Source: Puniceicoccaceae bacterium K14
Lineage (GTDB): Bacteria; Verrucomicrobiota; Verrucomicrobiia; Opitutales; Opitutaceae
Direction of reading: 5' to 3'
Assembly: GCA_022538095.1 (NCBI GenBank)
Contig: JAKYXN010000020.1
Coordinates: forward strand, 1 to 64,000
Length of the DNA: 64,000 nucleotides
The position numbers and the translations under genes were made by a program. Below are positions 1 through 64,000 of the stretch, in pieces. Positions within the stretch are counted from its first letter, which is position 1; each line of letters begins with the position of its first letter. The notes beneath the pieces were generated by a model that was not told the DNA's origin, searched no databases, and worked only from the letters and a program-made list of their open reading frames with translations.

Positions 1-91
1 ATCCATGCTTAACGGTTTCATGGAAGAGGCACCCTAACTGCTTTTTGAGAAAAAGCGCTATTAAAATGCGACTATTTTAAAGAAAATTGCT

Positions 92-1567
92 CTAATCAAA
101 TTTTTTCCAGAGCGACGGTGCAAAAAGGGCTAGGATTGCGTAGAGTTCGAGTCGCCCCATTATCATTAATAAAGAAAGGAAAATCTTCGTGTGACCGTGA
201 AAGAAGGAGAAATTTTCTTGTGGGCCAATATCGGCAAGGCCTGGACCTATATTAAGTAAGGTTGCTATAACTGCCGAGATGTTTGTATCCAATTCCTGAG
301 AGGGCTCGAATATTGAAACAATGGCAATTGCGCCTTGTGAAATGAAGGCTGTCAGAACTAGGAAAACCATTATATCGTTGATAGAAGGTTCACCTAGGAC
401 GCGATTGTTCATGCTGATTTGCCTAACGATGCGAGAGCGAAATGCGTGCTCAATACTTCGCATGCAAACTCGAAGGGCTATCACAATTCTGAATACTTTA
501 ACACCACCAGATGTTGATCCAGAGCAGCCACCGATGACCATAAGTAGAAGTAGAGTGAGTTGTGGCAAGGTTGGCCATTGAGCAAAATCCTCGGTTGCAA
601 ATCCGGTAGTTGTCATGATGGAAACGACTTGGAATGCAGCCATTCTAATTGATTTTTCAGCACTCGTAATATCGTATTGAAAAGTAAGGTCGATGCTTAC
701 GATCGCCGTGCAAATGACTAGAATAAATAGATACGCAATGAATTCCGTGCTGCGGGAAACAAAATGAAATTTTCCGTGAATGACTTTTAAAATAAGCAAA
801 AAACTTACGCCGCCTGCTATCATAAAGAAAATGGTGACCCATTCAATAAGGGGGCTGTTGAATGCACCGATACTTTCAGATCGGGTACTAAAACCGCCTG
901 TTGATAGAGTAGCGAACATATGGCACAGAGCTTCGTACCAAGTCATGCCTGCTAATTTGAAACTCAAAGTGCACGCTAATGACAATCCAGAATAAACGTA
1001 AATGATGCGAGTTACAGCGGATTGAACACGGCTTTCTTCGAAGTCGGCGGTAGACCCTGAGGCTTCATTGGAATAGAGAATTTTACCACTGGCTCCAAGA
1101 AATCCCAGTATCGCGACGAAGAATACGACAACCCCCATGCCTCCAATCCACTGGCTGAGGCCTCGCCAAAAGAGAAGGCTGTATGGTAGCGATTCCAAAT
1201 TTGAAAGAACGCTTGCACCTGTAGTTGTAATTCCAGATACGCTTTCAAAAATGGCTCCAGAAATTCCCATCTCAGGATGGATGATCGTGTAAGGAATTGA
1301 GCCAACAACGCTGGCGAGTATCCAGCCCAATCCTATGGTACAAAGAGCTTCCTTTTTAAAGAACTTTGGGCTGGCGTTTCGCCCTACCCAGTACAGAAGT
1401 CCAGCAGAGAAAAGTGCGGTGGCGATGGACGCTGAGAATGCTTCCTGGCAAATAGATGCCTGGGTTTGCGCGTCCATGAGATAAGAAACTCCAAGGCAAA
1501 TTGCGAAAGCGATCGCGAGAATGAGCATAATGACGCTCAATAATTTGGACACGAGCGCGAAATTCAT
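92..1567 (-). CDS. trkH: Trk-type potassium uptake membrane subunit TrkH
   Basis: This is the K+-translocating inner-membrane subunit of a Trk/Ktr uptake system. The 491-residue length is usual for TrkH. The four pore-loop repeats are visible: TTTGAS near residue 114, STGGFST near 222, TTTGFAT near 319 and NIGPG near 439, each with the filter glycine. The GGCSGSTSGG stretch near 346 is also typical, as is the C-terminal GRLELYAILALF. Many hydrophobic helices fill the rest. The gene lies 94 bases downstream of trkA on the same strand, so the two probably form one transcription unit. The family assignment is firm. The choice between K+ and Na+ coupling cannot be read from sequence. Confidence 0.96.
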   Translation of the reverse strand: MNFALVSKLLSVIMLILAIAFAICLGVSYLMDAQTQASICQEAFSASIATALFSAGLLYWVGRNASPKFFKKEALCTIGLGWILASVVGSIPYTIIHPEMGISGAIFESVSGITTTGASVLSNLESLPYSLLFWRGLSQWIGGMGVVVFFVAILGFLGASGKILYSNEASGSTADFEESRVQSAVTRIIYVYSGLSLACTLSFKLAGMTWYEALCHMFATLSTGGFSTRSESIGAFNSPLIEWVTIFFMIAGGVSFLLILKVIHGKFHFVSRSTEFIAYLFILVICTAIVSIDLTFQYDITSAEKSIRMAAFQVVSIMTTTGFATEDFAQWPTLPQLTLLLLMVIGGCSGSTSGGVKVFRIVIALRVCMRSIEHAFRSRIVRQISMNNRVLGEPSINDIMVFLVLTAFISQGAIAIVSIFEPSQELDTNISAVIATLLNIGPGLADIGPQENFSFFHGHTKIFLSLLMIMGRLELYAILALFAPSLWKKFD

Positions 1568-1662
1568 TTGGGTTGGATGGACATTGCTTGAAGAGGCACT
1601 TTGCGAGGGAGCTGAAAAGAGAAAACGCTCAAATTGTTACATTCAGTATTTTATCGCCACGT

Positions 1663-3018
1663 TTATTTTGTGAGAGTGATGAGCTCGGGAATCTTTGGTT
1701 TACTAATTATAACAATAATGGAATCCCCTGCTCGTAAGACATCGTCTCCGGTTGGCGTCTTAGGGCTGTACTCATGTTCGTGACCGACTAAGACGCATTC
1801 ATCGGGCCAGGAGACATCGCGGACACGAAGTCCGGCGGCTTGGCTTTTTTCGCCAATGTTGACTTCGATGATGCAGCTTGTTTCGCAGCTGGCGGTTTCT
1901 ATTTCTATATACGGCTTTTTGCTGCCGATGTAACGCATAACCTCGTTTGATGTAGCAACTCGAGGAGAGACTGCGTATTCGATTCCCAAAGACTCGTTTA
2001 GACTTCCCAAGATCTCTAAGTAGTCGGCACGATTGATTGCTAGCATCGAGTGGGTGGCTCCGAGGCGGTGGGCTTGAAGGCATGTCATTATGTTATCTTC
2101 GTCATCTTTGGAGCATGCGACAAAGAAGTCTGATCCACCGACCTCTTCTTCTTCCAAAATTCGGCGAGAAGTGCCATCTCCGTTAATTATTGTGAGATTG
2201 GGCATGCCTTCTGTTAGTGTATGGCAGAGGCTTAGGTCATTTTCGATGATGCGAATTTTGAAACGTGGATTGCTCAGAAGTCGAACAAGGGAAATTGCTA
2301 TTTCGCTCCCACTGAGCAGGGTGACGGTAATTTTTTTTGAGCCTTTAGAATTTGGGTCAAAGTATTGGTTTGCTTCAAAGAGCGAATCTGGATGGCCGAA
2401 AAGAGTAACGTGGTCGCCTTTCTGAAGGATCGAACGAGCGTTGGCTACATAGGTCTTTTCTTCCCGGTTGATTAGTCCGATGCGCAAATTCCCCGGGAGC
2501 TTTATTTTACTGAGGGGAGAGCCTATAACACGTGCTCCGGGTTGGATTTCTACGGACTTGACCTCGATTTGACCTCGACCGAAATCTTCTACAGCGACTC
2601 TGCCCGGGTTGCGAATATGCTTGGCGAGCTCTACGGCTGCGAGGGCTTCGGGGTTGACGAGATGGTCAATACCGAAGTGCTGTTGATAGTTGAGCACGGT
2701 GTTATCACGGAAAGTTGAATCATGGACGCGTGCGAACGTCTTTTTAGCCCCTAGAGCTTTTGCGAGCGAGGCAGAGACCAGGTTTGTTTCATCACTACTC
2801 GTCATAGCGAGGAAGAAATCGCAGTTCTGCACACCCGCTTTGAGAAGTACGCGGGTGGAGCCCCCGTGATCGCGTATGATGCGTGCGTCTAGGTGTTCAT
2901 TGAGGGCGTTCACAATGGCTTGATCGCGCTCGATGAGAGTAACGTCGTGGTCTGCTAAACTAAGCATTTCACAAAGGTAGGAGCCAACTTCGCCTGCGCC
3001 AACGATCACGATTTTCAT
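1663..3018 (-). CDS. trkA: Trk system potassium transport regulator TrkA
   Basis: This is the cytoplasmic NAD(H)-binding gating subunit of the Trk system. The 451 residues fit the bacterial form with two RCK_N-RCK_C units in tandem. The first Rossmann motif, VGAGEVGSYL, is at residues 6-15. A second nucleotide-binding fold starts near residue 230 (VTLLSGSEIAISLVRLL). Both C-terminal halves have the TrkA_C pattern. The ATG start places the Rossmann motif at the very N-terminus, as expected. The gene sits directly upstream of trkH, which supplies the membrane partner. No promoter was recognised in the 164 bases upstream. Confidence 0.96.
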   Translation of the reverse strand: MKIVIVGAGEVGSYLCEMLSLADHDVTLIERDQAIVNALNEHLDARIIRDHGGSTRVLLKAGVQNCDFFLAMTSSDETNLVSASLAKALGAKKTFARVHDSTFRDNTVLNYQQHFGIDHLVNPEALAAVELAKHIRNPGRVAVEDFGRGQIEVKSVEIQPGARVIGSPLSKIKLPGNLRIGLINREEKTYVANARSILQKGDHVTLFGHPDSLFEANQYFDPNSKGSKKITVTLLSGSEIAISLVRLLSNPRFKIRIIENDLSLCHTLTEGMPNLTIINGDGTSRRILEEEEVGGSDFFVACSKDDEDNIMTCLQAHRLGATHSMLAINRADYLEILGSLNESLGIEYAVSPRVATSNEVMRYIGSKKPYIEIETASCETSCIIEVNIGEKSQAAGLRVRDVSWPDECVLVGHEHEYSPKTPTGDDVLRAGDSIIVIISKPKIPELITLTK

Positions 3019-3182
3019 GAGGACGCATATTGAGTATTCATTGACCCCTGTCCAGATGAAGTTTTGTTTGTCTAAGGAGGCTATTGTCTAGTGGAGGGCT
3101 TACTCTTTGAACAAAGGCTCTATCAGGAGGGGATATTAAACTGCTTTAAATCGGATCTGCACCGTCTTTTTTAGTAACGGGG

Positions 3183-3821
3183 CTATGTGCGAATTTCTAT
3201 AGTGTTTCCTCGTATATGGAGATCGATTTCTTCGAAGCTTCCTACACGACCCAAAATGTTTGGGTGGCGTAGCTCACAATTGTCTCCGATTATAACAACT
3301 GCGCAATGGGCGTTTAACGCTGATTTCACTCCGGTTTCGGAGTCTTCAAAAACGAGGCAATCTTCCGGCTTAAAGCCGAGTTGTTCTGACGCTTTTAGAT
3401 AAGCTTCGGGATCGGGTTTTCCAGATCGCACTTTATCGGCCCCGATCAAGGTATTAGGAATAGGCATCGCGACAGCTTTCAGCTTGGCTATTGCCGTATC
3501 GGTGATGCTTGAAGTGGCGACTGCCCATCGTTCTCTGGGTAGTTGCTTGAGAAGAGCGGAGGCACCTTTTATTTCACATAGGCCTTGGAGTTCTTTTCGT
3601 TCCAAAGCCTCGATCTTTGCGGCTTCCGCTTTGGAGTCTAGTTCTGGAGCGATGGCTGAAATTGTATCTTCAGCGCGGGAGCTATGTATGGAGGTTTCTA
3701 CTTTGGAAAATGAGATATTTTTTTCGTGGCACCATTTTCTCATTACGCGCTCAACGATTGAAGCGGAATCGACGAGTGTGCCGTCAAGGTCGAAAATGAT
3801 GGCTTTGAATACATGATTCAT
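3183..3821 (-). CDS. HAD-superfamily phosphatase, beta-phosphoglucomutase-like
   Basis: This 212-residue protein is a HAD subfamily IA hydrolase. Motif I, FDLDGTLVDS, has the nucleophile Asp11 and acid/base Asp13. Motif II is near TSSITDT (about 110). The motif III lysine is in GADKVRSGKPDP, and motif IV is FEDSETGV. The cap region lies between motifs I and II, as in sugar-phosphate phosphatases and beta-phosphoglucomutases. The substrate cannot be told. It is the last gene of a tight minus-strand trio, starting 3 bases after the upstream methyltransferase, which points to co-translation. A housekeeping or metabolite-repair role is inference. Confidence 0.88.
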   Translation of the reverse strand: MNHVFKAIIFDLDGTLVDSASIVERVMRKWCHEKNISFSKVETSIHSSRAEDTISAIAPELDSKAEAAKIEALERKELQGLCEIKGASALLKQLPRERWAVATSSITDTAIAKLKAVAMPIPNTLIGADKVRSGKPDPEAYLKASEQLGFKPEDCLVFEDSETGVKSALNAHCAVVIIGDNCELRHPNILGRVGSFEEIDLHIRGNTIEIRT

Positions 3822-3824
3822 AAC

Positions 3825-4604
3825 CTAGAGTACTTTAACAAAAACGTATCCTGTATCCAAAGATCGTCTTTTTCGTAGATCTCCATATTTTGAATCCCAT
3901 TCTCCCGATTTTAAGTCTTGCTCGAGTTTCAGTAATCCGGCGTCGACGCTTGTTGGATTGATAGAAGAAAAGGAAGATATACCTGATCGATATAGTTGCT
4001 CCAAGTATATTTCCGGGCGTGCCCATCCAGCGGATGCAAAATGGTCGATGAGGTCATGGGGGAGGGGAAAAGGGTGTACTTCTACTTTCTTTGATAGTTC
4101 GTTTTTGGCGTACCTTTTAAGATTATCGATTTTTGGAAACCAATTTTTGTCTTTCTCTAAGAATTCGGGAAAATAGTGAAATAGCCAAAAAATTTTATTC
4201 GAAAATGCATCGAAGGTTAGGATAATGATAGGCCCGTTTCCAGTGACACGTGCTGCTTCTTTCATTCCCAATTTCCAGTCGGAGAAATGATGCATGCAAA
4301 GAGTCATTACAGCGCCGTCGAAGCTAGTAGAATCGAACGGAAGCTTTTCTGCGGTTCCTTCGACCCAAGTAATTTGGTCGTGCTGTTTGCCTTGATTTCG
4401 CATTACTTGCGACGGCTCGATCGCTGTTACCTCGTAACCTGCATTTGCTAAAGCGAAGCTGTAGTTGCCGGTGCCTGCTCCTACGTCGAGGATTTTGGAG
4501 CCTTTAGGAAGATCGAGAAGATTGAGGAGCTGTTCAGTGATTCTGGGATCTGCTCCTCGGGTGGCGGCGTAACTTTTGCCGATAGAGTCGTAGGCGGTGG
4601 TCAT
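3825..4604 (-). CDS. class I SAM-dependent methyltransferase
   Basis: This 259-residue protein has a Rossmann-like methyltransferase fold. SAM motif I is ILDVGAGTGNYSFAL at about residues 40-54. A motif II acidic residue follows in VTAIEPS, and motif IV is near FDGAVMTLCMHHF. The pattern is that of the Methyltransf_11/UbiE-like group. The C-terminal half, with several aromatic residues, probably forms the substrate cap. The substrate is not recognised. It is the middle gene of the trio, 9 bases after the preceding methyltransferase and 3 bases before the HAD phosphatase. The neighbouring methyltransferase is homologous only in the catalytic fold and is not a recent copy. Confidence 0.87.
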   Translation of the reverse strand: MTTAYDSIGKSYAATRGADPRITEQLLNLLDLPKGSKILDVGAGTGNYSFALANAGYEVTAIEPSQVMRNQGKQHDQITWVEGTAEKLPFDSTSFDGAVMTLCMHHFSDWKLGMKEAARVTGNGPIIILTFDAFSNKIFWLFHYFPEFLEKDKNWFPKIDNLKRYAKNELSKKVEVHPFPLPHDLIDHFASAGWARPEIYLEQLYRSGISSFSSINPTSVDAGLLKLEQDLKSGEWDSKYGDLRKRRSLDTGYVFVKVL

Positions 4605-4613
4605 AGCTTTTCC

Positions 4614-5360
4614 TCAAGGAATGCGGTAGATTTTTAAAATGAGAGGCCAGCTCACTCTCAATGTATCGTTTTTCCAGATTTTTTCAAAATCGCCTCTGCA
4701 ATCGTCAAGTATGTCGGTACCTGTGTCTTCGAGAAGGTAGCGGACTGCGGACCAGGAGTTTATGTGATTGAAATAGCTATTTAACGACCACTGCTCTGAG
4801 ATTGTAATTTTTGGGGATGCAATTTTTTGAAAGGGAGCGTGCAAGCCTGCATAGCCATTGTGCAAGGCTTTGCTTCTTTGGGGCCAGTACGAGCTGATTC
4901 GCAGTTTTAGTTCGTTTAATAATCCGTCAATTGACTGAGATACTTGCGGCCATTGGTAGCCCCAAAATGCAAATACACCATTGGGTTTGCTCACTCTTTG
5001 AAGTTCATTCCAAAAGGGTTCAAGGTCGAACCAGTGTATAGCTTGAGCTACAGTGACTAGGTCGACAGAATTTGACCTGATTTCTGATGCTTCTGCGGGA
5101 GCTTTTCTGAATTCGATAGTTGAATTTTTCTGTCTTTTAGACAGCTGGGATTCGCTTATGTCGGTTGCAATGACTGATCGAAAGTACTTCGCTAGATCCT
5201 TGGCCGCTTGTCCGGAACCGGTTGCGCAATCCCAGGCAAGTTCGCTTTCATTGCAGAGGCTGACTAGTAATTCGTAAAGTTCCTTTGGATACGATATCCG
5301 TCCTTTGGCATAGTTTTCTGCGATCGAAGAAAAATGATCTTGTTGGTGCGGCGTATTCAT
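4614..5360 (-). CDS. class I SAM-dependent methyltransferase, TMT1-like
   Basis: This 248-residue methyltransferase has motif I as AWDCATGSGQAAKDLAKYF near residue 42, with a Cys-Ala instead of the usual Gly-Ala. The motif IV region VDLVTVAQAIHWFDL is characteristic of the family that includes yeast trans-aconitate methyltransferase-like proteins. Its opening DHFSSIAENYAKGRISYP also fits that family. The exact substrate is unknown. It is the first gene of the minus-strand trio with the second methyltransferase and the HAD phosphatase. The only candidate promoter space is the 77 bases before it, where I saw no clear -35/-10 pair. Confidence 0.86.
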   Translation of the reverse strand: MNTPHQQDHFSSIAENYAKGRISYPKELYELLVSLCNESELAWDCATGSGQAAKDLAKYFRSVIATDISESQLSKRQKNSTIEFRKAPAEASEIRSNSVDLVTVAQAIHWFDLEPFWNELQRVSKPNGVFAFWGYQWPQVSQSIDGLLNELKLRISSYWPQRSKALHNGYAGLHAPFQKIASPKITISEQWSLNSYFNHINSWSAVRYLLEDTGTDILDDCRGDFEKIWKNDTLRVSWPLILKIYRIP

Positions 5361-5437
5361 GACCGGATGATATTACCTGCTTTTGCAATTCGGCAACTTA
5401 TCTAAGTAGAGTTATTAGCTGTCGCTATATAGAGGCA

Positions 5438-6013
5438 TTAATTGACTTTATAAATGCTCATTATTGCACCGTTAGAAGTAGAGCTAAGCTTGATGAGCTC
5501 TAAACTGGAATAATTGAGGCTGTTCGAGAACAATCGCTTTCCTTCCCCGAGAATGAGGGGAAAAGTCCATAGCCGTAATTCGTCAACAAGTCTATTTGAG
5601 ATCAGCGTCTGAACGAGTTGCCAACTACCATGAACTTGAAGGAGTCGACCTTCTTGCGATTTAAGACGTTTGATTTCCTCAACAATGTCTCCCGAAACCT
5701 TAATTGAGTTTTGCCATTGTAGTTTGTCCTGAGTGGAGGTGACAACATACTTAGTCGAGTGGTTGAGTCTATTGGCAACAGGACCGGTGGCGTCGGGCCG
5801 ATGGGAGGCGAACATTTTGTACGTGTTATAGCCAAGGAGAAGGTCGTAGGGTTGCTCCATGGCTTCGCTCATGACCTGTTGCATCACTTCCTCCCAATTG
5901 GGTGAGGCCCAGCCGCCTTGCTCAAATTCACCTGATCGGTCTTCGTCAGGGTGTCCTGGAGCTTGCATTACGCCATCGGCACTCATGAAGATGAGTAGGG
6001 ATATATTTCTCAT
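5438..6013 (-). CDS. dihydrofolate reductase-fold protein, RibD C-terminal family
   Basis: This 191-residue protein has the RibD_C/DHFR-like fold. It starts with the strand ISLLIFMSADGVMQAPG and has DLLLGYNTYKMF, LLQVHGSWQLVQTL and a late GEGKRLF. Proteins of this group are usually stand-alone NADPH-dependent reductases of unknown substrate, not part of riboflavin synthesis. No rib or folate gene is nearby, so a vitamin role is not supported. The ATG start places the first strand correctly. It stands alone, 48 bases upstream of the next minus-strand stop. Confidence 0.85.
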   Translation of the reverse strand: MRNISLLIFMSADGVMQAPGHPDEDRSGEFEQGGWASPNWEEVMQQVMSEAMEQPYDLLLGYNTYKMFASHRPDATGPVANRLNHSTKYVVTSTQDKLQWQNSIKVSGDIVEEIKRLKSQEGRLLQVHGSWQLVQTLISNRLVDELRLWTFPLILGEGKRLFSNSLNYSSLELIKLSSTSNGAIMSIYKVN

Positions 6014-6061
6014 GAGGTATTGTGGCTACTTAAATTCTAAGTGCGGGTTTTAAGTTCTCGT

Positions 6062-6529
6062 TTATCGAATCCACCGCTTTGCGGTGGCCACTTTTGTAAG
6101 AAGAATCGAGCAGGTTCCGATTAAAATTGCGACGAAGGGCATAATTATGGCTGGAGGGCCCATTTCCTTGATGGCGTCGGACAAAAAGTAGACGTAAGCT
6201 GTCTGGCATAGTACACCACCGATGGAGATCCAGAAGAACGGATATGCCCACTTTCTGCGTAAGACCAATCCAATTGTGCCTAACAGCCCACCCAATGCTT
6301 CGAATGCGAAGGCAATGTTAACCCAAAGAGGTATGTTTCGGTACAAGTTTTGTTGGTTTTCTGGCAATGCAGCCATGCTTTCTTCAGTTAAGGTGATCCT
6401 TATAAAAAAGGCAGCTATGTCCATTGTAAACCATAAGAGAAATACAATCGTGATTACCCAAAACCAAATTGGTGTTGAAATGGCGCGGGGCTTATCTGTT
6501 GAGGGGGAAGGGGTTGATTTTTCTATCAC
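6062..6529 (-). CDS. small four-helix membrane protein of unknown function
   Basis: The 155-residue protein has four hydrophobic segments, at about residues 20-43, 68-88, 95-116 and 124-146, and a charged C-terminus. The arrangement WFWVITIVFLLWFTMD, then a TEESMAALPENQQNLY loop, then LRRKWAYPFFWIS matches a widespread small membrane-protein family sometimes labelled as sugar transporter. No transport function is established from sequence. It is probably an inner-membrane protein. The next gene on this strand starts 48 bases downstream, and co-transcription is possible but not shown. Confidence 0.7.
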   Translation of the reverse strand: MIEKSTPSPSTDKPRAISTPIWFWVITIVFLLWFTMDIAAFFIRITLTEESMAALPENQQNLYRNIPLWVNIAFAFEALGGLLGTIGLVLRRKWAYPFFWISIGGVLCQTAYVYFLSDAIKEMGPPAIIMPFVAILIGTCSILLTKVATAKRWIR

Positions 6530-6659
6530 AAGTTAGGTGGAGATTGTTTAGTGTCCTGAGATTTTTGGAGAGCTGAAGGCTCGGCCAGTACTCTTTGACG
6601 TATGAATACTCGTAATTTGGACAGTTAAAACTGTTTTCTATTTTGGGGAGAGTAAATCA

Positions 6660-7289
6660 CTAGACGATTAAGTCTTCTATGGAGTCAGAACCCTCAAAGA
6701 GTTCGTAAGTCTTCCCGACAACAGTGTTGTTTTTGAGGCAATGTAGAATCGTATGAGCAGTATCTTCTCGGGAAATAAACTGTTTGTTTGGATCTTCAGG
6801 TCGGTCAGTTCTTATACGCTTGTTTCCAATGTCATCGGTTAAGCGGCCCGGTCGAAGGATTGTGTAATTGAGCCCAGACTCGGCTAGGTATTTATCTGCG
6901 AAGTGCTTAGCGACGAGGTAAGGCTTTATACGTTCGGGGCCGGGATCAGGGTCGCCTGCACCTCGCGAGCTTATCATAATGAAATGTTGAATACGTGATA
7001 TTTTAGCTGCCTCAATCGCTTGTCTGGCTCCCCAAAGATCGACTAGGAGAGTTTTATCAAATCCGGTTTTAGCGCCTGAACCAGCGGTGAAAATGACCGT
7101 ACTACAATCTTCCATAGTGGTTTCAATGCCGCTTTCCAAATCACCTTCGACAATTTCAACTGAACTAGGGAAATCGCATTTTTGCCGATCGCGTACGAGC
7201 GCTTTGGTGGGGATTGTATTTTGAGCTAGGAGGCGGATCAGAATTTTGCCAATTTTGCCAGTTGCTCCAATTACTAGGGTTTTGCTCAT
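6660..7289 (-). CDS. NAD(P)H-binding atypical SDR protein
   Basis: This is an NmrA/SDR_a5-like Rossmann protein of about 209 residues. The dinucleotide motif VIGATGKIGKILIRLL begins at residue 5 from the chosen start. TVIFTAGSGAKTG and a late TILRPGRLTDD match the family. Members act as NAD(P)H-dependent reductases or redox-state sensors, and the substrate here is unknown. I chose the internal ATG because it gives the usual short N-terminus. An in-frame ATG ten codons upstream, at 7319, is possible, and neither has a good ribosome binding site. The gene is divergent from the ExbD gene. Confidence 0.82.
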   Translation of the reverse strand: MSKTLVIGATGKIGKILIRLLAQNTIPTKALVRDRQKCDFPSSVEIVEGDLESGIETTMEDCSTVIFTAGSGAKTGFDKTLLVDLWGARQAIEAAKISRIQHFIMISSRGAGDPDPGPERIKPYLVAKHFADKYLAESGLNYTILRPGRLTDDIGNKRIRTDRPEDPNKQFISREDTAHTILHCLKNNTVVGKTYELFEGSDSIEDLIV

Positions 7290-7418
7290 ATCGAAGGCTG
7301 TTTGTTTGGTTAGTGGCATTCAATGAAAATTGTAAAAGAACCGGGTGCGCCGTTTGACATTCTCGATATCCTACATGTGTAAGATTAAGTTATTTCAAGC
7401 AATTAGCCCAAAACCGAA

Positions 7419-7814
7419 ATGAGAAAGTTAAAGAACTTTTTGAGAGACGAATCTAAGAGCATCGATATTTCCCCTCTAATCGATATGGTATTCATACTTC
7501 TAGTATTTTTTGTGGTGGCGACTTCGTTTATAGAGGAGCGAGGTCTGGAACCTAAAACCAACGATGGACCAGCTCCAATCATAGATATGGAAGAGCCGAT
7601 TATAGTAAGAATTCGAGATTCGGGAGAGCTTGTCTTTGCTGAACGCTCGGTTTCGCTTGAAACATTGGAAACAATGTTGCGTTCGGCTTCTCAGATGACA
7701 AGCGGCGGCTTAATTGTTGAGTTAGAAAGTGAGGTGAATACAAGCCAGCTAGTCGCGGTAATGGATAAGGTTGTTGCTGCGGGAATTGACAGCTCGGTTT
7801 TAAAGCAGATCTAA
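7419..7814 (+). CDS. ExbD/TolR-family biopolymer transport protein
   Basis: This 131-residue protein has the ExbD/TolR layout: a short cytoplasmic N-terminus, one transmembrane helix (about residues 17-38) and a periplasmic domain. The helix carries the conserved proton-pathway aspartate, Asp22, in SPLIDMVFILLVFF. In this family ExbD works with ExbB in the inner membrane to couple the proton gradient to TonB or Tol functions. No exbB, tonB or tolQ gene is adjacent. The gene is therefore an orphan here and its ExbB partner should lie elsewhere. The next gene is 153 bases downstream and unrelated in function. Confidence 0.88.
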   Translation: MRKLKNFLRDESKSIDISPLIDMVFILLVFFVVATSFIEERGLEPKTNDGPAPIIDMEEPIIVRIRDSGELVFAERSVSLETLETMLRSASQMTSGGLIVELESEVNTSQLVAVMDKVVAAGIDSSVLKQI

Positions 7815-7967
7815 GCCTCTTCTGATCGAGCTTTCACTATTGTGTATTTTCTTACTTTTCACGGCTGGATCAAACTATTCTATGATTTCGTATACGGAAA
7901 ATGGGAATTTAATGATATGACCTTCGTTACTTCCGTGTAAGAAAGCTTGCAAAAGTGTTGAGGAGCC

Positions 7968-9050
7968 ATGGCTTGGATTTATATGACAATGCTTAATGTG
8001 TATTATGGAACTGCGCACGCCGGTGATGATGCTGGGATTTACACGCAGACTTTGGAAATTGAAACAGGGAGCTTGGGCACGGCATCTTTAGCGGCTCCTG
8101 CAACGTCTGCTGGCTTTCAAGCGATTAACGCCGCGGGTACTTTACTTTATTCGATTTGTGCGAATGACGATGGTAAGGGGGTAGTTCGAGCGTACTCGAT
8201 TGAGCGTAGCACGGGAGCATTGACATTGATAAACGAGCAACTGACTGGTGGGGGAAAACCTACCTATGTGGGTTTGAGTGGTACCGAGAGAAGTCTCTTT
8301 GCTGTTTGTTATGGCGAAGGCTCGTTATCCGTTTTGCCAGTTTCCGAAGATGGGTCGATAGAACCTTATTCTGTGTTTAAAATACATGAGGGTGGGTCGG
8401 GTGCTATAGCGAGCCGTCAAGGTGAGGCGCATACGCATTCAATATACACAGATCCAACGAATCAATACGTCTTCGTTTGTGATTTGGGAGCGGATAAAAT
8501 TTTTATCTACAAATTCGACCAAGATGATTCAGTGCTGATTGGCGACCCAATTGAAGTCGCGACAGCCGTAGGCGCTGGGCCACGTCATTTAGCGTTTCAC
8601 CCAAATGGAGAATGGGTGTATGTGTTGAACGAGCTAAATAGCACAATGACTCAATACAGTTGGGATGCTGCTCAGGCAGGTCTTGCTGAGAAGGGTACTT
8701 TGTCAACGTTGCCAGAAGGTTTTTCCTTCGAAGACAATTTGACGGCTGAAGTGGTAGTTTCAGCAGATGGACGCTTTGTTTACGGCTCAAACCGCGGGCA
8801 CGATAGCATTGCGGTTTTCGCGATTAATGAGAAAGACGGTAGCTTGACGTTGACGCAGATCGAAGCGACGCGTGGCGGACATCCAAGAAATTTCAACTTG
8901 GATCCAACTGGAAATTTCTTGGTGTGCGCGAATCGCGACAGCGACAATGTCACTCTCTTTAAAAGAGATTCAGAATCAGGGAAGATTGAATACACAGGTT
9001 ACGAAGTGAGCGTCCCTAGCGGGATTTGCGTTTCCTTCGTTTCTCGCTGA
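7968..9050 (+). CDS. lactonase-family beta-propeller protein
   Basis: This 360-residue protein belongs to the 6-phosphogluconolactonase (YbhE/Pgl)-like seven-bladed propeller family. Recurrent blade motifs are visible: VYVLNELNSTMTQYSWD, VSADGRFVYGSNRGHDSIAVF and FNLDPTGNFLVCANRDSDNV. The conserved GAGPRHLAFHPNG is near residue 203. The reaction may be lactone hydrolysis, but many members have no proven activity. The first ATG at 7968 is only two bases after AGGAG, so in-frame ATGs at 7983 or 7989 may be the real start. There is no clear signal peptide. No pentose-phosphate gene is nearby. Confidence 0.85.
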   Translation: MAWIYMTMLNVYYGTAHAGDDAGIYTQTLEIETGSLGTASLAAPATSAGFQAINAAGTLLYSICANDDGKGVVRAYSIERSTGALTLINEQLTGGGKPTYVGLSGTERSLFAVCYGEGSLSVLPVSEDGSIEPYSVFKIHEGGSGAIASRQGEAHTHSIYTDPTNQYVFVCDLGADKIFIYKFDQDDSVLIGDPIEVATAVGAGPRHLAFHPNGEWVYVLNELNSTMTQYSWDAAQAGLAEKGTLSTLPEGFSFEDNLTAEVVVSADGRFVYGSNRGHDSIAVFAINEKDGSLTLTQIEATRGGHPRNFNLDPTGNFLVCANRDSDNVTLFKRDSESGKIEYTGYEVSVPSGICVSFVSR

Positions 9051-9079
9051 ATTCAGAACGCTCTGAGCTAGCGAGTGTG

Positions 9080-10135
9080 CTATTGCTCTTGGATAAGCAA
9101 CGAGTGCCAACCTGTGGAGTAGGTCTCGTATCCAGGAGCAGCTGCGTGAGCAATGTAGAATTGGCGTTTGCCCTGTTTCACTCTTACGAATGCTTTTTTC
9201 TCCTGCATGAGTTTCTCGAGCCCTCCGAAATCGGTGATGCTTGAAAGAACATTGTCGTGAGAGTCTGCAAGGACTTTGCAATTGACATCTACGATGCAAC
9301 AACGTGTCTTTTCTTTTTGGGTACTCTCTACTGGAGTGTCTTTAACGATTACTTGAGCGAGGGCTTCCCAATTGAAAAGAACTCCGAGCACGCCGATATT
9401 TTTTCCGTTTTCGTCAAAAACTCCACAGGAGTATGTTAGCGTTAATGCTCCGTTGACAAGTGAGTCTTTTGTCACGCTTTGAAAACCGTATTCATCTCCA
9501 TTGCTTGCATTTTGCACTTGGCTAAACCAATCTGTGTTGGAAACGTTGTCACCAATTGATGTGTATTTATTAGGTTTACCATTTGCAACTACGGTACCGT
9601 CTTTATCGCATAGGACTATGTCGTAATAGACTGTGTAGGCGTCTAATATAATTCCCAAGCGCTTACATGCGAATTCCTTGGCCATGATGTCGTCTTCAGC
9701 CAAGGCTGAAACTACTGCTGAGTCGGTGGCCCACCAGCGAACATCGCAAGTGCGTTCGTAAAGGTTGCGGTCAATCAGATCGATGTTTACCAGAGCGAGG
9801 TCGCTTAAGCGAGTGCCTCGAACATTAGTTGCCATTAGTTGGCTGATCTCCTTGAGCTCGTTTACTGTGGTTTCGGCTTCTGTTTCCAACTGCTTGGCAA
9901 CCTCTTCAGTTATGGATGAGAGCTTCTGCATCTCGGCTGCTACTACTGAGAAACAGGCACCAACTTCCCCGGCACGAGCGGCTTCAATTTGCGCGTTGAA
10001 GGATAGCAAGCGGGTTTTTAGATTGATATTGTGTATCTCTTGAAGGGAGGTGTCAAAACTCTCTGAAAGGGACTCAGAGAGGCTGCTAATGCGTTCGGGA
10101 CTTGCATCAGATATTTGGCTTTTGAACTTTTTCAT
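9080..10135 (-). CDS. soluble chemoreceptor-like protein with C-terminal Cache sensor
   Basis: About 351 residues. The N-terminal third is helical and has the methyl-accepting chemoreceptor hairpin-tip signature FNAQIEAARAGEVGACFSVV (about residues 39-58). From about residue 130 a Cache-like sensor follows, with VYYDIVLCDKDGTVVANG, a DWFSQVQNA stretch and a late CCIVDVNCKVLADS. There is no transmembrane helix or signal peptide, so both parts should be cytoplasmic. This order is the reverse of a normal chemoreceptor. I chose the ATG at 10135. A GTG 19 codons upstream (10192) is possible. No che genes are nearby. It is convergent with the lactonase gene. Confidence 0.75.
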   Translation of the reverse strand: MKKFKSQISDASPERISSLSESLSESFDTSLQEIHNINLKTRLLSFNAQIEAARAGEVGACFSVVAAEMQKLSSITEEVAKQLETEAETTVNELKEISQLMATNVRGTRLSDLALVNIDLIDRNLYERTCDVRWWATDSAVVSALAEDDIMAKEFACKRLGIILDAYTVYYDIVLCDKDGTVVANGKPNKYTSIGDNVSNTDWFSQVQNASNGDEYGFQSVTKDSLVNGALTLTYSCGVFDENGKNIGVLGVLFNWEALAQVIVKDTPVESTQKEKTRCCIVDVNCKVLADSHDNVLSSITDFGGLEKLMQEKKAFVRVKQGKRQFYIAHAAAPGYETYSTGWHSLLIQEQ

Positions 10136-10292
10136 CTTGGTCGTTTGATTAGGTAGGGAATCTTGTCCTATGATGATTCGGCTCAAAAACACGGGTCTTT
10201 ACTCTAGAAAATTCTGAGTTGTTACATTTTTGTAATAGAAGAACTTTTGAGTGCTAAAATGTCGGTTTTGGTGCTGGTTTATACTAGTGTTT

Positions 10293-10321
10293 AAACAAAA
10301 AAACCGCCAAAAATGGCGGTT
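10293..10321 (-). terminator. rho-independent terminator of typA
   Basis: On the minus strand a 7-bp stem AACCGCC / GGCGGTT (10302-10308 with 10315-10321) encloses a short T-rich loop and is followed by TTTTTTTGTTT. It lies 32 bases past the typA stop, so it should end that transcript. This is a textbook intrinsic terminator. Confidence 0.88.
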
Positions 10322-10352
10322 CGTAATTGATTCAAATTTGATTTGTAGCTTT

Positions 10353-12161
10353 TTAGCGAGACGCTCTTTTTCTCATGGTCGCGTCGAGTATACGCTTTCG
10401 AAGGCGTAGATTATTCGGCGTAGCTTCCACAAATTCATCGGATGCAATGTATTCGATTGCTCGTTCAAGCGAGAACTGAACTGGTGGTGAGAGTTGAATC
10501 CCCTTGCCGTCTCCTTGCGAACGGAAATTCGTCAATTGCTTTGCCTTAGTCGGGTTGACTGGCATGTCAGTCTTTCGTGGATTGTCGCCGATAATCATTC
10601 CTTCGTAGACTTCAACGCCGGCACCGACGAAGAGGCGTCCACGATCTTCGAGCGCAGCAAGGGAGTAGGCAGTGGTTTTGCCGTTGTCCATTGATACGAG
10701 CGTACCGGTTTGGCGTGTCGAGATTTCGCCAGCCCATGGGCGATACTCGAGGAAGAGATGAGACATAATACCGTGCCCGCTAGTGGCGTTTACGATGTCG
10801 ATTTCGAAGCCGATTAGTCCGCGTGTTGGAATTTCCGCTTCTAAGAAGACGATCCCGTTGCGAGTTTCCATGTTGGTCATGACACCCTTGCGGTTGGAAA
10901 GATTTTCCATGATACCGCCCATGCAATCATCTGGAAGCTCTATCCAGAGGGTTTCGAACGGCTCCATTGTTTTACCGTCGATTTCTTGAGTAATAACAGT
11001 CGGGCGCGAAACGAGGACTTCGTAGCCTTCGCGGCGCATCGTTTCTACTAGTACTGAAATTTGCATGGCCCCACGTGCAGAGACATTAAAAATACCACTG
11101 CTTTCACCATCTTCTACGAGAATGGATACATTGGTCTTCATCTCACGAAATAGTCGTTCGCGTATTTGACGAGAGGTGACGAGCTTGCCATCACGGCCAC
11201 CGAGCGGTCCGTCGTTGATGGCGAATTGCATTGAAATTGTTGGTGGATCGATATCGACGAAAGGTAATGCTTCTTGTTGGTCGTTTTCTACGAGTGTTTC
11301 TCCGATGTTGATTTCTTCGAAGCCTGCGATGCCTATGATGGTACCGGCTACACCTTCTACTGACTCGGATGAGCCGAGGCCGCTGTATTCGAAAACTTTG
11401 GTTACCTTGATGCGTTCACGTTTGCCGTCCTTGTTTAGGCGATAGATCACATCACCGATTTTGACGGTTCCGCTCATTACTTTTCCAACTGCGACACGAC
11501 CAACGTAGTTGTCCCAGTCAATATTGGAAACAAGCATACGAAATGGGCTTTCGAGATCCGCTTCTGGAGCAGGCACGTGGTTGATGACCATCTCAAAGAG
11601 AGGTGTCATGTCCTTGCGCTCGTCTTCCAGTTCGTTCATGGCAAATCCGTTTTTTGCGGAAGCGTACACGAATGGCGCGTTGAATTGGTCTTCGTCTGCA
11701 TCCAGTTCGAGGAAGAGCTCGAGAACTTTGTCATGGACGTACTCTGGGTCTGAGTGATCGCGGTCGATTTTGTTGACGACTACGATTGGCTTTAGGCCTT
11801 GTTGAAGAGCTTTACGGAGTACGAAGCGCGTTTGCGCTTGCGGACCATCCTTGGCGTCGACGAGAAGGAGTACGCCGTCGACCATCTTCATAACACGTTC
11901 AACCTCGCCACCGAAATCGGCGTGACCGGGAGTGTCGACGATGTTGATCGTTTTGCCCTGCCAGTGAACGGAAGTATTCTTGGCCTTGATGGTGATGCCT
12001 TTTTCCCGTTCAAGGTCCATTGAGTCCATAGCGCGTTCTTCTGCTTGTTGGTTCTCACGGTAGATGCCGCCTTCTTTCATAAGGCAGTCGACTAATGTCG
12101 TTTTACCGTGATCGACGTGTGCGATAATGGCAATGTTGCGGATGTCTTCGTTATGGCTCAT
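10353..12161 (-). CDS. typA: translational GTPase TypA/BipA
   Basis: This is a ribosome-binding GTPase involved in 50S assembly and stress adaptation. The 602 residues match the family. The G1 motif AHVDHGKTT is at residues 14-22, followed by the switch region [19 protein letters not shown] (G3) and NKID (G4). Later domains carry the TypA-specific [14 protein letters not shown] and [18 protein letters not shown] strong ribosome binding site, GAGGAG, lies 7 bases before the ATG. It is transcribed alone: a terminator follows, and the upstream gene is divergent. The call is firm. Confidence 0.97.
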
Positions 12162-12537
12162 AATAGCTCCTCTTATTTAAAGAAGCGAATCGAATGACCA
12201 TTGAGAGGCAGCTTGGCAAGCGTTGATATTTGTAGGGAGTGCTTGAAGCGGCGAATTTACGCTAATTGCGTCGCGCTTAGGGCGTTTTTTGTCAGAAGGC
12301 TTGGGGGAAACTAATTAGGGCGTGTTCGTGAATAAATTCTTTTCTGCTTCGATTTGAGCTGAATCGCTTCGCGACAGGACCCATTTTCGAGTTTATTCAC
12401 GAACACGCCTAGGTTTCGATTCTAATTAAGGGTGTTGGTTGCTCCATTTTTTCTAAGAAATCGAAGGATTTGCTTTTAATAGGGTTTACAATTTGTTGGA
12501 TTCATTTCTCTTTTTAGAAAAAATTAATATTTACCCT
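12162..12537. other. intergenic region between divergent typA and DUF2235 gene
   Basis: This 376-base stretch must hold both promoters. It contains the inverted repeat listed separately (12319-12409), which sits about 160 bases upstream of typA. The 130 bases before the DUF2235 start are AT-rich with no confident -35/-10 pair. No ORF of interest was seen. Confidence 0.6.
12319..12409. repeat. MITE-like element with 18-bp perfect inverted repeats
   Basis: The arms GGCGTGTTCGTGAATAAA (12319-12336) and TTTATTCACGAACACGCC (12392-12409) are perfect reverse complements, separated by 55 bases. The heptamer CTAATTA occurs just outside the left arm (12311-12317) and again at 12422-12428, though not flush with the right arm, so a target duplication is uncertain. 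The element has no coding capacity. It could be a miniature transposable element, a REP-type palindrome or a strong RNA hairpin. I noticed no second copy in the window. Confidence 0.7.
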
Positions 12538-14070
12538 ATGAAGCGAATTATTGTGTGTTGTGATGGTACTTGGAATGATCTCGAAATGAGATACATAACC
12601 AATGTGGGACGATTGGCTCAGTCGCTCGAGTATGTGACTGCTGATGGTGTGTCGCAGGTTTTATACTACGATAATGGGATAGGGGCAGACAGCAAAGGCC
12701 TGATGAAATATATCGACGGTGGTCTTGGCAAAGGAATGGATGCAAATATAGCGGAGGCCTACCGCTTTATTTGCATCAATTATGAGGATGGGGACGAGAT
12801 TTGTTTGTTTGGTTTTAGTAGAGGCGCATATACGGTCCGCAGCCTAGCCGGTATGATTGGGAAGGCTGGACTTGTCGGACGAGTGAATCTAAAGCAAATT
12901 CCTAGAGCTCTTGAGGTTTACCGCGGTGAAGGAGACGCTGGCGAATTTCGTCGGAAATACGGAAAAGATGTTCCAATTGCGCTTTTAGGGTGTTGGGATA
13001 CGGTTGGAGCTTTAGGTATTCCAGATAAGGTCCCTTGGCTGCCTTTTGACAATTGGAGCAAGAGGAAGTATCAATTTCATGATACGGATTTAGGTAAGAA
13101 CGTTAAGTGCGCTCTCCATGCTGTTTCTATTGATGATCGTAGGAAAGAGTTTGATGTGACTTTGATGAATAAAGCACAGGATGCTCCAAGCGATCAGATC
13201 TTGAGACAGGTCTGGTTTCCTGGGGTTCACGGATGCATTGGTGGTGGTATCTGGGAGAAAAGAGGCCTTTCGAACGCAGCTTTGGTTTGGATGTTGGAAG
13301 AGGCAGAGAAAATGGGGATCAAGTTGGCGGTTGATTTCAATCGCTTAGCTGACAAGGCAGAGAGCGATTATAGTATCTATTTCGACGGTTCGGTAGAAAT
13401 GTTATATGGGGAACATGATCGCAAAATTGTAGGTTCGTGGAGCGATATTCATGATTCAGCAAAACTACGCTGGAAAGAGTTGCCAGATTATCGACCTGTT
13501 GGGTTAAAGCGTTTTGCTACTCGATTAAAGAGGTGGAATCCTAGCGATTTGAAAAAACCGCTCCCAAGGCTCAGCCGATTAAGGGCAGGAGCATCTGCGG
13601 ATGTCCGAGTTTGGTCTTCAAAGAAGGCAAATAGTTCTAAACTGAAGGTTAAGAACGGAGAGTCATACCGTATCATTATTCCAGGTACTCAAGCGTGGAA
13701 AGATGGAAAGCTGGATGCGTGTGATATTCGAGGATGGTCTTTGAGGGCTGCGAAGCCAGCTTGGCAAAAAGGTGAGGAGAAAAAGTTCAATGCAGTTGAG
13801 CGCAGGGCTATTTCTTCATTTAAGAAAAAATGCCCCGTTAGGCAGGCAGACTTTTTCGAGTTAATTGCTAAAATTGGGAAAGGGGAATTCTTTAAGCTTA
13901 GTATTCCTAATAAAGCGGATACGGAAGGCAATTACGTTGTTTCTCTGAAGGCATCTCGCGATGGCGAGTTGATATTTGCAGCAAATGATGTGAGCTCGAA
14001 ATGGGATTTTTTCGATCAGTACGATAACAATAAAGGATGGGTGTGGCTCAAGGTAGAACGCATTGACTAA
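12538..14070 (+). CDS. DUF2235 alpha/beta hydrolase, Tle1-like
   Basis: The protein has 510 residues from the chosen ATG. It belongs to the DUF2235 family, which includes type VI secretion phospholipase effectors such as Tle1. The family opening CCDGTWND is at residues 7-14. The nucleophile elbow GFSRGAY is at 92-98 (Ser94), and a likely histidine region is WFPGVHGCIGGG near 228. The C-terminal 170 residues are basic and not recognised. No VgrG, PAAR or T6SS gene is adjacent, so a housekeeping lipase or hydrolase is equally possible. An in-frame upstream start at 12493 would add 15 residues and displace the family motif from the N-terminus. It has no signal peptide. Confidence 0.82.
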   Translation: MKRIIVCCDGTWNDLEMRYITNVGRLAQSLEYVTADGVSQVLYYDNGIGADSKGLMKYIDGGLGKGMDANIAEAYRFICINYEDGDEICLFGFSRGAYTVRSLAGMIGKAGLVGRVNLKQIPRALEVYRGEGDAGEFRRKYGKDVPIALLGCWDTVGALGIPDKVPWLPFDNWSKRKYQFHDTDLGKNVKCALHAVSIDDRRKEFDVTLMNKAQDAPSDQILRQVWFPGVHGCIGGGIWEKRGLSNAALVWMLEEAEKMGIKLAVDFNRLADKAESDYSIYFDGSVEMLYGEHDRKIVGSWSDIHDSAKLRWKELPDYRPVGLKRFATRLKRWNPSDLKKPLPRLSRLRAGASADVRVWSSKKANSSKLKVKNGESYRIIIPGTQAWKDGKLDACDIRGWSLRAAKPAWQKGEEKKFNAVERRAISSFKKKCPVRQADFFELIAKIGKGEFFKLSIPNKADTEGNYVVSLKASRDGELIFAANDVSSKWDFFDQYDNNKGWVWLKVERID

Positions 14071-14474
14071 TTGTGTCTGGCTTGAACCTAGTTATCTGTT
14101 TGCCATTTTGTTTGAAGAGGAAACTACGTTTCTTCCAACTTGAAGTTTGGATTGAAGAAGTACCTTCGTCTCAAGGCGTGAGCGGAATTTCCCAAAACGC
14201 CAGAGACCGATTTTAGGTATCTATCATTTTGGTCTAAAGCGAGTGTATGAGTAAGTCTGTGGATTGAGATTTAGACGAAAGAGCTGAGATTAAGCGAGGC
14301 TCGAGAATTGCACGGCTTATGAAAGCCACCTTGGGCATTTGCGGCGAGAATCAATGGAATTTGACTTACCATTAATCTAAAAATAATGGTAAATAACTAA
14401 GGGGATGTCTTTTTATAGTTAGTAGTACTTAGGTTGGTCGATTTATTACCGGTGATTAAAAATCGGTTTTAGTG
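14071..14474. other. 404-base intergenic region with an AT-rich palindrome
   Basis: No convincing gene is present. Near the downstream end a perfect 9-bp inverted repeat, TTACCATTA / TAATGGTAA (14366-14374 and 14384-14392, 9-base spacer), overlaps a TTGACT box at 14361. This could be an operator over the promoter of the chemoreceptor gene. I saw no terminator-like hairpin with a T-run for the upstream gene. Confidence 0.5.
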
Positions 14475-17450
14475 ATGAAATTGACTATAGGTACGAAAAT
14501 TAACATGAACGCAGTTATCCTTTTCCTCGTAGGAATAGGGTCTTTTATTCTGATAGGTTGGGTTGCCGTAGCGACTGCTCGGAAGTCATTTATTGACGAA
14601 CGGTTCAGCCAATTGGAAGGGGTGCGTGAAATTAAGAAGCAGCAAATCGAACGTTATTTCGCTGATCGACAGGCTGATCTCAATTCTCTCGTGGATATTG
14701 TAGAGGCCCTAGAGAGCGAAGCCACGAGAAAACTAACTGCAGTGAGAGAAATTAAGAAGACTGCGGTTAAACGTTACTTAAAAACGATAGAATCGCAGGT
14801 TCTAACTTTCTCGCAAAATTTGATGATTCGAGAGTCGATGCGTCAATTTAGTGAGTCTCACTCAAGCTATTTGGAAGAGTGTGCCATAGACCAAGCTGAG
14901 TTGGAATCGATGAGGGCTGATGTCGTACGTTATTACCAAGAGGAGTATTTAGCGAAGTATAAGGAGGAGAATGAAGGGCGTTCTATTGAACTTGAAGAGC
15001 TTTACGGGCGTTTGGACGACGAAGCGATCGCGTTTCAATACAACTATATTAGCAATAACGAGAATGCTTTGGGAGAAAAGCACAGGCTAGACTCAGCTAA
15101 CGAGAATTCGACCTATTCGAAATTGCATAAAGACGTGCATCCGATTGCTCGTTCTTATTTGGAGGAATTCGATTACTACGACATTTTCTTAGTGGATCCA
15201 GATTCTGGAGATATTGTGTATTCAGTTTATAAGGAATTGGATTTTGCAACATCGTTGTTAGACGGTCCATACTCTACGACAAATTTTGGTAAGGCTTTTC
15301 AAAAAGCCAAAAATTTGGATGATGGTAACTCTGTTGTGTGGGTGGACTATGAGTCGTATTCGCCTTCATATGAAGCTCCTGCAAGTTTCATTGCCTCTCC
15401 GATTCGGGAAGGTGGTGAATTACTTGGGGTAGCAATTTTTCAAATGCCGATCGATCGCCTGAATACTATCATGTCAGAAAGAAACGGATTGGGAGAGACT
15501 GGCGAAACGTATTTAATTGGTCCTGACAAGTTGATGCGTTCCGATTCTTATCTCGATCCGGAGAACCACAGTACAACTGCAAGTTTTCGTAATCCTGTTG
15601 GAGGAAGTGTCGATACGGAAGCGAGTCGGCTCGCCTTGCAGGGGGTCGAAGGTGAAAAGGTTATCGTTGATTACTTAGGAAAATTGGTTCTTTCGTCCTT
15701 TTCTCCGATTGAAGTTCATGGAGTTAACTGGGCGATTATAGCGGAGAAGGATGTTGCCGAAGCGTTTTCCCCGAAGGACGAGCATGGGAGATGTTTGTTC
15801 GAACGGTACGCAGAGTCTTACGGATATTATGATCTCTTTTTGTTGAATTCGAACGGTTATTGTTACTACAGCGTTGCTCAGGAGAGTGATTTTCAGACAA
15901 ATCTACTAGAGGGTGAATACGCTGATTCTAACCTTGGGCGGCTTGTCTCTGAGGTGCTGGAAACGAAGGCCTTTGGTTTCGCTGACTATGAACAGTATGC
16001 TCCATCGAACAACGAGCCAGCGGCTTTTATTGCTCAACCTGTTTTTATTGATGGCGAAATCGAGTCTGTAGTGGCGCTGCAATTATGCACTACTGCAATT
16101 GACAAAATTACGCAGGAACGTACCGGGATGGGAGAGACTGGGGAAACCTATTTAGTTGGCCCAGACAACTTAATGCGTTCTGATTCTTACTTAGACCCTG
16201 TGAACCGAAGCGTTATTGGGTCATTTAAAAACCCCGCATTGGGTAGCGTGAAAACAGAAGGCAGCGAGGAAGCTTTAAATGGGATGACAGGTAAGAAGGT
16301 TATTGTTGATTACAATGGGAACCGCGTTCTGTCAGCGTATACGCCAGTGGAGATTTTTGACGAGACTTGGGCTTTCCTTTCCGAAATCGAAGAAGCCGAA
16401 GTTTTGCAGAATTCTCACACAGCAAAAGCTTTGTCTAAGCAAATTTTTTCAATCGGAGCTTGGGGATGCGTTGCTATGATCTTGTGTACTGCCTACGCCT
16501 TCTGGAGTTCGAAAAAGTTGATGAATGTGTTGAGAAACATGGTACAACGGTTGACCATCGGAGCAAAGGAAGTGGAGGGTGCCGCAAATAGCGTGAGCGA
16601 TGCCAGCCACGTGATCGCAAATGGTGCCTCTGAACAAGCGGCCTCATTGGAAGAAACATCGGCTTCGCTTGAAGAGATCTCCTCTATTTGCAACGCTTCT
16701 ATGGGGAAAACGGCGGAAGCTGACCGTCTGATAAGAGAAGGTTTCGGACAAAATCTAGAGAAGATTTCCTTAGGACTTAATGAAATGAAATCGGCGATCG
16801 AATCGACCGTGTCTGCGAGTAATGAAACGTCGCAAATCATCAAAACGATTGATGAAATAGCCTTTCAAACGAATATATTGGCATTGAACGCTGCGGTCGA
16901 GGCGGCCCGAGCTGGAGAGTATGGCGCAGGTTTTTCGGTGGTGGCGGAAGAGGTGAGAACGCTTGCTATGAGATCTGCTGAAGCCGCTAAGATAACTGCT
17001 CTGAAAATAGAGGAGGCGAACGAGCGGGCTGGAAAAACGCAAGAACTGAGTGATCGAGTAATAGAGCTGATGTCTGGAAATTTTTCTTACGCAAAGCAGA
17101 TTGGCTCAACCGTAGGTGAAATTTCTAGTTCTTCGGAAGATCAGTCAAAAGGGGTGGACCATATTTCTAGTTCAATCCATGATATCGATAAAGTTGTGCA
17201 AAATTTCGCTGCTAACTCGGAAGAAAATGCGAGTGTCGCTGCTGAGCTGACGGCTCAAGCTTCGGAGATAAATTCCATTGTGACGGACTTGTCTAGTTTA
17301 GTGGGGATTTCAGAGAAGACTCAGTCTACTTATAAACAGCCAGGTGCGCGAAACTTAAAAGAAGACGATTTTTCGGATGTAAGCGATCAAGTAACAGCGA
17401 GCTCATCGAACGATTTCGATTGGGGTGCTGATGAAGTGATTACCCGTTGA
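14475..17450 (+). CDS. methyl-accepting chemotaxis protein with duplicated sensor
   Basis: A 991-residue inner-membrane chemoreceptor, unusually long. The first transmembrane helix is near residues 8-30, and the second, [13 protein letters not shown], is near 660-677. The periplasmic part holds two homologous sensor copies, about 230-428 and 448-643. Each contains a YYD(I/L)FL strand, an ETGETYL(I/V)GPD motif and [11 protein letters not shown] short helix motif, VREIKK, also occurs twice near the N-terminus. No HAMP domain is evident. The cytoplasmic part has the hairpin tip [20 protein letters not shown] followed by RAGE. The track start is a GTG immediately before this ATG. No che gene is adjacent, so it must signal to a pathway encoded elsewhere. 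Confidence 0.93.
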
Positions 17451-17556
17451 TAGTTTGGGTGGAGAAGGGGCGACTGACTCGAGTTTTAACAGATGAATCT
17501 TAACAATATAGGGTATTGGACAATCTTTGTCCGTCCCTTTGCTCTATGTTTAGGCC

Positions 17557-17799
17557 ATGATAAGTAGTGAAATATTGGTAAGCTCAGTTCGTGGAGATAA
17601 TTCAGCGGGAATTGTGAAGAAAATGGCTAAGCGCGATCGAGTATTGGCTGAGTGCACAGGGGATGAAGGGTGGACCTTGGATCGTACTCCGGTGATCGAT
17701 GACGCTATCGGTATGCAGCGATTATCTCGCTATGGACTTGGTTGGGGAGAGCGGACGCGGTCAACAAAGGTCGTATCGTTTCGATTTTGGGAACGCTAA
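17557..17799 (+). CDS. possible small ORF, unrecognised
   Basis: An 80-codon ORF lies in the 373-base gap between the chemoreceptor and the convergent LytTR gene. The product is basic and hydrophilic, with no membrane segment or recognised motif. There is no good ribosome binding site, only TTAGG ten bases upstream. It may be a chance ORF. Nothing else was seen in this gap. Confidence 0.25.
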   Translation: MISSEILVSSVRGDNSAGIVKKMAKRDRVLAECTGDEGWTLDRTPVIDDAIGMQRLSRYGLGWGERTRSTKVVSFRFWER

Positions 17800-17823
17800 G
17801 AAAATATTATGATGACCAGGCTA

Positions 17824-18525
17824 TCAATAGAGCCATTCGCTCTTAAGAGTTTGATAGCGGCTTCGACCAATTGGGATCGATGTTTCGGAATCGATTTTTA
17901 GGGAGTACTTGTGGTTTGGTTCGATGGTAACTTCTCGAACCACGCTGAAATTGGCTATGTAGGATTTATGGATTCTCTGGAATGGTTTTGGGAGAATCAT
18001 TTCGAGTGCCTGTAGTGATTTGTTGTGTAGTAGAGTTTGTTTGTCGCTGAAGGTGATTTCTGTGTAGGAACCTGAGCCTTTCATGAAGAGAACATCTTCC
18101 AAGGGTCTCAGGATGAGTTTGTTGTTTATGCGAAAAGCAAGTTGCTTTGCACTGTTGCTAGGCTGTGCACGTGGAGAGGTTACTTTTTCGATAGCTTCTG
18201 TGAGTCGTTCTTTGGTGAAGGGCTTGGCGACGAAATCGATAACACCGAACTCAAAGGCTTTGATTGCCTGTTCTGAGTGGGCGGATACGATAATAGTCTG
18301 AAACGCAGAAGAAGCTGCTTGCTTGAGGAGTTCAAACCCATCTTGCCCATTTAAATTTAGGTCGAGGAAAACAAGATCTATTGGTTTTTGGGTTATTGTC
18401 TCGACTGCACTTTCTAATGAGGCGCACCGCGTGATCTGACTAATCCGATCGTCTAGGATTTCTCGGGAGAGCCGTTCAAGTCTTTGAGCTACTTTTGCTT
18501 CGTCTTCTACAATTGCTATGTGCAT
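17824..18525 (-). CDS. LytTR-family response regulator
   Basis: A 233-residue regulator of the AlgR/LytR type. The receiver domain (1-120) has the acidic pocket VEDE near residue 6, phosphoacceptor Asp55 in FLDLNLNGQDG, a Ser in IIVSAHS and the Lys in VAKPF. The LytTR DNA-binding domain follows from about 130 (FRINNKLILRPLEDVLFMKG). It starts 11 bases after the sensor-kinase reading frame ends and forms its cognate pair. LytTR proteins bind pairs of short direct repeats about two helical turns apart. Such a repeat lies upstream of the kinase (20719-20749). Confidence 0.94.
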   Translation of the reverse strand: MHIAIVEDEAKVAQRLERLSREILDDRISQITRCASLESAVETITQKPIDLVFLDLNLNGQDGFELLKQAASSAFQTIIVSAHSEQAIKAFEFGVIDFVAKPFTKERLTEAIEKVTSPRAQPSNSAKQLAFRINNKLILRPLEDVLFMKGSGSYTEITFSDKQTLLHNKSLQALEMILPKPFQRIHKSYIANFSVVREVTIEPNHKYSLKIDSETSIPIGRSRYQTLKSEWLY

Positions 18526-18536
18526 TGTGGCATTTT

Positions 18537-20641
18537 TTAGGATATATCGTGTATTGATATTTCGGTGATTCTTTCCGATTCAGTTTCATTTTCTTGAAAT
18601 GTCCAATTGCCAGGGAAGCTTTCTTCGAGTCTTGCTTTGATGTATTTGGATCCAGTGCCTTGTCCGATCGCTTTTGCAGGAGTTCGCATTTTGCTCTTTG
18701 GCACTATCAAATGATAGGTCCGAGAGATTGATGTTTTTGAGGCTTCAAGAGTAAAATGATATGTATTTCCAATTTCGTAGACGTTATGTGTTAGGAGGTT
18801 TTCAAACAGAGTGTGAAAAATAAGAGGTGGAATATTGTCGTGCCCATTCAGGCATGCTGTTGTTAGCTCGTAAGTAGTATCCGTGCGAAACGTCATGATT
18901 TTTAGAAACGAGTTACAAAGCTCTATTTCCCTGTGGACTGGGATGAGGGTTTTATTGGAGAATTCGTAGAGTAGGCGAAATTCCTTTGCAAGTGTATCTA
19001 TAAAATGGATTCCTTTTTCGGATTTTCCTCGACCCATTCCATGACGGATGTAAGCGTGTTCATCAAAAAATGGGGTTGAATGCTTCGTTTGAGCATTTGC
19101 AGTTGTAATCGGTTTTTTTGTGATTCCAGTTGGGCGTTTCTTAGCAGAGTGATTTCCTTTTCTTGTTGATCCGATTTTAGTTGGAAGGCGAGTGACGTGA
19201 GTAGAAATAGGATGTTTATTGAAAATCCGATACCTATCCAAAAATCTATGAAGCTTTTTGGATCATCCCATGAAATCAAAAAGGATAAAATGAGAGAAAC
19301 GGTAGCAGCTAAATTTAGCCAGCTTTGTGGATTTTTAGATTGTTTAAGGGCAACTGCGTTAAGAGTAATACTGGATAATCCAATGGTGAACGATATGAGG
19401 AGAAATTGAGGCCCCTTGAGTTCTAAGAATAGAAAACTTAACAGATAAATCGCGACGATAGCAGTAAGGAAGGAAGCTTTAGCTTTTATTGAAAAGTTGA
19501 CGAAAGTAAGGTGGTATAACGGGTAAAGTATGCCAATTAGGATGGCTACAAAGTGTAGTATTTGCAGGTTCCAGAAGACTTGATTGTAGTAAATTCGATC
19601 AAAGAAATTTTGATACAGAGCTGTGGAGATTCCCATGCACAGACAAATGAGGCCAAAGTAGAGATATCTCGGGGAGCGTTGGTATAATATAAAAATAAGT
19701 AGATAGAAAATTCCTACTATGAGAACAGTGGCAAAAATTATTCCGTCCAATCGCAGGCTTTTGGTTTTCCAATATTGGTAATGGTTTAAGGGTTGAATGC
19801 TTGCTCGGGGGATTTTCCCAGGTAGATGCCAGATAGCTTGACGAGGATAATTATGGGAGACGCGATAAAGTAAGGAATGTTTTCCTGGTTTTAGTAAGTC
19901 TTCAGGGAGATCGAATCGTTTTTGGGGTATGCCTGGCACTTCGGTTGCCTTCGTAACACCAGGAATGCCGTTGGACCCAATGTATCGGTTATTCCAATAA
20001 AGGTCGTAGGAACCATGAAAGTCTATTTCGAGGAGATTCGTTTCGCTCAATGGCAGCAGTTGTTCGATGAGGATTTCTTGATGTATCCACTGATCGTTGT
20101 CCTGTTTCAAGCCGAAGAGAGCTTTCGTATCGTCTAGGTCGCTCCTTATCAACGAGGCTTGTTTTTGAGATAGGATAGACGTGTTTGTTATCGAAATAGG
20201 AGAGTAATTTACTATAGCTAAAACCGCATTGGGTACTTGGGGTGGTTCGCTAAATAGGAGTTCAATGTTTATTGAACCGGAACTCAGATCGCTTTTGCGA
20301 ATAATGAAGAGGGAGTTACCTGCCTGCGAACCGGATCCTGTGTGCCGGCGGTTAACGAAAAGCTCGAAGGGTAGGTTTGTTTTTAAAACAAGGGCTGGTT
20401 TTTCGAATGACAAAGCGAATGCCTCAGCCTTGCATTGGTATCGAATTAGTAATGATTTTGGGGCTTCGGGAATCTCTTCACGAGTCGGTGGGTACGGATA
20501 CCAGGTGTGCAATGAGTTTTTGACGATGGGATTTTCTAGTATTTGGTACTCAGAGGCGGCTATTTCCAATCCGCTGTCTTTGGCGGCATAGCTGAATGTA
20601 AAGAGAGTGATCGCTAGGATAATTGAGAGCAGGTTTCGCAT
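18537..20641 (-). pseudogene. LytS-type 7TM sensor histidine kinase, frameshifted
   Basis: The gene encodes a signal peptide, a periplasmic 7TMR-DISM-like domain (to about residue 290), seven hydrophobic helices, a short coiled coil and a His_kinase domain with QPHFLMNTL. The first frame stops at 18998 just after WVEENPKK. The kinase continues in another frame (GIHFIDTLAKEF...) to 18537, including the N-box-like PLIFHTLFENLLTHN. The break lies at a run of five A on the coding strand (19014-19018). One extra A would join the frames as PKKGIHF. It may be a sequencing error, a mutation or slippage. The ATG at 20641 was chosen because it starts a signal peptide. Partner: the LytTR regulator. Confidence 0.85.
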
Positions 20642-20718
20642 GAAAAAATCAGGTGGGGATCGATATCTATTTGAGCCAGAAGGTTGATTGATGGGGAAAA
20701 GAATCTCCAACAAAAAGA

Positions 20719-20749
20719 ATGGCTGTTCGTTTAAGCATATGGCTGTTTG
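20719..20749. promoter_or_regulatory. direct repeat, candidate LytTR operator
   Basis: ATGGCTGTTCG (20719-20729) and ATGGCTGTTTG (20739-20749) are direct repeats exactly 20 bases apart in the divergent region between the kinase and the beta-barrel gene. Each contains GTTNG, as in the LytTR consensus. A weak -10-like TAGGGT begins 8 bases downstream. Two repeats at about two helical turns is the known LytTR layout. The assignment to this regulator is inference. Confidence 0.6.
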
Positions 20750-20795
20750 CCGGAATAGGGTAGCAACTTATCCAATCCTTGGGACCCTTGATTCC

Positions 20796-21517
20796 ATGAA
20801 GGCACTCCAATTAAAATTACTTTTCCTTATCTTGCTTTTTGTATCCCAGGCAAATCTTAACGGTGAAACTTTACTGGGAAAACGGTATATAGACGTTGGG
20901 TACATTGTGAAAGCGAAAGCTGCCGTTCTTGATGAAGGGAGAGAAGAAAGGGAAAGAAATTTCTGGGGGGAAAACCAAGGAGTGCGGTTTTACTTGGATG
21001 GTACGGAATCAATCGAAGGTCGTGGAGTTTCCATTGAGGTCAATTTTCCCTTTATAGATGAGAAAAATAAGCAGTTCTTGGATTTAAATATTTTCGCTGA
21101 GCATATTGATTTCGATGATACGATAGTTGTCCGAAATTTTATGGAAGGTGAACAATTGTTTGAATCGATCGAAGAGTATGAGTTGGAATTTCGTTATGGT
21201 AGCAATATCGTTAAACGCATTTCTGTTTACGCGGGGTTAAAGCTTGGATGGACGAATTTTTTAAGCCCTGATTTTGGAGATACCGAATTTGTTGATTCTT
21301 TGACAATAGGCGGTGAAATTCGGTTATCATCCACGCTTTTTTCACACTGTATTTTGAAAATCATCTCAATGGAACATTCTCGTTGGGGAGTAAATTGGCC
21401 TATTGTTTAGATGAAAAAAATTGTTTGGTTCTGTCCCATGATGTGAAATGGGAGAAGACTTTTTGGGATAGTGAGCATAGGAGTATTGTCCGTCTCGGTT
21501 ACCGAAGATTTTTCTAA
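20796..21517 (+). pseudogene. outer-membrane beta-barrel protein, frameshifted
   Basis: The unrecognised protein has a signal peptide (LLFLILLFVSQANLNG) and alternating polar/hydrophobic strands typical of a small barrel. The first frame ends at 21410 without an outer-membrane C-terminus. After a run of six T (21337-21342) the -1 frame stays open to 21517 and ends in VRLGYRRFF, with the terminal Phe expected for BAM-inserted barrels. One extra T would restore about 241 residues. The gene is divergent from the LytTR kinase and is its likely target. The start ATG at 20796 was chosen over the upstream ATG at 20688 because it begins the signal peptide. Function is unknown. Confidence 0.65.
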
Positions 21518-21586
21518 GTGCAAGTGTAGCTGCCCTGGCTTTAGTTGATTTATAAGATCGCATCCTCTCGAGGGTGCAATCATCGT

Positions 21587-22480
21587 ATGGGCGTTATGAA
21601 AGCTAAGAAAATTGGATTTGTGGGGCTAGGCCGCATGGGAGCAAATATGGCTCGCTGCTTAAAAGAGAAGGGTTATACGATCGAGTGTCTGTACGATATA
21701 AGAGAGGACGTTTCTTCTGCTTTGGCGACGGAGCTTGAGACTAGAGCTTGCCTGACTTTGACTGAGGTTGTCGAAGGTTCGGATATTGTGTTTACGGTAG
21801 TGACCGACGATGAAGCGACGGACTCTATATTTTTTGCAGAGAAGGGTTTGTTGAGCAATGCAGAGGGTACTCTTTTTATTAATTGCGCAACGCTGACGCC
21901 AGATGTTCATCGAAAGGTTGAGGTTGAAGCTGCGAAGGTCGGGGCACGCGCTTTGGAGGCTTGCATGGCTTCTAGCATACCGCAGGCACGTAACGGTGAG
22001 CTGTATTTAATGATTGGTGGTATTGAGGGCGTTTTTACTGAAAATAAGCCATTGCTCGAGGACCTCAGCAAAGCGCTGCACTACATTGGTCCTATGGGCA
22101 AAGCTTCTGAAGTGAAGGCTCTAGTAAATATGGTGATGAATATTAATACAGCGGCCCTTGCGGAAGGTCTGGGATTGGGAGAGGCGCTCGGTATTGATCT
22201 GAAATTGCTTTGCGAAGTATTTAGTCATACCGGAGCAAATTCTCGAGTCTTGGAGACGGATGCGGAGGATATGTTGAATCGAGACCATGATTGTTACTTT
22301 TCAGCGGAGCACGCAGCTAAGGATTCAGGGATCGCTATTGCGTTAATGGAAGGTGCTGGCTTGAAGGGTCCTCTTGCTCAGGCGACGTTGGAACAATACG
22401 AACTTCTTGCTGAAAAAGGCTTGGGTGAATTAGACAAATCGGCTGTTGCGGAGCTTACTTTTCGAGGCAGAAACGCGTAA
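21587..22480 (+). CDS. NAD(P)-dependent beta-hydroxyacid dehydrogenase family oxidoreductase
   Basis: About 297 residues. The protein belongs to the 3-hydroxyisobutyrate dehydrogenase/glyoxylate reductase family. The dinucleotide motif IGFVGLGRMGANMA is at the N-terminus, and the catalytic lysine is in GKASEVKALVNMVM, which matches the family GxxxKxxxN pattern. The mid-region has MASSIPQARNGELYLMIGG. The likely substrate is a small 2- or 3-hydroxyacid or semialdehyde such as succinic semialdehyde. The start may be 21587 or 21596 (MKAKKIG). It is followed 8 bases later by an alpha/beta hydrolase, so the two probably share a transcript. Confidence 0.88.
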   Translation: MGVMKAKKIGFVGLGRMGANMARCLKEKGYTIECLYDIREDVSSALATELETRACLTLTEVVEGSDIVFTVVTDDEATDSIFFAEKGLLSNAEGTLFINCATLTPDVHRKVEVEAAKVGARALEACMASSIPQARNGELYLMIGGIEGVFTENKPLLEDLSKALHYIGPMGKASEVKALVNMVMNINTAALAEGLGLGEALGIDLKLLCEVFSHTGANSRVLETDAEDMLNRDHDCYFSAEHAAKDSGIAIALMEGAGLKGPLAQATLEQYELLAEKGLGELDKSAVAELTFRGRNA

Positions 22481-22488
22481 GGCGAGCA

Positions 22489-23232
22489 ATGAAAGAAGTA
22501 ATTTTAAATTCTCGAGGGGAAGTGTTGGATTACTCGCATTCTGCCCGAGGAGCCTCACAAAGAAAATCGGATTGGCTGGTGATCTTAGGCCATGGAGTTA
22601 CGGGAAATAAGAATCGTCCATTGATTGTGGATACAGAAAATGCTTTGAATAAAGAAGGGTTCGATACGCTTCGTTTCTCGTTTTCTGGTAACGGAGAATC
22701 AGGTGGTCGGTTTGAAGAGTCGACTATCACTAAAGAGGTCGACGATTTGAAATCAGTTATTGGGGTGGCTAGAAAGCACTATGATAGGATATGTTACATC
22801 GGTCACAGTATGGGAGCCGCTGTAGGAGTCATTTCTGCGGTGCAAATCGAGGGCATCGATTGTTTGGTTTCGTTGGCTGGGATGGTTGAGACGCGTGTGT
22901 TTGCTCAAACTGAGTTTGGAGAAATTGAGCCCGGAAACGGTGTAATGTGGGAAGAGGAGTCATGCCCTTTGTCGAAGGTATTTATGGACGACCTTTGTGA
23001 AAAAATTGAATCAACTCGACCGTTTGTTGAAGAAGTAACTCAGCCTTGGTTACTTGTTCATGGTACCGCTGATGATGTGGTTTTGGTAGATGATACCAGA
23101 AGTGTTTTAGATACCAAAGGTGATGGTGTTTCGGTTGTTTTTGTCGAGGGTGCGGACCATAGCTTCAGTGAGCCTAAACATAAGGAGGAGGCTTTATCGA
23201 CTGTCGTAAATTGGATTGGGAAGAGGGCTTGA
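22489..23232 (+). CDS. alpha/beta hydrolase
   Basis: A 247-residue alpha/beta-hydrolase fold protein. The oxyanion-hole region is LGHGVTGNK. The nucleophile elbow GHSMGA places Ser107. The acid is in GTADDVVLVDD (about 193) and the histidine in GADHSF (about 222). The catalytic triad is therefore complete. The substrate is unknown; esterase, or cleavage of a small ester or peptide, is possible. It starts 8 bases after the dehydrogenase stop, with GGCGAG upstream. The next gene is convergent. Confidence 0.88.
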   Translation: MKEVILNSRGEVLDYSHSARGASQRKSDWLVILGHGVTGNKNRPLIVDTENALNKEGFDTLRFSFSGNGESGGRFEESTITKEVDDLKSVIGVARKHYDRICYIGHSMGAAVGVISAVQIEGIDCLVSLAGMVETRVFAQTEFGEIEPGNGVMWEEESCPLSKVFMDDLCEKIESTRPFVEEVTQPWLLVHGTADDVVLVDDTRSVLDTKGDGVSVVFVEGADHSFSEPKHKEEALSTVVNWIGKRA

Positions 23233-23262
23233 TCGCAATTGATTTTGGGCAAGAGGCTCGGT

Positions 23263-24285
23263 TTAGTCGTTGTTTGCGATTTCTTTGCCGAAAAGCATTG
23301 ATTTAAATTTTTCGATTGTGGTTTTGTCTCTCGAGCGAAAATTTAGGAAAGGAGCGTGAACGTCTGGTTTTTGTTCATCGATTTCAATACCCCAAAGAGG
23401 TTCAAGTGAATTGGGGACCATGGAGTATCGTGCGTCGGCAAGAATATTTTCTTTGGACGGGTGGAATATCAGGTAATCATCCGAGAACTCAGCGAAGCGA
23501 TCTATGTCGTGAGCCAGAGCAGAACCCAGAGGTATGCTTGCTTTGAGCTCAATTTTATCAACTAAGGGAGCTGCGTGTCCTGGATAAACCTGGTGGGTGT
23601 AGCCGAAGTAGTTAACGCGAATCGCATCAATGTAGAGTTGGCCGTTGTGCTCGTATAGGCTGCGCCATAAGGCCAGGTTTCCGATGGAGGGTTTTACCGA
23701 TAGTTTTTTTGCTTCGGCATGGCCTCTTGATTCGGCTAATTGAAATTGAGCATTGCTTGCCTTTTGGTGTTGATGGTAGCCGAATACCAAATACGTAAAT
23801 GCGAACAGGGCGGCAATTTGGCTCAATTTGGCCTTTCTCTTGAAGAACCCTATAACAAGTAATGCGAGTATTGTGAGTGTGAAAACTGGGTCGATTATTG
23901 AGATTATGCTCCAAGCGATTCGACTGCTGGAAAAGGGCCACAAAAGTTGGGTACCGTATGTTGTGCACGCGTCGAGGAGCCCCGCTGTCGCGTATCCTAA
24001 TAGGGCATATAGATAGATCTTGGAGAAATGGAGCTGCTTTCGCAAGATTGGGCTGAAAGCTAATGCTGCGATTATGGCTCCGATTGGAATAAAGATGAGC
24101 GAATGGCTAAAGTGGCGGTGAAACTCTATATTGAGTAGTGGATCGCTTTTAGAGCGAATGAATATGTCCGCATCGGCTAGCATCCCAGCGGCCCAGCCGA
24201 TTAGTGTAGCAATTCTTATTTCCTTTTTGGGAGCAGTGCTTGCAGATGCTATTGCACCCAAGGCTCCTTGACTAATCGGGTCCAT
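23263..24285 (-). CDS. YdjM/DUF457-like membrane-bound metal-dependent hydrolase
   Basis: A 340-residue protein of the LexA-binding inner-membrane-associated hydrolase (YdjM) family. The start MDPISQGALGAI, the pair ADADIFIRS and HRHFSHSL, and GYATAGLLDACTTYG supply the conserved Asp/His metal ligands. Four or five hydrophobic helices span roughly residues 55-180. The C-terminal 160 residues are soluble. Biochemical function is not established for the family. It stands alone, convergent with the hydrolase gene. Confidence 0.82.
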   Translation of the reverse strand: MDPISQGALGAIASASTAPKKEIRIATLIGWAAGMLADADIFIRSKSDPLLNIEFHRHFSHSLIFIPIGAIIAALAFSPILRKQLHFSKIYLYALLGYATAGLLDACTTYGTQLLWPFSSSRIAWSIISIIDPVFTLTILALLVIGFFKRKAKLSQIAALFAFTYLVFGYHQHQKASNAQFQLAESRGHAEAKKLSVKPSIGNLALWRSLYEHNGQLYIDAIRVNYFGYTHQVYPGHAAPLVDKIELKASIPLGSALAHDIDRFAEFSDDYLIFHPSKENILADARYSMVPNSLEPLWGIEIDEQKPDVHAPFLNFRSRDKTTIEKFKSMLFGKEIANND

Positions 24286-24492
24286 CTATTTGGGAAGTGG
24301 TTTTTTTTGACGAATTTTCAGAACGTTCAAATGATGCTTACTTTAGTCATTGCTGAGAGCAAATTTGCAGTTGTTGCTCAGAGAATTTCTCATCAAATTT
24401 CTTAGGTAGTCAGGAATTACTTCATACTTGTCTCTACGATGTTAACGGATACCCAGAGGAAGTTACCCTCTTTGTCAATTTCAAGTGCTGAA

Positions 24493-24920
24493 TGTGCCCT
24501 GAGAATAGTGGACACGAGATTCTAAAAATTTTTTGCGGTACCAGTCCAAAGAGAGCAAGCAGGGTTCACTACGATGCCTTGAAGACGTGCAACACAACTT
24601 TACTACTCGCGGCGTGCTTATTGTCCATTGCAACAGAGGGTCGACTTACGCGAGATTCAAGCTTCGAAGACTGCGTGATAGCAGAACTATGGACGTTAAA
24701 GTCAACCGCTACGATAGCGTTGCTATAGAGTCTGTCTACAGACGCTTCAAGAGCTCGTGTGTTAGGTATAAAGCTCCGATTCAATTTGAAGAGGAAATCG
24801 CCGACTGCCTCCTGCGGGGGCAATGGACAAACGGTTAATGCTAGCAATTGGATAAACAATGCAATGGAATAGAATCTAGTGTAACTTAAACGTAGTGTCC
24901 AGTTAGAGATGGGGATTAAA
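24493..24920 (+). mobile_element. degenerate IS3-family element remnant
   Basis: The reading frame at 24533-24838 keeps the end of an IS3 transposase (rve domain). VHCNRGSTYARFKLRRL resembles the HSDRGSQY motif, and NRYDSVAIESVYRRFKS resembles the YDNAVAESFFxxLK motif with its catalytic Glu. A second frame reads DALKT just upstream, suggesting a frameshift. The left end TGTGCCCTGAGAATAGTGGA (from 24493) and the right GTGTCCA at 24895 look like divergent terminal repeats: TGGACAC and GTGTCCA are inverted. About 430 of the usual 1.2-1.5 kb remains, so it cannot transpose. In the preceding 207 bases (24286-24492) I see no gene. Codons differ from neighbouring genes. Confidence 0.7.
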
Positions 24921-24984
24921 GTAATTCACTTTGCGTTAGTCTTGTAGGTTTAAGGGGGTGGGCGAGAAAATTGTTATTATATCA

Positions 24985-26574
24985 ATGGAATGTAAGGAAT
25001 TGAATTTTTTTAATCGTTTTTTGACTGGCTTGCCAGAGGATCCAATTGTTGATCTTTATCCAAGGCAGGTGGCGAATGCGTCTTTTTCACGAGTGAAACC
25101 AACTCATGTGGCCAATCCTCAACTGGTGGCGTTTTCTCAGGAGGTTGCGGAGGAATTGGAATTAGCTTCGAGTTTTTATCAGGGTTCAAGATTTGCGGAG
25201 GTGTTTGTTGGCAACCGACTCCTGAAGGGAATGGATCCTTATGCTGTTCGCTATGGCGGGCATCAATTTGGCCACTGGGCAGGGCAGTTAGGGGATGGGC
25301 GAGCGATCAATTTAGGAGAGGTGAAAACGTCAAAAGACGAGTATCTAACACTTCAGTTGAAAGGGGCTGGCTCGACTCCGTATTCGCGGACTGCTGACGG
25401 CTTGGCTGTGCTGAGGTCTTCGTTGCGCGAATTTTTGTGTAGTGAGGCGATGCATCATTTGGGGGTTCCTACCACGCGGGCGTTGAGCCTTTGTCTCACC
25501 GGTGAGGAAGTCGTTCGAGATATGTTTTATGACGGTAACCCGAGGCCGGAGCTAGGGGCGGTTGTTTGTCGAGTGGCTCCGTCGTTTACCCGCTTTGGGA
25601 ATTTTGAGATTTTGAGTGCAAGCGGTGAGTATGAGCTGTTAAAAACCTTCGTTGATTTCACGATTAAAGCTGATTTTCCTGAGCTTGGTGAGCCGTCTGC
25701 AGAAGTTTACAAAACTTGGTTTCGAGAGGTTTGCCAGCGAACGGCTCGAATGGTCGTAGAGTGGATGCGCGTTGGTTTTGTACATGGTGTTATGAATACG
25801 GATAATATGTCGATATTGGGCTTGACGATAGACTATGGCCCATACGGTTGGTTAGAGGGCTATGACCCGGATTGGACACCCAATACGACGGATTCGCAAT
25901 CAAAGCGTTATCGATTTGGCCAACAAGGAGAAGTGGCTTATTGGAATTTGTACCAACTCGCACGATCCTTGTTGCCGCTGTTTAAGGAGGCAAGCATCTT
26001 AGAGGAAATTTTGAATGAGTATCCAAAATACTATTCTGATCGCTATAATGAGATGATGGCGAATAAATTGGGATGGGCTTGTTTTCGAGTAGAGGATGCG
26101 GAGCTGCTTAGTGACCTTGAGGAAGTTTTAACGCTCGTTGAAACTGATATGACGATCTTTTACCGTTGTTTGGCCGAAATCGAGGCGAGTAGCGTAGAGT
26201 CTCTGACTGATCGAGACCTTGTTGGAATGCTTGAAGAGGCTTACTACGATCAGCAACCGCTAGCGGATACAGTAATACTAAAGACAGGTGATTGGTTGCG
26301 TCGTTACCTCTTAAGGTGTGATGAAGATATTCTAAGCGACGTAGATCGTAGAGTAAAAATGAATTCAGTGAATCCTTTGTATGTTTTCCGAAATTACGTT
26401 GCTCAATTGGCGATAGATGATGCGGATAGGGGTGATTTTTCTCGGGTTAACGAATTGCTAGAGCTTTATAGAAATCCATATAACGAGCAGTCGGGAAAAG
26501 AAATTTACGCAGCTAAGCGGCCCGAGTGGGCTCGCCGACGGGCTGGCTGCTCGATGCTATCTTGCAGTTCTTAG
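24985..26574 (+). CDS. selO: protein adenylyltransferase SelO (YdiU/UPF0061 family)
   Basis: About 529 residues. SelO is a pseudokinase-fold enzyme that transfers AMP from ATP to Ser, Thr or Tyr of target proteins and affects redox homeostasis. Conserved blocks are GGHQFGHWAGQLGDGRA, LQLKGAGSTPYSR, REFLCSEAMHHLGVPTTRAL and HGVMNTDNMSILG followed by DYGPYGWLE, the last giving the metal-binding Asn/Asp. No C-terminal selenocysteine is expected or seen; bacterial forms usually end differently. The end is CSMLSCSS. The ATG at 24985 fits family N-termini. A GTG at 24958 is possible. It stands alone. Confidence 0.94.
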   Translation: MECKELNFFNRFLTGLPEDPIVDLYPRQVANASFSRVKPTHVANPQLVAFSQEVAEELELASSFYQGSRFAEVFVGNRLLKGMDPYAVRYGGHQFGHWAGQLGDGRAINLGEVKTSKDEYLTLQLKGAGSTPYSRTADGLAVLRSSLREFLCSEAMHHLGVPTTRALSLCLTGEEVVRDMFYDGNPRPELGAVVCRVAPSFTRFGNFEILSASGEYELLKTFVDFTIKADFPELGEPSAEVYKTWFREVCQRTARMVVEWMRVGFVHGVMNTDNMSILGLTIDYGPYGWLEGYDPDWTPNTTDSQSKRYRFGQQGEVAYWNLYQLARSLLPLFKEASILEEILNEYPKYYSDRYNEMMANKLGWACFRVEDAELLSDLEEVLTLVETDMTIFYRCLAEIEASSVESLTDRDLVGMLEEAYYDQQPLADTVILKTGDWLRRYLLRCDEDILSDVDRRVKMNSVNPLYVFRNYVAQLAIDDADRGDFSRVNELLELYRNPYNEQSGKEIYAAKRPEWARRRAGCSMLSCSS

Positions 26575-26642
26575 TAGCTACTTAAACAAAGGAAACTCGC
26601 TCGTGGCTTGCAATTATGGCAAGTGTTCGGATGTTTTAGATC

Positions 26643-28004
26643 ATGCAAGCGAAGCGTCTATTAATTGCCGATGACAGTGAAGATATTTTAGCTGCGGGCC
26701 GTTTTCTGTTTGAAGATCAAGGGTTTGAGGTGATCGGGGCACAGTCTCCTAAGGTGGTTGTCGAGGAGTTGAAGAAGCAAGTGTTTGATGTCGCGATAAT
26801 TGATCTGAATTATACTGAGGATACGACGAGCGGCAAAGAAGGTTTTGATCTACTAGAGCAAATCGTTTCAATTGATTCGGATTTGCCGATCATGGTGATG
26901 ACAGCGTGGGCGACAGTTGATAAGGCTGTGGAAGCCATGCGTCGCGGGGCTCGAGATTTCATTGAAAAGCCTTGGGATAACAATCGCTTGTTGGCGTGGG
27001 TTTCGACGCAAAGCGAACTCGCTCGTAGAGTCAGGAAGAGCCAGGCGATTGAAGAGGAAAACCGCATATTGCGCGATGCTGGACATGTGGTTGATCTCGT
27101 TTTTCAATCTGATGCGATGCTCGGTATTCATGAAATGGTAGAGCAAGTCGCGCCAACGGATGCCTCAGTTCTAATAACCGGTGAAAATGGTACAGGGAAG
27201 GGGGTGATTGCTCGGCTTTTGCATGATAAGTCCAATCGATTTAAAGAACCCTTCATAAGTGTGAACATGGGGAGTGTTCCCGAGAATCTCTTTGAAAGCG
27301 AACTGTTTGGTCATGTGAAAGGGGCCTTTACAGATGCAAAAGAATCACGAATAGGGCGTGTCGAATTAGCTGCAAGTGGTACCCTTTTTCTGGATGAAAT
27401 TGGTAATTTGCCATTGGGGCAGCAGGCAAAGTTACTCCGCTTTTTGGAGACAGGAGAATTTGAGAGAGTGGGGTCGTCGACGACTAGGAAGAGTGATGCT
27501 CGAATAATAGCTGCTACCAACGCTAACTTAGCGGAAAGTGTTGATTCGAAGGAATTTCGAAGAGATTTGTTTTATCGATTGGCTACAGTTCCTATTGAAA
27601 TTCCGCCTCTGAGAGATCGGGTCGAAGATATCGTGCCCTTGGCCAACCATTTTCTAAATTTGTATTCGTCGAAGTATGGCAAAGCTTCCTTGAGCATGAC
27701 GGAATCGATTGAGTCAGCTCTAAAAACACAAGATTGGCCGGGAAATGTGCGCGAGCTATCGCACACTATGGAAAGAGCAGTTATTCTCTCAAAGGAGGGT
27801 GTTCTTGCAGAAAATTCTTTTCGACTTCAATCGAACAAAGACAGCCGAATTGTGTTGGATGAATTGAGTCTGGAGGAGGTTGAGCGTTACTTGATTCAGC
27901 GATCGTTGAGTAAGGAGTCCGGTAATGTAACCGAGGCTGCCAAGCGGCTCGGCATGAGCCGGGCGACTTTGTATCGCCGCATTAAAGAGTACGGAATTCA
28001 ATAG
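26643..28004 (+). CDS. sigma-54-dependent NtrC-family response regulator
   Basis: 453 residues. The receiver (1-125) has ADDSED and phosphoacceptor Asp54 in IIDLNYTED. The AAA+ domain (about 145-375) has Walker A TGENGTGKG, Walker B GTLFLDEIGNL and the sigma-54 contact loop as GAFTDA instead of the classical GAFTGA (near 226). A Fis-type helix-turn-helix, VTEAAKRLGMSRATLYRRIK, closes it. It should activate sigma-54 promoters. The kinase follows 2 bases later and the exporter operon after that, so the exporter is the likely target. Tandem dyads at 29362-29400 are candidate binding sites. Confidence 0.95.
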   Translation: MQAKRLLIADDSEDILAAGRFLFEDQGFEVIGAQSPKVVVEELKKQVFDVAIIDLNYTEDTTSGKEGFDLLEQIVSIDSDLPIMVMTAWATVDKAVEAMRRGARDFIEKPWDNNRLLAWVSTQSELARRVRKSQAIEEENRILRDAGHVVDLVFQSDAMLGIHEMVEQVAPTDASVLITGENGTGKGVIARLLHDKSNRFKEPFISVNMGSVPENLFESELFGHVKGAFTDAKESRIGRVELAASGTLFLDEIGNLPLGQQAKLLRFLETGEFERVGSSTTRKSDARIIAATNANLAESVDSKEFRRDLFYRLATVPIEIPPLRDRVEDIVPLANHFLNLYSSKYGKASLSMTESIESALKTQDWPGNVRELSHTMERAVILSKEGVLAENSFRLQSNKDSRIVLDELSLEEVERYLIQRSLSKESGNVTEAAKRLGMSRATLYRRIKEYGIQ

Positions 28005-28006
28005 TA

Positions 28007-29344
28007 ATGGGAAAGGCGCCATCACCAAAAATCTCCTACCCAACAAGGATTTTCATCACTAGTCTTGTTTCTTTGATTCCATGGGTTCTCGTGACAATTC
28101 TAAATGCGATTTGGGGACCCTTTAACATTTATCTGTGGGGGAGCCTATTTGCATATTCTTTTGTTGGGAGCGGGGTTACGCTTTGGTACTTGCACCGCTT
28201 GGTACATGATTCGTTTTATGCGAGTTCTAATCTCGTAGCTGGATTGAGAGAAGGGGATTATTCAATGCGACTGACTTCTGAAGGAACGACTGACGCTTTG
28301 AATATGCTTAACAGAGAGCTGAATTTGTTGAGTGAGGACTTAAGGTCCAATCGCTTAGCGAAATTGGAAGAAAACCGAAGGTTTCAGCTTTTAATCGACC
28401 TACTTGAAGTCGCTGTAATAGGGGTGGACGATAGTGACCGTTTTATATTTGCAAATAACCAGGCGAGAAAATGGTTAGGGCAACCAATCAATAAATTGCT
28501 TGGGGATGATATTGAAAATTTCGGGTTGAGCCCTGTTCTGGAAGTAAATGGAGCCGAGACGGTTGGGCTTGCGTTGCCAATGATCAAAAGTCGTTTTCTT
28601 GTTCATCTGGCGCAATATCGTGATGGAGGGAGAGCCTGTAGGCTTTTGTTAATCACCGATTTAAAGAGTCCCTTAAAAGAGGAAGAGAGGCGTGCATGGA
28701 AAAGTTTGATACGCGTTATTTCTCATGAGGTAAATAATTCCATTACTCCAATAAGCTCCTTGGCTAATAGCGTTTCGCAAAGTTTGCGGGCTACTGAAGG
28801 ACTGCCTGAGGACAAAAAGCGGCGTTATTCTGAAGGATTGGATATTATTTCCAATCGATCAGCTAATATGACTCGTTTCATCCAAGATTACGCAAAATTG
28901 GCGAAATTGCCTGAGCCAAATTTGTCTCCAATTAGTGTGTCTAAACTCCTTGATTCCGTACTTCAGCTAGGCTGGGCGTTGTCCATTGATTATGAAATTG
29001 AGCGAGATTGTATAATCATCGCGGATGAGGCTCAGTTGCAGCAATGTCTAGTCAACCTAATCCGCAATGCGATAGAGGCTGCTTCTCCCGAAAAGCCAGA
29101 AGTGAGTGTCAAATGTGGAATGATGGGGAAAGAAGTGTTCATAGCGATTTTGGATAACGGTCATGGTATATCTGATACTCAGAATTTGTTTGTCCCATTT
29201 TTCACTACGAAGCCAAACGGAAGTGGTATTGGCCTGGCGCTTAGCCAAGAAATTATTGAAAAGCACAATGGTTCGCTGGAATTGAAAAACCGTGACGGTA
29301 ACGCGGGTTGCGAGGCTTGTCTGTGTTTGCCAATTTCTTCCTGA
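28007..29344 (+). CDS. NtrY-like membrane sensor histidine kinase
   Basis: 445 residues. Two N-terminal transmembrane helices (about 15-37 and 43-65) are followed by a HAMP-like helix, a PAS-like domain (about 120-200), a HisKA dimerisation helix with phosphoacceptor His in VISHEVNNSITPI, and an HATPase. The N-box is LVNLIRNAIEAA, G1 is ILDNGHGIS and G2 is NGSGIGLALS. There is almost no periplasmic loop, so sensing is probably intramembrane or cytoplasmic. It starts 2 bases after the sigma-54 regulator and is its cognate kinase. The exporter genes begin 168 bases downstream. Confidence 0.93.
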   Translation: MGKAPSPKISYPTRIFITSLVSLIPWVLVTILNAIWGPFNIYLWGSLFAYSFVGSGVTLWYLHRLVHDSFYASSNLVAGLREGDYSMRLTSEGTTDALNMLNRELNLLSEDLRSNRLAKLEENRRFQLLIDLLEVAVIGVDDSDRFIFANNQARKWLGQPINKLLGDDIENFGLSPVLEVNGAETVGLALPMIKSRFLVHLAQYRDGGRACRLLLITDLKSPLKEEERRAWKSLIRVISHEVNNSITPISSLANSVSQSLRATEGLPEDKKRRYSEGLDIISNRSANMTRFIQDYAKLAKLPEPNLSPISVSKLLDSVLQLGWALSIDYEIERDCIIIADEAQLQQCLVNLIRNAIEAASPEKPEVSVKCGMMGKEVFIAILDNGHGISDTQNLFVPFFTTKPNGSGIGLALSQEIIEKHNGSLELKNRDGNAGCEACLCLPISS

Positions 29345-29361
29345 TTTTTTGATCCGAAGAT

Positions 29362-29400
29362 TGTCTCAGAATGAGAATCGTTATGTCTCAAGCTGAAACG
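29362..29400. promoter_or_regulatory. tandem dyads, candidate upstream activating sites
   Basis: Two related imperfect palindromes of the form TGTCTCA-N3-TGAGACA lie 22 bases centre to centre: 29362-29378 (TGTCTCA, GAA, TGAGAAT) and 29384-29400 (TGTCTCA, AGC, TGAAACG). The left half-sites are identical. Two dyads on one helix face about 110-150 bases upstream of a promoter is the layout of NtrC-type enhancers. The cognate regulator is encoded just upstream. Confidence 0.55.
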
Positions 29401-29485
29401 GATAAAGCTAAGAATGTATTGGTGGTAAGTATGTGAATTTTTTATCCTTCAGGTAAAGAGCGACTTATAAATCTACTGTAACGGT

Positions 29486-29500
29486 TGGCATTTGATCTGC
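29486..29500 (+). promoter_or_regulatory. candidate sigma-54 promoter of the exporter operon
   Basis: TGGCATTTGATCTGC has the GG (29487-29488) and GC (29499-29500) elements with exactly ten bases between. It is the only GG-N10-GC in the 112 bases between the dyads and the adaptor gene. The predicted start of transcription (about 29512) would fall right at the adaptor ATG and leave the GGGAGG ribosome binding site outside the message, so the assignment is tentative. Confidence 0.35.
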
Positions 29501-29512
29501 GTATAGGGAGGC

Positions 29513-30769
29513 ATGGATATCTCCCGCCCTGATTTGTTGAAGAAAAAGAAGAAACGTTCGATTGTCACTTGGTCTGTAGTGACGACCGTACTTGTCGTGA
29601 TATTTGTGGTGGTGATTAATCTTGATTTTCGTGCGAATACTGTGAATCGGGATCAGATTTGGACTGCGGAGGTTAAGAAGGGGGACATGACTCGCACGGT
29701 GGAAGGCAGAGGTTCTCTCGTGGTAGATAACGCTCAATGGGTTTCTTCTAGAAGTAGTGGATCTGTGAGTACAGTTCATGTCCTTCCCGGCAAATGGATG
29801 AAGAAAGGGGATATTATTGTAACTCTATCAAATCCTGAGCTGGAGGAACTAAGTCGGCGGTCGAAGTTGGAGCTTGATATGGCTCAAGCGGAGTTGACCA
29901 GCTCTAGGTCACGATTACAGGGGGATTTACTTGCTCTGAAGTCCAGCTTAAAGGAATTGGAAGAACGGGCGAAAATGGCCCGGATCGATGCCGATATCGC
30001 AATTGAGCTGAATCGCGATGGATTGTCATCGGACTTAGAAAAAAAGCAGGCGATGATTCGTACTGAACAATTGGATGCTAGGTTAGAGTTGGAGGAAGAA
30101 CGTTTGGCGTTTAGGGAAGACTCTATCGAACCCGAGTTGGCTGTCGCCAAGACTCAAGTAGCGCTAGCGGAGTCACAGCATGAGCTTTTGATATCTCAAG
30201 TTGAAGCATTGGTGATACGTGCAAATACATCAGGGATTTTGCAAAAGCTAACCTTGGAAGCAGGTATGCTTGTGAATGCAGGAGACCAGATTGCTCAAGT
30301 AGCTGACCCGAGGCGATTAAAAGCAGTATTGCGTGTTGCTGAAGTCCAAGCGAGATCTTTGGCAGCGGGTCAAGTGGCTCTTGTAAATACGCGCACTTCG
30401 GGAAGGTTAGGAGGTACGGTAAGCAGAGTGGATCCGAATGTTGAAGTAGGTACCGTAGCAGTGGATATAATTTTCAATGAGCTTCTGCCCGAAGGGTGCA
30501 GGGCTGACCAAACGGTGGACGGAGTGATAACCTTGGATCACCTCTCATCTATCGTTTATGTGGATCGTCCTCCTATGGTATTGGACAATGAATCCGTACA
30601 GATTTTCAAGCTGAGCTCTGATGAGTCCAGCGCTCAACGAGTTCTCACTAAATTTGGAAAGGCCTCGGTTTCTATGATTGAGGTGATTTCTGGATTAACT
30701 CCAGGCGATAAGATAATCGTCTCAGATACAAGCCGCTGGGATGAATTCGACCAAATTGAAATTAAATAA
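29513..30769 (+). CDS. periplasmic adaptor subunit (HlyD/MacA-like) of ABC exporter
   Basis: 418 residues. A membrane-anchoring helix (about 19-40, SIVTWSVVTTVLVVIFVVV) follows a lysine-rich cytoplasmic tail. Then come a split lipoyl/barrel-sandwich domain (VSTVHVLPGKWMKKGDIIV and ANTSGILQKLTLEAGMLV) and a long alpha-hairpin coiled coil (about 110-230). The C-terminal part is a beta-barrel and membrane-proximal domain. In this family the adaptor links an inner-membrane ABC permease to a TolC channel. All partners are encoded downstream. A GGGAGG ribosome binding site precedes the ATG. Confidence 0.93.
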   Translation: MDISRPDLLKKKKKRSIVTWSVVTTVLVVIFVVVINLDFRANTVNRDQIWTAEVKKGDMTRTVEGRGSLVVDNAQWVSSRSSGSVSTVHVLPGKWMKKGDIIVTLSNPELEELSRRSKLELDMAQAELTSSRSRLQGDLLALKSSLKELEERAKMARIDADIAIELNRDGLSSDLEKKQAMIRTEQLDARLELEEERLAFREDSIEPELAVAKTQVALAESQHELLISQVEALVIRANTSGILQKLTLEAGMLVNAGDQIAQVADPRRLKAVLRVAEVQARSLAAGQVALVNTRTSGRLGGTVSRVDPNVEVGTVAVDIIFNELLPEGCRADQTVDGVITLDHLSSIVYVDRPPMVLDNESVQIFKLSSDESSAQRVLTKFGKASVSMIEVISGLTPGDKIIVSDTSRWDEFDQIEIK

Positions 30770-30781
30770 TCGAATAGTTCA

Positions 30782-31513
30782 ATGTCTATACAAACAGAAA
30801 GTACCACCTCTACTATGACTAGCCCAAGAACGAGCCACTTGATAGAACTGCGAGAAATCGCGAAAGTATTTTATACTGATGACATGGAGACACGAGCGTT
30901 GAGCTCAGTGGATTTAACGATATCTCAGGGAGAATTTGTGTCGATATCGGGCCCAAGTGGGTGCGGGAAATCGACTCTTCTATCGATTATGGGAATTTTG
31001 GATACTCCGAGCTCAGGATCGTATTTGCTGAATGGTGTAGAAGTTAGTTCGTTGGACGCTCGTGGTCGATCACAGCTGCGCAACAAGGAAATTGGGTTCA
31101 TCTTTCAGAGCTTTAACCTTATCGGCGATATGAGCGTATACGAAAATGTCGAATTGCCGTTGATCTACGGAAAAGTGCCCAAATCAGAGAGAAAGGAAAT
31201 GGTGAGTGCGGCTTTAGCACGGGTCAATATGGACCATAGAGAGAGGCATCGTCCGAATCAATTGTCCGGCGGTCAGCAACAACGTGTGGCGGTAGCTCGA
31301 GCCTTGGTAGGGCGTCCATCAATACTGCTTGCAGACGAGCCGACTGGAAACCTCGACAGTAAGAATGGCGCAGCTGTAATGGAGCTTTTGGGTGAGTTAA
31401 ACAATAGCGGATCTACGATTTGCATGGTTACTCATGATGAGCGATATAACCAGAACGCTTCTCGTGTTGTTCAGATTTTCGACGGAAGCGTCGTTCAAGA
31501 ATCAAAGAGCTAA
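30782..31513 (+). CDS. ABC transporter ATP-binding protein, MacB/LolD type
   Basis: 243 residues. The nucleotide-binding domain has Walker A GPSGCGKSTLL, Q-loop FIFQSFNLI, signature LSGGQQQRVAVARAL, Walker B ILLADEPTGNLD and H-loop MVTHDE. All are intact. It belongs to the MacB/LolD (FtsE-like) group that powers mechanotransmission exporters rather than classical import. It starts 12 bases after the adaptor stop. It must pair with the two large permeases that follow. Confidence 0.96.
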   Translation: MSIQTESTTSTMTSPRTSHLIELREIAKVFYTDDMETRALSSVDLTISQGEFVSISGPSGCGKSTLLSIMGILDTPSSGSYLLNGVEVSSLDARGRSQLRNKEIGFIFQSFNLIGDMSVYENVELPLIYGKVPKSERKEMVSAALARVNMDHRERHRPNQLSGGQQQRVAVARALVGRPSILLADEPTGNLDSKNGAAVMELLGELNNSGSTICMVTHDERYNQNASRVVQIFDGSVVQESKS

Positions 31514-31526
31514 TCCCAGTATTCTC

Positions 31527-33968
31527 ATGCAGAATTTAATTAGCAATTTTGTCTATGGCTTTAGGCAGATAGCCAAAAACCCGTACACGACCGCGTTTTC
31601 TGTTTTGCTCCTAAGTATTGCGATAGGAATGGTCGCGATCGTTTATTCAGCTTTGCAAGGAGTAATTTTTCAATCACTCTATTTAGATGATTCGGAGCGT
31701 ATTGTAAACCTTGGTCGTACTTCACCTGAAGAAGAAGCATCCAATCCTAGTTGGACTTTTGAAGAATACAAAATCTTGGAGTCCGAACAAAAGGCTTTCG
31801 AATCTCTTGCTCGAGTTACATTTGACAATGTAATACTTGATACGGAGGGAAATAAAGAATTTGTGAGAGCGGGGTATGTTGGTCTTAATTTTTTTGAGAC
31901 GTTTCGTTATCAGCCAGTATTAGGTAACTTTTTTGATCCAGAGAACGAAGATTCGTATAACGACATGCAAATGGTGATAAGCCATAGCGTTTGGATCGAT
32001 TCATTTGACAAAGACTCTAGCGTAGTGGGTAAGAGTGCATTCGTAGATGGCGTTAATTGGACAATCATTGGTGTCGCCGACCCAAAATTCGATTTCCCAT
32101 TTGGGCAGGATATTTGGATGCTCGCTCCGCTGGATTCAATTAATGAATTAACAGGAGTAGGCCGGGGTGTCTATTCGTTTGGTATCCTTAGAGAGGGTAT
32201 GACTGTGGAAAGAGCAGGAGAAGATGTCGCGAGAATTGCTCAGTTAATAAATAGTAGCGTACCAGATCCTGAAACAGAGTTTTTAGGTGGAGAAGTACTG
32301 CTTTTTATGGAGATTATGATGGGTAGCAATACGCGCCAATTTTGGCTTATGCTATTTGCCATCACAATTTTTGTTTTGCTAATCGCTTGTGCGAATGTGT
32401 CCAACATTATGATGGGGAAGGCGATTCGAAGACGTAGTGAATTTGCTTTGAGAATGGCTCTTGGAGCAAGTCGGTCTAATTTGGTCACTCAACTTCTGGT
32501 CGAGTCCTGGGCTATAGCGATGCTAGCGATTTTCGGTAGTTTGATTTTTGAAGAAGCGTACGCTCAAATCGTATTTTTGCCGATGCTGGAAGAGCTTAGT
32601 TTGCCTGATTGGATGAGTGTGGAGGCAAGTCTGGGTACGGTAATTTTTGCTTCAATCGTTTCGGTTGCTTCGATGTCTTTATCGAGTTTGGTTCCTGCGC
32701 TTCGTGCAACGAATTCCGATATTCAGATCGTTTTAAAAGAAGGCACGCGTACGGGTTCGAGTGGGAAAATTGGAAAATTTATTGGGGGGCTTATTGTTCT
32801 GCAAGTGTCCTTGGCAGTGATTGTTCTTACAGGTGTTGGCATCATGTTGAGCTCAACCCTGTATGAGAAAAAGCAGTTCGTTTTTTATGAAACCGATAAC
32901 GTTGTTTTCGGAAGAATAAGTTTAGATGCTAGAAATTTCCCTACCCCGGAGGAGCGACATGCTGGGCTAGAGGCTTTTATTCGGCAAATGGAATCTCATC
33001 CCGCTTTTGATGCATTGGCGATAAGTAACGAGCATTACAGTCGTTGGTCGCAAAGACCAGTGGCGGTAGAAGGAATAGAGTATCCAACTAAAGATGACAG
33101 GCCTACTTGGATGGCACGGATTGCGTCTGCGGGATACTTCGAGAAAATGGGTATCGAAGTACTAGAAGGGCGTGAATTTACGGAGGAGGATAGGCATGGG
33201 TCTCCGCTAGTGGTCATGATAACCGAGGGTGCTGCTGAAAGGAATTGGCCTGGGGAAAGCCCGATTGGCAAGCGAATCACTGTCGACCATGATCCGTCAA
33301 GTGCGTTTCAATCTCCAGACAATGTGGAAACGTTAACGGTTGTGGGGGTCATTCCTGATCTTTGGAGATTGGATGTATATACCAATGAAACAAGAGATGG
33401 ATACGTACGACCACTCGGTCAGGAGACCTGGAGTAACGTGTGTCTTTATGCTCACGGTAAAGGCAATTATTTGTCGCTTGAACAGACCATTCGCGATATT
33501 GGGAATCGATTGCAGGATGGGTTTTCTGTAACCGAATTGAGCCCATTGTTAGACGTTATCGATGATCAGTATTCGTACCAGGATATGGTGTTGAAACTTG
33601 TATTGAGCTTAGGCACTGCCGGGTTAATAATGGTCGGAGGTGGACTGTATGGAGTAATCGCGTACGCGACAACTCAAAGAAGGCAGGAAATGGCAATAAG
33701 AACAGCGCTTGGAGCGAGTCCTGCCCAGAACATATGGTTAAGCTTTTTTGCGGGACTCAAACGAGTCCTAATTGGTATAGGGTTGGGCCTGATAGGGGGA
33801 TTTGGACTGCACAGCGTCTTGAAGGATCTTATCAGGCCTTACCAACCAGACATGTTGGGATTGTTGATTTTACTGATTGGAATGATCGTTTTGGCTTCAA
33901 TGGCGATTGTAATTCCTTCGTGGAGATCAAGCAAAGTCGAGCCAATGAAAACTCTGCGTACTGACTAG
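31527..33968 (+). CDS. ADOP-type ABC transporter permease (first copy)
   Basis: 813 residues from the chosen ATG. It belongs to the FtsX/MacB family with two units in one chain: TM1, a periplasmic MacB_PCD-like domain, three TMs, then the same order again (second periplasmic part about 480-680, last TMs to 800). The N-terminal motif NFVYGFRQIAKNPYTTAFS and the repeated box FALRMALGASRSNL / MAIRTALGASPAQN mark the two FtsX domains. This is the Acidobacterial duplicated orphan permease arrangement. The longer ORF start at 31434 overlaps the ATPase gene by 80 bases and is not favoured. Substrate unknown. Confidence 0.93.
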   Translation: MQNLISNFVYGFRQIAKNPYTTAFSVLLLSIAIGMVAIVYSALQGVIFQSLYLDDSERIVNLGRTSPEEEASNPSWTFEEYKILESEQKAFESLARVTFDNVILDTEGNKEFVRAGYVGLNFFETFRYQPVLGNFFDPENEDSYNDMQMVISHSVWIDSFDKDSSVVGKSAFVDGVNWTIIGVADPKFDFPFGQDIWMLAPLDSINELTGVGRGVYSFGILREGMTVERAGEDVARIAQLINSSVPDPETEFLGGEVLLFMEIMMGSNTRQFWLMLFAITIFVLLIACANVSNIMMGKAIRRRSEFALRMALGASRSNLVTQLLVESWAIAMLAIFGSLIFEEAYAQIVFLPMLEELSLPDWMSVEASLGTVIFASIVSVASMSLSSLVPALRATNSDIQIVLKEGTRTGSSGKIGKFIGGLIVLQVSLAVIVLTGVGIMLSSTLYEKKQFVFYETDNVVFGRISLDARNFPTPEERHAGLEAFIRQMESHPAFDALAISNEHYSRWSQRPVAVEGIEYPTKDDRPTWMARIASAGYFEKMGIEVLEGREFTEEDRHGSPLVVMITEGAAERNWPGESPIGKRITVDHDPSSAFQSPDNVETLTVVGVIPDLWRLDVYTNETRDGYVRPLGQETWSNVCLYAHGKGNYLSLEQTIRDIGNRLQDGFSVTELSPLLDVIDDQYSYQDMVLKLVLSLGTAGLIMVGGGLYGVIAYATTQRRQEMAIRTALGASPAQNIWLSFFAGLKRVLIGIGLGLIGGFGLHSVLKDLIRPYQPDMLGLLILLIGMIVLASMAIVIPSWRSSKVEPMKTLRTD

Positions 33969-34034
33969 TAATCAATATATGGTACAAATCGAAATAAAAC
34001 GAAGCACTCGGACTTTGGGTATCTGTTCTATGCT

Positions 34035-36479
34035 ATGAGGAATTTAGTTCGAAATTTCCTATATGGATTCAGGCAGATAGCAAGTAATCAATATACCACT
34101 ACGTTTAGCGCATTGCTTTTGAGCATTGCGATCGGAATGGTGTCTATTATATATTCAGGGCTCCAAGGAGTGATTTTTCAATCAGTTCCCTTGAAAGATG
34201 CTGAGAGAATCGTTCAAGTTTTGCAGACGAACTCTAATGGCCAAAATCGCCAAAGTATTTGGACAAAGGAGGACTACAAAGTCCTGGTGGATAAGCAATC
34301 CTCATTGGAGTACCTGACATACATAATACCGGACAACGCTGTTGTTGGCAGAGATGGGGATAACGAGTTGGTGCGTACCACTTTTGTTAATGCCGATTTT
34401 TTTAAGATATTTAAAACTGGGCCATTTCTAGGGCGCTTTTTCGAGCCGGCCGATATGGAGTTAGAAAACAATCAGCTTGTTGTTATTAGTTACAGTGTTT
34501 GGCAAGAGGTGTTCAAAAGTGACAATGAAATAGTTGGAAAGACTGTTCTTGTTGATGGACTGGGTTGGACTGTTCTAGGGGTAACTGGATCTAAGTTTGA
34601 TTTTCCGTACAGACAAGATCTGTGGCTATTGTCGGATTTGAATAGCGTAGAGGATTTGCTTGGACGTTCAGGTGGGGCTGGCTTTGCGATGGGGTTGCTC
34701 AATGAGAAGGTATCACTAGAAGTGGCGAGCCAGGAAATTGGGAATATTGTAAAGCAGATTGCGAGTGCTCAGCCTGAGGCTGAATCGAATTATATCGGAG
34801 GTGAAGCTATACAATTTGTTGACGGTTTAGTTGATGATGGAACGAAGAGGTTTTGGTTGATGTTGTTCAGTATAACGATCTTAGTTCTACTTATCGCTTG
34901 TTCGAATGTATCCAGTATAATGGTAGGTAAATCTATTCGACGACAAAGTGAATTCGCACTTCGAATGTCCTTGGGGGCGAGTCGTTGGGACGTTGTGATG
35001 CAGTTGGTCGCTGAATCACTTGCGATAGCGATCTTGGCGATATTTGGGAGTTTAATATTTGCTGAGACATACAAGGAAATTGTCCTTTTGCCGATGGTTG
35101 ATGATTTAGGTCTTCCTGACTGGGTTGGAATAGATCTGAATCTGGGTTCTGTGGCATTTATATCCGCTGTCGCTATAGTCTCTGTAATCTTGTCTAGCAT
35201 TGCGCCTGCTTTTCGCTCCACCAAGACCGATTTGCAGACTGTTTTAAAAGAGGGTACTCGTACAGGTTCGAGTAGTCGGGTAGGAAAATTCGTGGGGATC
35301 CTTATCGTCTTTCAAGTCGCTTTAGCAGTGGTAGTCTTGACTGCGGTAAGTCTGTTATTGACGTCTACTCAATACGAAAAAGAGCAATTTGATTTCTATG
35401 AAACGGACAATGTTGTGTATGGAAGGATAAGCTTAGATGATAAATATTTCCCAACCCCAGCTGATCGTCTTGTAATTCTGGATAATCTCATTCAGGAGGT
35501 AGAGAATGATCCTGCAATGAGTGGTATTGCTATTAGTAACGAGCACTACAACAGATGGGGAGGAAGACGAATTGCATTAGAGGGACAAGAGTATCCTACA
35601 GAGAATGACAGGCCAGTATGGCTTTCGCGCGTTGTGTCAGCTGGATACTTTGAGACGATGGGAATCGAGTTGATTGAGGGGCGAGAATTTGGTCCTGAAG
35701 ATCGGCATGGAGCTCCCTTAGTAGCCCTAGTGTCGAAGGAAACTGCGGAACGAAATTGGCCTGGTGAGAGTGCAACTGGAAAGCGTTTTACTATGGATTA
35801 CAATCGTTCAAGTATGCATCGTACTCCGGAAAATAAGGAAACTCTCACAATCGTTGGTGTTATACCGGATGTTTGGAAACTCGATGTATATGCCAATGAA
35901 GTTTACGACGGATATGTTCGCCCCGTGGGGCAAGAAACTTGGAGTAATTTGTGTTTGTATGGGCATGGGTCTGGAAGTTACTTATCTTTGGAACAATCCT
36001 TCAGGAACATTGGGAAGCGAATGCATCCAGGTTTTGCAATTACAGGAGTTACACCTTTGGACGAGGTTGAAGAGCGAAGATATTCAATGCAGAATATGGT
36101 TCTAAAGTTGATTTTGAGCATTGGCTCGGCGGCTGTGCTGATGGTCGGAGGCGGGCTGTATGGTATAATTTCATACGCAACGAATTTGAGGAAGCAGGAG
36201 ATGGCGATACGATCTGCTCTGGGAGCTAGTGTTGAGCAGAATATAGCATTGAGCTTTTTCTCAGGATTTAGACGCGTCTTATTTGGATGCTTTGGTGGAG
36301 CCCTTGGAGGTGTTGGTCTGCATTTCTTTTTAAAGAACCTCATTAGGCCCTATCATCCAGAATTATTGAATTTGCTTTTACTCATAATGGTACTGTTCGC
36401 GTTAACGTCTTTTGCCATCTTAATACCTGCATGGCGTTCGAGAAAAATCGAGCCGATGGAGGTGCTTCGAACTGAGTGA
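34035..36479 (+). CDS. ADOP-type ABC transporter permease (second copy)
   Basis: 814 residues, homologous to the preceding permease along its whole length. NFLYGFRQIASNQYTTTFS, GTRTGSSSRVGKF and MAIRSALGASVEQN align with the first copy. It has the same two-unit FtsX/MacB_PCD architecture. The pair may form a heterodimer over one ATPase gene, or act as alternative homodimers. The 66-base spacer has no clear promoter. The two copies are clearly diverged at the nucleotide level, so the duplication is not recent. The TolC gene follows 18 bases later. Confidence 0.93.
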   Translation: MRNLVRNFLYGFRQIASNQYTTTFSALLLSIAIGMVSIIYSGLQGVIFQSVPLKDAERIVQVLQTNSNGQNRQSIWTKEDYKVLVDKQSSLEYLTYIIPDNAVVGRDGDNELVRTTFVNADFFKIFKTGPFLGRFFEPADMELENNQLVVISYSVWQEVFKSDNEIVGKTVLVDGLGWTVLGVTGSKFDFPYRQDLWLLSDLNSVEDLLGRSGGAGFAMGLLNEKVSLEVASQEIGNIVKQIASAQPEAESNYIGGEAIQFVDGLVDDGTKRFWLMLFSITILVLLIACSNVSSIMVGKSIRRQSEFALRMSLGASRWDVVMQLVAESLAIAILAIFGSLIFAETYKEIVLLPMVDDLGLPDWVGIDLNLGSVAFISAVAIVSVILSSIAPAFRSTKTDLQTVLKEGTRTGSSSRVGKFVGILIVFQVALAVVVLTAVSLLLTSTQYEKEQFDFYETDNVVYGRISLDDKYFPTPADRLVILDNLIQEVENDPAMSGIAISNEHYNRWGGRRIALEGQEYPTENDRPVWLSRVVSAGYFETMGIELIEGREFGPEDRHGAPLVALVSKETAERNWPGESATGKRFTMDYNRSSMHRTPENKETLTIVGVIPDVWKLDVYANEVYDGYVRPVGQETWSNLCLYGHGSGSYLSLEQSFRNIGKRMHPGFAITGVTPLDEVEERRYSMQNMVLKLILSIGSAAVLMVGGGLYGIISYATNLRKQEMAIRSALGASVEQNIALSFFSGFRRVLFGCFGGALGGVGLHFFLKNLIRPYHPELLNLLLLIMVLFALTSFAILIPAWRSRKIEPMEVLRTE

Positions 36480-36497
36480 AACTTTGATTTTTATTTA

Positions 36498-37895
36498 ATG
36501 AATACGAATTACAAAATTGTTCGATGCATTCTCTTTCTTTTAGGAGGTGCAACCGTTTTAATGGGCGAGACTCAACTATTGGACTTATCTAAGCGTGAGG
36601 CGATGGTTAGAACCTTAGAACGCAACTTGGGAATACGAATTGAAAAGTCCCAACTGGAATCGTCCAAAGAAGCTATCGTCGCCGCGAAAGGCGATTTCGA
36701 TCCGGAGGTTTCCGCCAGTTTTAGTACAAATAGCTATGAAGACTTGGATACTGAGTCGATAGAGCTAGGTGTTAACGGGAAAACATCCGTGGGAACAACG
36801 TATGGATTGAGTGCGACTGCTGCCGAGGGTACGGATAGTCCAGGGGGGCATGATGCTTTTGTTGGGTTGAGCTTTCGCCAACCGGTACTGAGTGGGTTTG
36901 GGCTATCGGCAAACTTAGTTGATTTGAGAGTGGCTCGTTACCAATTCGATCTTAGTGAATGGGAATACAAGCAAACTGTGTTGGATACTTTAGTGGCAAC
37001 GTTGAATGCCTATAACGATTTGTATGAGGCACAGCAAAACTTGGCGATAGCAAAACGTAGCCGAGATCTTGCGAAGAAATTGATTGAAGACGACAAAAGA
37101 AGAGTGGAGTTAGGCGTGAGGGCGAGGTTGGATGTGACGTCAACAGAAGCTCAGTATGCGTTTAGGCAAGAACGCGTGTTACAGGCGATTAACGCTGAAA
37201 AACAGAGCCAAAATCGTCTAAAGCAGTTGATTTTCGATAATGCAGAGGATGCTCTAAGTATAGATATCGTTCCACAGTATTATATAGATGAATATGCGGA
37301 AGGAGATTATAAGAACTACTTGGATACGTTATTAGAAAATAGTCCGCAGTTTCGTCTGGCTGAGCTCGCACTTGAAATAGCTAGGGTACGGTTGGGGCAA
37401 AGATCGAACGAGAAGCTACCGTCTTTAGATCTGATTGCTCAGTATGGGTTTAGCGGGATCGGAGGCTCTGTTAAAGGGAGTTTTGATGACGCGATTTCGG
37501 GAGATAGTGATTTTTATAGTTTAGGTATTGAGGCACGATATCCACTATTTAATAGGCGGGCTCGGGCTCGTGAGCAGATTGCAAATCAAGATGCAATTTC
37601 TGCAGAGTTGGATTTGCAGCGGATTAAGCAAGCAATTCAATTGGAATTTAGAACTGCATATGAGATTATGCTGACAAATTTCCAACGAGTGGAGGCTACT
37701 CGGTATGCAAAAGAGATCGCTCAAAGAAGCCTGGAGTCGGAAGAGAAAAAACTAAAAGCTGGGACGAGTTCATCGTTTATTGTTCTTAGGTTGCAAAATG
37801 ATCTTGCGAGCGCGGAATCTCGGGAGCTTTTTGCGTTGTCTAGCTATAACCGCAGCGTAGCTCGGTTTAATCGTTTGAGGGGCGTTTTAGAGTAG
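36498..37895 (+). CDS. TolC-family outer membrane efflux protein
   Basis: 465 residues. A signal peptide (IVRCILFLLGGATVLMG) is followed by the two homologous halves of a TolC-like channel. Each half has helical hairpins and strands; the repeated helix patterns include NAYNDLYEAQQNLAIAKRSR and KAGTSSSFIVLRLQNDLASA. The protein would form the trimeric outer-membrane duct for the exporter encoded just upstream. It is the last gene of this operon. No hairpin with a T-run was found in the 143 bases after it. Confidence 0.93.
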   Translation: MNTNYKIVRCILFLLGGATVLMGETQLLDLSKREAMVRTLERNLGIRIEKSQLESSKEAIVAAKGDFDPEVSASFSTNSYEDLDTESIELGVNGKTSVGTTYGLSATAAEGTDSPGGHDAFVGLSFRQPVLSGFGLSANLVDLRVARYQFDLSEWEYKQTVLDTLVATLNAYNDLYEAQQNLAIAKRSRDLAKKLIEDDKRRVELGVRARLDVTSTEAQYAFRQERVLQAINAEKQSQNRLKQLIFDNAEDALSIDIVPQYYIDEYAEGDYKNYLDTLLENSPQFRLAELALEIARVRLGQRSNEKLPSLDLIAQYGFSGIGGSVKGSFDDAISGDSDFYSLGIEARYPLFNRRARAREQIANQDAISAELDLQRIKQAIQLEFRTAYEIMLTNFQRVEATRYAKEIAQRSLESEEKKLKAGTSSSFIVLRLQNDLASAESRELFALSSYNRSVARFNRLRGVLE

Positions 37896-38038
37896 TTGAA
37901 TGAGGTGAAGCTGTCGAGGGTAGAGCTCTATTGGGTGATTTAATAATTTTGTCCTTAGATTGCGAATATCTTGAATCTTTTTATTGAGCGGGTACGTATC
38001 GGTCTTTGTTCCCTAATAATCATTAACCATCGTACTTC

Positions 38039-40297
38039 GTGAGACTTAATCTTTCATTTCTAGCCTTCTTTTTCAGTTGCTTTCTGTGTGTCCTTTCAAA
38101 AGGCAAATTCGCAAATGTTTCCAATGAACTTGTGGATATTGAGGTGGATCGCGGTACAGCGGAAACGGTGATTGAGTTGCGAGATCACTTCACCATCAAT
38201 GTGGAGGGGCCTATCGCGCAGTTTGATACCTATGAAGGTGAGCTTTTCGTAGAGCTACTTAGCGATGAAGCTCCGTTAACGGTCCAAAATTTTCTCAACT
38301 ATGTGGAAAGAGGGGATTATGATGAATCGATTTTTCATAGGCTAATCCATGGATTTATATTGCAAGGGGGTGGATTTGTTTACGAAGACACTGATACGCT
38401 GTTTGAGATTGCGGAAGATTCCCCAGTCGTAAATGAGTTTGGGGTTTCAAATACAGAGGGGACTATAGCGATGGCAAAATTGGGTGGGGATCCCGATTCG
38501 GCGACATCACAATGGTTTTTCAATCTAGCCGACAACTCGGAAAACTTGGATAATCAAAATGGAGGTTTTACGGTTTTTGGGAATGTTCTTGGCGACGGTA
38601 TATCTATTTTGGATGATCTGGAATTTAATGGTACAGGCTCTTTTTGGATGCTTGTTAATTCGATTGTGAATGGGGAGTTGACGCAATCGGTTCCGACCTT
38701 CCAAGACTTTCCTCTTCGATCGACTTTTGATGGAACGAGTGTTTTGAAGGACGATTTCCTGTTAATTAATTCTGTCAAAGAGGTGGGCGTATATCCAGGT
38801 GATCATGGAAATGGATCTTTGATTAATTTTCAAGTGACGAGCGATAATGAGGCTCTTGTACAGGCAAGTTTAGAGGGAACCCAGCTTACTTTATCATTTT
38901 CAAGCGGGGTTACGGGACAGGCCGGTATTGAAATATCTCTATTCGACGCAGGGTTATCTCCGCTAGTGGATGATTTCAGTGTGAATGTTCATCCTATAGT
39001 GCCAACGGTGATATCCCAGCCCAGTTCAGAAATTGTGAGTGAGTTTCCAGTGTCTCTGTCTCTGGAAGTCGATGACGGCGGGGCGGAGGTCACTTATCGA
39101 TGGTTTAAGGATGGAGAGGCAATTGAAAATTCCGATTCGAGTGTATTGTCGGTCTTTGAGAGCGGCCTGTATCACGCTGAAGTGTTCAATAGCGTAGGGA
39201 GCGTGATTTCTAGCTCGGCAGATATTGAATTCGCTGCCGAAATTACTAGCCACCCAATTGGTAGAACCATTGAGGTCGGTACTACAGCTCTACTTCACGT
39301 GGGAACGAACGCCAATATCGAAGAGATAGAGTTTCAGTGGTATAAAGACGGTGAATTGATTGAGAATTCGGATAGTAGTGAAATTTTAGTAGCAGAGTCT
39401 GGCTCTTATACTGTCACAATTTTAGGGGATGATTTCAATTTGCTTTCGAACGAAGCGAAAATTGAGGTCGTCGATTCATTGGGCCAATTAGTTAATGTAT
39501 CCACCCGTGGATACGTTGGGACAGGTCATCAGGCTATGATCGCTGGAGTTGTCGTGCATGGTTCCGAAGAGAAAAATTTACTTTTCAGAGGTGTAAGCGA
39601 AAGCTTAGCATCCTCAGGTTTGGAAGGATTGCTTGCAGACTCCTTTGTGGCTGTTTACGATGGGGGTACTGCAGTCGGATCTAACGATAATTGGGACGAG
39701 TCGTCCGTTGAAGATGGTATGCAAGCGCTTTTCAACCAAATTGGAGCGGGTGCTTACATCGAGAATAGCAAAGACTCTGCGCTATTGTATTCGATGACAG
39801 AGGGGCTTCGCACTTTGATCTTAAATGGTGTTGATGAAACGGAAGGTTTGGCGCTTGTTGAAGTTTACGATGCGGATAGCGACATATCTTCTTCTAACTC
39901 GCGTATCGTGAATTTGTCTACGCGTGCGATGGTTAAAGAAGGAGATGGGGTGGCGATTGTTGGATTTGTCATCGGTGGAGAGGGTCCTATGAATGTCCTT
40001 ATTCGAGGGGGAAGTGAGCATCTGGAAGGAATTGATGTCCTTGTGGACGAACCGATTCTTGCTAACCCGAACTTAGCAGTTGTATCCAACAACGAAATAA
40101 TCGCTCAAAATTTTGATTGGGATGATCAAGGTGTTTCAGATTCTTTAATTGCTATCCAGGAAGAGGTGGGAGCCACTCCATTTATTGAAGGCAGCGGTGA
40201 TTCTTTGCTCTACCTCACTCTCGAGCCAGGGATATACTCCGCAATTTTAGGCGGAGGCGAAGGCCTTGCTCTGGTAGAAATTTATGAGGTCCGTTAA
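38039..40297 (+). CDS. exported cyclophilin-type peptidyl-prolyl isomerase with Ig-like and verrucomicrobial repeats
   Basis: 752 residues from a GTG start. A signal peptide (LSFLAFFFSCFLCVLS) is followed by a cyclophilin domain (about 60-220) with FHRLIHGFILQGG, containing the catalytic Arg, and the core TSQWFFNLADN. Two Ig-like repeats follow (near 320-400 and 405-480), sharing W(F/Y)KDGE(A/L)IENSDSS. The C-terminus has two copies of a domain (about 485-615 and 623-752) beginning NVSTRGYV / NLSTRAMV and ending in GLALVE(V/I)Y. That repeat is common in verrucomicrobial secreted proteins. The likely role is an extracytoplasmic folding or surface-binding protein. No sorting motif is visible. 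Confidence 0.88.
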   Translation: MRLNLSFLAFFFSCFLCVLSKGKFANVSNELVDIEVDRGTAETVIELRDHFTINVEGPIAQFDTYEGELFVELLSDEAPLTVQNFLNYVERGDYDESIFHRLIHGFILQGGGFVYEDTDTLFEIAEDSPVVNEFGVSNTEGTIAMAKLGGDPDSATSQWFFNLADNSENLDNQNGGFTVFGNVLGDGISILDDLEFNGTGSFWMLVNSIVNGELTQSVPTFQDFPLRSTFDGTSVLKDDFLLINSVKEVGVYPGDHGNGSLINFQVTSDNEALVQASLEGTQLTLSFSSGVTGQAGIEISLFDAGLSPLVDDFSVNVHPIVPTVISQPSSEIVSEFPVSLSLEVDDGGAEVTYRWFKDGEAIENSDSSVLSVFESGLYHAEVFNSVGSVISSSADIEFAAEITSHPIGRTIEVGTTALLHVGTNANIEEIEFQWYKDGELIENSDSSEILVAESGSYTVTILGDDFNLLSNEAKIEVVDSLGQLVNVSTRGYVGTGHQAMIAGVVVHGSEEKNLLFRGVSESLASSGLEGLLADSFVAVYDGGTAVGSNDNWDESSVEDGMQALFNQIGAGAYIENSKDSALLYSMTEGLRTLILNGVDETEGLALVEVYDADSDISSSNSRIVNLSTRAMVKEGDGVAIVGFVIGGEGPMNVLIRGGSEHLEGIDVLVDEPILANPNLAVVSNNEIIAQNFDWDDQGVSDSLIAIQEEVGATPFIEGSGDSLLYLTLEPGIYSAILGGGEGLALVEIYEVR

Positions 40298-40307
40298 AGG
40301 ATCTTCG

Positions 40308-41219
40308 CTAGAATAAATCGAGCTGCTCTTGTAATTGCGGTTCATCTGAATCTGGATTGTAGAACCCACTTAAATTTGGAATAAGTGGGTTCAGCTTTTG
40401 CAATCTTTGATGTAGCCTTTTAGCGACAAAGGGAGCATATGCTTCGTCGGCTGCATGAACCATTACGTAGGGGCGTTTCTCTTCAAGTATCCACTTGTTG
40501 ATGATGGGAACCCATTCATTAATCCAAGGATCGTTTAGCTCAATCTTGTTAGATGCTACGAATCTCAGAAAAGGGGTGCTATTCGTTTCTGAATGACGCA
40601 CAGGTAGCTGCGGTTTTCGAGAAGCAGCGTCGAGTTCATGCGAATCTTTCTCTTTAACTGAAAAAAGTGGTCGGCTATCGAACGTAACTCGGTCAACCTT
40701 CATATCTCTGAGAAGTTCGTTTAGCGTTCGCTCGTTATCCCCATCGTCGAAGAAACTTATATGTCGAGGCTCGACTGCGTATTTGAAATCTACTGGGAGA
40801 TTCTTCAAATAGGCTTCTAGCACGTGGATGTTATTGATATTGAAAGAAGGCGAGAGTTGCAGAAAACAGGCTCCGAGGCGGTTTCCGTCTTGAAAGGCTT
40901 CGAGTAGCTTTAGAAATTCCAGCGTTTCTTGGTGAGTTCCAATCAGTCTCCTGTCATGAGTGATGGACTTGGGGAATTTTAAGCAAAATTGAAAATTGTC
41001 GCCCGTTTCTGCCATCCAGCGTTCGACGGTGGGCATCTGTGGAATTGCATAGAATGTGCTGTTGCCTTCGACTGCATTGAAGATCCGTGCATAGTTCTTC
41101 AACAGATCCTTTGATTTTGTCTTTGGGCTGAAAACGGTACTAATCCATGCGGGGCAATTCCAAACAGGACACCCTAAGAAATAGGGAGACTTGAGTTTGA
41201 AAGAGCTTGGGCTTGCCAT
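40308..41219 (-). CDS. DUF72 family protein
   Basis: 303 residues. This TIM-barrel-like DUF72 (YecE) protein has the conserved opening FLGCPVWNCPAWISTVF, the block NAVEGNSTFYAIPQMPTVERW and KYAVEPRHISFFDD. Members are widespread but have no proven reaction. A metal-dependent hydrolase role has been suggested from fold only. The ATG lies after GTACTCATG on the minus strand. It is transcribed convergently with the cyclophilin gene and downstream of the hisI terminator, so it is probably independent. Confidence 0.85.
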   Translation of the reverse strand: MASPSSFKLKSPYFLGCPVWNCPAWISTVFSPKTKSKDLLKNYARIFNAVEGNSTFYAIPQMPTVERWMAETGDNFQFCLKFPKSITHDRRLIGTHQETLEFLKLLEAFQDGNRLGACFLQLSPSFNINNIHVLEAYLKNLPVDFKYAVEPRHISFFDDGDNERTLNELLRDMKVDRVTFDSRPLFSVKEKDSHELDAASRKPQLPVRHSETNSTPFLRFVASNKIELNDPWINEWVPIINKWILEEKRPYVMVHAADEAYAPFVAKRLHQRLQKLNPLIPNLSGFYNPDSDEPQLQEQLDLF

Positions 41220-41245
41220 GAGTACGCTTAGTTTTTCGTATTCAC

Positions 41246-41296
41246 AAAAAAACGACTCTCTTGTTTGCTTGTTTGGCTAAAGGAGGAGAGTCGTTT
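41246..41296 (-). terminator. rho-independent terminator of the hisI operon
   Basis: On the minus strand the arms AAACGACTCTC (41286-41296) and GAGAGTCGTTT (41250-41260) form a perfect 11-bp stem with a 25-base loop, followed by a run of seven T in total (41246-41252). It lies 27 bases after the hisI stop. Confidence 0.85.
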
Positions 41297-41322
41297 GGTG
41301 TTCATGCAGTTTCCAGTGGAGA

Positions 41323-41766
41323 CTATTTTTTGTAAACTTCGTCGGGGTCGAAGAGTGGGTCACCTCCGTCGAAAATCAGGCCCTTGCTATTTTCGTCGAA
41401 CTTGCGATAGAAACAAGAGCGGTATCCGTTATGACAGGACGCTCCATTCTCTCCCATGTCCACTTTAACGAGTATAACGTCTTGGTCGCAGTCTGTGCGA
41501 AGTTCTTTGACCCATTGCACTTGGCCTGATGATTCGCCTTTAACCCAGAGCTTTTGGCGAGAGCGGCTAAAGTATGTTACTTTCCCTGTAGCAATCGTGT
41601 TTTCTAGGGATTCCTTGTTCATCCAAGCAAACATAAGAATTTCGTTCGTATGGACATCGGTTGTAATACATGGAATGAGCCCGTTCTCGTCGAACTTCGG
41701 CTGTAACTTGAGACCTTTTTCTATTTCCTCCTTGGAGGCTCTTTCATGAAGACAAGTGTGTGACAT
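41323..41766 (-). CDS. hisI: phosphoribosyl-AMP cyclohydrolase
   Basis: About 147 residues. HisI opens the adenine ring of phosphoribosyl-AMP, the third step of histidine synthesis. Conserved blocks are LMFAWMNKESL, ATGKVTYFSRSRQKLWVKGE, and the metal ligands in DCDQD and CHNGYRSCF. It is the monofunctional type: no HisE domain follows. The chosen ATG at 41766 is five codons inside a TTG-started frame. It is the last gene of an operon with a HAD protein and a DUF971 protein, and a strong terminator follows. No other his gene is in the window. Confidence 0.95.
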   Translation of the reverse strand: MSHTCLHERASKEEIEKGLKLQPKFDENGLIPCITTDVHTNEILMFAWMNKESLENTIATGKVTYFSRSRQKLWVKGESSGQVQWVKELRTDCDQDVILVKVDMGENGASCHNGYRSCFYRKFDENSKGLIFDGGDPLFDPDEVYKK

Positions 41767-41808
41767 AAGACATTTAATCAATTCGAGGTATCTGCTCTTG
41801 TAAAGCAG

Positions 41809-42504
41809 CTATTTCTCTAAGTGACGCAGGATATCTGGAATTTGCTCAATGTACTCTATCGTACTGGCGGCTGCTTGGTTGCCGATTAGAACGGATGTCC
41901 AACCGGCTTTAGTGGCACCTTCGATGTCGTGTTTAAGACTGTCTCCAACATGTAGGATGTCCTTTGGCTTCAAACTTGTGGCCAATTCGACGTGGCGAAA
42001 GGTCTCCACGTCCGGTTTTTCATGCCCGATTTCGCTCGATATAAAAAGGTAATCGAAGAGGCGTTCGAATCCGTTTTCTTTAAGTACGCGTCGCACTCGA
42101 CTATCCCAATTGGTGAGTAGAGCTATTTTAAAGCCTTGATTTCGAAGAGCCTCCAATGTTTCGAAGGCTCCGCTACTCGCTCGCCACTGTTCGCCGTGAC
42201 TGAAGGTCTCCCACATATCGCGAAACAAGGCGTCAAAGTTTTGTGGCTTTTGCTCGAACTGTTCGATACTCGCCCCGACTACGTTCCGCCAAAAACTCAA
42301 TTCTCGAGCTTCCCCATCGAGAATACTGTCATCTTTGGAGATTTTTTTGAAAGCGTAGGCGAATCCGCGGTTGAGGTCGTCTTCCTTGTAATCTAAATCG
42401 TGCTTGAGAGCGACCTTTCGATAAATGGCGCCGACTGATGGGTAGGGGTGAAAAAGTGTTCCAGCGGCGTCGAAGGAGATGAGGGTCTTATCTCTGAGGT
42501 TCAT
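41809..42504 (-). CDS. HAD-superfamily hydrolase, HDHD3-like
   Basis: 231 residues. Motif I reads FDAAGTLFHP, so Asp12 is present but the usual second aspartate is Ala14. The later motifs are intact: LLTNWDSRV (II), the lysine in EIGHEKPDVETF (III) and HVGDSLKHDIEGA (IV). The missing acid/base Asp may mean weak or non-phosphatase activity; some HDHD3-type proteins share this feature. The gene starts 5 bases after the DUF971 stop and precedes hisI by 42 bases. Substrate unknown. Confidence 0.85.
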   Translation of the reverse strand: MNLRDKTLISFDAAGTLFHPYPSVGAIYRKVALKHDLDYKEDDLNRGFAYAFKKISKDDSILDGEARELSFWRNVVGASIEQFEQKPQNFDALFRDMWETFSHGEQWRASSGAFETLEALRNQGFKIALLTNWDSRVRRVLKENGFERLFDYLFISSEIGHEKPDVETFRHVELATSLKPKDILHVGDSLKHDIEGATKAGWTSVLIGNQAAASTIEYIEQIPDILRHLEK

Positions 42505-42509
42505 CGAGA

Positions 42510-42812
42510 TTACTGTGCTGCGGTAATTTTATATAGGTAATCAAAAGAGTAGAGGCCGGTCCTGTGGCCGTCGGAGAATTCAAAACGCATGGCGTAGCTG
42601 CCGACAAATTCCCAATTTTTTACTGTCACGCTCGAGTAGTTTTTTTTGAATTCGCCGCCGTATTGGGTGCCAAAAATGTCTCGTTCTCCTGCGGTTTCGG
42701 CGCTGGGCGAAGCAGCTCTCAAGTCAGATTGGCGAATATAACTTTCTGTTCCGCTCTCCCAAATGATAGCAATTTCGTCACCGATGGCGTGAATTTCTTT
42801 CGGTCTTTCCAT
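42510..42812 (-). CDS. DUF971 domain protein
   Basis: 100 residues, a single DUF971 (gamma-butyrobetaine hydroxylase N-terminal-like) domain. The block PKEIHAIGDEIAIIWESGTE, the LRAASPSAE region and YAMRFEFSDGHRTGLYSFDYL match the family. Related small proteins are linked to iron-sulfur metabolism, but no function is proven here. It is the first gene of the DUF971-HAD-hisI operon. Its promoter should lie in the 376-base gap shared with mraZ. Confidence 0.85.
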   Translation of the reverse strand: MERPKEIHAIGDEIAIIWESGTESYIRQSDLRAASPSAETAGERDIFGTQYGGEFKKNYSSVTVKNWEFVGSYAMRFEFSDGHRTGLYSFDYLYKITAAQ

Positions 42813-43188
42813 TGTGAAGAAGACTTATAGGGGCGCGTCTCGAACTGTCGAGAATTGGTGTTTCGTCGCTGAAAATACACCAAGGAGTTCGGCTTATTGG
42901 CAGGTTATTAACAGGCTGAAAATTGGCCTTCAAATTGGCCCGATTTGTTGATCTGAAATTCGGTTAATAAGCTCGGGAAGAACATGGCGGTTTCGAGCAA
43001 CGATTTTGTTAAAATTGTATGAGGCCCTAGGGGAAGTGAGCAATTCCCAGTAAAAACCATGTGAATTCAGGCTATGTGAATAAGATGTGCGCAGGTTTAG
43101 TGGGTTTTGGTGGGGAAAAATTTGACAAAGTGGGGCAAAGTGGGGATTTTTGGGGGACTTTTTCACAAGATTTCCGGAAATTACTCAA
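42813..43188. other. intergenic region between divergent DUF971 and mraZ
   Basis: The 376 bases carry the promoters of both operons. Besides the MraZ-box array (listed separately) it holds a short direct repeat of AAATTGGCC at 42920-42928 and 42932-42940, and a 6-bp hairpin TCTCGA-ACTG-TCGAGA at 42838-42853 without a T-run. No small gene is convincing; minus-strand frames here have no ribosome binding site. Confidence 0.6.
43101..43155 (+). promoter_or_regulatory. MraZ-box array overlapping the mraZ promoter
   Basis: TGGG pentamers occur at 43101, 43111, 43131, 43141 and 43151, all in exact 10-base phase, with only the 43121 slot degenerate (TTTGA). Known MraZ boxes are TGGGN repeats with 5-base spacers, which gives this spacing. 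The vacant slot carries TTGACA (43122-43127), and a weak -10 (GATTTT, 43145-43150) follows at 17 bases. Binding would therefore block the promoter. The mraZ start is at 43189. Confidence 0.78.
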
Positions 43189-43641
43189 ATGAACGCACTC
43201 GCCAGAACGATTTACGTTGGGAAACACCAACGTAATTTGGATTCGAAGAATCGGTTAACGATTCCTTCGAAGTGGCGCTTTGACGGCGATACAGAGGACG
43301 TCTACTTGGCGTTACCGGATCCAAGTGGCTGTATTTTGGTACTCCCCCCGCAGCAGGTTGCTAAGCTCTTCGATAAGATCGAAAACCAGCAACTGAGTGA
43401 TGATGATGCTCAAGAATTGCAGGATAAGCTTTTCTCTCAAGCGGTGTCTTTTGGGTGCGACAAACAAGGTCGCATTAATTTGCCAGAGGAACTGCTCGAA
43501 CATTCCGGCATTGTGAAGGAAGCGATCATTGTAGGTCGCATGATAAATTTCCGAATTTGGTCGCCCGAGAAGTGGTCTAATATCGACCCCAAGGCGAATA
43601 ACGACGATCTCGGCAAGCTGATGAAGCGAGTGAACCTGTAA
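43189..43641 (+). CDS. mraZ: transcriptional regulator MraZ
   Basis: 150 residues with two AbrB-like double-psi barrel repeats. The first is LDSKNRLTIPSKWRFDG and the second is CDKQGRINLPEELLEHSGI. In other bacteria MraZ forms rings that bind TGGG repeats and represses its own dcw operon. The matching box array lies 35-90 bases upstream. The upstream in-frame TTG at 43150 lies inside that array and would add 13 residues not seen in the family, so the ATG was chosen. First gene of the dcw cluster. Confidence 0.95.
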   Translation: MNALARTIYVGKHQRNLDSKNRLTIPSKWRFDGDTEDVYLALPDPSGCILVLPPQQVAKLFDKIENQQLSDDDAQELQDKLFSQAVSFGCDKQGRINLPEELLEHSGIVKEAIIVGRMINFRIWSPEKWSNIDPKANNDDLGKLMKRVNL

Positions 43642-43653
43642 TAACGTTTAGCG

Positions 43654-43947
43654 ATGAAGAACGAAGATTACAAAAACAGTTCATTTCTCTCTTCTATAAT
43701 GAAGGCAGTCGGCTTGCGTTCTCGCAGAGAGGGTGGTCCTTCGGGCAAGGACCTATTCGGCATGGGGGGAACTTTTGGGCGTGCTCGTATCAAACACTGC
43801 TCCTCATGGGAATTTGGGTCAGATCTTCCACCTTCATTAAGAAGTGGGAGAGACATTCGCGACATTGCGGATCGCCGTCGCGGGGAAGCGAACTTTAACA
43901 GCCAAAAAGGCAGAACCTCTCATTTCGATGGTAGCTCTTCTGTCTAA
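43654..43947 (+). CDS. unrecognised small ORF between mraZ and rsmH
   Basis: A 97-codon frame fills the gap between the mraZ stop (12 bases upstream) and the rsmH start (19 bases downstream). The product is polar, rich in Gly, Arg and Ser, has no membrane helix and appears poorly folded. There is no strong ribosome binding site (only TTTAGCG). It may be a lineage-specific protein or a leader region. Conservation across Opitutia would decide. Confidence 0.4.
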   Translation: MKNEDYKNSSFLSSIMKAVGLRSRREGGPSGKDLFGMGGTFGRARIKHCSSWEFGSDLPPSLRSGRDIRDIADRRRGEANFNSQKGRTSHFDGSSSV

Positions 43948-43966
43948 TTACAGCAAACCGATCAAT

Positions 43967-44884
43967 ATGGAAGGACATGTTCCAGTACTAGCTAACGAAA
44001 CGCTCGAGCTTCTTGCTCCGCGCGATGGTGGCGTGTACATGGATGGTACCTTTGGCGGCGGTGGTCATACGGAGCTAATCTTGAATGCTGCGAACTGTAA
44101 AGTGGTGGCGATTGATCAAGATCCTCAAGCTGAGAGGAGAGCTGAAGAGATCGGTCAGCGCTATGGTGATCGTTTTGAATTCCGACGCATGAATTTTAGT
44201 GAACTCGCCCAATCCGAGGGAGAGACATTCGATGGTTTCCTATTTGACTTCGGTGTCTCGTCTTTTCAGTTGGACGAGGTCGAGCGCGGTTTTTCCTTCC
44301 GAGGAGAGGCGCCACTAGATATGAGAATGAATCCTGAAGCGGGTTTGTCTGCGGCTAACTGGATTGCCCAAGCCAGTCGCGAGGACTTGATTCGCGCTAT
44401 TAGGGATTTTGGAGAAGAACGCAATTGGCGACGTATCGTCGATGGCATTACAAATACTCGAGACGGTTCCGGCATCGCCACAACGTCTGAACTTGCGAAT
44501 CTTGTCACTTCCTGCACTCCGGCAAGAATTCGCTTCGCCTCGAAGATTCATCCTGCGACTAAGACCTTTCAAGGTATTAGAATCGCGGTGAATGATGAAC
44601 TGTCAGTGATCGAAACAGCTATTCCAGCTGCCTTTGATCGCTTAAAAATAGGGGGTACGCTTTGTGCGATCAGTTTCCATTCTTTGGAAGATCGGATCGT
44701 TAAGAAGCTCTATCGCCATTGGGCTGGCCGCCCAGAAGGTCGCAACGACAATCGACCTCAAGATATGAGGGAGATTCAGGCCGAGCTCATTGGGCGTCGA
44801 CCTACAACAGCGGGAGATAAGGAAATTTCCCAAAATCCGCGGAGCCGATCGGCAAAGCTAAGAGCACTAAGGAAGGTGAAGTAA
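43967..44884 (+). CDS. rsmH: 16S rRNA (cytosine1402-N4)-methyltransferase RsmH
   Basis: 305 residues. RsmH (formerly MraW) methylates N4 of C1402 in 16S rRNA. The start HVPVLANETLELL, the SAM motif YMDGTFGGGGHTELIL, FDGFLFDFGVSSFQLD and RKxYRHWAG-like C-terminal sequence match. SFHSLEDRIVKKLYRHW is intact. The frame is open upstream to 43844, but the ATG at 43967 gives the family's N-terminus. It is a regular member of the dcw cluster downstream of mraZ. Confidence 0.95.
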   Translation: MEGHVPVLANETLELLAPRDGGVYMDGTFGGGGHTELILNAANCKVVAIDQDPQAERRAEEIGQRYGDRFEFRRMNFSELAQSEGETFDGFLFDFGVSSFQLDEVERGFSFRGEAPLDMRMNPEAGLSAANWIAQASREDLIRAIRDFGEERNWRRIVDGITNTRDGSGIATTSELANLVTSCTPARIRFASKIHPATKTFQGIRIAVNDELSVIETAIPAAFDRLKIGGTLCAISFHSLEDRIVKKLYRHWAGRPEGRNDNRPQDMREIQAELIGRRPTTAGDKEISQNPRSRSAKLRALRKVK

Positions 44885-44921
44885 TATAATTAATACAACT
44901 AAACCTAGGAGAAGCAGGAAA

Positions 44922-45125
44922 ATGAGAAATAACGCTACATTAAAGTCACTACTCAATCGTCAATTTGTAACTATGGACAATCACTTGTCTGTGCCATCAA
45001 TTGACTTCGAATTCCGCAGCGCCGCGAGAGCAGAGAACACCACTAATTCAAGAATTTCATTCAAGCGATTTGGATGCGCTATTCCTTCTGCGGAGGATTT
45101 TGCGCATGCCGTATCCCAAAACTAA
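44922..45125 (+). CDS. unrecognised small protein between rsmH and ftsL
   Basis: 67 residues. A good ribosome binding site, AGGAGAAGCAGGAAA, directly precedes the ATG, which supports translation. The product is polar, with no membrane segment; the central part is SFKRFGCAIPSAEDFAHAV. It overlaps the ftsL start by 20 bases, and its last codons contain the ftsL ribosome binding site, so translation may be coupled. No family was recognised. Confidence 0.6.
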   Translation: MRNNATLKSLLNRQFVTMDNHLSVPSIDFEFRSAARAENTTNSRISFKRFGCAIPSAEDFAHAVSQN

Positions 45126-45510
45126 AATGACAACACGTATCCGTAATAGAAAAAAAACTACCGGTTATCTTAACCGCATACTTAAGTCAGTTTTGATTTT
45201 TCTCGTCTGTGTCGGTTGCTTGGGCACAAGTATTGTCTATTTGCGTCACCAACGCTCAGAGGCGGCCAATAATATTCGCAAGCTTGAACGTGATATTTCC
45301 GTCGAACGCCGCAAGGTTGCCGAGTTGGGAGCCCAGTTGTCTAGTGCCATGGCGACGAACAAACTCATCAAGAAAAATCGACAATATTCTCTAGGCTTAG
45401 CTAAGCCGCGAGAGCACCAGATTGTCCGCGTAAGCAGCAATGTTGAATCGCGACTTCTTCGAAAGACGTCGGGTGGCCTTCTGTCTGCGAACTTCGCCGC
45501 AGGCAATTGA
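45106..45510 (+). CDS. ftsL: cell division protein FtsL-like
   Basis: 134 residues. A basic cytoplasmic N-terminus, one transmembrane helix (about 27-47, LKSVLIFLVCVGCLGTS) and a coiled coil (about 50-90, rich in Lys, Glu and Arg heptads) match the FtsL bitopic fold. FtsL joins FtsB and FtsQ to activate FtsWI. The sequence is poorly conserved, so the call rests mostly on topology and position between rsmH and ftsI. GGAGG lies 9 bases before the ATG at 45106. An ATG at 45127 is a possible alternative. No ftsB was seen. Confidence 0.75.
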   Translation: MPYPKTKMTTRIRNRKKTTGYLNRILKSVLIFLVCVGCLGTSIVYLRHQRSEAANNIRKLERDISVERRKVAELGAQLSSAMATNKLIKKNRQYSLGLAKPREHQIVRVSSNVESRLLRKTSGGLLSANFAAGN

Positions 45511-45520
45511 TTGGAACTTA

Positions 45521-47311
45521 ATGGCTAAAGGATTTGCTCCAGGCTTTAGATTTTGGTTTTTATCCCTATTGATCTTAGTAGGGTATGGAGCAATTGGGTA
45601 CAGATTAGTCGATTTACACGCTCTTAAAAGAGAATCATTGGTCAAAGAACTGCACCGCCACCGATATCGAATTATACCGAGTAACCCGAGGCGCGGCGAT
45701 ATTTATGATTCGGGTATGGAGCTTCTTGCGACTAGCCACTCGTTCGTAAATGTTGGGTTGGATCCGACTCTAATAAAGGAGTCCGATATCATAAAACTCG
45801 CACCACTGTCCGAAATTTTGCAAATGCCTCTCTCAGATATAGAAGAGGCATTTGGCGTTAAAAATGGTAAGTTTGTCGTAGACCCAAAGACGCATACACG
45901 TCGTTGGATTCCACTTGCACGGCATAGCAGCGAGACTGCATACGAGAAAGTTAAAGCGCTAGGAATTCGCTGTGTGTATGGAAACAGAGAGTACTCACGT
46001 GTTTACCCAAAGGACGAATTAGCGGCACATGTCGTGGGCTTTTCACGTAAGGACGGCCAGGCTGTAATGGGGGTTGAGAAAACCTTCGATTTTTATTTGA
46101 GCGGACAAAAGGGATGGAAAGAATCGGAAGTGAAGGCGGGGATAGAAATGGCGCAGTTTCGCACTCGTCTAGTTCCTGCGGAAGATGGCATGAATATCGT
46201 ACTATCCATCGATTCTTACGTGCAGTATCTGGTGGAAAAAGAACTCGCGCTAATTGCAGAGGAACTAAAACCAAAGTCTGCGTCTATCATTATTTCTGAT
46301 CCACATACTGGCTTTATTATCGGTATGGGAAATTATCCTACATTTGATCCCAATAATTACGCGAGGTATCCGATAAACACTCATAAAAATCGTGCATTGA
46401 CGGATCCTTTGGAGCCTGGCTCTACTTTTAAAATAGTAGCCGCTGCGGGTGCCCTTGAGGAGCAACTTGTTCGTACATGGACAGAGTTCGATTGCTCGAA
46501 AAACACTGTCCAGCTAGCTAGCGGCTATGTGGCACGCTTGCCCAAGGATTCGCACGAGAATGGAATCTTGAGCGTAGAAGAAATTGTATCCGAGTCTTCA
46601 AATAGAGGAGCTGCCTTCTTGGGTGTGTTGATGGGTGAAAACAAATTTTATGACTACGTGAAAGGTTTCGGTTTTGGCGACCCGACTGGTTTTTCAATCG
46701 GCCAGGAATCTTGGGGTATTTTGAACCCTGTAAAACGTTGGGATGGGCTTACTCTAACTCGGATGACAATGGGGCACTCGATTAGTGCTACGCCAATTCA
46801 GATCCACTACGCTATGGCGTCCATCGCTAATGGCGGGTTGTTGATGCGTCCCCAAGTCGTGAAGAGTATCTTGGATGATAAAGGTGATACGGCAATAGAG
46901 TTTGGGCCTTTGCCGAAGCGACGAGTTGTTTCGGCAAATACTGCCAATACGGTTGCTCGAATGCTGGAGAAAACTGTTTCCGAGGGAACGGCGACGAGTG
47001 CCGAGATTGCCGGCTATAGCATTGCAGGAAAAACTGGAACTTCGCAGAAACTCATAAATGGTCGTTATTCTTCTAGGCATCACGTAGGTTCCTTTTCTGG
47101 TTTTTTGCCTGCCGATGATCCAAGGCTTGTAATCACGGTAATCGTTGATGATGCCGACATCAAAGGAATCTCTTATGGGTCTCGAGTGGCTGCTCCAACT
47201 TTTAAGGAATTAGCGAAAAGCTTGATACCGTATTACGCAATTCAACCTGCGATCAGAACCGAGGAAATCGCGTCATCCATGGAACTCGGTCCAGTTGACT
47301 GGGGTAACTAG
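45521..47311 (+). CDS. ftsI: septal peptidoglycan transpeptidase FtsI (PBP3)
   Basis: 596 residues. Class B penicillin-binding protein with an N-terminal transmembrane anchor (about 12-33), a dimerisation/PBP domain (RRGDIYDSGMELLA near 55), and a transpeptidase domain. The active-site motifs are complete: S301-TFK, S359-S-N361 and K504-TGT. It crosslinks septal peptidoglycan with FtsW. The ATG at 45521 was chosen since earlier in-frame starts (45440) overlap ftsL and spoil the N-terminus. The Lys-Gly-Phe start places the anchor normally. No PASTA domain. Confidence 0.96.
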   Translation: MAKGFAPGFRFWFLSLLILVGYGAIGYRLVDLHALKRESLVKELHRHRYRIIPSNPRRGDIYDSGMELLATSHSFVNVGLDPTLIKESDIIKLAPLSEILQMPLSDIEEAFGVKNGKFVVDPKTHTRRWIPLARHSSETAYEKVKALGIRCVYGNREYSRVYPKDELAAHVVGFSRKDGQAVMGVEKTFDFYLSGQKGWKESEVKAGIEMAQFRTRLVPAEDGMNIVLSIDSYVQYLVEKELALIAEELKPKSASIIISDPHTGFIIGMGNYPTFDPNNYARYPINTHKNRALTDPLEPGSTFKIVAAAGALEEQLVRTWTEFDCSKNTVQLASGYVARLPKDSHENGILSVEEIVSESSNRGAAFLGVLMGENKFYDYVKGFGFGDPTGFSIGQESWGILNPVKRWDGLTLTRMTMGHSISATPIQIHYAMASIANGGLLMRPQVVKSILDDKGDTAIEFGPLPKRRVVSANTANTVARMLEKTVSEGTATSAEIAGYSIAGKTGTSQKLINGRYSSRHHVGSFSGFLPADDPRLVITVIVDDADIKGISYGSRVAAPTFKELAKSLIPYYAIQPAIRTEEIASSMELGPVDWGN

Positions 47312-47333
47312 TTGGGAGGCGTGCAAAGTAGGT

Positions 47334-48914
47334 ATGAGTGCTTTAAAAGAAAACAAGGATAGCTCAGGAGAGGGAAAAAAGAAAAGTCGATCCAAGAAGG
47401 CTTCTAAAAAAGCGAAGCCACGGATGATGAGTTCTTTGGTGAAGTCTGCAGGCTTGAAGTTTCCTAAGAAAGAGTCTGACACCCTTGTTTCGCGACTAGC
47501 GATCGATAGTAGGCGGGTAATTCCAGGGTCCTTATTTTTTGCCATCGAAGGACTGAAGACTGATGGGAACAAATTCGTAGACGAAGCGATTTCCCGGGGA
47601 GCGGTTGGGATCGTTACGGCTCGGCCTCCGAAATTGCACGGAAGCAAGGTTGCCTATATTAAGTCTGAGGACCCGCGCTTATCCTTGGCTAGAGTGTCGC
47701 GAGCGTTTTTTGATTTTCCAGATGAGAAACTTTTACTGGTAGGTGTCACCGGAACAAACGGAAAGACAACAGTCACTGGATTGATAAAAGACTTGCTCCG
47801 AGTGAGTGGGGGCAAAGTAGGTTCGCTTGGGACGGTGGGCTATGATTTGGTGCAACGGTCACTCCCTTCATTTCGTACGACTCCAGAAGCGCATGATTTG
47901 TGCGAGTTGTTATCGCAGATGAATGATTTTGAGTGCGAAGGAGTTGTTATGGAAGTCAGCTCGCACGCAATCGATCAGCTTAGAGTTGCCGAATTGGCAT
48001 TCGATGTGGGCGTATTCTTGAATTTAACACGCGACCACCTCGATTACCATGGCGATATGGAACAGTATTTTGCTGTAAAGCGGCGCTTGTTTACGGGCGA
48101 AGTCGGGGCTAAGCCGAAGAGGGTGGTCGTCAACGCTGATGACTCGTATGGACGCCGACTAATTGAAGAATTTAAAGGAGAAGATCTAACTAGTTTTGGT
48201 TTCGCAGAAGATGCTGATGTACGCGGTTTGAATCTACAGCTGGAATCAGCATTCAGCGCTTTTGATGTGGTATGGCCCGAGGGTAAGGGGCGAGTGACTA
48301 CAAATCTTATTGGACGATACAACGTTAGCAATGTGCTGGCCGCATTGGCGACGGCTTACGTTTCCGGATTGGATGTTAATCGATGCATAGAGAGACTGAA
48401 AACATTTGAGGGAATTCCCGGTCGGATGCAGTTAATAGAGAATAGCATTAACCTAAAAATTGTGGTTGATTACGCTCATACTGCGGATGCGTTGACGAAC
48501 GCCCTGAGCTTATTGAATGAGATAACTCGTGGGAAGGTGATCGTTGTCTTTGGCTGTGGTGGAGATCGTGATCGAGGCAAGCGCTCTTTGATGGCGCAAG
48601 CAGCGCTAGCGAATAGTGATTTTAGTTGGGCGACCTCAGATAATCCGAGAACAGAGGCGATAGAGCAGATCTTCGATGATATGAAAGAGGGCGTTCAATC
48701 ATCGGACGCTGATCGAATAGAATTTATTGCTGATCGTCGTCGGGCCATTGAGCTAGCGTTGAAAAGCGCAAAGCCGGAAGATTGCATATTGATTGCAGGC
48801 AAGGGGCATGAAACGTTTCAAGAATTTGGAGACACAGTTGTCCCGTTCGATGATCGGCAGGTGGCGTATGAACTGTCGGAACTTATTAGGCTTGGAGGGG
48901 AACAGTCTCGTTAA
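47334..48914 (+). CDS. murE: UDP-MurNAc-tripeptide synthetase MurE
   Basis: About 526 residues, longer than usual because of a lysine-rich N-terminal tail of some 35 residues before the catalytic part. MurE adds the third residue of the stem peptide. The ATP loop GVTGTNGKTTVTGL is near 137. The signature D436-NPR within TSDNPRTEA indicates meso-diaminopimelate as substrate. Later starts exist (47424, MMSSLVKSAG), which would remove the tail. The stop overlaps the murF ATG as TAATG, pointing to coupled translation. Confidence 0.94.
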   Translation: MSALKENKDSSGEGKKKSRSKKASKKAKPRMMSSLVKSAGLKFPKKESDTLVSRLAIDSRRVIPGSLFFAIEGLKTDGNKFVDEAISRGAVGIVTARPPKLHGSKVAYIKSEDPRLSLARVSRAFFDFPDEKLLLVGVTGTNGKTTVTGLIKDLLRVSGGKVGSLGTVGYDLVQRSLPSFRTTPEAHDLCELLSQMNDFECEGVVMEVSSHAIDQLRVAELAFDVGVFLNLTRDHLDYHGDMEQYFAVKRRLFTGEVGAKPKRVVVNADDSYGRRLIEEFKGEDLTSFGFAEDADVRGLNLQLESAFSAFDVVWPEGKGRVTTNLIGRYNVSNVLAALATAYVSGLDVNRCIERLKTFEGIPGRMQLIENSINLKIVVDYAHTADALTNALSLLNEITRGKVIVVFGCGGDRDRGKRSLMAQAALANSDFSWATSDNPRTEAIEQIFDDMKEGVQSSDADRIEFIADRRRAIELALKSAKPEDCILIAGKGHETFQEFGDTVVPFDDRQVAYELSELIRLGGEQSR

Positions 48915-50275
48915 TGGCGTTTTCTGGAAAGGATCTCAAACTTTGGAGTAGGGGTTTATGGAACAGTGAACCAGCTGCGGCGCTAGAAGGATTTACTAAC
49001 GACACGCGCCAACTTAATAAGGGTGACGTTTTTGTAGCCCTGAAGACCAATCGGCGCGATGGTCATGATTTTTTGGATGCTGCTCAAGAAGCGGGAGCTT
49101 CTGCAGCATTGGTAAGTGAGTTTAGGCAAGGAGTTGACTTGCCGCAGTTGAAAGTCGAAAACGCGTTATTAGGCCTTCAAAGAATAGCAGCAAGTTATCG
49201 TGCAAAGTTCTCGGGGCCTGTTGTTGGAGTCACTGGCAGTTGTGGCAAGACGACTTGTAAGGATCTGATTGCCACACTTTTGGGAGGTGATGAGACGACG
49301 TTGAGTACGGCGGGCAATCTGAATAATTTTCTCGGAGTTCCATTGACATTGATGCGAGGTAATTGGGAAAAGGATCACTATGCTGTGGTCGAAGCCGGCA
49401 TAAGCGAAAAAAATGAAATGGGCGTGCTTGCTGAGATGATTCAGCCAAACATCGCGGTCATTACTTCGGTTGGTCCAGCGCATTTGGAAGGTTTGGGTAC
49501 GGTCGAGAATGTAGCTGCGGAGAAGCTGAAGCTTGGTTTGGGCGAGCGTACTCACTCGATCTTTATTGATTCCACTGCATCTCAGTTTGTACGAGAGATT
49601 GAAGGTAAGGAATTGTATTCAATTTGTGTTGATGATCGTCTCGGGAAAATCGGCTCGTATAAAATCGGTGAGGAAACGCTGTATCTCCGCTTGCCTGGGG
49701 GAGTAGAAGAATTTCCTTTGATTAACAGTAGTAATAGTTTGGCTTCTAACGTAGCGCTTTCTCTATCAGTAGCCGCATCTTTAGAGATTTCTACAGATAA
49801 ATTACGTGAACGACTTTCAAACTGGAGACCTAGTGGAATGCGTGGCGAATGGATCGAAGTCGATAATAAGTGTGTGTATTTAGACTGTTATAATGCGAAC
49901 CCGCTTTCGATGATCGATTCGTTGGAGAGTTTTGTGAAAAATTCGGACGATTCGGCAGCTAGGTTGTTTGTTATTGGCGGTATGGAGGAATTGGGTGAAG
50001 GGGCCTCATCTTGGCACGAACAATTGGGTGAAAATTTGTCGCTACGAGATCAAGATCGTCTTTGCATTGTGGGGCGATTTGCTGATGATGTGCTGCGTGG
50101 TTTTATCGGTAGCGGAGGTTCTGCTGCGATTGCCCAGGTTGTTCAATCGATGCAAGAGCTGAAACAGATCGTAAATCAATTTACCGGTAGCGTTTTCTTG
50201 AAAGGAAGTCGTCGTTATCAGTTGGAAAATGCGTTGGATGACGCACTTAAAAATTCCCGGAAGGACATTTCTTAA
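48914..50275 (+). CDS. murF: UDP-MurNAc-tripeptide-D-Ala-D-Ala ligase MurF
   Basis: 453 residues. MurF adds D-Ala-D-Ala to the tripeptide precursor using ATP. The N-terminal domain has GFTNDTRQLNKGDVFVALK. The ATP loop is VTGSCGKTTCKDLI, then AGNLNNFLGVPLTLM and EAGISEKNEMG, all MurF hallmarks. The C-terminal domain includes the DCYNANPLSMIDSL motif. It shares one base with murE and one with mraY at TAATG overlaps, so all three should be translated together. Confidence 0.96.
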   Translation: MAFSGKDLKLWSRGLWNSEPAAALEGFTNDTRQLNKGDVFVALKTNRRDGHDFLDAAQEAGASAALVSEFRQGVDLPQLKVENALLGLQRIAASYRAKFSGPVVGVTGSCGKTTCKDLIATLLGGDETTLSTAGNLNNFLGVPLTLMRGNWEKDHYAVVEAGISEKNEMGVLAEMIQPNIAVITSVGPAHLEGLGTVENVAAEKLKLGLGERTHSIFIDSTASQFVREIEGKELYSICVDDRLGKIGSYKIGEETLYLRLPGGVEEFPLINSSNSLASNVALSLSVAASLEISTDKLRERLSNWRPSGMRGEWIEVDNKCVYLDCYNANPLSMIDSLESFVKNSDDSAARLFVIGGMEELGEGASSWHEQLGENLSLRDQDRLCIVGRFADDVLRGFIGSGGSAAIAQVVQSMQELKQIVNQFTGSVFLKGSRRYQLENALDDALKNSRKDIS

Positions 50276-51375
50276 TGTTAAGCTATTTAGCAGAATATGA
50301 ATACATATTTGGTCCCTTGCGCTTGTTGCGCTCGGTTACCCTGCGTACTGTAATGGGCGGCGGCACTGCATTGTTGATAGGGTACCTGTTGGGACCGTGG
50401 ATGATCGCCAAATTGCGAGCGCTATCTTTCGAGCAAAGTTTTCGTAGTAAAGAAGAAGTAGGCAAGCTGGCGGATCTACATTCAGGGAAGAAAAACACCC
50501 CGACTATGGGGGGCTTGCTTATTTGCTTGAGTATCGTGGGAGCGACTTTGCTTTGGGCCAAGCTTAACATTTGGGTCACCGTTTCAATGTTCGTGTATCT
50601 GAGTTTGACTGTTCTTGGATTTTGGGACGATTACAGCAAAGTATCTAAACGAAATAGTAAGGGCGTTAGTTCTCGATTTAAGCTGATATGGCAAAGTGTG
50701 ACAACTGTCATTACCATCTTGGTACTCGTTAACAGTCCTGCGAGTTCTCAATTCGTAGGAGAGCTGTGGGTACCTTTTTTCAAAAACGTTGTTATTGAGC
50801 AGATGCCGATTTGGTTGCTTTTCGGCTTTTTGTTTCTTGTTCTAGTTGGGTCTAGCAACGCTATTAATTTGACTGATGGAGTTGACGGTCTTGCGATTGG
50901 TTGCTCAATTTCGGTGGCAATGGTCTATGCCATTATGGCGTATGCAACGGGACATAAGGTAATCGCGGATTACTTGCTCATCTCGTATATCCCTGGAGTC
51001 GAAGAATTGACTATCATTTGCGCAGCAATGGTCGGTGCGGGCTTGGCGTTTTTGTGGTTCAATTCCCACCCAGCATCAGTCTTTATGGGGGATACTGGTT
51101 CGCTCGCTTTGGGTGGCTTGATTGGAATTATCGCATTCATGACGCATCAACCACTGACCTTGATTATTGTGGGTGGAATTTTTGTGATGGAAGCGATGTC
51201 GGTAATCATTCAAGTTGGCTCTTTCAAGAGTCGAGGTAAACGGGTATTTCGCATGGCGCCCATTCACCATCACTTTGAGTTAAAAGGCTGGGCGGAATCC
51301 AAGGTTGTGGTTCGTTTTTGGATTTTGTCTTTCATTTTTGCTATGGCAGGATTGGCTACATTGAAGCTTAGATGA
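50275..51375 (+). CDS. mraY: phospho-MurNAc-pentapeptide transferase MraY
   Basis: 366 residues with ten predicted transmembrane helices. MraY makes lipid I at the inner membrane. Conserved cytoplasmic motifs are HSGKKNTPTMGGLLI, FWDDYSK, NAINLTDGVDGLA and APIHHHFELKGWAE, including the catalytic Asp pairs and HHH. The length is normal. It overlaps murF by one base and murD by four (ATGA). Confidence 0.97.
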   Translation: MLSYLAEYEYIFGPLRLLRSVTLRTVMGGGTALLIGYLLGPWMIAKLRALSFEQSFRSKEEVGKLADLHSGKKNTPTMGGLLICLSIVGATLLWAKLNIWVTVSMFVYLSLTVLGFWDDYSKVSKRNSKGVSSRFKLIWQSVTTVITILVLVNSPASSQFVGELWVPFFKNVVIEQMPIWLLFGFLFLVLVGSSNAINLTDGVDGLAIGCSISVAMVYAIMAYATGHKVIADYLLISYIPGVEELTIICAAMVGAGLAFLWFNSHPASVFMGDTGSLALGGLIGIIAFMTHQPLTLIIVGGIFVMEAMSVIIQVGSFKSRGKRVFRMAPIHHHFELKGWAESKVVVRFWILSFIFAMAGLATLKLR

Positions 51376-52661
51376 CGAATCCCGAAATACAGATTCCAGA
51401 ACAATTGAGTGCCGTGCCGGGAAAGCCAGTCGCGGTGCTTGGCTGTGGTATTTCGGGCAAATCTGTGGAACGATTATGCAGTCAACTCGGTTGGGAAGCG
51501 ACGCTCTTTGATGAAAAGTCTGACGATCCAAGCGTCGTAAATTCGTTTGATAGCGATCGTGCGGAAGAATTCAGCTTAGTTGTTTACAGTCCCGGGTTTC
51601 ACAAAGACCACACCTGGCTTCAGTGTGCGGAAAAAGCGGGAGCTCTGACCTTATCTGAGTTTGATTTTTCGTCGCTGTTTTGGAAGGGGACAATAATCGC
51701 GATTACGGGAACGAACGGGAAAACGACCTTAGCAGAGTTTTTAGCTAAGGCCTTTGGCCACACGGGGATCGATGCTAATGCCGTGGGAAATATTGGACAA
51801 CCGTTGAGTGAACTGATTGCGAATGGGTGCAATCGCGAGTCGATCGCGGTATGCGAGATCAGCTCATTCCAAGCGGAGTCTTTGAAGCACTTAGTGCCTG
51901 ATTATGTGCTGTGGACGAATTTTTCTGAAGATCACTTGGATCGGCACGCTGACTTGCGAGAATATTTCTCGGCAAAGCATCGTTTGGTAACGCGTTGTTC
52001 TTCGGGGAAGGTATTTTTTGATCGTTCGGTTTATCGCTCCGCGATTGAGCTCGGTACGAGTCTCTCTGAAGAGTGTGTGGTCGACGATGATACGCAGGCA
52101 AAAGCTTTGGGAATAGGAGGCACGGTGTTTGCGACTTTGCCTGAGCGAAATACCTACTTGATGGCTCGGGCGTTGTGGCAGGACATGGGCTTGGCCGAAA
52201 CTGATTTAATCGCTACAGCTCACGATTTTAAGAAAAGCCCTCATCGAATGGAATTGATTAGAAACCATGAGGGGGTTTCCTTTTGGGACGATTCTAAGGC
52301 GACGAATTTTCATGCTGTTCTGGGAGCCGTGTCTCGATTTGAAGACAAAGTTGTTTGGATCGGTGGCGGCAAAGGCAAGGGAGGGGATTTGGAAGGTTTT
52401 ATCGATTGCCTTTACAGTCGCATTCGTGAAGCTCATTTGATTGGAGAAACGAAAGAAGAAATCGCTGAATTGCTGCAAAAACGCAACGTTTCCGCTGTTT
52501 TGCATGAAACGATGGAGGATGCGGTTAGCGCAGCCTTTAAAAAATCGAAACAGGGTGATAATGTGCTTTTAAGTCCTGGCTTTGCCAGCTTTGATATGTT
52601 CGAAGGTTATACGCAACGCGGGGAAGCATTTAAAAAGGCAGTTAGTTTGAATTTAATTTAG
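51372..52661 (+). CDS. murD: UDP-MurNAc-L-alanine:D-glutamate ligase MurD
   Basis: 429 residues. MurD adds D-Glu to UDP-MurNAc-L-Ala. The N-terminal Rossmann motif VLGCGISGKSVERL precedes the ATP loop AITGTNGKTTLAEFL. The domain 3 motif is FWDDSKATNFHAV, and the C-terminal block LLSPGFASFDMFEGY is typical. The four-base overlap with mraY suggests coupling. A 24-base gap with an AAAGGAG site leads to the LysM gene. Confidence 0.96.
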   Translation: MTNPEIQIPEQLSAVPGKPVAVLGCGISGKSVERLCSQLGWEATLFDEKSDDPSVVNSFDSDRAEEFSLVVYSPGFHKDHTWLQCAEKAGALTLSEFDFSSLFWKGTIIAITGTNGKTTLAEFLAKAFGHTGIDANAVGNIGQPLSELIANGCNRESIAVCEISSFQAESLKHLVPDYVLWTNFSEDHLDRHADLREYFSAKHRLVTRCSSGKVFFDRSVYRSAIELGTSLSEECVVDDDTQAKALGIGGTVFATLPERNTYLMARALWQDMGLAETDLIATAHDFKKSPHRMELIRNHEGVSFWDDSKATNFHAVLGAVSRFEDKVVWIGGGKGKGGDLEGFIDCLYSRIREAHLIGETKEEIAELLQKRNVSAVLHETMEDAVSAAFKKSKQGDNVLLSPGFASFDMFEGYTQRGEAFKKAVSLNLI

Positions 52662-52685
52662 TCGGTAGGTTATAAAGGAGTATAT

Positions 52686-53846
52686 ATGAATTTCATTAAG
52701 ATAGTCGCTGTCGTGGTCGCAGCTCATTTGATATTGCTAGCAGGTTTTTTCCTACGCAGCGTGGTAGGCGGTGACGAGCAAACACAGGTGGCAACTGCAG
52801 GGGCAAATGGCATCGGGATTTGGTCCAATCAAGATGCAAATGCTGGAGATCCTGTAGTGGCAGCGTCAACACCGGTTTTCGACTCTCGTTCAAACAATTT
52901 GACTGGATACAATGCAGGCGACCCAGTTACACCCGTGGCACAAGCAGGGGAGCGCCCTCGGTATTCTCCGACACGTCCACAAGGCGGCAGCCCGCGATCA
53001 ACTCCGACTTCAAACTCAAGCTCACAAGCGATTGACGATTCCGTCTTGCAACCGATCGGCAGAGGCTACGAAGAGACTCGTGAATCGCCAACGCTGCCTC
53101 CACCTCCATCAATTAAATATTCCGTACAGGCGGGGGATAGCCTTTGGGCGATTGCACAGCGATTCAAAACCACGACTGCTGCTATTTCTGCATCCAACCC
53201 GGGGTTGAAGGCGAGTGCATTGCCAGTCGGCAAGGTTCTCACGATTTTGAAACCAGGTGGAAGCGTTGTCTCAAACACAGCTACAAAGAAATCGGTAACG
53301 CAGGTAGATACCTCTGTTTACGTGGTGAAAAAGGGAGATTCCCTTTCGAAGATCGCAGCGCGGCAAAATGTGACTTTGGCTGAACTTAAGAGAGCTAACA
53401 GTTTGAAGTCTGATATGATCGGTATCGGTCAAAAGCTTGTAATTCCGAATACAAGTAAGACGTCTCGCCTCGCTGAGCAACAACCACGCGGTATTAGCGT
53501 TGTGATTGAACCAGGCGATACTTTGGGCAAGATAGCAGCTCGTTACAAAGTGAGTGTGAGCGAACTGATTTCCTACAACAAGATAGTGAATCCGCGTCGT
53601 ATACCGATCGGCAAAGTTATCATGATTCCAACGAGCGAGGAACCGCGTGAAGTCGCTCCACGTCAGACGCAGCAATACACTCCACCTCCTCAGACAAGAG
53701 CGTCGGAGCCAGAAACGCCGCCATCGGCACAAGTTCCGGAGCCTACTCCGACAACGCCAACGGAGACCACTGACTTGTTCGATGATTTTGGAGACGACTT
53801 TGATGAAGATTTAATCGAGCAGCCTGTAGTGCCAATCGAAGAGTAA
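52686..53846 (+). CDS. membrane-anchored triple LysM protein
   Basis: 386 residues. An N-terminal hydrophobic segment (IVAVVVAAHLILLAGFFL) anchors the protein. A long Pro/Ser-rich linker reaches to about 140. Three LysM domains follow at about 145-189, 212-256 and 272-317, each opening with GD(S/T)L. The tail is Pro/Thr-rich and then strongly acidic (LFDDFGDDFDEDLIEQ). LysM domains bind peptidoglycan glycan strands. No catalytic domain is present. Its place between murD and ftsW suggests a role at the septum or wall, which is inference. A GGAG site precedes the ATG. Confidence 0.9.
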   Translation: MNFIKIVAVVVAAHLILLAGFFLRSVVGGDEQTQVATAGANGIGIWSNQDANAGDPVVAASTPVFDSRSNNLTGYNAGDPVTPVAQAGERPRYSPTRPQGGSPRSTPTSNSSSQAIDDSVLQPIGRGYEETRESPTLPPPPSIKYSVQAGDSLWAIAQRFKTTTAAISASNPGLKASALPVGKVLTILKPGGSVVSNTATKKSVTQVDTSVYVVKKGDSLSKIAARQNVTLAELKRANSLKSDMIGIGQKLVIPNTSKTSRLAEQQPRGISVVIEPGDTLGKIAARYKVSVSELISYNKIVNPRRIPIGKVIMIPTSEEPREVAPRQTQQYTPPPQTRASEPETPPSAQVPEPTPTTPTETTDLFDDFGDDFDEDLIEQPVVPIEE

Positions 53847-53870
53847 TTTAGAAATTTGCCGACCTAAGAA

Positions 53871-55028
53871 ATGCCTAGCGCGACGAAACGAGCAAATCTA
53901 GCCACGCCGGGGAAAGCGTCTCCGGCAATCTTCATTCTCCTTAGCGTATTTGCATTAGTGATGCTCGGCATCACGATTCTTTTCAGTGCCAGTCTGCCCG
54001 TTGATAGCCAGTCGCCGTATGTGTACATTGAAAAACAAGCGATCTGGATTGTGATAACGTTTTTTGTGGGCTTGGGGGTTTTACGAGTCGACTTGGAATG
54101 GTTGCGTAAATTCATTTGGCTTGGTTTTGCCCTCTCCATCGTGGGCTTGATCCTTGTGTTAACACCATTGGGGTCGGTTGTGAATGGAAGTCGCAGCTGG
54201 ATACGCTTTGGACCGGCTGGCTTTCAAGTTGCGGAGTTTGCTAAGATAGGATTGGTTTTCTTTTTGGCTCACTATTTTAGTTTGTGCCAGAATGAGCGCG
54301 GGCAATTTTTCAAAGGATTTGTTTACCCTTGTCTGGCGATTGCCGCGATCCTTGTGCCGATTTTGATGCAGACGGATTTAGGTACGGCTATGATTATTGC
54401 CATGGCGAGCCTGTGCATCCTCTATATTGCAGGAGTTAAATTGTATTTTCTAATACCATCGATAGTGGTAGGAGTCGGAGGCGTTGTGGCATTGATTATC
54501 AATGACAAAGAACGCTGGAGTAGATTGACGGCCTTTCTTGATATGGAAGGGCAAAAAAGCGGTGATGCCTATCAGGTGTGGCAAGCGATGTTGGCGTTTG
54601 GCGCTGGAGGCATAGATGGTGTTGGCCTAGGCAATGGCCGCCAGCAACTTCAGTTTTTGCCAGAAGCCCACAATGATTTTATTTTCGCAATCGTGGGTGA
54701 AGAGTTGGGATTGATCGCAACTTTAGCGGTGGTTCTAGTGTACGCGGTCATGTTTATCGCTGGGATTGTGCATCTACGGAAGGCCCCGAATATCTACCAA
54801 TATTTGTTGGCTGGCGGCTGCCTTTTGATGATTAGTGTGCAGGCGGTTGTAAACCTTGGGGTGGTGACTGGGTGTTTGCCAACAACAGGGCTGCCTTTGC
54901 CGTTTATCAGCTACGGCGGTTCCAACCTGCTCATCATGGGTATTTGCGTGGCGGTGTTATTGAATACGTGTTCGGCTTGGCAAAAGCCAGCTTTCAAGCA
55001 ATCGAAACGCAAGCTTAAGGAAATTTAA
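53871..55028 (+). CDS. ftsW: septal peptidoglycan glycosyltransferase FtsW
   Basis: 385 residues with about ten transmembrane helices. SEDS-family polymerase that works with FtsI. Conserved blocks are GSRSWIRFGPAGFQVAEFAK, QTDLGTAMI, the NDFIFAIVGEELG box with the essential acidic residues, and the C-terminal GLPLPFISYGGSNL. It could be RodA by sequence alone, but the position in the dcw cluster supports FtsW. The ATG is 24 bases after the LysM stop. Confidence 0.95.
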   Translation: MPSATKRANLATPGKASPAIFILLSVFALVMLGITILFSASLPVDSQSPYVYIEKQAIWIVITFFVGLGVLRVDLEWLRKFIWLGFALSIVGLILVLTPLGSVVNGSRSWIRFGPAGFQVAEFAKIGLVFFLAHYFSLCQNERGQFFKGFVYPCLAIAAILVPILMQTDLGTAMIIAMASLCILYIAGVKLYFLIPSIVVGVGGVVALIINDKERWSRLTAFLDMEGQKSGDAYQVWQAMLAFGAGGIDGVGLGNGRQQLQFLPEAHNDFIFAIVGEELGLIATLAVVLVYAVMFIAGIVHLRKAPNIYQYLLAGGCLLMISVQAVVNLGVVTGCLPTTGLPLPFISYGGSNLLIMGICVAVLLNTCSAWQKPAFKQSKRKLKEI

Positions 55029-55032
55029 GCGG

Positions 55033-56118
55033 ATGAAGAAAGCGTTCATAGCATGTGGTGGCACTGGGGGTCACTTGTCCCCTGGTATTGCGGTCGCGGA
55101 GGCTCTGGCAGACGTGGGCTATTCGTCACTTTTGTTGATTAGTAACAAGCAAGTGGATTCGCGCTTGGTGCAAAAGTATTCGAATCTTGAATTCTTGAGT
55201 ATCCCTGGAAGTGGGCTTTCGCTTTCGCCAATCAGGCTCGTTAGGTTTGTTCTCAATCTAGTATCGGGGACATGGCTTTGTTATCGTCGAATACACCGGG
55301 AAAAGCCATCTTTTGTAATTGGTTTTGGTGGGTTCATTTCGATGCCCGCATTGTTGGCGGGAAAACTAGCTCGTCTGCCGACCGCTATTCACGAAGCGAA
55401 CGGAGTTCCAGGGAGAGTTACTCGGATTGTTAGCAAATTCGTCGATCGCGTATATTTGCCAGACGCTGTTACGTTGGCGAATCGACCTTCTGAAGTCGTT
55501 AAAAACATTGGAATGCCAGTGAGGAAAGAAATTCAGCGCCAGGATGCAGCGAAAGCTCGCGAAACGCTGGGTTTGGATCCTAATTTGAGAACACTCTTGG
55601 TTTTTGGCGGGAGCCAAGGAGCCCAGTCGTTGAATACGTGGGTGTCTGAGCAGTTTGACGAATTGGCGTCTTTGGGCGTGCAAGTTTTTTGCTTAACTGG
55701 TCCAAGCCAAGATTTGTTAGAAGATAAAGCGATAGGCCTTCAAAATGGATCGATTGCGAAGGCGCTTTTCCGCCCCTTTAGTGATGATATGGCAGCGGTG
55801 TTGTCAGCTTCGAGCTTGGTGATTTCTCGGGCAGGCGCAGGAAGTATATCGGAGATTATTCGCTGCCAAGTGCCCGCGATCTTGATTCCGTACCCATTTG
55901 CAGCCGACAATCACCAGCAGGCGAATGCGGCCAGCTTCCAAGCGAAAGGCTGTGGGCTTGTGTTGGACCAAGCGGATCTTGGGAATCTAATCGGAACCGT
56001 TAGGGAGATTTTGTTGGATGAAAATCGCTATGAATCGTTTCTTAGTTCGCTTAAAGCGATGGAGAAGCAAATGCCTCAAATAGAAATCGCAAAGGACTTG
56101 GAGCAACTGACGATATGA
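55033..56118 (+). CDS. murG: lipid II synthase MurG
   Basis: 361 residues. The peripheral glycosyltransferase adds GlcNAc to lipid I. The N-terminal GGTGGHLSPGIAVAEAL carries the UDP-GlcNAc loop. FGGSQGAQSLN, ISRAGAGSISEI and the C-terminal PYPFAADNHQQANA are family blocks. It starts four bases after the ftsW stop and overlaps murC by four bases (ATGA). A complete family match. Confidence 0.97.
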   Translation: MKKAFIACGGTGGHLSPGIAVAEALADVGYSSLLLISNKQVDSRLVQKYSNLEFLSIPGSGLSLSPIRLVRFVLNLVSGTWLCYRRIHREKPSFVIGFGGFISMPALLAGKLARLPTAIHEANGVPGRVTRIVSKFVDRVYLPDAVTLANRPSEVVKNIGMPVRKEIQRQDAAKARETLGLDPNLRTLLVFGGSQGAQSLNTWVSEQFDELASLGVQVFCLTGPSQDLLEDKAIGLQNGSIAKALFRPFSDDMAAVLSASSLVISRAGAGSISEIIRCQVPAILIPYPFAADNHQQANAASFQAKGCGLVLDQADLGNLIGTVREILLDENRYESFLSSLKAMEKQMPQIEIAKDLEQLTI

Positions 56119-58418
56119 AGCTTTCATCGAATAACCGTATTCATTGTTTGGGAGCGGCGGGGGCTGGGATGCTACCACTTGCGCTAATGGCGAAGCAATC
56201 TGGTTTCGCTGTAACGGCTCAGGATGATTCAATGACGGAAAAAGCCAAACGCATGCTAGAGCAATCAGGCGTGGAAATCGTGGTTGGCGAAGATTGGATT
56301 AGTAGTGGAAAGGGAACGGTGATTCGCTCTTCTGCGATTCCTGTAGATGGAGGACTCGTCCAATCTGCTCTTGCGGAGGGGTGGCGTGTTTGTCGTCGTG
56401 GGGAATTTTTTGCAGAGATGAGCGGAAATACGAAGCTCGTTGCTATTGTGGGATCTCATGGGAAGACGACGACGACCGCGATGCTGCATGAGTGGCTAGG
56501 TTGCATGAATGTTGAGCACTCGCTGATGTTAGGCGGATTGTTTGAAGACGATCAATTGCCTGGGCAGTTGGGAGGTTCCGATTGGTTGATTGCAGAGGTT
56601 GATGAAAGCGATGGAACGATTGAAGGCTTTTCACCAGAAATTGCGGTTATTCTAAATGTAGATTATGACCACCACACACAGTATCCAACGGAGAAGGATT
56701 ACCGGTCTGCCTTTCAAAGATTGGCATCGAGGACGAGTGGTAAAGTCGTGGCGAGTGTCGAAGTTTGCGAAATGCTCGATCTGAAAAACACGATTGAGCA
56801 AGAGCGTTTGGTTGTTGTTGGAGCTGGAGGAGATGTTTCCTTCGATTTCAAAGAATCTTTCAAAGGTGGAGGCAGATTGGACATTAAATTTGCCGGCAGT
56901 ACTGCGTCGGTGACGATTAACAGATCAAGTGATTTCAATGTTTCAAATGCAGTTTTTGCGGCGATTGCTGCTACGGAAATTGGAGGCAGGGAACACTTGC
57001 CACAGTCAGTGTTTTTTCCGGCGCTTGAGCGCCGACAGTCGTGTAACTTCCTATCGCCTACACTATCTGTTTTCAATGATTATGCTCATCATCCAGAGGA
57101 GATCACTCGACAAATCGCGTCGCTCAAAAAACAAAGAAATGGCGAATTGTGGGTTGTTTTTCAACCCCATCGATTTAGCCGGACACGTCATCTCGTTCAC
57201 GAGTTAGCGAAGAGTTTGGCAGCTGCGAATCGATTGTATTTGCTGGATGTCTACGCAGCGAGCGAGCAAGAGGTCGAGGGTGGCCGAGGGGTCGATTTAC
57301 ATGTGATTTGCCAAGAACAATGTTCCGATTGTCGCTTCTTGGATTCGGAAGACGCCTTACTTGACCTGCTAGAGAATGAAGTTGATCCGAGCCAAGAGCT
57401 CAGTGTTCTTTTCTTGGGAGCAGGAATGACGCATTTATATGCAAAAAAATTCGCTAGCCGGGTGGCGGTTCGGGATGCTCGATGGGGTGCTTTCTCGAAG
57501 GTTTTGGGAGAAGGTGCTCGGGAATCATCCCAGCTGAAGTCGAATGAGCCGTTGGCAAAGAAAACGACTATGCGAGTTGGCGGTAGCGCGGAAAGGTATC
57601 TAGAGCCAGCATCTGAGGTAGAGTTGAGTGTCGCCTTAGCTGCTGCCAAAAAATTTGGAATCAGTGTTCAAATGCTTGGTAGAGGTTCGAATCTGATTGT
57701 GCCAGACACAGGAGTAAGAGGGCTTGTCATCCGTTTGAATCATCCTTTTTGGAAGCAGTACCGAATGTTGGACGACGAACGTGTTTGGATTGGAGCTGGT
57801 ATGCGGATAAAGGAATTGTGCGGCGTAGCGGCCAAACTAGGCTTGGCTGGCTTTGAATTTTTAGAAGGTATCCCCGGGAACTTGGGCGGAGCGCTACGTA
57901 TGAACGCTGGTGCAATGGGTGGGTGGACTTTCGACGTGGTTGAATCCGTACGTTTTATTGGAATGGACGGAAAGGTGTATGAAAGAAAGCGTGCGCAATT
58001 GACTTATGGGTACCGGCATTGCAGGGAATTGGAGGACACGGTTGCCATTGGGGCGGTTTTGCGAGCGAATGCTTCGGGAAGGGATCGTGAGGAGATTCGG
58101 GCATCGATTGGGACGTATCAGGAAAAACGCCACGAGAGTCAGCCCAGAGAGCCCAGTGCGGGCTGTATTTTTAAAAATCCGGAGGGTGACTCTGCGGGTC
58201 GGATTATAGATGAGCTCGGTTTGAAGGGTACGGCGATTGGTGGAGCGAAAATAAGCGAAATCCATGGCAATTTTATTGTGAATACAGGTGGGGCGACCAG
58301 CGAAGATGTAATAGAATTGGTAAAACTGGCCCGTAGAGTGGCTCAGGAGAAAAAGCATATTGAATTGGAGCCGGAAGCTCTTTTGTATGGCGCTGAATGG
58401 AAGGAATTTCTGAGATGA
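56115..58418 (+). CDS. murC-murB: MurC-MurB fusion: UDP-MurNAc-L-alanine ligase and UDP-MurNAc dehydrogenase
   Basis: 767 residues in one frame. Residues 1-455 are MurC: IHCLGAAGAGMLPLAL, ATP loop GSHGKTTTT, then NDYAHHPEEITRQI and QPHRFSRTRHL. From about 470 comes MurB: TTMRVGGSAERYLEP, GRGSNLIVPDTGV, EGIPGNLGGALRMNAGAMGG, SAGCIFKNPEG and IELEPEALLYG. The two enzymes catalyse successive precursor steps (MurB then MurC). In MurB the usual catalytic serine in the SAGSxFKxP motif is Cys684 here. Both domains are full length. Overlap of four bases with murG and ddl. Confidence 0.95.
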   Translation: MKLSSNNRIHCLGAAGAGMLPLALMAKQSGFAVTAQDDSMTEKAKRMLEQSGVEIVVGEDWISSGKGTVIRSSAIPVDGGLVQSALAEGWRVCRRGEFFAEMSGNTKLVAIVGSHGKTTTTAMLHEWLGCMNVEHSLMLGGLFEDDQLPGQLGGSDWLIAEVDESDGTIEGFSPEIAVILNVDYDHHTQYPTEKDYRSAFQRLASRTSGKVVASVEVCEMLDLKNTIEQERLVVVGAGGDVSFDFKESFKGGGRLDIKFAGSTASVTINRSSDFNVSNAVFAAIAATEIGGREHLPQSVFFPALERRQSCNFLSPTLSVFNDYAHHPEEITRQIASLKKQRNGELWVVFQPHRFSRTRHLVHELAKSLAAANRLYLLDVYAASEQEVEGGRGVDLHVICQEQCSDCRFLDSEDALLDLLENEVDPSQELSVLFLGAGMTHLYAKKFASRVAVRDARWGAFSKVLGEGARESSQLKSNEPLAKKTTMRVGGSAERYLEPASEVELSVALAAAKKFGISVQMLGRGSNLIVPDTGVRGLVIRLNHPFWKQYRMLDDERVWIGAGMRIKELCGVAAKLGLAGFEFLEGIPGNLGGALRMNAGAMGGWTFDVVESVRFIGMDGKVYERKRAQLTYGYRHCRELEDTVAIGAVLRANASGRDREEIRASIGTYQEKRHESQPREPSAGCIFKNPEGDSAGRIIDELGLKGTAIGGAKISEIHGNFIVNTGGATSEDVIELVKLARRVAQEKKHIELEPEALLYGAEWKEFLR

Positions 58419-59347
58419 AGAGTGAGCCCCGATTAGCGATTTTATATGGCGGGGTTTCGGCCGAAAGAGAGGTTTCTTTGGGGTCGGGAAAAGCTGCAGC
58501 CGAATCATTCTCGAAGTTTTGCGAAGTGGACTTGATCGACGTTACTGACGCGGCTCTTCCAGCTGCTTTAGACCCAGCCAAGCATATCGTATTTTCTACT
58601 CTTCACGGGACCTTTGGAGAGGATGGCCAAATTCAAAAATTGATGGAGGAAGCAGGAATCGTATATGCGGGTTGCGATTCCAAGAGCAGTGCTTTAACTT
58701 TTGATAAAGTGGATACCAAGGAAGCACTGCGAGAGCGGGGGATTTCAGTTTGCCCAGAATTTGCTTTCGAAGCGGAGGACAGCGTCGATTTGGATACTTT
58801 GATTTCGGTGGTTGGAGAGGATGTTGTGATAAAGCCACGTCGGCAGGGTTCTAGCATCGGTTTGGCTTTTGCGAAAACCAGGGAAGAGATTGAAAGCGCT
58901 TTTTCAGGAATCAAAGAAGGGCCATGGGTTGTGGAGCCGCGAATTAACGGGCGAGAATGCACGATTGGAGTAGTGAATGGAGAAGTCTACGAGATCGTTG
59001 AGATAAAGCCGCACTCTGGTACTTTCGATTATCAGTCCAAATACACAAAAGGGGGGACGGAATATATTGCCCCAGCCGTCATGGAAATTGTGTTGGTTAA
59101 TGAAGTAAAGAAGCTCGCACTCGATACTTATCGAGCGTGTGGGTGCCGGGATTTTGCCCGGGTCGATTTTATGATAAATGAGCAGGGACAACCCTTTGTA
59201 TTGGAAGTTAACTCACTTCCTGGGCTCAAAGAGACGAGTCTTTTGCCAATGTCTGCCGGTGCGGCTGGACATAACTTCGATAATTTGCTAAGGCTCCTCA
59301 TTGAACCAGCAAAGCAACGTTTTGCCTCTAAGTATTCATTCTGCTGA
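58415..59347 (+). CDS. ddl: D-alanine--D-alanine ligase
   Basis: 310 residues. ATP-grasp ligase that makes the D-Ala-D-Ala used by MurF. The opening AILYGGVSAEREVSLGSG, STLHGTFGEDGQIQ, VVIKPRRQGSSIGLAF, CRDFARVDFMINEQG and FVLEVNSLPGLKETSLLP are conserved. The ATG at 58415 overlaps murC-murB by four bases. An ATG six codons upstream is less likely. The ligand loop has the normal Ddl (not lactate) features as far as can be seen. Confidence 0.96.
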   Translation: MKSEPRLAILYGGVSAEREVSLGSGKAAAESFSKFCEVDLIDVTDAALPAALDPAKHIVFSTLHGTFGEDGQIQKLMEEAGIVYAGCDSKSSALTFDKVDTKEALRERGISVCPEFAFEAEDSVDLDTLISVVGEDVVIKPRRQGSSIGLAFAKTREEIESAFSGIKEGPWVVEPRINGRECTIGVVNGEVYEIVEIKPHSGTFDYQSKYTKGGTEYIAPAVMEIVLVNEVKKLALDTYRACGCRDFARVDFMINEQGQPFVLEVNSLPGLKETSLLPMSAGAAGHNFDNLLRLLIEPAKQRFASKYSFC

Positions 59348-59348
59348 T

Positions 59349-60248
59349 ATGTCTAGAACCCCAGCCAAAAATGCCAAAAAACGACCCAGGTCTTGGAAAG
59401 ACATCGATCAAGGAGTAAAACCTAAGACGATGAGCAAGGCCTCGAAGCAACGTGCCATTATGGGACGTTTGCGCTGGATGTTGGGCTTCGCTGTGGTGGT
59501 TGTAGCAATAGGAGTCTTTTTAAAGGTGGTCGTGTTTTCACCGGTCGGCCCTCGCATGTTGGCCCAGGCAGGTGATGCGTTGCCGGTAGAATCCATCGAA
59601 ATCAATACAGACGGGGTATTGAGCCGTGATTATGTTTTGAACATGATGGAGCTGCACGAGGGCGAAACTGATCTGTTGAGTTTGGATATTGATGTTTTAA
59701 AAGATCGCCTCGTTGCGATACCACAGGTGCGGTCAGCGGAGGTAGAGCGTCGTTTTCCAGATAGCTTGGTCATCGAAATCGAGGAACGTGAGCCTGTAGT
59801 GCGAATTACGGCACGTCGAAGTACGGGCGAGACTTTGATGCTATTAGTCGATGGGGATGGACAAGTTTTCGAAGGAGAGGATTTTGATACTAAGTTTTTG
59901 CGTTCGCTACCCGCTTTGGGGGGCGTGAGCCTAAAACGAGAAGGACGTGGTTATACTGCTGTTGAAGGAATGAGAGCGGTCAATGAGCTCTTGATGGAAG
60001 CAAAGGCAATCGCTCCACACATTTACCGTACTTGGAGGGTGGTTTCTTTGGAGGACGCTCCGAATATCATTGTCCGGAGTAAGACGGCGAAGGAAGTTAT
60101 TTTCGAACCGGGTAATTATCGCCGTAGTTTGGCTCAACTCGATTACGTGTTGGACTATTATCGAGGTCAGCTCGTTACGAATATAGCTACGATCGATTTG
60201 ACTTTGGGGAAACAAGTCCCGGTACGTGCGAAGCCGTTGGCCCAGTAG
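59349..60248 (+). CDS. ftsQ: cell division protein FtsQ
   Basis: 299 residues from the chosen ATG, one base after the ddl stop. A basic N-terminus, one transmembrane helix (about 41-60) and a periplasmic POTRA domain (about 80-150, VESIEINTDGVLSRDYVLNM) define FtsQ. The beta domain follows to the end. It links FtsB/FtsL to the divisome. The longer frame from 59301 overlaps ddl and adds residues not typical of the family. Confidence 0.9.
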   Translation: MSRTPAKNAKKRPRSWKDIDQGVKPKTMSKASKQRAIMGRLRWMLGFAVVVVAIGVFLKVVVFSPVGPRMLAQAGDALPVESIEINTDGVLSRDYVLNMMELHEGETDLLSLDIDVLKDRLVAIPQVRSAEVERRFPDSLVIEIEEREPVVRITARRSTGETLMLLVDGDGQVFEGEDFDTKFLRSLPALGGVSLKREGRGYTAVEGMRAVNELLMEAKAIAPHIYRTWRVVSLEDAPNIIVRSKTAKEVIFEPGNYRRSLAQLDYVLDYYRGQLVTNIATIDLTLGKQVPVRAKPLAQ

Positions 60249-60290
60249 TTGTAATTCAATTTCCATAAACGAACCCGTAGCAATTTAAGA

Positions 60291-61505
60291 GTGCAGAAAA
60301 CGAAGATAATCGCTGGCATTGAGATCGGTACCGGAAAGGTCTCCGTCCTTTTGGGCGAAATCATCGAAGGCAAGAGTTTAAATATCATTGGTATGGGCCA
60401 ATGCTCTTCTAAGGGGGTCGTTAAGGGTGATATCGTTGACTTTCACGAAGCGAACGATTGTACGCATGCTGCTATTTTAGCGGCAGAAAACCAAGCGGGC
60501 GTGAAAATCGATGGCGTGTATTTAGCAATGAGCGGTACTCATATCGAAGGTTTTGCTAGCGAGGCTTCAGTGAATGTGACCGGAGCTGATGGAATGGTGA
60601 CTCGTGGCGATTTGTTGCAGGTTTGCGATGTCGCGCAGAGTCGGGAGTTACCGGAGAATCGGACTGTGATTCATCACTTACGCCGTCCGTATCGACTCGA
60701 TGGGAGATGTTTGAATACGCCTGTTGGAATGGAGGGCGAGAAACTCGAAGTTAGCTATTGGACCTCGCACGGAGATGCTCGTAAAATCAGCGATGCGATC
60801 CATATCATAAATGGCTTTAATCTGCATGTTGATGACATTATTTTGTCTGCATTGGCGTCGAGTTCTACAGTAACGACTCCTGAAGAGCGTAAGAGTGGGG
60901 TTTTGGTGATCGATCTCGGTCGTGGCACTACGGATTACGCTTTGTACAACGAAGGGCGTTGCATGATTGCCGGAGCCTTACCAATTGGGGGCGACCACAT
61001 CTCTAATGATTTGAGCATCGGCTTGCGAGTTCGTCTCAAACAAGCGGAAAGTTTGAAGCTCCGCTTTGGATCTGCAGTGAACGAAAGCAAAGACAAGTCG
61101 GAGAAAGTTTGGCTAAACAATGACTTGGAAATTGGCGATCGTCCGGTTCCGCTTTGGAGTATCGAGAAAATCGTCGAGCTACGAGCTACTGAGACTTTCG
61201 AAGTCGTCAAAAAACGTTTGGGAAAACTGTATTCCAACGACAAATTGGGCGCGGGCATTGTGCTTTGCGGAGGCGGGTCGAATTTGCCGAATGTCGACCG
61301 TTGCGCTGCCAAGGTATTTGGTACCCAAGCTCGGATCGGGGACAATCGATCTATGGCATCAGGCGAATTAAGAGATGGGCAGTTTAGCACGCCTCTAGGT
61401 TTGCTTCACTACGGTTTGCGTTATCAAGGAAGTCGCGATGTTGTGAACAACGAACAGGGTAGCGGTTTGTTTGGGAAATTAAAAGGATTGTTCCAGAAGG
61501 GATAA
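60291..61505 (+). CDS. ftsA: cell division protein FtsA
   Basis: 404 residues from a GTG start. An actin-like ATPase that tethers FtsZ to the membrane. The phosphate 1 motif GIEIGTGKVSVLLGE, the SHS2 domain (about 80-160), VIDLGRGTTDYALY (phosphate 2) and IVLCGGGSNLPNV (adenosine) are all present. The C-terminus, LFGKLKGLFQKG, is the amphipathic membrane-targeting helix. It stands just before ftsZ, 5 bases apart. Confidence 0.95.
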   Translation: MQKTKIIAGIEIGTGKVSVLLGEIIEGKSLNIIGMGQCSSKGVVKGDIVDFHEANDCTHAAILAAENQAGVKIDGVYLAMSGTHIEGFASEASVNVTGADGMVTRGDLLQVCDVAQSRELPENRTVIHHLRRPYRLDGRCLNTPVGMEGEKLEVSYWTSHGDARKISDAIHIINGFNLHVDDIILSALASSSTVTTPEERKSGVLVIDLGRGTTDYALYNEGRCMIAGALPIGGDHISNDLSIGLRVRLKQAESLKLRFGSAVNESKDKSEKVWLNNDLEIGDRPVPLWSIEKIVELRATETFEVVKKRLGKLYSNDKLGAGIVLCGGGSNLPNVDRCAAKVFGTQARIGDNRSMASGELRDGQFSTPLGLLHYGLRYQGSRDVVNNEQGSGLFGKLKGLFQKG

Positions 61506-61510
61506 GCGCT

Positions 61511-62746
61511 GTGGAAGAACAACCTAAAGAAATCGAATCGATCCGTATCAAAGTTATTGGCATCGGCGGAGCGGGGACGAATATGGCAGACCGTTTGATG
61601 TTTGATTGCCCCAAAGAAGTATCTTTGACGGTAATGAACACCGATCAGCAAGCTCTTTCTGGGTCGCCGATATCTGATAAGTTTTGTGTGGGAAAATCAG
61701 TTACTTATGGCCTCGGAACTGGCGGAGATCTTGAAGTCGGACGCGAAGCCGCCCGAGTCGATAAAGCACGACTCGAAACGATGGTTGAAGGGGTTGATTT
61801 GCTCTTTTTGACCGTTGGTTTAGGGGGTGGAACCGGGACAAGTATCGCTCCGATATTGGCTGATATGGCCAATAAAAATGGGACAGTGGTAATTGCTTTT
61901 GCGGCGATGCCATTTACGATTGAAAGGGCTGAAAGAGCGAGTGTCGCCAAACATGGTTTGGAAGCGTTACGTGATAAGTGTAACGCGGTGATACCTCTCC
62001 CCAACGATCTGCTCATACAAGAGACTGACCCTGATGCGTCGATTTTGGATGCATTTGCCAAAGCGGATGCTTGGATTGAACGAGCAATTAAATCGATTTG
62101 GTCTATGATGCATCGTCCTGGGTTAATCAATTTGGATTTTTCTCAGCTCAAACTCACGTTTTCGAGGAAGGCGGGTAAGACTCTCTTTGGCTTGGGCGCA
62201 GGTGAAGGAGAGGATTCGGCAAAACTTGCAGTCGAGGACTTGAAACTTTGCCCACTATTGCACACCCCCGAATTTTCTAAAAAGGCGGACCATCTGCTCG
62301 TGAATATTGTTGGGGGCGCTCATTTGAGCATTTCCCAAGTTCAGCACATAATGGATAGCGTGACCGATGAATTCGGTAAGGATTCCAATGTGGTAATGGG
62401 AGCGGTCATTGATGAGCAAATGGGAGATAAGGTTGAGATTTGCGTGGTTGGGACCAGCGATGTTTCGGGTGTCTCATTGATGCGTGGAAGTCAGTACAAA
62501 CGAGCGGTATCTGCGGTTACCAGTGAATCTCATGAACGGACATTAAAGGTAACAGCGACATCTCAGAAACGTAACTCGCGTGGTTCGAAATCAAGAAAGA
62601 AACCAAATTCCACCGAGCAACATGAGTTCTCTTTTAGTGACGAAGACCCAAAAGGAGAGTTTGAAAACGTATCTTCTACCGTAATTGACGGTCAGGACCT
62701 AGACACACCCACTTATTTGAGAAAAGGTGTAAAGATCGTTCTTTAG
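61511..62746 (+). CDS. ftsZ: cell division GTPase FtsZ, with atypical catalytic loop
   Basis: 411 residues from a GTG start. The tubulin-like Z-ring GTPase. The N-terminal G-box IGGAGTNMADRLM and the tubulin signature GLGGGTGTS (103-111) are present, but the signature ends in Ser instead of the usual Gly. The T7 synergy loop reads N207-L-D209-F-S-Q212. The second acidic residue (Asp212 in E. coli numbering) is Gln. The T3 region is GLGTGGDLEVGREAA. The linker (330-395) is Ser/Lys-rich, and the C-terminal tail DTPTYLRKGVKIVL resembles the FtsA-binding peptide. The last gene of the dcw cluster. Confidence 0.95.
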   Translation: MEEQPKEIESIRIKVIGIGGAGTNMADRLMFDCPKEVSLTVMNTDQQALSGSPISDKFCVGKSVTYGLGTGGDLEVGREAARVDKARLETMVEGVDLLFLTVGLGGGTGTSIAPILADMANKNGTVVIAFAAMPFTIERAERASVAKHGLEALRDKCNAVIPLPNDLLIQETDPDASILDAFAKADAWIERAIKSIWSMMHRPGLINLDFSQLKLTFSRKAGKTLFGLGAGEGEDSAKLAVEDLKLCPLLHTPEFSKKADHLLVNIVGGAHLSISQVQHIMDSVTDEFGKDSNVVMGAVIDEQMGDKVEICVVGTSDVSGVSLMRGSQYKRAVSAVTSESHERTLKVTATSQKRNSRGSKSRKKPNSTEQHEFSFSDEDPKGEFENVSSTVIDGQDLDTPTYLRKGVKIVL

Positions 62747-62969
62747 GACCCGCTAAATTCACCTTGTGGTTTGGATGAAGGCTAGGAAATTAGGGCAAAT
62801 TTTCTTTGCAAGCGATTCAAAGATTCGTGCGTTGCTTGAGTCAGAAGCTTCCCATCGTCTCCGAATTGTAACCCTCTGCGATGGAATTTCTCCCTTTAAC
62901 GCACAAAAAAAGGTTGGGTATGTCCATAATTGTGTGCCATTTAAATTCTTATAAGAAAACTATCAACCT

Positions 62970-63479
62970 ATGAATTCTCTACTCAGAGCTAATTGCTGTG
63001 TTTTGCAGCAAGGAATCGACTTGATAAAATTACACAGCGATGCCTCTTACACGAAATCTGATAAAAGCGTGTTTGGTTCTAGTTTGGGAAGTCACATACG
63101 GCATGTCTTGGATCATTACCGAGCATTTTTGAATTCTATCGAATCGGGAGTGGTTGATTATGATAACCGTAAGCGCGACACGATTATCGAGAAATCTCGG
63201 CAAATGGCTATTGATGAAGCAGAGTCGTTGATAAAATCCTTCGAAATTTTGGAATTTTTTGAAGACAAGCAAGTGGGCGTTCGCGTGGCGGCTTCAACTG
63301 AGGGAAGTGTGAAGATTTCGCAATCTTCGCTTGCTCGTGAACTGCAGTTTCTCGTTTCACATACAGTACATCATTACGCATTGATCGCAATCGCAAGTAG
63401 AGTGCAAGGTATTGAACCTGCAGATACGTTTGGAGTAGCTCCGTCGACGTTGAAGTACATGCAGGCTTCTAATTGTTAA
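62970..63479 (+). CDS. DinB-like four-helix protein
   Basis: 169 residues. The DinB/YfiT-like four-helix bundle has its metal-binding histidines in SHIRHVLDHYRAF (about 48-55) and LVSHTVHHYALIA (about 130-137). Family members bind a metal ion and include thiol-dependent transferases. Target unknown. The ATG follows the 223-base gap after ftsZ. Within that gap a 62-codon frame (62766-62954) has no recognisable features. The stop overlaps the next ATG by one base (TAATG), indicating an operon. Confidence 0.8.
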   Translation: MNSLLRANCCVLQQGIDLIKLHSDASYTKSDKSVFGSSLGSHIRHVLDHYRAFLNSIESGVVDYDNRKRDTIIEKSRQMAIDEAESLIKSFEILEFFEDKQVGVRVAASTEGSVKISQSSLARELQFLVSHTVHHYALIAIASRVQGIEPADTFGVAPSTLKYMQASNC

Positions 63480-64000
63480 TGTGTACCGCTAGTTGGAACG
63501 TTAAACAATCTGGTGGCTCATTTCTTTTTAGTCGAGATGAGCAACGAAGTCGGCCTAGGGCGTTGTATCCAGAAGAAAAGCTAGTCGAAGGCGTTCGTGT
63601 CGTATCTCCCATTGACCCCAAAGGCGGAGGGACATGGATTATTGCAAATGAGTTTGGATTAGTTGTCTCGTTGTTGAATTATTATCAGGCTAGAAATGTA
63701 GGTAATGTAGCGTCACCCAGGACGCGTGGCGAAATTCCCATAGCTTTAGCACGTTGTCAGACATTAAGCGAGGTGCGTGAGCGTATACGAAAGAAGGAAC
63801 TTTCCTGCTACTTACCATTTTATTTGTGCTGTTGGTGTGGGCAAAATGGGGGAATTGTTTTCGTTTGGGACGGCGAAATTCTTAAGGAATTTGATAGTCG
63901 TCGAAATATGATTACAACGTCCTCTTTCGAGTCAGAGATAGTTCAGGGTTATCGTGAAGCCCTTTTTGATCAGCGAGCTAACTCGAAGATGGAAGATTTA
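63479..64000 (+). CDS. NRDE/TANGO2 family protein, 3' truncated by window end
   Basis: The first 174 codons are open to the window edge. The start MCTASWNV has the Cys2 residue of the family, followed by FLFSRDEQRSR, which contains the NRDE-like motif, and GGGTWIIANEFGLVVSLLN. TANGO2/NRDE proteins have an Ntn-hydrolase-like fold. Human TANGO2 has been linked to heme and lipid metabolism. The start overlaps the DinB-like stop by one base. The remainder of the gene lies outside. Confidence 0.85.
   Translation, partial: MCTASWNVKQSGGSFLFSRDEQRSRPRALYPEEKLVEGVRVVSPIDPKGGGTWIIANEFGLVVSLLNYYQARNVGNVASPRTRGEIPIALARCQTLSEVRERIRKKELSCYLPFYLCCWCGQNGGIVFVWDGEILKEFDSRRNMITTSSFESEIVQGYREALFDQRANSKMEDL

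Follow-up and report, generated by a model that had tools for sequence, protein, structure and literature searches.

The ftsZ gene examined here lies in a stretch of 64,000 nucleotides (the window) from Puniceicoccaceae bacterium K14 (family Opitutaceae, order Opitutales, class Verrucomicrobiia, phylum Verrucomicrobiota). It raises the question of whether an FtsZ lacking one of the two aspartates of the T7 loop can be the working division protein of its cell and, if so, how it would hydrolyze GTP. The amount of GTP hydrolysis that FtsZ-based division requires is a matter of debate, addressed chiefly through mutants in model organisms. The initial annotation of this DNA held that the second T7 aspartate is missing, that the signature motif is altered, that the T3 loop reads GTGGD, and that the gene is likely the main ftsZ. 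It proposed that GTP turnover may be slow or altered, or that another residue may compensate.

The encoded protein matched PF00091 at 122.8 bits (cut-off, 33) and PF12327 at 58.4 bits (cut-off, 27). It missed the TIGR00065 equivalog cut-off (269.1 versus 295.2 bits), a threshold that governs naming and does not mark a biological feature. Only 24 of the 288 phylum genomes searched were above this cut-off, with 256 below it and 8 having no match. Thus, the FtsZ of the phylum is generally divergent. This divergence was noted earlier for Verrucomicrobium spinosum (PMC1845146) and is also seen in a family-wide phylogeny (PMC9871819). In our alignment, the E. coli numbering was in register at all three motifs of the window FtsZ (Table 1). 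The protein has the GTP-pocket residues N24, D45, E138, R142, F182, and D186 (E. coli itself has N186); D45, E138, and R142 are each conserved in 43 of 43 family rows. An AlphaFold model built from a six-sequence input had a mean pLDDT of 60.7, with blocks within residues 11 to 130 mostly at 78 to 95 and values below 50 at residues 203 to 208; its quality at T7 was poor. By its position and its likeness to E. coli DIPAFLRKQAD, the C-terminal peptide is predicted to be the FtsA-binding tail.

Table 1. Positions of ftsZ, its motifs, and the neighboring division genes in the window
Feature	Position	Strand	Remark
ftsZ	61511..62746	+	411 aa; GTG start; ORF without internal stop; Pfam domains
T3 loop, GTGGD (residues 69-73)	61715..61729	+	near-ordinary within the family
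T4 signature, GGGTGTS (residues 105-111)	61823..61843	+	S111 in no other row of the 43 family rows
R142	61934..61936	+	counterpart of S. aureus R143, arginine-finger-like (role, PMC8936486); R in 43/43 family rows
T7 loop, N207-L-D209-F-S-Q212	62129..62146	+	D209 retained; second aspartate replaced by Gln
Q212 codon	62144..62146	+	CAG
C-terminal peptide, DLDTPTYLRKGVKIVL	62696..62743	+	similar across the relatives compared
ftsA	60291..61505	+	PF14450, PF02491
Remaining dcw cluster	43844..60248	+	mraW, ftsI, murE, murF, mraY, murD, LysM protein, ftsW, murG, murC-murB fusion, ddl, ftsQ; individual Mur ligases named by their order in the cluster
LysM-repeat protein	52686..53846	+	between murD and ftsW
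murC-murB fusion	56115..58418	+	

The gene closes the dcw cluster, directly downstream of ftsQ-ftsA. Searching the genome with a protein query and with PF00091 at E <= 1 brought up no further FtsZ- or tubulin-like gene. Because the assembly (358 contigs) has a completeness of 97.36%, the absence of a second ftsZ is likely but unproven. As the sole copy found, placed after ftsA in the dcw cluster, the gene fits its annotation as the main ftsZ. In V. spinosum, of the same phylum, ftsZ is reported to be essential (PMC12283558). This demonstrates that an FtsZ of the phylum functions in cells, though it says nothing about the rate of hydrolysis. The window gene very probably encodes a division FtsZ that works in the cell.

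Two other features of the cluster stand apart from ftsZ. In Chlamydia, the place of its LysM-repeat gene is occupied by an nlpD gene. The murC-murB gene fusion is reported in V. spinosum too (PMC12283558).

To place the three motifs, we aligned 193 rows: 43 from the family, 92 from the rest of the order, 1 second FtsZ of genome G348 of the order, 19 from other orders of the class, 36 from the rest of the phylum, and 2 outsiders. The sources were 28 genomes that had a match out of 29 searched (the window's own included), 4 loci recorded as Opitutaceae/Opitutales, the order, and a first sample of the class and phylum. Thirty-nine of the family rows carry the family code, and L031 to L034 were assigned by label and likeness. 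We excluded a fragment (L035) and used a Bacteroidales sequence (L036) as an outsider. The order was sampled through the 103 genomes with an FtsZ match among 131 searched, again with the window's own included.

The T3 and signature motifs of the window FtsZ had been read correctly. However, they are not special, as the family varies similarly at both. The family signatures were GGGTGSG in 27 rows, GGGTGTG in 8, GGGTGGG in 4, GGGTGSA in 2, GGGTSSG in 1, and GGGTGTS in the window FtsZ only; among all 193 rows, position 111 was other than Gly in 29 and was Ser in 2. At T3, GAGGD and SAGGD predominate in the family (GAGGD in 21 of 43 rows, GTGGD in 2), and D73 was present in 40 of 43. The window FtsZ deviates at 4 of the 113 family-conserved core columns (A70T, G111S, T203P, and R220K). 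The T3 loop and the signature are therefore near-ordinary, and G111S is a minor change.

The T7 loop is different. It reads exactly as annotated and where annotated, and so the canonical two-aspartate pattern is broken: D209 is present, and position 212 is Gln. D209 was found in 43 of 43 family rows, while none of the 43 had an acid at 212 (T in 23, Q in 9, A in 9, G in 1, and S in 1). Within the family, Q212 was confined to the window FtsZ and its eight nearest relatives, which share 64 to 71% core identity. Because these eight come from other assemblies, Q212 is very unlikely to be a sequencing error. Among the 135 rows of the order, 120 had an acid at 209 only, 7 had both acids, 6 had neither, and 2 had an acid at 212 only. 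Thus, the loss of D212 is real but not peculiar to this gene, being shared by almost the entire order. The initial annotation, correct on the missing aspartate and on this being the only FtsZ found, was incomplete in this respect.

Some relatives within the order are unusual in other ways. Fifteen small genomes (0.8 to 1.0 Mb, 83 to 95% complete: G024, G317, G321, G325, G329, G330, G338, G339, G341, G352, G353, G361, G362, G370, and G372) had no PF00091 match at E <= 1. The search behind this set covered 20 genomes, of which 19 had no match and one had a 14-bit match below the cut-off; eight further genomes with no match in the FtsZ search of the order lie outside the set. All 15 small genomes had FtsW/RodA matches, and 13 had PF14450, in a 404-aa protein in G339 and in frames of 313 to 369 aa in the others; as a guess, these shorter frames may encode MreB or PilM and not FtsA. 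It is possible that FtsZ has been lost from these genomes or is extremely divergent in them. Alongside them, family f84 has an FtsZ that is odd at T7. Genome G348 (family f13) has two FtsZ types (L160 and L185), one of the order type with VDFATL and one of 662 residues of the sister-order type with VGLDDL, through either contamination or gene transfer.

Elsewhere in the class, the T7 loop mostly shows the reverse of the state in the Opitutales. In our first sample, 19 of 19 rows had no acid at 209 (G in 16, T in 2, and A in 1), all 19 had an acid at 212 (D in 16 and E in 3), and 15 had D211. The first sample of the phylum favored high-scoring FtsZ, so that its frequency of two-acid loops (22 of 36) is overstated. 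As a check on this bias, we searched 32 further genomes of the class, 2 of which had no locus, and 30 lower-scoring genomes of the phylum; in total, 49 of 51 same-class genomes and 66 of about 193 genomes outside the class were aligned. The 30 added class rows had an acid at 212 only in 26 cases, at 209 only in 3 (all of family f17 and badly aligned at T7), and at neither position in 1. Thus, 45 of 49 rows from these orders (19 of 19 and 26 of 30) have the 212 acid only. The added phylum rows had an acid at 209 only in 19 cases, at 212 only in 5, at both in 3, and at neither in 3 (two of these being gaps). With 19 of these 30 rows having only the 209 acid, loss of D212 recurs in the phylum and is not unique to the order.

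Altogether, 251 rows (249 from the phylum, E. coli, and one Bacteroidales) had an acid at 209 only in 149 cases, at 212 only in 60, at both in 34, and at neither in 8. Exactly one T7 acid is therefore present in 209 of 251 rows. Independent loss would predict about 42.5 rows with neither acid (68 x 157/251), as against the 8 observed; the difference is no more than suggestive, because the count includes related rows. Those 8 rows mean either that one acid is perhaps not strictly required or that these proteins are inactive. Three rows of family f8 (L143, L146, and L147) have neither acid (N209 and T212), with no second FtsZ above the PF00091 cut-off in their genomes. The outsiders aligned were E. 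coli and one Bacteroidales; for the conservation of D212 beyond the phylum, we therefore rely on published work (PMC8936486) and an alignment with M. tuberculosis.

We then mapped these losses on a tree of the 251 rows from which the T7 columns had been removed and L279 and L280, with gaps at T7, had been dropped. The 135 rows of the order formed one side of a branch, and a single loss of the 212 acid mapped there; the SH-aLRT support of this branch was 24 in the first tree and 99 after 58 rows were added. Both trees were quick searches under a simple model, and with long branches, as in this data set, such support may mislead. Over the whole tree, site 212 had 12 losses and 7 gains; one gain, with a support of 99, was placed in a single family of the order, in four rows. 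Site 209 had 19 losses and no gains, and its principal loss fell on a branch (support, 99) that unites 44 class rows with the second FtsZ of G348.

The two sites also differ in rate. Within the order, column 212 took 32 parsimony steps against a median of 29, slower than 42% of core columns, while column 209 took 9 steps and was slower than 90%; column 142 was slower than 89%. Thus, in the order, 212 changes about like an average column, and 209 does not. For the remaining phylum, this comparison covered the 36 rows of the first sample, in which 209 took 6 steps (slower than 86%) and 212 took 8 (slower than 81%); many of the lower-scoring rows added later also have no 212 acid.

How could such a protein hydrolyze GTP? 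In filament structures of S. aureus FtsZ, D210 (E. coli 209) is described as swinging to position the attacking water, while D213 (E. coli 212) stays put, linked through a water molecule to R143 (E. coli 142), which has an arginine-finger-like role (PMC8936486). Because D209 and R142 are retained in 43 of 43 family rows and 212 is Gln, we infer that hydrolysis runs through D209 and R142. We consider it probable that the window gene encodes a genuine working FtsZ of this kind and that D212 became dispensable in the ancestor of the order. Under this model, the second T7 aspartate would have given way mostly to small or polar residues and, in the subclade of the window FtsZ, to Gln. GTP would still be hydrolyzed at the subunit interface: D209 from the neighboring subunit would position the attacking water, and the positive charge would come from R142 of the subunit that carries the nucleotide; Q212 may be a hydrogen-bond partner that holds the water. 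The likely outcome would be turnover slower than that of E. coli FtsZ or an interface retuned elsewhere. Most members of the sister orders arrived at the mirror state, losing the 209 acid and retaining D/E212, often with D211.

Published mutants of E. coli and S. aureus count against a working FtsZ without D212. E. coli D212A is reported to keep 7% of its GTPase activity (PMC8142252), and D212G to have almost tenfold lower GTPase activity and to be static on membranes, with an activity of <1% also cited (PMC7320174). S. aureus D213N and D210N did not assemble, and their E. coli counterparts are described as lacking activity in vivo (PMC8936486). A possible though less probable account is that the FtsZ of the order is a very weak GTPase whose slow or near-static filaments serve as a scaffold, in the manner of E. 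coli D212G on membranes. The residual activity of D212A, the static rings of D212G, and the near-median rate of change at 212 favor this account, and a natural weak-GTPase FtsZ has been published for Ca. Thiosymbion oneisti (PMC8953583). However, 209 and 142 still change slowly in the order, which would be unexpected if hydrolysis were irrelevant. This is not decisive, because both residues also serve assembly in S. aureus (PMC8936486).

Alternatively, a compensating residue at the interface might stand in for D212 and keep turnover normal. We consider this unlikely. In independent-pair contrasts over 95 columns, an acid at 233 was the most opposed to a 212 acid (3.0 of 5 contrasts opposite and 0.3 the same); the window FtsZ has E233, and the sister orders frequently have D211 next to their retained acid. 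However, 5 supported contrasts cannot reach significance, and this was the best of the 95 columns picked by eye. Moreover, E233 is no new acid, since E. coli carries it alongside D212, position 47 of the window FtsZ is Gln as in E. coli, and its T7 loop has no new acid. Thus, no compensating acid for 212 was demonstrated among these columns, where 5 contrasts put the 0.05 level out of reach. We also compared the acid content of core columns between groups. A contrast of 209 with 212 on the first tree gave the same 5 independent contrasts, again too few for significance.

A separate candidate was a basic residue at position 47, which might act as a built-in cation replacing the K+ contacted by S. 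aureus Q48. Lys or Arg was found there in 10 of 43 family rows, 38 of 92 rows from the rest of the order, and 14 of 20 sister-type rows (including the second FtsZ of G348). K/R47 occurs, however, with both T7 states, and the window FtsZ has Gln; this explanation stays at the level of an idea.

That the gene is decayed or nonfunctional, reflects a sequencing error, or has a second copy elsewhere is very improbable: S111 is indeed private to the window FtsZ within the family, but the ORF is intact within an intact dcw cluster, few conserved columns deviate, Q212 is common to the eight nearest relatives, and no other FtsZ was found in the genome.

What makes this locus of interest is not so much the single gene as the loss of T7 aspartates, which is order-wide and takes mirror-image forms. 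More tentatively, the FtsZ of the phylum could be a one-aspartate GTPase in which either T7 acid suffices and different lineages have kept different ones, so that the paired catalytic aspartates, regarded as essential in model FtsZ, would be no universal requirement for division by FtsZ. Since the mutant state is natural in whole groups, at opposite positions, a comparison of natural enzymes can tell apart what each aspartate does, whether it places the water or holds what surrounds it. If turnover proves slow, normal division would be possible without fast treadmilling; if it proves normal, the accepted two-aspartate site would not be the only workable one. We take V. spinosum to belong to the 209-less group in the other orders of the class. 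Its D209 change may be among eight unusual positions marked in an alignment figure (PMC1845146). In the literature searched, which did not extend to subscription papers, we identified no earlier report of missing T7 aspartates in the phylum.

Compared with known systems, the window FtsZ is like the canonical proteins of E. coli, S. aureus, and M. tuberculosis in its two domains, its GTP-pocket residues, its N207, D209, and R142, its similar C-terminal peptide, and its place in the dcw cluster. Unlike them, it has no acid at 212 and falls below the TIGR00065 cut-off, as does most of the phylum. It is an orthologous FtsZ, yet it is outside the canonical two-aspartate type. It is like the laboratory proteins E. 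coli D212G and D212A in that the second T7 aspartate is gone and the first is present. However, its state is natural and order-wide, with Thr, Ser, Ala, Gln, and others at 212. Like it, the FtsZ of its sister orders usually has one T7 acid remaining, although in 45 of 49 rows it is the mirror image, with 209 mostly Gly and D/E212 kept. The tubulin counterpart of D212 is the catalytic Glu254 in alpha and the noncatalytic Lys254 in beta. There, the two states are divided between the subunits of a heterodimer, whereas here, one protein forms the filament.
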